A stretch of DNA of 20,679 bases from a virus. Below are positions 1 through 20,679 of the stretch, in pieces (the first letter of the stretch is position 1; every line of letters starts with the position of its first letter). The position numbers were made by a program, and so were the translations under genes. The stretch spans positions 1 through 20,679 of the IMG/VR virus record IMGVR_UViG_3300028800_000348, one strand, 5' to 3'. The notes below the pieces were generated by a model. That model saw nothing but the letters and a program-made list of their open reading frames with translations, searched no databases and had not been told where the DNA came from.

Positions 1-681
1 GGGCCAACCGAGGACCCAGCCCGAGGTGAGGATGATGATCCGGTCGCAGATCGCGAACGCGGGCTTCCAGCGGTTGATGATTCGGCGGATGGTGTTGGCT
101 TCGTCGCTCGCAGCGTCGGGGATCGCGCTGGTCCAGTCGCTTGGAGCGCCCGTCGCTCGGCCGGGAAGCGGTGCATCGAAGATGACTGCGAACCGAGTCC
201 ACCACCGGCGCGCGGGTTCGAGGCCCGGATTCGGCCACCAACTCGTCGCCATCAGCGGCGCGATCACCAGGTCGACGTTCGGATCGCCCGTGTACGACTG
301 CAGCGTGTAGCTATTGCCATTCACAATTGCGAGATGGACGTTCTGATAGCCCAGCACCCAGAGCTGCGAGAGCAGCCCGTACGCCGTGCCGCCGAACGTC
401 CACGCCTCCCACGCCTGCCGCAATCGCGTAGCGAAGCTCTGCGAAGTCTCGTCGCTGCCGCGCTCGAGTAAGCGATCGCCGCCGATCTGCGCGAGCGCAT
501 CGTCGGGCGTCACGGTCGCGCCCACCGGGTTGTCTGGGAAGCGCGCCTTGATCGCCAGTCGCAGCGTGTCTTTCGCGCTGTCGAGCGCACCACCGATCGT
601 GCTGATGAAGCCCGCGAACCATGGCCGTCGCAGCGACGTCGGCACCAGGTTCTTCAGGTAGTCGGCGAAGCTGGTGGCCAT
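1..681 (-). CDS. Phage tail/baseplate protein, gp48-position (partial, cut by window edge)
   Basis: An open frame starts at the ATG at 681-679 and runs 227 codons without a stop to the left edge, so the C-terminus is missing. The start overlaps the stop of the J-like baseplate gene in a TGATG junction. The protein begins MATSFADYLKNLVPTSLRRP. It has a WEAWTFGGTAYGLLSQLW segment near residues 91-108, then GYQNVHL, and a hydrophobic LTSGWVLGWP segment near the cut end. This arrangement resembles phage tail proteins that follow the J-like wedge protein, in the place of Mu gp48. I recognise the position and general style but not a named domain. It probably acts in baseplate assembly or in joining the fibres to the baseplate; that role is inferred from position. 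Tail fibre genes would be expected just beyond the edge. Confidence 0.75.
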   Translation of the reverse strand, partial: MATSFADYLKNLVPTSLRRPWFAGFISTIGGALDSAKDTLRLAIKARFPDNPVGATVTPDDALAQIGGDRLLERGSDETSQSFATRLRQAWEAWTFGGTAYGLLSQLWVLGYQNVHLAIVNGNSYTLQSYTGDPNVDLVIAPLMATSWWPNPGLEPARRWWTRFAVIFDAPLPGRATGAPSDWTSAIPDAASDEANTIRRIINRWKPAFAICDRIIILTSGWVLGWP

Positions 682-1853
682 CAGACAACCACCACGTTGA
701 GCGTGAACGTGCCTGGCGAAGCGACGCGCGGCGTTCCCGAGATTGCGCTGAGGTCGATGTCGCCGACGGTGAGGATGAACGACGACTGCAGGCAGAGAGT
801 GGCGAGCTCGACGTTACGAACGCCGGCCGGCGACTGGAGCGCCTCGATCACATCGGATTCGTAGACGACGCCCTTGATGTCGACGCCGTTCACGTAGGCC
901 GTAAGGTTGGCCGTCGCAGCTGCGAGCGCCGCGTCCTGCTGGCCGTTCTTCACGTAGAGCGTGGCCGTGACCTTGATGCCCGCGTTCTCCGTGTTGCTCA
1001 CCACGCACGTCGCCGGCAGGGGCACGCGCGGGTCGATGTACGCCTGCACGATGGCAACGTCGCCCGTGGGCACCGCACCGCTTGCGCCCGCGAGGTAGAC
1101 GTCCACCTGGCCGGGCGTGGTGCTGTCCGGAGCGACCAGCGTGCGCGTGACGTCGGTGGACGCGGTCTTGGCCCAGAGGTCGAAGACGCTCTGAGTGGGC
1201 GCGCTGCCCAGCGACGGCCAGCGGGCCTGGCAACGGGCGATCAGCGACTGGTCGCTCTCCTCGTCCGTGCCCTGCTGGGTGATCGACGTGCCGCCCGTGC
1301 CCGGGTTGTTGATGGTCACGCCGGCGAGCGGGGTGAGCAGCGTGGTGATCGAGTTGATCCCCACGTCGTACGCGGAGCCCGCGCTCTCTGCCTGGAAGGT
1401 CACCGCGAGCGTGGTGCCCGCGGCGAGGTCGCCGCCCGTGGTGTTGATGAATCGGAGGCCGCCCGTGCTCTGCGCCACGAGCTGGCCGGGCTGGATGCTG
1501 TAGCCGGAGGAAGTCGCGGCCGCGGTGAGCACGCAGGCGTGCTGTGCGAACGTCGCCTGGTTCCGGTCGAGGTTGTAGAGCTGCTTCGCGAGCAGCGTGA
1601 GCCAGTCGCCGAGCGAGCTGTCCTTGCCCGGCGCGAGCGAGAGGAAGCCGCCGGCCGCGATGTTCGCGATGGCCTGGCTGCCCACCGCGAGGCCCTGGGC
1701 GAAGAGCTCGACGAGCGTGCGCGCGACACCGCCCTCCTGCCAGTCGGTGACAGGGAACGGCGTCGTCAGCGCCTGGAGCGCCGTCAGCAACGAGGCCTTC
1801 TCCTGGTCCGCCGTCTGCGGCGTCAGGAGCTGCTGGAGAGTGGGAGCGGGCAT
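681..1853 (-). CDS. Baseplate J-like protein (Mu gp47-like wedge)
   Basis: This 390-aa protein matches the phage baseplate J/gp47 family, which forms the wedges around the central hub of contractile tails. The N-terminal part has the pattern TDWQEGGVARTLVELFAQGLA, typical of the start of these proteins. The middle is beta-rich (SGYSIQPGQLV, then the FQAESAGSAYDVGINSI stretch), as in the J core. The segment GTDEESDQSLIARCQARWPSLG is the characteristic helical stretch in which wedge proteins carry a D/E-rich loop followed by R.R. The C-terminal part (PAGVRNVELATL) is also family-like. Length is normal for the Mu gp47 group. The ATG overlaps the stop of the gp46-like gene (TGATG), so the two wedge proteins are probably translated in a coupled way. 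Confidence 0.9.
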   Translation of the reverse strand: MPAPTLQQLLTPQTADQEKASLLTALQALTTPFPVTDWQEGGVARTLVELFAQGLAVGSQAIANIAAGGFLSLAPGKDSSLGDWLTLLAKQLYNLDRNQATFAQHACVLTAAATSSGYSIQPGQLVAQSTGGLRFINTTGGDLAAGTTLAVTFQAESAGSAYDVGINSITTLLTPLAGVTINNPGTGGTSITQQGTDEESDQSLIARCQARWPSLGSAPTQSVFDLWAKTASTDVTRTLVAPDSTTPGQVDVYLAGASGAVPTGDVAIVQAYIDPRVPLPATCVVSNTENAGIKVTATLYVKNGQQDAALAAATANLTAYVNGVDIKGVVYESDVIEALQSPAGVRNVELATLCLQSSFILTVGDIDLSAISGTPRVASPGTFTLNVVVV

Positions 1854-2350
1854 CAGGACGTGATGGGCTGGACCTGCAGCAGCTGCACGGTGAGGTTGGT
1901 GACGCTGAGGATGAGGCGGAACGGGCCCTGCGCGGTGGTGACCACCAGGGCGACGGCCAGGCTGGAGGTCTGGGCGTTGAATGCAACGGTCGCGCGCGCT
2001 GTGAGCACGCGCTGGTCCTTCTCGGCCTCGGCCTCGATGTCGTTGGCCAGCGCGGCCGCGGAGCTCGCGGTGAAGGTGTCGTTGAGCCGCCCGCGCAGGT
2101 CGGTGCCATAGTCGGGCGCGTACCAGAGCGAGCCCCGGGGCGTCTCGAACCGGCGCGCCAGGGACTCGCCGAGCGCACGATAGCCGCCCACCAGCGAGAA
2201 CTGCGGGCTGAGGTCCGGCACGCTGCCGATGTCGATCCCAAGCGTGGCCGCGGCCGAGTCGACGGCGAACCCGGTGCCCAGCGCACCCAGATCCGTCGCC
2301 GGCGGGTCAGGCAGGCCGAGCGGGAAGCCGAGGGGAAATTCGAAGGTCAC
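1853..2350 (-). CDS. Baseplate wedge protein, Mu gp46 / gpW / T4 gp25-like
   Basis: This protein has about 165 aa. I choose the GTG at 2350-2348, which overlaps the TGA of the spike gene as GTGA, because homologous-looking sequence begins just there (VTFEFPLGFPLGLPDPP). The frame stays open upstream to 2638, but that translation is Arg/Gly-rich noise lying over the spike gene. The centre carries SLVGGYRALGESLARRFETP followed by GSLWYAPDYGTDLRGRLN, the usual signature of gp46/gp25-type wedge proteins, where the tail sheath is nucleated. The C-terminal half is a beta-strand pattern (SSLAVALVVTTAQGPFRLIL). It lies between the spike and J-like genes, the same neighbour order as Mu gp45-gp46-gp47. 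Confidence 0.85.
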   Translation of the reverse strand: MTFEFPLGFPLGLPDPPATDLGALGTGFAVDSAAATLGIDIGSVPDLSPQFSLVGGYRALGESLARRFETPRGSLWYAPDYGTDLRGRLNDTFTASSAAALANDIEAEAEKDQRVLTARATVAFNAQTSSLAVALVVTTAQGPFRLILSVTNLTVQLLQVQPITS

Positions 2351-3051
2351 AGGGTCTTGCTCGTGTTCGACAGGTAGGTGGCCGCTGCGCCTTCGAATAC
2401 CGTCAGGAGCGCGTTCACGGTTGCTCCACAGAGCGTCGTGAAGGTGGTGGAAGCGCCCGCCACGGCGCCCATGCTTCCAGCGGCGGTGTTGATCAGGTTC
2501 TTGGTGGGGGCCTGCCAGCTGACGCCCGGGTCGTTCGCCATTGCGGTCAGCGCAGAGGCTGTATCCGAGCACGCAGCGGCCACGACGGCTCCAAACGCTC
2601 CGGCTCCCGTCAAGAAGAGGGCCAGCGCCCCATGCCAAGTTGCGTGGGCAGCGCGGAACGTGGTGCCCAGCAGGAGCTGCTCGACGGCTGCCGTGCTACC
2701 GAGCCTCACGTCGGGCGAAACCACCGAGGCCTTGACGGTGGCGTGGATCTCGAGCTCGAGCGTCTCGCCGGCATCCTGGTCCCAGATCGGTACGGCCACC
2801 GGGCCAGCGCGGTCGCCGTTCTCGAACACCACCTGCACGCGCGAGCCCGGCTGCACCTTGAGCACCACGCCGGGCGCGGGCATGCGCAGCGGCAGCGCCT
2901 GCATGCTGGGCAGGAAGTTGCTGTCCGGCGCCACGTCCACGGACAGGTCAGCGTTCTGCACCACCACCTTCGCCGGGAAGTGCGGGAAGGCGTTCACGAA
3001 CTGCATGTGGTGCTGGATGAGCAGCTTGAGCGATTCGCCCGCGGTCTTCAT
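2347..3051 (-). CDS. Baseplate spike / assembly protein, Mu gp45-like
   Basis: This 234-aa protein overlaps the previous gene by ATGA. Residues about 55-95 (APGVVLKVQPGSRVQVVFENGD) look like the OB-fold with which gpV/gp45-type spikes attach to the hub. After that comes LGSTAAVEQLLLGTTFRAAH, a motif that recurs in phage spike proteins. The last 100 residues are strikingly Ala/Gly/Thr-rich and hydrophobic (GALALFLTGAGAFGAVVAAA at about 141-160, then a second such stretch at 185-225). This is not the obvious beta-helix plus HxH iron tip of P2 gpV. The protein probably forms the trimeric membrane-puncturing centrepiece of the tail. The family is supported by the OB segment and by position between gp44-like and gp46-like genes; the structure of the C-terminal part is unclear. 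Confidence 0.75.
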   Translation of the reverse strand: MKTAGESLKLLIQHHMQFVNAFPHFPAKVVVQNADLSVDVAPDSNFLPSMQALPLRMPAPGVVLKVQPGSRVQVVFENGDRAGPVAVPIWDQDAGETLELEIHATVKASVVSPDVRLGSTAAVEQLLLGTTFRAAHATWHGALALFLTGAGAFGAVVAAACSDTASALTAMANDPGVSWQAPTKNLINTAAGSMGAVAGASTTFTTLCGATVNALLTVFEGAAATYLSNTSKTL

Positions 3052-3701
3052 GCGAAGGTCACCACCGTGCGGATCGAGCCCTCGGAGATCACGTGCTGCA
3101 CCTGGCTCACGTTGCGGCCGAGGAACGAGACGCCCGGCACGAGTTGCGGCGTCTCCACCCCGAGCTCGACGCGGCCGAGGTGCGGATCGCCGCTGAGCAG
3201 ATCCGCGGCCACGTTGACGGCGGGATAGCTGTCGGTGCCCATCCAGACCGTGCCGTCGTACAGCACGCGCCAGGTGGCGCCGGCGCGGTCCGCGAGGTCG
3301 TCCAGGCCCTGGGCGGTGCTCTCCAGGAAGCGCGTCCAGCGGGCCAGGATGGTCGCGAGCACGCCCGGATTCACGGCGCCCGAGAGCGTCTCGCCCGAGT
3401 CGGCCATGAGGTCCTGCAGCGGGTTGCGCAGCGGGATGGCCCTGTAGCCCTTGGGCTTCAGGATCGCGTTCAGCTTGCCGGCGCCGCCCACCACGCGAAG
3501 GCTCACCCGGCCCGCGAGGCTGCCCGCCGACGTGGTGGTGCCCTTGAGCGCCACCTGGCCGCCGAGGTCGATGCCGACGCCGCCCAGGACCACGCCGGGG
3601 TTCGGCGCGTCCACGACCAGGTCGGCGCTCCAGGCGCCCTGCTGCGGCATGAGCACCGACCCCGAGATGAGGTCGTAGCCGTTGACCTTGGCGAGCGCCA
3701 C
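3048..3701 (-). CDS. Baseplate hub protein, Mu gp44/gpP-like
   Basis: This 217-aa protein starts at a GTG (3701-3699), one base after the TGA of the preceding gene. It begins MALAKVNGYDLISGSVLMPQ and continues with a beta-rich half (WSADLVVDAPN, then the AGRVSLRVVGGAGK stretch). It ends with GVSFLGRNVSQVQHVISEGSIRTVVTFA. These features fit small versions of the gp27/gpD/gpP hub family, in which beta-barrel domains make the threefold adaptor between tail tube and spike. The ending with an oxidative-loop-free VISEGSIRT segment is common in hub-associated phage proteins. The identity rests on fold style plus position between the gp43-like and spike genes, so the precise subfamily is uncertain. 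Confidence 0.65.
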   Translation of the reverse strand: MALAKVNGYDLISGSVLMPQQGAWSADLVVDAPNPGVVLGGVGIDLGGQVALKGTTTSAGSLAGRVSLRVVGGAGKLNAILKPKGYRAIPLRNPLQDLMADSGETLSGAVNPGVLATILARWTRFLESTAQGLDDLADRAGATWRVLYDGTVWMGTDSYPAVNVAADLLSGDPHLGRVELGVETPQLVPGVSFLGRNVSQVQHVISEGSIRTVVTFA

Positions 3702-3702
3702 G

Positions 3703-4545
3703 TCAGGGCCCCGTGTCCGCGTCGCTGGGCAGCGGCAGCGAGGGCGTGACCGGCACGTTGCCAGGGTTCGCCGTCGACGAGCTGCTCGCGGTGCCGATCA
3801 CCTTCGTGTTGCCCTTCCCCATCCACTCCACGGCGCGCGCCTTCCAGTCGAAGGTGCCCTTCTCGTGCCCGGGCTGAAAGTTCTCTTCCTCGACGATCAG
3901 CACGCTGCGGATCCGCAAGCGCGCCAGCGACGGGTGCGAGATCGAGAGCGGCTTCGAGGTCTGGCCGGCAGCCTGAGCGGCGGTCGCGGGAACAGCCTGC
4001 CCTGCGCGCAACGTGGGCGAGTTCTGAGAGGCCAGGACCGACGAAGCGCCGAAGACGTCCGGCGCCGGGTTCAGGATCGCGTCGGGGTACGGGATGCCGC
4101 CGAAGCCCTGGTCCGCGGACACCGTCACCGGAAAGCCGTACTCCTGGGCGATCTGCAGCGGGTCCCACGGACCAGCAGCATCGCCGGTGGGCGTGAGCAG
4201 GCGCGCGTCCGTGTACGTGAGCGTGACCGGCGCGATGGGCTGACCCGGGCTCGCCGGCTTCTTGGGCACGGGGAGCAGCTTGTCGAGGGCGTCTACCAGG
4301 GCCTGCATCTGCTGCTCGGTCCAGACCGTGATGGTGATGTCCACCTCGGCAGCCTGCGCGCCCAGGTCGGTGAAGCTCTCACCGTCGGAGCCAGGGCCGC
4401 TCTTGCGGTCATGCTTGCGTCCGCGGCGGGCGTGGAGGCGCGCGCGCCCAGGCAGCTTCACGCCACCGAGCACGAGCGTGTCCCAGGGGCTGAGCTCCTG
4501 CGCTTCTGGAGCTACGCCACCGATCTCCCACTGCGGAATGCTCAA
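3703..4545 (-). CDS. Tail/baseplate protein in the Mu gp43 (gpN) position
   Basis: This protein has about 280 aa. The likely initiator is TTG at 4545-4543, overlapping the tape measure stop as TTGA. The same stop/start overlap with GTG occurs elsewhere in this cluster, which supports the unusual codon. The N-terminal part (MSIPQWEIGGVAPEAQELSP) leads to a basic loop, PGRARLHARRGRKHDRKSG. After that comes DITITVWTEQQMQALVDALDKLLP, a pattern found in tail proteins located right after the tape measure. The C-terminal half is Pro/Ala/Ser-rich, with a small beta domain around RIRSVLIVEEENFQPG and FDWKARAVEWMGKG. Mu gp43 (annotated as DNA circularisation/baseplate) sits in the same place. I infer a role in connecting tape measure, tube and hub, without a clear domain match. 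Confidence 0.6.
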   Translation of the reverse strand: MSIPQWEIGGVAPEAQELSPWDTLVLGGVKLPGRARLHARRGRKHDRKSGPGSDGESFTDLGAQAAEVDITITVWTEQQMQALVDALDKLLPVPKKPASPGQPIAPVTLTYTDARLLTPTGDAAGPWDPLQIAQEYGFPVTVSADQGFGGIPYPDAILNPAPDVFGASSVLASQNSPTLRAGQAVPATAAQAAGQTSKPLSISHPSLARLRIRSVLIVEEENFQPGHEKGTFDWKARAVEWMGKGNTKVIGTASSSSTANPGNVPVTPSLPLPSDADTGP

Positions 4546-6161
4546 GTGTGGCTCCCGGCGCCCAGCCCGAGCTGCGCCAGCACGGCGTCGAGCGCGGAGC
4601 TGCCCTGGTCCTTCATGTGCTCCGCGAGCTCGCGCGCGTCCTTGTGGTCGCCGCCGTCGACGTTGAAGGTCTGGTACAGCGTCACGCCGACTTGTCCCAC
4701 CGGGCCAAGAGCGGCGGCAGCGAGCGGCGTGGCGGCGTTGTCGACCAGGCTGTGGCCGGTGTACTTCTGGCTGTCCTTCTCGACTTCGCCCAGCGTGTCG
4801 ATCGCCGCGCCGGCGGGATTGATCAGCTGGTGCAGGGCGCCACTCAGTCCCGGAATCTTGTCGACGAAGTCGCTGACCACGCCAACGTAGCCCGCAATCC
4901 GCTCGAAGAGCTCAGCGAGGTCGCCCAGGAACTTCGCGACGTAGCCGAACTCCTCTCCGATCTTGTGGGCCTCGGCCGCGAACATCCTCGCGGCAGCCGG
5001 ATCGAGCGCGCCGCCGCTGGTGAAGATGCCGCCAGTAATCCCGAGTGCGTCGAAGAAGCCGAAGAGCGCCTCTTTGCCCATGGAGGCGCCGAACACCACC
5101 AGGCTGAAGAGCTTGTCCGCGATGTTGAAGACCTGAGTGAGGCCGTTCTCCAGCCGCTCCGATCCGCCGGGCCCGCTCAGGTCGCCGAAGAGGTTCTGGA
5201 ACGCACCACCAAACGTGGCCAGCGCCCGCTTCTTCAGCGCGGCGCCGAACGTGCTGGACGGGTCGAAGAGGTTGACCAGGTTCGAGAGCGCCCCCTTCAC
5301 CGACGCGAAGCCTTGCGTGCCGACGATGTCCTGGAAGAACTCCAGCTTCCGGCTCTTCAGGGTCGACATCAGGCCTTCAAACGTCTGGCCGAGCTTCCCG
5401 GAGAGATTGCCGAGCTGGCCGCCCTGCACCTGGGCGAGGGCCTGCAGCACCGCCGTCTCGCCCGTGCCGCGGTCGAATGCGCCCTGGCTGACCAGCTTCT
5501 TGATCTGCTCGTCGCTGCCCTGCCGCCCGCTGAGCTTGCGGAGTTGGTCGAAGATCAGATTCTCGGGGATGCCCGCTTCCTGCGAAAGGTACATCAGGTG
5601 TCGGTCGGAGAGACCCACCGCGGCGATGTCGCTCATCTGGCGGACGAAGCCCTGCACGCCCTCGTCGCCGCGCAGCGCCTTCACGTCGGCAGCGCCGACC
5701 AAGAGCCGCTGCAGCGTCGCCTGGTCCTTGAACCCCGCGAGCGCGAACCGCGTCTCGATCTCGACGGCTTGCTTCGTCTGGATAGGCAGTCGATCCGCGA
5801 GCTGCACGGTGGACGCGTAGAGGCTGTTCGCCTTCTGGGCCGAGCCCAGCACGGTCTCGAGCGAGACCATGGTGCTTTCCTTGAACGAAGCCGACTCGAG
5901 AGCGAACTTGCTCATCTCGAGCGACATGTCGACGACCTTGCGCCCTGCCTCCGCGATCACGTCGACGACCTTCTCGAAGGCCTTCTCGACGAGTCCTGCG
6001 ACGGTGATCGCGCCAGCAAGCCCCGAGGTCAGGTTCCCGATTCCCTCGGAGCCGCCCACGCGCTCGACCTGGTTGTGGATCTCGCCGACCGCGCTGGACG
6101 CGGCCTTGGCCGGTCCGCTCATGCGGTCCATGAGCTCGAAGACCCAGGTCAGTCGCTTCAT
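4542..6161 (-). CDS. Tail tape measure protein
   Basis: This 539-aa protein starts three bases after the stop of the frameshifted chaperone product. The N-terminus MKRLTWVFELMDRMSGPAK is typical of Mu gp42-like tape measures (phage-related minor tail protein). It is followed by an Ala/Gly hydrophobic patch (TSGLAGAITVAGL, about 46-58) and long alpha-helical stretches such as FALESASFKESTMVSLETVL. Tape measures set tail length. At roughly 0.15 nm per helical residue this length suggests a tail near 80 nm; this is an estimate. The C-terminal part contains further helical and hydrophobic sections (PLAAAALGPVGQVGV) that may pass through the tube or target membrane. No lysozyme or peptidase motif is visible. 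Confidence 0.9.
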   Translation of the reverse strand: MKRLTWVFELMDRMSGPAKAASSAVGEIHNQVERVGGSEGIGNLTSGLAGAITVAGLVEKAFEKVVDVIAEAGRKVVDMSLEMSKFALESASFKESTMVSLETVLGSAQKANSLYASTVQLADRLPIQTKQAVEIETRFALAGFKDQATLQRLLVGAADVKALRGDEGVQGFVRQMSDIAAVGLSDRHLMYLSQEAGIPENLIFDQLRKLSGRQGSDEQIKKLVSQGAFDRGTGETAVLQALAQVQGGQLGNLSGKLGQTFEGLMSTLKSRKLEFFQDIVGTQGFASVKGALSNLVNLFDPSSTFGAALKKRALATFGGAFQNLFGDLSGPGGSERLENGLTQVFNIADKLFSLVVFGASMGKEALFGFFDALGITGGIFTSGGALDPAAARMFAAEAHKIGEEFGYVAKFLGDLAELFERIAGYVGVVSDFVDKIPGLSGALHQLINPAGAAIDTLGEVEKDSQKYTGHSLVDNAATPLAAAALGPVGQVGVTLYQTFNVDGGDHKDARELAEHMKDQGSSALDAVLAQLGLGAGSHT

Positions 6162-6164
6162 GTT

Positions 6165-6652
6165 TCACCCGGAGGACTTCGAGAGGAACGCGCGGATGAG
6201 GCTGAGGGTCTCGCCCACCAGCATCGCGCCCGCACGCGCGCGAGGCGTGTCTTCACCAGCGCGGAACGCCAGGAGGGCATCGGCAGCCGCGGAGAGCGAG
6301 CCAGCCTTGATGCGCTCGTACAGATCTAGAGCTTTTTTTCCTCGACCTCGACGCCGGCGCCGGCGAGCTCCACCAGCTTCTCGCCGAAGGTGAGCGCCAG
6401 GCCGGGCTTCTTGTCGAGCATGGCCTCGAGCTCGGCGCCAGGCGGGTAGACGATGCAGGCCCGCACCAGCGCCTCCGTGGCCTTCGACCGCTTCTTCGGG
6501 TCGGTGGCCATCTCCTGGAACCGGAGGAACTCCCCGCGCGAGGGCGCCTTGCCGATGACCTCGAAGTCCCCGCCCTTCCAGAGCCGGAGCTCGCCGTCGT
6601 AGCCGGACGCGCGAATCCTCGAGGTGATCTCACCGAGCTGCTTGTCGTCCAT
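6165..6652 (-). CDS. Tail assembly chaperone, minus-1 frameshift (long) product
   Basis: Joining 6652-6332 to the minus-1 frame gives an unbroken 162-aa product: the first 107 residues of the short chaperone plus 55 new ones. The extension begins ALDLYERIKAGSLSAAADAL, continues with a helical ETLSLIRAFL segment, and stops at TGA 6167-6165. That stop is three bases before the tape measure ATG. The shift site is A AAA AAG at 6338-6332, in exact phase with the zero frame. Most long-tailed phages make such G/G-T type products just upstream of the tape measure, where the short and long forms chaperone tape measure and tube assembly. The architecture strongly supports a real frameshift. Its efficiency cannot be seen from the sequence. 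Confidence 0.85.
6326..6652 (-). CDS. Tail assembly chaperone, short (zero-frame) product, gp41-position
   Basis: This 108-aa protein starts MDDKQLGEITSRIRASGYDG and has GGAG about 9 bases upstream as Shine-Dalgarno. It lies in the slot between tail tube and tape measure, where tail assembly chaperones are found. The small, mostly helical sequence (RGEFLRFQEMATDPKKRSKAT, then VRACIVYPPGAELEAML) is common to phage tail assembly chaperones that follow the tube gene. It ends VEVEEKKL, with GAA AAA AAG just before CTC TAG, so the stop lies directly after a slippery sequence. It is likely a chaperone absent from the mature virion; that role is known from the family and inferred here. Confidence 0.85.
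   Translation of the reverse strand: MDDKQLGEITSRIRASGYDGELRLWKGGDFEVIGKAPSRGEFLRFQEMATDPKKRSKATEALVRACIVYPPGAELEAMLDKKPGLALTFGEKLVELAGAGVEVEEKKL
6332..6338 (-). promoter_or_regulatory. Programmed minus-1 ribosomal frameshift site (A AAA AAG)
   Basis: Read on the minus strand, the zero frame is GAG GAA AAA AAG CTC TAG. The heptamer A AAA AAG is the classic, efficient bacterial minus-1 slippery sequence and is phased exactly as required. The run of seven A is exceptional in this GC-rich gene. After slippage the frame stays open for 55 codons. Just downstream, GCTC and GAGC flank an 11-base loop as a weak possible stem; a stronger stimulator was not identified. Confidence 0.85.
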
Positions 6653-6684
6653 GGTTCAGCTCTCCAGGTGGTGGTGGTGAGCGG

Positions 6685-7167
6685 CTAGAAGCCGCCGAGC
6701 GGGTCGATGATGTCGCTGACGATGGCCTGCAGCACTCCGCCGTTCGTGGAGCCGCGCACGATGCGGAAGGGGCGCAGGTCAAACTTGGTGGTCAGAGCGT
6801 CGCTGCCCTGCTGGTGGCTGTCGCCGATCTTCTTGATCGTGCACTGCACCAGCTTGTCGGTGAGGACGGAGCCCGAGTTGGGCTCGGCCTTGTGGATCAC
6901 CACGTCGAAGGGGATGCGCAGGTAGTTGGGGCCGAGCTGCGAGAGGAAGGTCTTCGCGGCCGCCGAGTACATCTCCATCGACGCGGTGTGCTTGGCGTTG
7001 CCGAGCGTGCGCGCGATGGCCTCCGACGCCGTGCCCATGACGTCCTGGCCATCGGTGTCGGTGTCGTAGTCGATGGACTTGAAGTCCAGGTACGTGATGC
7101 CGGCGAGCACGATCTCGACCGCGTTCCACTCGTGGGCGAAGCCGTTGACGATGGTGGGCTGGGACAT
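6685..7167 (-). CDS. Tail tube protein (Mu gpM/gp40-like position)
   Basis: This 160-aa protein follows the sheath gene, as in Mu (L then M). It starts MSQPTIVNGFAHEWNAVEIVL, preceded by GGAG with a 5-base spacer. The sequence is beta-rich with alternating hydrophobic residues (VEIVLAGITYLDFKSIDYD, later CTIKKIGDSHQQGSDALTT), the pattern expected for a tube protomer that stacks as rings. GTASEAIARTLGNAKHTASMEMY resembles the helix-loop-strand of tube proteins. It is somewhat longer than Mu gpM. It should form the inner channel of the contractile tail around the tape measure, with the sheath on the outside. A 24-base gap and its own Shine-Dalgarno separate it from the sheath gene, consistent with high copy number. 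Confidence 0.85.
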   Translation of the reverse strand: MSQPTIVNGFAHEWNAVEIVLAGITYLDFKSIDYDTDTDGQDVMGTASEAIARTLGNAKHTASMEMYSAAAKTFLSQLGPNYLRIPFDVVIHKAEPNSGSVLTDKLVQCTIKKIGDSHQQGSDALTTKFDLRPFRIVRGSTNGGVLQAIVSDIIDPLGGF

Positions 7168-7191
7168 GGGAGCTCCGAAGGGGATGGCGGG

Positions 7192-8619
7192 TTACGAGGC
7201 CTGCAGCGCCGGGTTCTCGAAGGCGATGTCCACGGTGATGAACTTCGCGTAGCCGAACGGCTGCACGCGCACCTTCACCGGCAGCTCCTGATCGGCGTTG
7301 ACGTTGTGCGTGCGGTCGACCAGCACGTAGGCCTTGGTCACGTGGCCTGCGAGCCCGCTGGTGAGCTCCGAGTTGACGTAGGCCTCGATGGTGCGGGCCT
7401 GCTTCTCGGTCACCGCGCCGGGGTTCTGGTCGGTGTCGGTCTGCAGCACCAGGCTGTCGTTCAGGAAGTGCAGCAGCGCCGCGCGGGCGATGGTGCAGGC
7501 CTTGTCCATCACCCGTCGGTTCTGCACGAAGGTGAAGTCCGAGCCAGGAGGCGCCAGCATGCGGCCCTGGGTGATCCAGAAGCCGGGCATGCCGATGATC
7601 GTGCGCAGCGTGGTGAGGCGCGCGGCGTCGAGCGCGGGCGTCACCTGCTCGTCGCGCTGCAGCGCCAGGACGCCCGTGAGCGCACCAGTGGCCACGCGGC
7701 CGAGGTCCTCGTGGATGGGCACCTGGGCGATGCGCGCGGCGACCTCCCAGGCGCTCGAGCGGTGCAGCTCGAGCCCGGTGACGGTCGAGAGCAGCGTCGC
7801 CGTGTCGGCGCAGGCCATCACGCGCTTCGAAGTGGTGCTCGCGAAGCCGGCGATCACGTTCGCATCGGTGTCGTGCGGCACCTCGATGATCGCGAAGGCG
7901 TAGCGGAAGTTGGCCGCCGCGCCGGCGAGGATGGTGTCCAGCGCCGCCGCCATGGACGCAGCCGCGGAAACCGTCGCGGCCGGGCCGACCACGTGCACGC
8001 AGTCCCAGAGTCGCGTGTCGGTGAGAATGGCCGCGAGCGCGCTCTCGAGCGCGGTGAGGTCGAACAGTGGCGCAGTGGTGGCGAAGCTGTAGACGTCGCC
8101 CACCACGAAGTCGGTGCCGCTGCCGTCGGTGAACGTGAGCGTCACGTTGGTGCCGGGGATCACGTACACGCCGCCCACCGGGACCGCGACCTCCTGGGAC
8201 CAGGTGTTGCCGCCGTCCAGCGAGTAGATGAAGGCCGCGGTCACGGCCGCAAGGGTTGCGCCGCCGCGGGTGATCTTCACCTTCACGTCGTACGAGTCGT
8301 ACGCCGCGCCGCTCGCGACCAGGACCGCGACGCCGGTGCCGACCTGGGTCACCGAGCCACAGGCGCCCGCCGTGCTGGAGGCGATGCGTGCGCCGAGGAC
8401 CGGGCCGCCGGCGATGTCCAGGCTCAGCGCCAGCGCGTCAACGAGCGGGCCAGCGCCGAGCGTTTCCACCAGCGTGTTCTTGTCGTTGAACGAGTAGATC
8501 TCGTTCGCCGTGCCCTGCGAGCAGATGCCGACCTTGAGGACGACGTTGTCGGTGGACTGCGGGACGAGGCCAAGGGCGCCGTCTCCGATTTGTTCAGTCA
8601 CATCTGGAAGCGTGGACAT
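7192..8619 (-). CDS. Contractile tail sheath protein (Mu gpL-like)
   Basis: This 475-aa protein is close in length to the Mu sheath. The N-terminus resembles phage sheath proteins of the DUF2586 type (LPDVTEQIGDGALGLVPQST, then KVGICSQGTANEIYSF). Residues about 90-183 form a beta-rich stretch with SLDGGNTWSQEVAVPVGGVY, an Ig-like surface insertion common in sheaths. The C-terminal part (NRRVMDKACTIARAALLHFLND, then AYVNSELTSGLAG) is the conserved core that ends in the handshake region. It contracts to drive the tube through the host envelope. The presence of a sheath establishes a myovirus-type tail. The gene has its own Shine-Dalgarno (GGAG, 10-base spacer) after a 59-base gap that contains a small hairpin. 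Confidence 0.92.
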   Translation of the reverse strand: MSTLPDVTEQIGDGALGLVPQSTDNVVLKVGICSQGTANEIYSFNDKNTLVETLGAGPLVDALALSLDIAGGPVLGARIASSTAGACGSVTQVGTGVAVLVASGAAYDSYDVKVKITRGGATLAAVTAAFIYSLDGGNTWSQEVAVPVGGVYVIPGTNVTLTFTDGSGTDFVVGDVYSFATTAPLFDLTALESALAAILTDTRLWDCVHVVGPAATVSAAASMAAALDTILAGAAANFRYAFAIIEVPHDTDANVIAGFASTTSKRVMACADTATLLSTVTGLELHRSSAWEVAARIAQVPIHEDLGRVATGALTGVLALQRDEQVTPALDAARLTTLRTIIGMPGFWITQGRMLAPPGSDFTFVQNRRVMDKACTIARAALLHFLNDSLVLQTDTDQNPGAVTEKQARTIEAYVNSELTSGLAGHVTKAYVLVDRTHNVNADQELPVKVRVQPFGYAKFITVDIAFENPALQAS

Positions 8620-8635
8620 GGTTGGTGTTCTCCGC

Positions 8636-8649
8636 GCGGCTCATGCCGC
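8636..8649 (-). other. Small hairpin 5' of the sheath Shine-Dalgarno
   Basis: GCGGC (8636-8640) and GCCGC (8645-8649) pair as a perfect 5-bp stem with a 4-base loop. In the transcript the stem ends two to three bases before the GGAG of the sheath gene. The 59-base gap holds nothing else recognisable. It may protect or shape the leader of an abundant transcript; the GC-rich background makes chance occurrence possible. Confidence 0.35.
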
Positions 8650-8678
8650 TGCAGGTGGGTTTGCCGCGAAGGTGGAGC

Positions 8679-9221
8679 TCAGCCGCCGTTCTCTTCGGTC
8701 GGCGGGTTGCCCGGCGTCTCGAGCTCGGGCGTCTCGGGGATGCTCGTGACGACCGCGGTCGGGTTGACCTGGTCGAGCACGGGGAACGCGAATTCGAAGT
8801 TGCCGACCCAGACCTCGCCAAGGTTCGACCAGGCCTGGTCAAGCCAGCCGCCGTCGAGCAGCTTGTAGCCCTTGGGCGCGATCTGGGTGATGTCGAGGTC
8901 CTGCGCGATGCCCAGGTGAATCGCAGCCAGCACCTGGGCGACGAGCGTCTCCGTGCTCGGGATGTCGGCGCCCCAGCAGTGCACCTGCACGCCGGCGTAG
9001 CGCACCATCAGCTGGCGCCCGGCCCAGGTCTTGTTGCCCGAGCCATCCACGCGCGCGACGGTGGTGCCGTTCGTGCGCTCCGCTGGACCGAACTTGTCCC
9101 GCGTGGGCACGAAAACCACGCGCGGGGGCACGGCGTCGGCCGCGAGCTGCTTCATGCCGATGATCACCGGCGTGCTGCCGAGGCGCGCGGTGACGGCGTT
9201 GACGACGTCCTGGATGGCCAT
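8679..9221 (-). CDS. Mu gp37-like protein (DUF1834-type), probable tail terminator
   Basis: This 180-aa protein starts in a TGATG overlap with the virion morphogenesis gene. It has MAIQDVVNAVTARLG, then VPPRVVFVPTRDKFGP, and VRYAGVQVHCWGADIPSTETLVAQVLAAIH. This is the helix-strand-strand layout of tail terminator/gp37-like proteins that cap the tube at the neck. The region around WVGNFEFAFPVLDQ is a further core strand. The C-terminal tail (PETPELETPGNPPTEENGG) is Pro/Glu-rich and likely flexible. It sits right before the sheath gene, as in Mu. Mu carries a tiny gp38 at this point; no counterpart is visible here. The function is inferred from fold style and position. Confidence 0.75.
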   Translation of the reverse strand: MAIQDVVNAVTARLGSTPVIIGMKQLAADAVPPRVVFVPTRDKFGPAERTNGTTVARVDGSGNKTWAGRQLMVRYAGVQVHCWGADIPSTETLVAQVLAAIHLGIAQDLDITQIAPKGYKLLDGGWLDQAWSNLGEVWVGNFEFAFPVLDQVNPTAVVTSIPETPELETPGNPPTEENGG

Positions 9222-9784
9222 CAGATCCCGAAGAGGGTCTCCATGAACGCCGCGACCTCGTCGTCGAAGTCGGCGAGCCAGACGGGGCCGAGATCGTTCT
9301 CCGGCACCATCTGGCGCTGGGGAATGATCACCTGCTTCGTCTTCACCCAGTGCCCATTGGGCAGCTTGAAGATCAGGTAGTTCGAGCCCACCTTCCGGGT
9401 GCGCTTGATGGTGTTGTCGTTGGCATCCTCGCGGTAGGTCGTGACCTTCCGCGCGCCGGTTGCCTTGATCGTCGCGCCGTACTGGTGCACGCCCGCGTAC
9501 TTCACGGCCGTGGTCAGCCGGAAGTTGTCGCCGGCGGCCTTGAAGTTGAAGCTGTTCGCGAGGCGCCCCGTGTCGCGCAGCGTCTGGCCGCCCCGCCCTG
9601 CAGGCGCCCAGGCGCGGCCGTACGGATCCACGCCCTGCTCGAACTCCAGGCCCACGCGGGTCTGCGCGGCCGCGCCCAGCAGCTGGTTCAGCTCGCGCTT
9701 CGCACCGGCGCCGCCGAGCTCACGCAGCGCCTGCTCGAGCTGGCGCGCCTGGCCGTTGTCGCCAACGATCCGGAGCAGCGGCAC
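9221..9784 (-). CDS. Phage virion morphogenesis protein (Mu gpG / P2 gpS-like)
   Basis: This 187-aa protein starts from GTG at 9784-9782; the ATG at 9789 is out of frame. The family signature is clear: RVGLEFEQGVDPYGRAWAPA, then GGQTLRDTGRLANSF, and later VKYAGVHQYGA. These are hallmarks of the virion morphogenesis family, involved in tail completion and head-tail joining. In Mu the corresponding gene (G) lies between F and I in the head cluster. Here it follows the gp36-like gene, so the order differs. The ending (VWLADFDDEVAAFMETLFGI) is typical of the family. It overlaps the next gene by TGATG. The gap to the gp36-like gene is only 4 bases, so translation is likely coupled. Confidence 0.88.
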   Translation of the reverse strand: MPLLRIVGDNGQARQLEQALRELGGAGAKRELNQLLGAAAQTRVGLEFEQGVDPYGRAWAPAGRGGQTLRDTGRLANSFNFKAAGDNFRLTTAVKYAGVHQYGATIKATGARKVTTYREDANDNTIKRTRKVGSNYLIFKLPNGHWVKTKQVIIPQRQMVPENDLGPVWLADFDDEVAAFMETLFGI

Positions 9785-9788
9785 GGCA

Positions 9789-10187
9789 TCACCAGCCTCG
9801 AGGCGTGTCGGAGATCACCAGCGGCGCCGCCGGCGAGGTGCCGTCTGGCGTGCTGTCGACGAGCGCGGGGGCCACCACGCCATTGGACACGTCACGGAGC
9901 CAGCGCATCGCGTCGTCGTAGCCCTTCACGATGATCTGGTCCGCGCCGTTCTCCGGGTTGAAGCCGCGCGCCTTGAGCAGGTCGTATGCAGCGATCCCGC
10001 AGACCGCGCGCTTCAGCCCGGTGTCCGGCGTGACGATGGGCAGCGTGTACCTCGCCCGCAGGTAGCCGTCCGCGACACCGCTTGCGGCGTCGAGAGCGGC
10101 CTGCTGCACCGTGCCCGAGATCCCCGCCAGAGCTGCAGCGGAGATCCCGAACGAGGTCAGGTCTGTGGGCGAGGCGTAGCTGCTCAT
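9789..10187 (-). CDS. Mu gp36-like protein (DUF1320), head-tail connector candidate
   Basis: This 132-aa protein begins MSSYASPTDLTSFGISAAAL. It has the DUF1320 pattern ASGVADGYLRARYTLPI followed by KRAVCGIAAYDLL and a YDDAMRWLRDVSNG helix. This family is found next to the major head gene in Mu-like phages and resembles head-completion adaptor proteins (HK97 gp6-like). It probably sits on the portal ring to join head to tail; this is inferred. The final 25 residues are loop-like. It starts three bases after the gp35-like stop. Confidence 0.88.
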   Translation of the reverse strand: MSSYASPTDLTSFGISAAALAGISGTVQQAALDAASGVADGYLRARYTLPIVTPDTGLKRAVCGIAAYDLLKARGFNPENGADQIIVKGYDDAMRWLRDVSNGVVAPALVDSTPDGTSPAAPLVISDTPRGW

Positions 10188-10190
10188 GGG

Positions 10191-10418
10191 TTACTTCGTG
10201 GTGTCCTGCTTCGCCGGGTCCTTCGCGGGCTGCTTCGCGGGCTGCTTCGCGGGGGGCTCGGGCTCTTCGGCAGGGGCCTCCACGCACACGATGTTGCCGT
10301 CGGCCTTGATCGCCGCGAGCTGCTTCTCGTCGACGTCGATCTCCGTGTTGCCGTCGGGGATGAACTTGCCGGCGCGGCGGTGGCCGCCCTTCATGCGCGA
10401 ACAGACGATGACCTTCAT
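10191..10418 (-). CDS. Mu gp35-like small protein with Lys/Pro/Ala repeat tail
   Basis: This 75-aa protein is found where Mu has gp35. The N-terminal 50 residues (MKVIVCSRMKGGHRRAGKFI, then DGNTEIDVDEKQLAAIKADG) form a compact domain seen in HI1506/gp35-type Mu-like proteins. The rest is a charged low-complexity tail of PAKQ-like units encoded by 12-bp tandem repeats. The function of the family is not established; a capsid-associated or connector role is only suggested by location. It has its own Shine-Dalgarno (GAGG, 7-base spacer) after a 55-base gap with a hairpin. Confidence 0.75.
   Translation of the reverse strand: MKVIVCSRMKGGHRRAGKFIPDGNTEIDVDEKQLAAIKADGNIVCVEAPAEEPEPPAKQPAKQPAKDPAKQDTTK
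10206..10253 (-). repeat. Four 12-bp tandem repeats in the gp35-like gene
   Basis: Four consecutive 12-base units occur here, the last two identical (plus-strand ctgcttcgcggg at 10230-10241 and 10242-10253). Two diverged copies come first (10206-10217 and 10218-10229). They encode the repeating Lys-Gln/Asp-Pro-Ala tail. The unit is in frame, so the copy number could vary between related phages without breaking the gene. Confidence 0.85.
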
Positions 10419-10429
10419 GGGTGGACCTC

Positions 10430-10459
10430 GGCGGCGAGCTCGAGCTGCAGCCCGCCGCC
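10430..10459 (-). other. Hairpin between major capsid and gp35-like genes
   Basis: GGCGGCG (10430-10436) and CGCCGCC (10453-10459) form a perfect 7-bp stem around a 16-base loop; the loop contains the self-complementary AGCTCGAGCT. It lies in the 55-base gap just after the major capsid stop. No T-run follows in the direction of transcription, so it is not a standard terminator. It could be a processing or 3'-protection element lowering expression of the genes beyond the capsid. The evidence is structural only. Confidence 0.4.
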
Positions 10460-10473
10460 AGCTTGGGGTTGGG

Positions 10474-11415
10474 TTACGCGATCTTCAGGCGAGCGGCGAG
10501 CCACCAGGGGCCGTAGCCCGCGGCGCCGCGCGCGCGCACGCCCGCGAGGTACTCGTCCACGTCGAACACGTGGGGGTCCTCGGGGTTGTAGCGCGGCGTG
10601 AACACCGCCGGGTCGCGCTCCTGGAAGATGAACGGCTTCACCGGCATGCGGCAGTCCAGCAGATACACGTAGTCGGGCGTGTCCGCGAGGCGGCCCGAGG
10701 TGACCACGTCGGCCATGCCCTTGAGCTGGTTGTCGATGGCCGCGGCCGCGTTCGAGCCCACCGCCTGGGCGATGATCGTGGCGTTGAAGATCTGCTTCGC
10801 CTTGTACTCGGACTGCGGCGGCACCAGCAGGACGTTCGGGTTCACGTCGAGCGGGTCGCCGTTCGCGCCCTTGAACGCGCGCATCTTGGCGAAGGCGTCG
10901 GCGATGTTGTCCGAGGTGAGACCGCCCGAGCTCGAGTAGTCGATGTCGTTCGACTGGGTCGCCGAGTTCGGGTTGTCCATGTCCACCGGGTGGTCGGTGT
11001 CGAAGAAGTACTGGTTGTCGTACACCGTGGTGGAGCTCGCGGCCTTGAGGGCAGCGATCACCAGGTTCTCGGGCCAGAGCTTCGAGGACACGCCCATCAT
11101 GCGGACGTAGTCGGAGTACATGCCCGCGGTGTCGTCCTCGAGCTTGGTGCGGCGGATGCCGACGGTGAGCTCGTAGAGCTCGTTCACCAGGCGCTGGGCG
11201 CGCAGGCTGAGCTGGTTGATGACGCGCGGGCCGTACCACTTGCGGAGCAGCGGCACGAGGTCGAGCCAGCCGTAGACCTCGTCCTCATGGACGGAGGTCT
11301 TCTTGCTGGCGATCTTCTCCCAGATGGTTCCCTGGTTCTGCAGGGCCTCCTGGAACTGGAGGTCGAGGCCATGGAAGAAGGACTCGAGCAGCGAGGGCGT
11401 CAACGGCGTGGGCAT
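10474..11415 (-). CDS. Major capsid protein (Mu gpT-like)
   Basis: This 313-aa protein clearly belongs to the Mu-like major head subunit gpT family. It begins MPTPLTPSLLESFFHGLDLQ. The ASKKTSVHEDEVYGWLDLVPLLRKW segment near residues 36-60 is the family hallmark, followed by GIRRTKLEDDTAGMYSDYVR. The central FDTDHPVDMDNPNS is also typical of gpT proteins, as is the ending VRARGAAGYGPWWLAARLKIA. It builds the HK97-fold icosahedral shell with the help of the nested scaffold and the I-like protease encoded upstream. The gene has a 62-base leader with a hairpin and a GGAG Shine-Dalgarno 6 bases from ATG, which fits high expression. Confidence 0.95.
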   Translation of the reverse strand: MPTPLTPSLLESFFHGLDLQFQEALQNQGTIWEKIASKKTSVHEDEVYGWLDLVPLLRKWYGPRVINQLSLRAQRLVNELYELTVGIRRTKLEDDTAGMYSDYVRMMGVSSKLWPENLVIAALKAASSTTVYDNQYFFDTDHPVDMDNPNSATQSNDIDYSSSGGLTSDNIADAFAKMRAFKGANGDPLDVNPNVLLVPPQSEYKAKQIFNATIIAQAVGSNAAAAIDNQLKGMADVVTSGRLADTPDYVYLLDCRMPVKPFIFQERDPAVFTPRYNPEDPHVFDVDEYLAGVRARGAAGYGPWWLAARLKIA

Positions 11416-11427
11416 GGTGGTCTCCGT

Positions 11428-11443
11428 GGGCGCGAGGGCGCCC
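11428..11443 (-). other. Hairpin 5' of the major capsid Shine-Dalgarno
   Basis: GGGCGC (11428-11433) and GCGCCC (11438-11443) are exact complements around a 4-base loop. The hairpin lies just upstream of the GGAG of the major capsid gene, with the same placement as the hairpin before the sheath gene. The rest of the 62-base gap shows no promoter I would support. It is possibly an mRNA-stabilising or RBS-exposing structure. Confidence 0.45.
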
Positions 11444-11477
11444 GGTCAGGTGTTCGGCGTGTGTGGTTGAGCCCTGG

Positions 11478-11918
11478 TTACAGGCCGATGCCGAGGAGCA
11501 CCTGCACGGTGCCGTCGGCGTTGAGGTCGTGGATCTTCCCGGCGCGCGAGCGCGAGGCCGAGCCGTCGGTCTTGGCCACCGTCTGGTCGTCGACCCAGTA
11601 GCAGTCCTTGCCGATGTCGGCCTGGTGGATCTGGTCGGTCGACGTGCTGTTGTTGAACGAGAACACGCCGGCCTCGGCGGTGCAGTACAGCGCGCCGTCG
11701 GCGCCGCCGGTGTTGTCGACGGGCTGGCCGTCGCCCGGGTCGGCCACGCCCACCGAGATGAGGCCGGTGGCCGCGGTGGCGGGCGCGAGGTAGCCGCCGT
11801 TCAGCACCACGCCGGCGCCAGGGTAGATCTTCACGCTGGCCTTCACCGGGCGCGTCTGGCGCATGGAGAGGACTTCGGTGCCGTTGCGGGGCATCTTCTT
11901 CGCGGCGGACAGGGACAT
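11478..11918 (-). CDS. Capsid decoration-like protein (DUF2190-type)
   Basis: This 146-aa protein lies between the protease/scaffold and the major capsid. It has GAGVVLNGGYLAPATAATGL, then NSTSTDQIHQADIGKDCYWVDDQTVAKTD, and ends RAGKIHDLNADGTVQVLLGI. Small beta-rich proteins of this kind (DUF2190-like) occupy this slot in many Mu-like and lambda-like head clusters and are regarded as head decoration or stabilisation proteins. GAGG lies about 8 bases before its ATG. The exact family is judged from pattern and place; it could also be a minor head protein of unknown role. Confidence 0.75.
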   Translation of the reverse strand: MSLSAAKKMPRNGTEVLSMRQTRPVKASVKIYPGAGVVLNGGYLAPATAATGLISVGVADPGDGQPVDNTGGADGALYCTAEAGVFSFNNSTSTDQIHQADIGKDCYWVDDQTVAKTDGSASRSRAGKIHDLNADGTVQVLLGIGL

Positions 11919-11954
11919 GGTTCGTTCCTCGTGTGTTGGTGAGTGTGGGAGCGG

Positions 11955-12485
11955 TTACGCCTGGGCGGCGTCCGCCTTCTTCTTGGCGAGGAAGTCCTTC
12001 TCGGAGATCCCCAGCATCTTCGCGACGGCCTTGTCGTCGGCGCTGAGCGTGGCCAGGTCGCCGTTGGGCTCGGTCTTCTTCTCGTCGCCCGGCTTCGTCT
12101 CCTTGGTGGTGACGAGCTTGGGCGCGTCCTTCAGGAACGCCTTGAGCATGGCCACGTCCTTCTTGCCGTGCTCGAGCCAGAAGGCCTTCTGCGCCGGCGT
12201 GATCTTGCCGTCGCGCACGCCGCCGTCGACGAGCGCGGCGACTTCCTTGTCGGCCTGCTCGGCCTTGAGCTTGGCGAGCTCGGCCTCCGCGGCGTCGAAC
12301 TTGTCGGCCTTCGCCTTGAGCGCGGCCACGATGCCCTTGGCCTCGGACACGTCCTTGGCGCCGGTGAGCTTCACCAGGTCCTGCTCGAGCTCGTCGTGGC
12401 GGGTCTCGCGCGCGTGGAGCACGGCGAGCGCCTCAGCCTCGGTGGAGTCGTCCTTCAGGCCCAGCTTCGCGAGCAGCGTCTTCAT
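11955..12485 (-). CDS. Nested head scaffold protein (Mu gpZ-like internal start)
   Basis: An in-frame ATG at 12485-12483 corresponds to Met163 of the protease. It is preceded by GAGGAG at 12500-12495 with a 9-base spacer, a strong Shine-Dalgarno. The product would be 176 aa, starting MKTLLAKLGLKDDSTEAEAL, with a coiled-coil-rich middle and the C-terminal ISEKDFLAKKKADAAQA. In Mu, gene Z is made from such an internal start at the 3' end of gene I, giving an excess of scaffold over protease. The match in design supports a real nested gene. Direct proof needs N-terminal data. Confidence 0.8.
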   Translation of the reverse strand: MKTLLAKLGLKDDSTEAEALAVLHARETRHDELEQDLVKLTGAKDVSEAKGIVAALKAKADKFDAAEAELAKLKAEQADKEVAALVDGGVRDGKITPAQKAFWLEHGKKDVAMLKAFLKDAPKLVTTKETKPGDEKKTEPNGDLATLSADDKAVAKMLGISEKDFLAKKKADAAQA

Positions 12486-12971
12486 GGTCGGTTTCTCCTC
12501 TTCGCCCGCGTGGGGCTTGGTGGTGGCCGCCACGAGCGGCTGCTGGCCGTGCGTCGCGGGGTCGTTCGTCAGCGCGATGTTCTTGAGCTCGAGCACGCGG
12601 CGCGTCGCCAGGTCGAAGTGGAACGCCGGGCTGAAGTAGCGGTACTCGCCGTTCTTCAGGTACTCGCTGGCGCGCGGCGTCCAGCGGACATCGGTGGCCC
12701 AGAGGCCGTCCGCGCGCAGCTCGATCTTGTACCAGCCAGCCGCGGGCGCTCCCGTGGGCAGCGGCGGGTTCTCGAGGGACGCGTGCTCGTAGTCGAGCGA
12801 GTACTCGATGCCGCGCCGCTCCGATGCAGCCAGCACCGCTTTCGCCGCGGCCTGGTCGAAGAGGAACCTGCCCTTCTCGGTGCCCGCTTCTCCGAGCGCG
12901 AAGATCTTGAACTCCTTCGGCGGCTCCTTGCTGGCGTCCAGGATGGCAGTGGCGAGCTTGGCGAGCAGCAT
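11955..12971 (-). CDS. Head maturation protease with fused scaffold (Mu gpI-like)
   Basis: This protein has 338 aa. I take the ATG at 12971-12969, which overlaps the gpF stop as TGATG; an in-frame extension to 13046 lies inside gpF and is not needed. The N-terminal half is protease: SLDYEHAS (candidate catalytic His63), GWYKIELRADGLWATDVRWT, and EYRYFSPAF (candidate Ser114). This resembles the gpI/U35-like assemblin prohead proteases. The second half is helical and highly charged (DKFDAAEAELAKLKAEQADK) and acts as scaffold. A strong internal start at 12485 allows separate production of the scaffold. The catalytic assignments are inferred from motif spacing. Confidence 0.9.
   Translation of the reverse strand: MLLAKLATAILDASKEPPKEFKIFALGEAGTEKGRFLFDQAAAKAVLAASERRGIEYSLDYEHASLENPPLPTGAPAAGWYKIELRADGLWATDVRWTPRASEYLKNGEYRYFSPAFHFDLATRRVLELKNIALTNDPATHGQQPLVAATTKPHAGEEEKPTMKTLLAKLGLKDDSTEAEALAVLHARETRHDELEQDLVKLTGAKDVSEAKGIVAALKAKADKFDAAEAELAKLKAEQADKEVAALVDGGVRDGKITPAQKAFWLEHGKKDVAMLKAFLKDAPKLVTTKETKPGDEKKTEPNGDLATLSADDKAVAKMLGISEKDFLAKKKADAAQA
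12495..12500 (-). promoter_or_regulatory. Shine-Dalgarno of the nested scaffold start
   Basis: On the minus strand GAGGAG lies 9 bases before the internal ATG at 12485. It is among the strongest Shine-Dalgarno matches in the window, although it sits inside a coding region, and it decides the call of the nested gene. Confidence 0.75.
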
Positions 12972-13693
12972 CAGGTCCTCTTCTTCTCCTTGGCCTCGTA
13001 GGCCTGGCGCAGCTCCGGCGGGTACTTCGACAGGTCTGGCGTCCACGGCTTCTCGACGTTGCCGAAGCCGTCCAGCGCCTCAACCGCCGGCGCCTTCTCA
13101 GCGATGCCCATGGCCTCGGCCTGCGTGCGCGTGAGCGCGAGCAGGTGCGAGCGGCAGCCGAAGTGCAGCGGCGGCTGGTGCGACTTCCACGCCGGGTCGT
13201 CCGCCGGGAGGATGGTGCCGTTCCAGTGCTCGCAGACCAACGTGGTCCGTCCGTCGAGCACCGCCGAGTACTTCCAGAACGGCCGGCGCTTCAGCACCAC
13301 CGGGTTCTGCAGCATCTCCACCGTGCCCGCGCCGTACGCGTGCTGAACGTTGGTGCGGAAGATGGTCTCCAGCCGCGCCGGGTTCTTCCGGCCCCAGTGC
13401 TGCTCGAGCTGCGCGCCCACGTCCCGCTTGAACTCGTCGAACGTGGTGCCGCTGGCGACGGCCTTGTCGAGCGCCTCCCAGACCTCGTTCACCAGGTCGA
13501 GCTCGGCGACGCCGGCGATCACGAACGCCTGCTCATGCGAGGCCTGCACCAGCGCCTTGAACACATCCCAGCCCATGGGCACGCGGGCGCGGAACGCGCG
13601 CACCGCCTGCTCGAACTGCAGCGGATCTGCGGCTGGCTCCGGCTCGTCGTCGCCCGTGGGGCTGGCGATCAGCTTCGCCAGGTCCTCAAGCAT
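12971..13693 (-). CDS. Minor head protein, Mu gpF / SPP1 gp7-like
   Basis: This 240-aa protein overlaps the portal gene by 8 bases. The family signature is clear: RLETIFRTNVQHAYGAG at about residues 108-123 and YSAVLDGRTTLVCEHWNGTI at 142-161. Next comes HQPPLHFGCRS at 172-182. The C154/H156 and H172/H177/C180/H183 set is characteristic of phage Mu F-like head morphogenesis proteins and may bind a metal. Such proteins are few per virion, associate with the portal, and may be injected with the DNA. The protein is shorter than Mu gpF, which is a common state in this group. The C-terminus ends EAKEKKRT. Confidence 0.9.
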   Translation of the reverse strand: MLEDLAKLIASPTGDDEPEPAADPLQFEQAVRAFRARVPMGWDVFKALVQASHEQAFVIAGVAELDLVNEVWEALDKAVASGTTFDEFKRDVGAQLEQHWGRKNPARLETIFRTNVQHAYGAGTVEMLQNPVVLKRRPFWKYSAVLDGRTTLVCEHWNGTILPADDPAWKSHQPPLHFGCRSHLLALTRTQAEAMGIAEKAPAVEALDGFGNVEKPWTPDLSKYPPELRQAYEAKEKKRT

Positions 13694-15443
13694 CGTCGAG
13701 CACCGAGCGCTGCCCGGCGAGCTCGGCCAGCACGGTCGCGCGCTCCACGAGCATCACGAGCTGCGAGAAGTTCATGTTCGCGTAGGCAGTCACCAGCCGG
13801 CGCCGCAGGTCGGCCGGGCTCGTCGAGAGCTGGACGAGTTGCTTCAGGTGCTGCAGGTCCACGTCCAGCACGTTGGCGCTGTGCGCGGTGGCCTTCTCCA
13901 CCAGGAGATCGATGTACGACTGCCCGCGGCGAGCCCCGGGCGGCAGCGTGTCGCGGCCGCTGAGTTGCTCCTGGCCGGGCTTCGGCGGCGGCGCCCCGCC
14001 CTCGCCCGCGTCGTCTGGCTGCCCCTGCTGCTGCATCGCCTGCTGGGCTTGCGCGGCCCGCTCTGCGGCCTCCTGCTTCTGCTTGGCCTCTTCCTCGGGC
14101 GAGAGCAGCGGCACGCCCTGCTCCTCGAGCAGCGCGCGGACGTCGACGGGCGCGGCCGAGGTCTTCACGGCGGTGAGGAACGTGCCGAGCTTCTGCAGCC
14201 CGTCCGCCGTCTGCTGCGTGTCCTCGGGCGGCTCCGTCTGCCAGGCCGGGAACGGCGCGAGCTCCGCGTCGCCCTGGTTGAACTGCGCGTACGGCTGCAG
14301 CGCCTGCTCCTGGATGGCGCCGCCCAGCTTGAGCGCGTCGCCGGCCTGGAAGTCCTTGCGCACCTTGTCGTGGACCTGCGCGGCCGCGCGCGAGCCCTCG
14401 TGCACCTCGGTGGTCAGGTTCTGGCCGAGCAGCACGATGGCGATCGCCGTGTCGGCGTGCTCGAGCAGCTTGTCGAAGCCCTCCCACGTGTTGGCCATCG
14501 CCTCCACGAGCTCGAGGCTGAACTTCGTGCCGTCCGGCAGCGTCACGGCCTCGATCGTCGTGTTCGAGCCGAGCGCTGCGACGGCTCGCACGAACTTCTG
14601 GCGGTCCTCGAGCGTCGCCGTCTGCGGCACGTTGGCCACCTTGATGGCCGAGCCCTGCACTTCGCTGTGGCGCGCCCAGTCGCGGCGAGCGAACGCACGG
14701 ATCAGCCACGGCAGCGCCAGCGCGCGCACCTTCGCGCGCATCCAGCCGCGCTTGTAGCCGTACGGCATGAAGAGCAGCCACTTCGCGTCGACGCCGTCGA
14801 GCGGGTTCTGCAGCTCCACCGAGCCCTGCTCGGTGTTGACCTTGTAGGTCCGCGTGGACCAGTCCCACCAGATCTGCCGCGGGTTCCAGGTGTCGATGCG
14901 CGGCACCCAGCCGTCCGGGCCCGTCTTCCACACGAGCTCGGCCAGGCCGGCGTTGAGCATGATGCCCCAGCGCAGCAGCTCCTCGAGGTCGGCCTGGGGG
15001 AACATCTTTCCCCAGCGCGCCTTGATCTCCTTCGCCAGCTCGAGCTCGGCGTCCGGCGCCTCGTCGTCGCCGCTCGGCGGGTTGAAGTCCAGCGGCAGCG
15101 AGAGCAAGCCGTTGATGCGCGTGTCCAGTACGCCGCTGATCCGGTCGTCGCGCAGCATCGCGTCGCACAGGTCCGCGGCCGAGCGGAACATGCCGCGCTC
15201 GAGCTCGATGAGCGCGCGGCGCACCTTCTCGACGAGTTCGAAGTAGCTGTCCGGCGAGACCGGGAGCTCGCGGTACGAGACCGTGGGCGCCGACATCGGG
15301 ACCGTCGCAACCTCGGTCGGGCGCTTCTTGGGCGCCTGCGAGGGCAACGCTGTGGGCGCGGCCGGCTTCGGGGCCGCCAGTGCCGCCGTGGGCTCCTGCG
15401 GGCGCCGGTAGACCTCGGGCTGTCGGTGGTGACGGCGGCTCAT
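13686..15443 (-). CDS. Portal protein (DUF935, Mu gp29-like)
   Basis: This 585-aa protein starts in a TGATG overlap with the large terminase stop. After a Pro-rich N-terminal 50 residues it shows the Mu gp29 portal layout: CDAMLRDDRISGVLDTRINGLLS, then LEELLRWGIMLNAGLAELVW, and later WWDWSTRTYKV. The core continues with WLLFMPYGYKRGWMRAKVR and DTAIAIVLLGQNLTTEVHEGS. The portal forms the dodecameric DNA gate at one capsid vertex, and the terminase docks on it. Residues about 450-500 are a Gln/Ala/Pro-rich low-complexity linker (RAAQAQQAMQQQGQPDD). This is followed by a helical domain (YIDLLVEKATAHSANVLDVD) of the type found in DUF935 portals. Length is typical or slightly long. Confidence 0.92.
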   Translation of the reverse strand: MSRRHHRQPEVYRRPQEPTAALAAPKPAAPTALPSQAPKKRPTEVATVPMSAPTVSYRELPVSPDSYFELVEKVRRALIELERGMFRSAADLCDAMLRDDRISGVLDTRINGLLSLPLDFNPPSGDDEAPDAELELAKEIKARWGKMFPQADLEELLRWGIMLNAGLAELVWKTGPDGWVPRIDTWNPRQIWWDWSTRTYKVNTEQGSVELQNPLDGVDAKWLLFMPYGYKRGWMRAKVRALALPWLIRAFARRDWARHSEVQGSAIKVANVPQTATLEDRQKFVRAVAALGSNTTIEAVTLPDGTKFSLELVEAMANTWEGFDKLLEHADTAIAIVLLGQNLTTEVHEGSRAAAQVHDKVRKDFQAGDALKLGGAIQEQALQPYAQFNQGDAELAPFPAWQTEPPEDTQQTADGLQKLGTFLTAVKTSAAPVDVRALLEEQGVPLLSPEEEAKQKQEAAERAAQAQQAMQQQGQPDDAGEGGAPPPKPGQEQLSGRDTLPPGARRGQSYIDLLVEKATAHSANVLDVDLQHLKQLVQLSTSPADLRRRLVTAYANMNFSQLVMLVERATVLAELAGQRSVLDDA

Positions 15444-16882
15444 CAGAAGGTGCGCCTCGGCATTTCGACCCCGGTGAACATCTGGCCGGAGAGCATGGCG
15501 GCCTGGTCGTGGGCCGCGGCGAGCGCGTCCACGTCGTCGTCATGCTTGTCTTTGACGCCCGTGAAGTTGTGGATCACCGTCACGAACGGGTTGGCCCACG
15601 GCACGGGCATCGGGACCAGCACGTCGCCCTTCTTCTGCGAGGGCATGAGGATGTCGCCGCGGTTCCAGGCCGCCGCAGCGGGCTGGGCGCGGATGAACTT
15701 GTCAGCGCTCGCCTGGATCCCCATCAGCGGCACGGCGCCATCGCCGGTGCGCATCAGGTCCACCACGCCCTTCTCAGGGCCGGCGTAGTAGGTGCGCCAG
15801 GTGGCGCTCGGGTACTTCTGGTGCAGCGCGCGCAGCTTTGCCTTGAACGCCGGCGCGTCCACCTGCTCGCGGAGCACCTCGAGCACATAGAACCTGTCGC
15901 GCTTCAAAGTCGCGTCGTACTTGGCGGCCAGCACCACCGCGATCGAGTAGTCGGCCGAGGTCTTCGCCGAGTACGCCAGGTCGACGCCGATCGCGACGCG
16001 GTAGCCCTCGGTGGGCGCCACGTCGTACAGGTGCACGCCGTTGAAGACGGCGCTGCCACGCGGCCGCGGGTCGCCCTGGTACAGCGACGCCCAGGTGTAC
16101 GGGCCCACGCTGAGCTTCTTCTGCTCGAGCAGCTTCGCCGTCCAGCGCTGCGGCCAGAGCACCTCGCCGGCATCCGAGAGCGCCGGCATCTTGATGTTCT
16201 TCCACAGGTGGCCAGCTTCGCCGCCGAGCACGTGCCCGATCAGGTCGTCGTTGACCCACCGGGTGTGGAAGATGAACGCGCTGCCGCCTGGCTCGAGGCG
16301 CGTCTCGGCGACGTCGTCCTGCCAGTCGCTCACCATCGCCCGGTACGAGGCCGATTCGGCCTGCAGGCGGTTCTTGTACGGGTCGTCAACGAGCAGGATG
16401 TCGACGCCCTGCGAGGTCAGCGGTCCGCCGATGCCGGTGGCCAGCAGCCCACCGCCCTGGCGCGTGCGCCACTCGTTGAGCGACGTGGTGACCAGCTCCA
16501 CGCCGGCCTGCAGCGCCCACTGCTGCGCCTTGCGGCTCTTCGACTTCGCCGTCCGATCCTCGTACGTGACGTACGCGAGGGTCTTGTGCGGCAGCTGCTT
16601 CAGCGTGTCCGCGATGAACGCGAGCACGGTGTCCGTCTTCGCGTGGCGCGGCGGCGCGTGGGCCGTGACGCGCACCGACCTGGTCCAGCTGGCCTCGAGC
16701 TCCTGGACGAGCGGATCCAGGTGGCGCGGCGCCTGGAAGCGCGGGTTCAGCCGCGGGATGAAGTCATAGAGCGGCCCGGGCTCAATGCCGTTCCGGCTCC
16801 GGATCGTCGGCCCGGCCTGGTGCAGTGTCTCCCGCAGGCGCTGCAGGGACCGCACCCGCTGAATCATTCCGGCGATCGCCAC
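15443..16882 (-). CDS. terL: Terminase large subunit (ATPase-nuclease)
   Basis: This 479-aa protein starts from GTG at 16882; an ATG at 16867 (Met6) is an alternative. The ATPase part has APPRHAKTDT (76-85), a P-loop in which Ala replaces the usual Gly of GKT. It is followed by LAYVTYEDRTAKSKS and Walker B DILLVDDPYK (161-170), with the coupling region FHTRWVNDDLIG. The RNase H-like nuclease shows IGVDLAYS (Asp301) and a C-terminal DDDVDALA. It cuts and pumps DNA into the prohead through the portal. The 5' end overlaps the small subunit gene by about 100 bases, a larger overlap than elsewhere in the window. Confidence 0.93.
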   Translation of the reverse strand: MAIAGMIQRVRSLQRLRETLHQAGPTIRSRNGIEPGPLYDFIPRLNPRFQAPRHLDPLVQELEASWTRSVRVTAHAPPRHAKTDTVLAFIADTLKQLPHKTLAYVTYEDRTAKSKSRKAQQWALQAGVELVTTSLNEWRTRQGGGLLATGIGGPLTSQGVDILLVDDPYKNRLQAESASYRAMVSDWQDDVAETRLEPGGSAFIFHTRWVNDDLIGHVLGGEAGHLWKNIKMPALSDAGEVLWPQRWTAKLLEQKKLSVGPYTWASLYQGDPRPRGSAVFNGVHLYDVAPTEGYRVAIGVDLAYSAKTSADYSIAVVLAAKYDATLKRDRFYVLEVLREQVDAPAFKAKLRALHQKYPSATWRTYYAGPEKGVVDLMRTGDGAVPLMGIQASADKFIRAQPAAAAWNRGDILMPSQKKGDVLVPMPVPWANPFVTVIHNFTGVKDKHDDDVDALAAAHDQAAMLSGQMFTGVEMPRRTF

Positions 16883-17219
16883 CGAGCACCTGTGAGGCGA
16901 CCTGGAGCTCGCCGACCACCTTCACGGCGTGCGCGATCGCGGTGATGTCCTTGGCCTCGGTGGCCTTGCCCACCAGCTCGTCGAGCTTCGCGAGCGCGCT
17001 CTTCAGGAAGCGCAGCCGTTCGTCGTGCCACTCGTTCTCGGCGCGCTGCCGGCGCTCGAGGTACATCTGCTTCAGCTCGAGATCGCTCGCGAGCCGTGCC
17101 CGGTAGTTGTGAACCGTGGCCTCGGAGATCTTCCACTTCGTGGCGGCACGGCTGACGCTGGTGAAGTGCGCGTCAACGAGCACCATCGCAGCGCGCTCGC
17201 GGTTGAAGACGTTGGCCAT
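16782..17219 (-). CDS. terS: Terminase small subunit
   Basis: This 145-aa protein lies directly upstream of the large subunit and overlaps it. Residues about 20-42 (TSVSRAATKWKISEATVHNY) form a clear helix-turn-helix for recognising phage DNA. A long helical region (45-110, with QRAENEWHDERLRFLKSALAK) suits ring oligomerisation. The C-terminal 30 residues are Ala/Pro/Asp-rich and probably bind the large subunit. That design is known from small terminases. The Shine-Dalgarno is weak (CTGAAAG). It is the first gene after the 92-base gap at 17220-17311, so expression may depend on a promoter there. Confidence 0.85.
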   Translation of the reverse strand: MANVFNRERAAMVLVDAHFTSVSRAATKWKISEATVHNYRARLASDLELKQMYLERRQRAENEWHDERLRFLKSALAKLDELVGKATEAKDITAIAHAVKVVGELQVASQVLGGDRRNDSAGAVPAAPAGDTAPGRADDPEPERH

Positions 17220-17311
17220 GCTTTCAGGTCACGCATGACGCTGTGTGCGGCGTGCGAACCTCTCACCCTATGGCGCCGACCCCCGTCTCTTTTCGCGAAA
17301 CTTGATGAAAC
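17220..17311 (-). promoter_or_regulatory. Intergenic control region before the packaging/structural operon
   Basis: This is the longest gap between genes in the window. At its upstream end the palindrome TTTCGCGAAA (17291-17300) adjoins two copies of GAAACTT (17297-17303 and 17307-17313) repeated exactly 10 bp apart, one helical turn. Near the terS start GTCACGCATGAC (17228-17239) is a 4+4 inverted repeat. The area around 17285-17330 is unusually AT-rich for the window. I could not find a convincing sigma-70 promoter. The arrangement suggests operator sites for a phage regulator (perhaps the small HTH protein next door) or an activator-dependent late promoter; that is inference. Confidence 0.45.
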
Positions 17312-17521
17312 TTAAAATTGGTCCATCCGGATCTTGTCGAGCAGCGAGTCCCAAAACTCCGGGAACGACTTGCGAATCTCGCTCAGCATGACCACGCGTT
17401 TTTTTTTGCCCTGCTTGTGCAATTTGATTCCCTGCTCGCGGAGCAGCGACTCGCACCGGTACACCGACCAGCCCGTGAGCTGCGCGAGCTCGGGCAACGT
17501 GTACGCGATCTGAAGCTTCAC
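17312..17521 (-). CDS. Small helix-turn-helix DNA-binding protein
   Basis: This 69-aa protein starts at GTG (17521-17519), overlapping the previous stop as GTGA. Residues about 7-31 (YTLPELAQLTGWSVYRCESL) form a winged/MerR-excisionase-like helix-turn-helix, followed by LLREQGIKLHKQGKKKRVV, a basic wing-like stretch. It ends IRKSFPEFWDSLLDKIRMDQF. It resembles phage excisionase/AlpA-like or small activator proteins, which act as DNA-binding regulators. Because it directly precedes the likely control gap before terS, a role in switching the late operon is plausible. A run of nine A (minus strand, 17407-17399) encodes its Lys triplet and is an unusual homopolymer for this GC-rich DNA. Confidence 0.75.
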   Translation of the reverse strand: MKLQIAYTLPELAQLTGWSVYRCESLLREQGIKLHKQGKKKRVVMLSEIRKSFPEFWDSLLDKIRMDQF

Positions 17522-18081
17522 CCGCGCGACCGCCGAAGCAGCTCGACGCGTTTCCGCGAGTACGCCCTCGCAGCACCCGCGAGAAGGGCCTCTGCTTCGC
17601 GTCTAAGCTCGTAGACCTGCGATCCGGCACTCGGGTCGCCTTTGCGCGCTTGAAGCGAACGTCGGACCAGCCAGGCCACTTTTACGCGATTTGTGCGGGA
17701 CCTCCGCCACATGCGATCAGCCGCTGGCGTGCTGACGACCAGGGCCGCGAGCTCGCCGAACGCGGGAAACAGCTCGGCCAGTTCCACCGGCAGCGCGCTG
17801 TAGGCCTCGCGCAGCACCGCCGCCGCTTCGCGCCCGCAGGCCTCGAGCGCGCGGGAGATCAGCCGGGCTCGCGTCGCCGCCTCGAGCAACCTGCCGTCAG
17901 CCTCGCGCGGCACGGGCGTGTACGAGCCGCGTGCGCCACCGCCCATCTGCAGCTGGTGCACCATGCCGCCGAACGTGCTCTTGAGGCCCATTTCGCCGTC
18001 GGCCTCGGTGAAGAACCACCGCAAGTCGGCCTCGTCCTGCGGGCTTGGACGCAGGGACACCAGGTCGGTCATGCGCGCCAT
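17518..18081 (-). CDS. Unknown conserved-looking phage protein, candidate late regulator
   Basis: This protein has about 187 aa from the ATG at 18081 (MARMTDLVSLRPSPQDEADL), which has GAGG 5 bases upstream. The frame stays open upstream to a TTG at 18168, but that stretch is Arg-rich and overlaps the previous gene. I do not recognise the family. Visible features are an N-terminal WFFTEADGEMGLKSTFGGMV, a helical centre rich in Ala/Leu (EAAAVLREAYSALPVELAEL), and a basic region (RMWRRSRTNRVKVAWLVRR). It ends in a basic helix, AYSRKRVELLRRSRG. The position just upstream of an HTH gene and the terminase, plus the basic helical character, recalls Q/ArpU-type late transcription regulators. That is only an analogy. 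Confidence 0.7.
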   Translation of the reverse strand: MARMTDLVSLRPSPQDEADLRWFFTEADGEMGLKSTFGGMVHQLQMGGGARGSYTPVPREADGRLLEAATRARLISRALEACGREAAAVLREAYSALPVELAELFPAFGELAALVVSTPAADRMWRRSRTNRVKVAWLVRRSLQARKGDPSAGSQVYELRREAEALLAGAARAYSRKRVELLRRSRG

Positions 18082-18112
18082 GCGCACCTCGCTGTCGGTC
18101 CAGATTTCGCGA

Positions 18113-18355
18113 TCACGGCGCGTTGTCCTTCGGGTCCTTCTCGAGCCGGACCGTGAGCGGGTCTGCAACCTGGATCACCGCCAGCACGTCACGCACGCCG
18201 TCGAGGCTGTCAGAGACTTCGCGAAGCCCCTGCCCCAAGCGGTCCGCCAGCACCTCGGTCGCGCTGGTTTCCTCGCCGATTCCAGCCGCCTGTCGAACCG
18301 CGCGAGCCAACTCCCGGATGGCTTCGGCAATCAGTTTCGCTCCCTCGTCGGTCAT
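18113..18355 (-). CDS. Small protein of unknown function (80 aa)
   Basis: This protein starts with the ATG at 18355-18353, which overlaps the stop of the replication initiator gene by ATGA. The upstream in-frame extension to 18688 lies within that gene and is a shadow. The sequence begins MTDEGAKLIAEAIRELARAV and is predicted helical (LADRLGQGLREVSDSLDGVR), then ends in a charged tail. The tight coupling to the replication gene suggests a shared role (for example helicase loading or initiator modulation), but no motif supports a specific function. Confidence 0.7.
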   Translation of the reverse strand: MTDEGAKLIAEAIRELARAVRQAAGIGEETSATEVLADRLGQGLREVSDSLDGVRDVLAVIQVADPLTVRLEKDPKDNAP

Positions 18356-19392
18356 GCGCTCTCCCTCGCTGGCGGAAGTGCCAGCAGCTCGTAGTCCTCG
18401 GCGTCGAGCTTGCCCGGTCCCCACGTGGACTGCTTCGCCACGCTGACCAGCTGCGCGACCTTCGCCGCGGTGAAGAACGCCTGCAGGCACAGGCTCGGAT
18501 TGCGACTGCTCGCGTAGGGCTCGTCTCCGCCCTCGCACCACGCGATCCAGGCCTTGCTCAGCCACTCGCGCCCGTGGAGCGCCACGTGCTGCGCGTGCAG
18601 CTGGTTCAACCGCCCAGGATGCATCCCGGGATCTGCGTCGCCCCGGCACAGCGGGGAGTCCACTCGCCTGAGGCTCGCCCAGGCCCACCAGAGCTCAGCC
18701 TCGCTGGGCTGGTGGTCGAACTGCGCGGTCACGCCGCGCGTGTACGGCACGGGGTACGGCTGCATCGAGCGCTTCTCGCGCTTGCGCTTCGTGGGCTTCT
18801 GGGGGGCCGCGTCTTGCACGGTCAGGAGCGCCTGACCCTCGCGTGCCGGCGGCGGCGCGGCAACGCGCTCTGGCGCGTCAGCGCCAGCATCTTGTTCCTG
18901 ATCCTGATACTGCTTCTGATACTGCTTCTGGCTTCGAAGGGCCTTCGAAGGGGCTTCGAAGGGCCTCGCCTCCGGACGGGGCATCGGGAGCGAGAACGAG
19001 TCCCAGTACCTTTCAACGAAGTTGCCGAAGAACTTGGAGTTTTTGTACTGGTCGACCAGGTCGACGACGAACTTTGCCCGGTTGTCTGAGGCCTTCATTC
19101 CGGCCCCGATCTGGATCCGGGCCATCTCCGGCACCCAAACCACCTCCGAATCGGGGTCGTAGAACGCGAAACCCTCACTTTCTACCCTTCGAAGGGCCTT
19201 CGAAGCCCCTTCGGCGGTAAGCCCGGTCTCGTGAAGGATCGTGGGCCACGGCAGGTAGTACAGCCCCACCATGTTGGCGGACGGACAGCTCACGAAGTAG
19301 ATGGCCAGCACCTGGGCTTCGAGATCACCACGCAGAGCCTTGCCGGTGCTGCCCGTCCAGAACGCCGGCAGGAGCTTCCCGTACGTGCGCAT
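18352..19392 (-). CDS. Replication initiator / DnaD-like winged-helix protein
   Basis: This 346-aa protein begins MRTYGKLLPAFWTGSTGKAL. Residues about 41-82 (YYLPWPTILHETGLTAEGAS, then ALRRVESEGFAFYD) form a winged-helix DNA-binding domain of the kind found in phage replication initiators and replisome organisers. The middle (145-215) is a flexible Gln/Lys/Pro/Ala-rich linker. The C-terminal domain (PSEAELWWAWASLRRVDSPL, then WLSKAWIAWCEGGDEP) is helical. It is coupled to the helicase gene by TGATG. Together they form a replication pair like initiator plus helicase/loader. The gene carries two clusters of 11-bp boxes in the coding DNA, which suggests that the origin lies inside its own initiator gene, as in lambda O. 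Confidence 0.75.
   Translation of the reverse strand: MRTYGKLLPAFWTGSTGKALRGDLEAQVLAIYFVSCPSANMVGLYYLPWPTILHETGLTAEGASKALRRVESEGFAFYDPDSEVVWVPEMARIQIGAGMKASDNRAKFVVDLVDQYKNSKFFGNFVERYWDSFSLPMPRPEARPFEAPSKALRSQKQYQKQYQDQEQDAGADAPERVAAPPPAREGQALLTVQDAAPQKPTKRKREKRSMQPYPVPYTRGVTAQFDHQPSEAELWWAWASLRRVDSPLCRGDADPGMHPGRLNQLHAQHVALHGREWLSKAWIAWCEGGDEPYASSRNPSLCLQAFFTAAKVAQLVSVAKQSTWGPGKLDAEDYELLALPPARESA
18904..18927 (-). repeat. 12-bp tandem repeat in the initiator linker
   Basis: CTGATACTGCTT is present twice in tandem (18904-18915 and 18916-18927), partly echoed before and after. It encodes the Gln-Lys-Gln-Tyr repeats of the linker. It directly abuts the first TTCGAA cluster, so the two may have been shaped together. 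Confidence 0.8.
18931..18963. repeat. Iteron-like cluster 1: three 11-bp CTTCGAAGGG boxes
   Basis: Three head-to-tail 11-bp units occur here with TTCGAA at 18933, 18944 and 18955, spaced exactly 11 bp. Each core CTTCGAAG is itself a palindrome. The first 19 bases from 18932 are identical to a segment of cluster 2 (19187-19205). It lies in the linker-coding part of the initiator gene, where reading-frame constraints are loose. Confidence 0.8.
19048..19059. repeat. 12-bp perfect palindrome between the two box clusters
   Basis: CTGGTCGACCAG is a perfect palindrome near the midpoint between the two TTCGAA clusters, next to a locally AT-richer tract (around 19010-19047). It may be part of a candidate origin, or chance. 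Confidence 0.4.
19186..19218. repeat. Iteron-like cluster 2: two and a half 11-bp CTTCGAAGGG boxes
   Basis: TTCGAA occurs at 19188 and 19199, with a degenerate TTCGGC at 19210, again every 11 bp. It shares the 19-base string CTTCGAAGGGCCTTCGAAG with cluster 1, 255 bp apart. It encodes the recognition-helix part of the winged helix (Ser-Lys-Ala-Leu-Arg), the same residues as in cluster 1. Confidence 0.75.
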
Positions 19393-20633
19393 CAGTTCTC
19401 GTCCTTTTCAGCGATCCGGCGGTCCGCGCCGGACACGCGAAGCGGCTGCTGCTCGGGCTTGCGGCGCTCTGCGAATTCCTTCACGCGCACGCGCCACTTT
19501 CCGAGGTCGCGGTCACGCTCGAACACGCCCTCGTCGAAGAGCAGCTGCTTGCCCTCGATGTACGCGCCGCGCGTGATCCCCAGGCCCTTCGCCAGGCCGG
19601 CCAGGAGCCCCTCGTCGTCCACCCAGGTCCCACGCACCTTGTAGAGCTCGTCGAAGATGGCGTCCGCGGCAGCGTTGCGCTCGGCCTTGGTGGCCTTCTT
19701 CGACTTCCTCGAGCTCGCGGCCTCGTTCACCTCGCGCGCGGTGACGTCGCAGAGCTCGACGAACTGGAACGCGCCGCCCTTGCCCACGCTGCTCTCGCGC
19801 TCTACGAGCTCGAAACGAATGGACCGCGGCCGCTGCGCGAGGTTGCCCTTCACGTAGGCCATGATCCGGCGATTCGGATCCGCGGGGTCCGGGCCCACCA
19901 CGTACTCGGCCTTGGCCATGCCTGAGAAGGCGATGGAGCCGCTGCCGAGGTTGATGGCCGCGCCCTCGCCGCGCTTGTTCTGGTGGCGGATGGCGATGCA
20001 CGCCAGGTCGAGCCGGGCCAGCGTGGCGCTCAGCACGCCCATCGCGGGGCGCACGTGCTGCTCGCTGTTGTAGTTGAGCTCGGGGTCGAGCAGCGTCACC
20101 AGGCCGTCGACGACGAGCAGCCCGATCGGCTTGCCGTTGGCCCTCTCACGCCTGACCATCGCCTCGAAGGCGTCGGCGCGGCTGGGGAAGGTGAGGAGCG
20201 AGCTGGGTCTCTTCGGATCCCAGCGCAGGTGGTCGACGCGCTCCATCACCACGCCGTGCCGCTCGAGGCGCGGGCCGATGTGCAGCGCCGGGTCCTCTTC
20301 GATGGTCACCCAGAGCACGTTCATCGGCTCGCGCGGGCCCGGCGACGGATCCCAGGGCACCGACTCGCCGCGCGTGACGCACCCGACGATCTCCGAGACC
20401 GCGGTGGTCTTGCCCTGGTCGGGCATTCCCTGGATGTTCACGTAGGCGCCGAACGGGATGTATCCGGACACCATCCACGAGATCGGCTTCAGCTCCACGT
20501 CGCGCGCGAAGTTCTGCAGCTCGAAGCCATCCGGCGCGGCCTCGTCAGGCTTAACGACGCGCAGCTGGCGCGGCTCGGCCGCGGGCTCGTTGAACGACCG
20601 CTTGATCCACTCGGGCTCGTCGAAGTCAGCCAT
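19392..20633 (-). CDS. RepA-like replicative helicase / AAA-type ATPase (RecA fold)
   Basis: This 413-aa protein starts with an ATG preceded by GAGG 7 bases upstream. The ATPase core has Walker A GMPDQGKTT (69-77), WVTIEEDPALHIGPRLER (a strand with acidic residues, about 108-125), and Walker B LLVVDGL (172-178). IAIRHQNKRGEGAAINLGSG follows at about 213-232, the signature of the RepA/AAA_25 hexameric helicase group (RSF1010 RepA-like). The C-terminal 100 residues look like a winged helix (WVDDEGLLAGLAKGLGITRG). It probably unwinds DNA at the origin together with the initiator encoded next. An alternative is a RecA-like ATPase for DNA recombination, but the neighbour supports replication. Confidence 0.85.
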   Translation of the reverse strand: MADFDEPEWIKRSFNEPAAEPRQLRVVKPDEAAPDGFELQNFARDVELKPISWMVSGYIPFGAYVNIQGMPDQGKTTAVSEIVGCVTRGESVPWDPSPGPREPMNVLWVTIEEDPALHIGPRLERHGVVMERVDHLRWDPKRPSSLLTFPSRADAFEAMVRRERANGKPIGLLVVDGLVTLLDPELNYNSEQHVRPAMGVLSATLARLDLACIAIRHQNKRGEGAAINLGSGSIAFSGMAKAEYVVGPDPADPNRRIMAYVKGNLAQRPRSIRFELVERESSVGKGGAFQFVELCDVTAREVNEAASSRKSKKATKAERNAAADAIFDELYKVRGTWVDDEGLLAGLAKGLGITRGAYIEGKQLLFDEGVFERDRDLGKWRVRVKEFAERRKPEQQPLRVSGADRRIAEKDEN

Positions 20634-20679
20634 TTGCCGCCCTCAAGAACTCGTGCACGCCCAATGTCACGCACGCGGC
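20626..20679 (-). CDS. C-terminal end of an upstream gene (partial)
   Basis: The last 17 codons of an open frame enter from the right edge and stop at TGA 20628-20626, overlapping the helicase start by 8 bases. The residues (including TLGVHEFLRAANG) look like a normal protein ending, and the overlap resembles the portal/F junction. It is too short to name, and a chance open frame cannot be excluded. Confidence 0.4.
   Translation of the reverse strand, partial: AACVTLGVHEFLRAANG

Follow-up and report, generated by a model that had tools for sequence, protein, structure and literature searches.

Does a phage initiator gene carry, within its own coding sequence, the site at which replication starts? 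The question is raised by a 20,679-nt stretch of viral DNA (IMG/VR record IMGVR_UViG_3300028800_000348, positions 1 to 20,679; hereafter the window), in which the gene of a winged-helix protein holds short palindromes at a regular spacing.

Phased boxes in the gene of a winged-helix protein

The box is the 8-bp palindrome CTTCGAAG. It occurs in two clusters in the initiator gene, with a spacing of 11 bp throughout (Table 1), and the 19-mer CTTCGAAGGGCCTTCGAAG is found at both 18932 and 19187, exactly 255 bp apart. A sequence-only reading of the window had described clusters of three and of two and a half boxes in exact 11-bp phase as well as the repeated 19-mer; both descriptions were confirmed, the clusters with exact coordinates and against null models. 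Six exact 8-mers were found in the window, five of them clustered, whereas an order-1 Markov null (300 simulations) gave an expectation of 0.32, a maximum of three boxes and no 11-phased pair. Within the gene, TTCGAA occurs five times, against a mean of 0.44 and a maximum of 3 in 5000 synonymous codon shuffles. Since both nulls lie far below the observed counts, base composition, the protein and codon usage do not explain the boxes. Isolated TTCGAA sites are located at 2339, 2392, 7826, 8793 and 15237 and, as had been claimed, none of the five is clustered in phase.

Table 1. Features of the initiator locus in window coordinates
Feature	Position	Strand	Description
Winged-helix initiator gene	18352..19392	-	ORF, 346 aa; PHROGs phrog_25210 / 12196 / 1701; AlphaFold2 wHTH
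RepA-like hexameric helicase gene (AAA_25)	19392..20633	-	PF13481, E 2.3e-17
Cluster 1 (HTH)	19187..19213	.	CTTCGAAG at 19187 and 19198, half box at 19209; codons 61-69 (EGASKALRR)
12-bp palindrome CTGGTCGACCAG	19048..19059	.	found in 1/88 nonredundant family genes
AT-richer stretch	18988..19051	.	5' to the linker array in the direction of the gene; family AT excess
Cluster 2 (linker array)	18932..18961	.	CTTCGAAG at 18932, 18943 and 18954; codons of PFEAPSKALRS
Period-6/12 purine-rich tract	18888..18931	-	CC(AGAAGCAGTATC)2AGGATCAGGAACAAGATG, directly after the linker array

The window protein matched the PHROGs families phrog_25210 (E 7.6e-54), phrog_12196 (E 1.5e-44) and phrog_1701 (E 1.8e-34). 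These three are labelled 'DnaD-like helicase loader' and are matched by 52/52 members of the family; phrog_6251, a 'replisome organizer', is matched by 12/52. No credible match to Pfam or NCBIfam was obtained for the initiator: the Pfam replication-O family was matched by 0/52 members at E 0.1, PF06970 (RepA_N) gave no match in the Pfam search, and searching PDB sequences with the profile of the family returned no relative. By its sequence, the initiator is a member of neither the lambda O nor the RepA_N family.

AlphaFold2 (52 relatives) predicted a confident winged helix, with a mean pLDDT of 87 for the window protein, and placed the recognition helix at residues 60-72 (pLDDT about 98). One array sits in the codons of this DNA-reading helix (codons 63-69) and the other in the linker past the winged helix-turn-helix (codons 145-154), the division that the sequence-only reading had proposed. 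The top Foldseek matches in the PDB were the N-terminal domains of the RepA plasmid initiators, 5kbj, 4pql and 4pt7 (Z 6.5-6.7, rmsd 3.5-3.6 over 86-87 residues), with which CRP-type domains tied in a second look. Because CRP-type regulators score equal to RepA, the fold alone does not mark an initiator. Lambda O was absent from the Foldseek matches, and this absence was not counted as evidence.

The proposed neighbour, a RepA-like helicase, was also recovered. Its gene is transcribed just ahead of the initiator gene, and its stop codon overlaps the initiator start. In relatives, a DnaB-type helicase, an IstB/DnaC-type loader or a primase comes after the initiator; 17/20 neighbour ORFs tested encode DnaB-type helicases, IstB/DnaC-type loaders or primase-type proteins. 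In named phages the family gene stands where O stands in lambda, with CI/Cro/CII ahead of it and DnaC behind. One scan gave 579 relatives, and the family occurs in elements of Acinetobacter, Klebsiella, Escherichia and Burkholderiales. Three 'plasmid' carriers (Klebsiella CP069825, K. variicola, Ideonella) do not prove autonomous replication, being prophage-like pieces or lying on larger replicons. The N-terminal winged helix is common to the relatives and the C-terminal halves vary widely past codon 170; the putative origin-bearing linker looks like a recombination joint between the two. In the window itself, a Mu-like head/tail module (681-16882, with a PF06074 portal at 13686-15443) is paired with this lambda/RepA-style replication module, and Mu transposition genes are absent within the 20.7-kb fragment.

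Selection on the boxes at the DNA level

Relatives with about 45% protein identity, from Acinetobacter, Klebsiella and E. coli phages, retain the helix codons GAA GGG GCT TCN AAG GGG CTT, and their linker DNA is near-identical. Synonymous destruction of the boxes, set beforehand as refuting, was not seen. Codon choice was then scored over 160 codon columns in 31 nonredundant genes selected at the protein level only, with peptide patterns that avoid the boxes. When the columns were ranked by synonymous constraint, box codons of the HTH and the linker took 14 of the first 15 places, and the remaining one fell to codon 2, at the gene start. Gly62 was encoded by GGG in 28/28 genes (6.9 expected), Leu67 by CTT in 29/30 (3.4 expected), Ala63 by GCT in 27/29 (5.4 expected), the linker Pro by CCT in 24/25 (5.4 expected) and the linker Arg by CGA in 16/20 (2.3 expected). 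An 11-phased box pair was present in 24 of the 31 genes.

A larger, partly DNA-selected set of 88 nonredundant genes contained 453 boxes, against 141 +/- 9 in synonymous shuffles. Neighbouring boxes were exactly 11 bp apart in 209 pairs, against 10 +/- 3, and the boxes occupied all three codon frames. A DNA-only pattern, two boxes and a half box in 11-bp steps, was found in 112 viral contigs, in 106 of them inside an ORF of the initiator family, and the same pattern with 10-bp or with 12-bp spacing had no match in the viral collection. DNA-level selection on the boxes is thereby confirmed.

The box arrays are absent from a few divergent relatives (L005, L007). Two others, L076 and L120, have a different recognition helix (DRATAAL), and L076 carries helix codons with no box and has kept its linker boxes. 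The persistence of linker boxes without helix boxes in L076 suggests that the linker array is the core.

Cluster distance and the flanking tracts

The distance between the nearest boxes of the helix and linker clusters ranges from 209 to 278 bp in the relatives. It varies stepwise, by roughly a turn of the helix at a time, and its remainder modulo 11 is 0-3 in 72/79 genes. Among 20 independent sister pairs with altered distance, 12 differ by 1 modulo 11 where 4 are expected (P = 1e-4), a slightly generous count in that 2 of the 20 pairs include the possibly frameshifted L048 and L078. Such shifts prevail though indels of 3 or 6, which keep the reading frame, should come about most easily. These observations suggest that both clusters work together, presumably by looping or wrapping of the DNA between them.

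The purine-rich tract next to the linker array was overlooked in the sequence-only reading, though it lies partly inside the interval marked there. In most relatives, CC and then (CARGAR)n follow directly past the last linker box. The position-averaged purine content is 79% at 20-40 nt past the box (t = 21 for the tract), and the autocorrelation across the family is 0.60 at lag 6 and 0.56 at lag 12, against 0.28 elsewhere. This tract, only mildly AT-rich (AT +0.085), is a candidate unwinding or single-stranded DNA element. A second candidate unwinding region is the AT-richer stretch, located in relatives 60-120 bp ahead of the point where the linker array ends. Its AT content exceeds the gene mean by 0.11 to 0.13 (t about 11), and its third-position AT is 0.42 against 0.34 (t = 6.3). 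Of the two features that had been pointed out between the clusters, this stretch proved to be a family feature; the 12-bp palindrome is real but was judged incidental and set aside as an origin part because of its rarity in the family (Table 1).

Taken alone, the hexamer tract might be a flexible Gln/Glu linker grown by slippage, a reading compatible with an origin at the boxes and one to which we would give a little less than an even chance. Its length is highly variable and the synonymous CAA/CAG and GAA/GAG positions vary, in agreement with slippage. The usual reading of the tract is Gln-Glu; in L035, L060 and L118 it is Gly-Thr/Gly-Ala, with long C-terminal halves beyond. The junction pattern from box to tract matches at least 120 contigs in the viral collection, and lies in the family gene in 125/126 contigs examined, 115 with the Gln-Glu reading and 10 in a different frame. 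The junction and hexamers of these 10 contigs speak against a linker grown by slippage, as do the hexamers CAGATC, AGAGAT and CAGACT, which replace the usual ones at the tract position in some relatives. The linkers of L048 and L078, in another frame, were dropped as natural experiments because they look frameshifted or truncated.

A probable intragenic origin, its alternatives and known systems

Phased boxes are also found outside the initiator gene. At L021:2729-3229, and in an identical stretch of L049, a non-coding element flanked by a head-protein gene and the ORF that follows combines TTATCCACA, 70% AT DNA, four 11-bp-phased boxes and (CAGATC)7; no ORF in it reaches 90 aa. TTATCCACA is DnaA-box-like and is the sole DnaA-box match of its 11-kb locus. 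The two contigs are identical over 6.9 kb, and both are fragments beyond which the initiator may lie. Since the element is non-coding, its layout is not attributable to protein coding, and it looks like a free-standing origin. A second phased array in L116 (13517-13560) is far from that contig's own initiator gene (4603-5773), just past an apparent stop codon and ahead of an endolysin-like reading frame. In L041, a contig with no recognisable initiator gene, an array at 3180-3270 stands beside a 12-bp repeat tract of the GCAACGGCACC type.

The kept codons, the use of all three frames, the confinement to one family, the 11-bp-only spacing and the non-coding copy support the earlier proposal of a lambda-like origin candidate in the initiator gene, more strongly than it had been claimed. 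From the anatomy of the locus, that is, the protein family, the lambda O-like position, the helicase or loader neighbour and the unwinding-type tracts, we infer that the boxes and tracts very probably constitute an intragenic theta origin of the lambda O / SPP1 oriL type, with an architecture of its own. The position, the helicase, loader and primase neighbours and the RepA domains among the best structural matches, tied as these are with CRP-type domains, together make such an origin by far the best explanation. GC skew decides nothing on this point: two phages, Acinetobacter phage A785.1 and E. coli phage CharmingMan, have detrended minima about 0.6 kb or less from the gene, but transcription changes direction at the same place.

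It is worth considering that a winged-helix protein with palindromic boxes is what one would see in a repressor system, and that CRP-like domains are among the structural neighbours. The boxes could be operators, through which this protein or another regulator controls its own operon or blocks transcription through that operon. We regard this as improbable: a promoter scan of 18300-20679 found no sigma-70-like promoter, the clusters lie deep inside the coding region with helicase or loader neighbours and a period-6 tract adjoining, and L021 carries the element intergenically between head genes, beside AT-rich DNA. Phased palindromes are known also from centromere-like and packaging sites. A partition, packaging or recombination site placed by chance inside a replication gene is nevertheless very unlikely, as the array falls within the initiator family in 106/112 contigs and no recognisable partition gene adjoins it within the window. 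Hardly credible is a selected peptide (SKxLR) common to linker and recognition helix, with the DNA likeness secondary, for although the two clusters share one frame and the peptide E-G/A-A/P-S-K-x-L-R, codon choice far exceeds protein need and refutes this as the sole cause, a step of 11 bp is no whole number of codons, boxes turn up in every frame, the tract DNA is read in differing frames and a non-coding copy exists.

At an intragenic origin of this kind, the N-terminal winged helix would bind the palindromes, probably as a dimer and one per box, and the 11-bp recurrence would stack the protein on one DNA face in each cluster. The two roughly in-phase clusters may be joined in a looped or wrapped complex. 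Release of strain could open the AT-rich stretch, the neighbouring period-6 purine tract or both, and the C-terminal half of the initiator might deliver the helicase (RepA/DnaB-like) or the loader (IstB/DnaC-type) to the exposed strand. More tentatively, the locus might be a phage 'basal unwinding system', in which initiator dimers stacked on palindromes in 11-bp phase would extend past the last box to cover a register-locked hexanucleotide tract in its single-stranded form. It would be a period-6 counterpart of the DnaA-trios, with linker evolution enslaved to helical phase and hexamer register; we find this conceivable, with the balance clearly on the other side.

Intragenic origins are already known from lambda O and SPP1 oriL. 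In lambda and the Stx phages, the origin lies in the middle of the initiator gene, inverted-repeat iterons are followed by an unwinding tract, and the loader gene comes next; the iterons are four to six imperfect inverted repeats of ~19 bp in a single cluster, plus an AT-rich tract (PMC7466680). The present genes resemble lambda O in having origin-like repeats between the DNA-binding domain and the C-terminal half, and in the post-CI-Cro-CII position of the named relatives. Unlike in lambda, the repeats are 8-bp palindromes at 11-bp intervals, grouped into two phased clusters of which one falls in recognition-helix codons, and ~19-bp iterons were not found. Beside the linker repeats lie the period-6, purine-rich tract on one side and the AT-richer stretch on the other. 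The initiator does not match the lambda O family in sequence. SPP1 has direct repeats and a DUE inside the gene of its replisome organizer gp38 (oriL) and a second origin, oriR, in the late region (PMC6316719). The intragenic layout is similar, and the extra arrays of L116 and L021 may be likened, by layout only, to the second origin (PMC6316719); SPP1, however, is a Gram-positive phage.

Among plasmids, the RepA_N initiators (pSK41 and pTZ2162 RepA; PLE RepA) bind semi-palindromic iterons (PMC7145576). RepA domains are the best initiator-type structural neighbours here, level with the CRP-type domains, but PF06970 is not matched and the RepA_N iterons are inverted repeats of other spacing that converge on a poly-A tract. 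At bacterial oriC, double-stranded DnaA boxes are followed at short distance by the short-period DnaA-trio tract (PMC8287927). The present boxes are likewise followed by a short-period tract; the period, however, is 6 and not 3, a phage initiator takes the place of DnaA, and the candidate single-stranded DNA element lies in coding DNA. A DnaA box was found in the first 700 nt of 2/87 family genes. The open-access library searched, which leaves subscription papers uncovered, held no description of the element. It differs from the known intragenic origins in its box and phase, in having two clusters, one of them written in recognition-helix codons, and in a tract of period 6.

If this interpretation is true, a large family mostly known as hypothetical proteins or 'DnaD-like helicase loaders' would have an origin that can be read from the sequence, and hundreds of phages seem to hide their replication start inside the gene of the putative opening protein. 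It would be a clear case of dual coding, in which the recognition-helix codons and the linker length appear to be held by DNA function. Origin opening would then become testable with minimal parts, namely 8-bp boxes, an 11-bp phase and a 6-bp tract.
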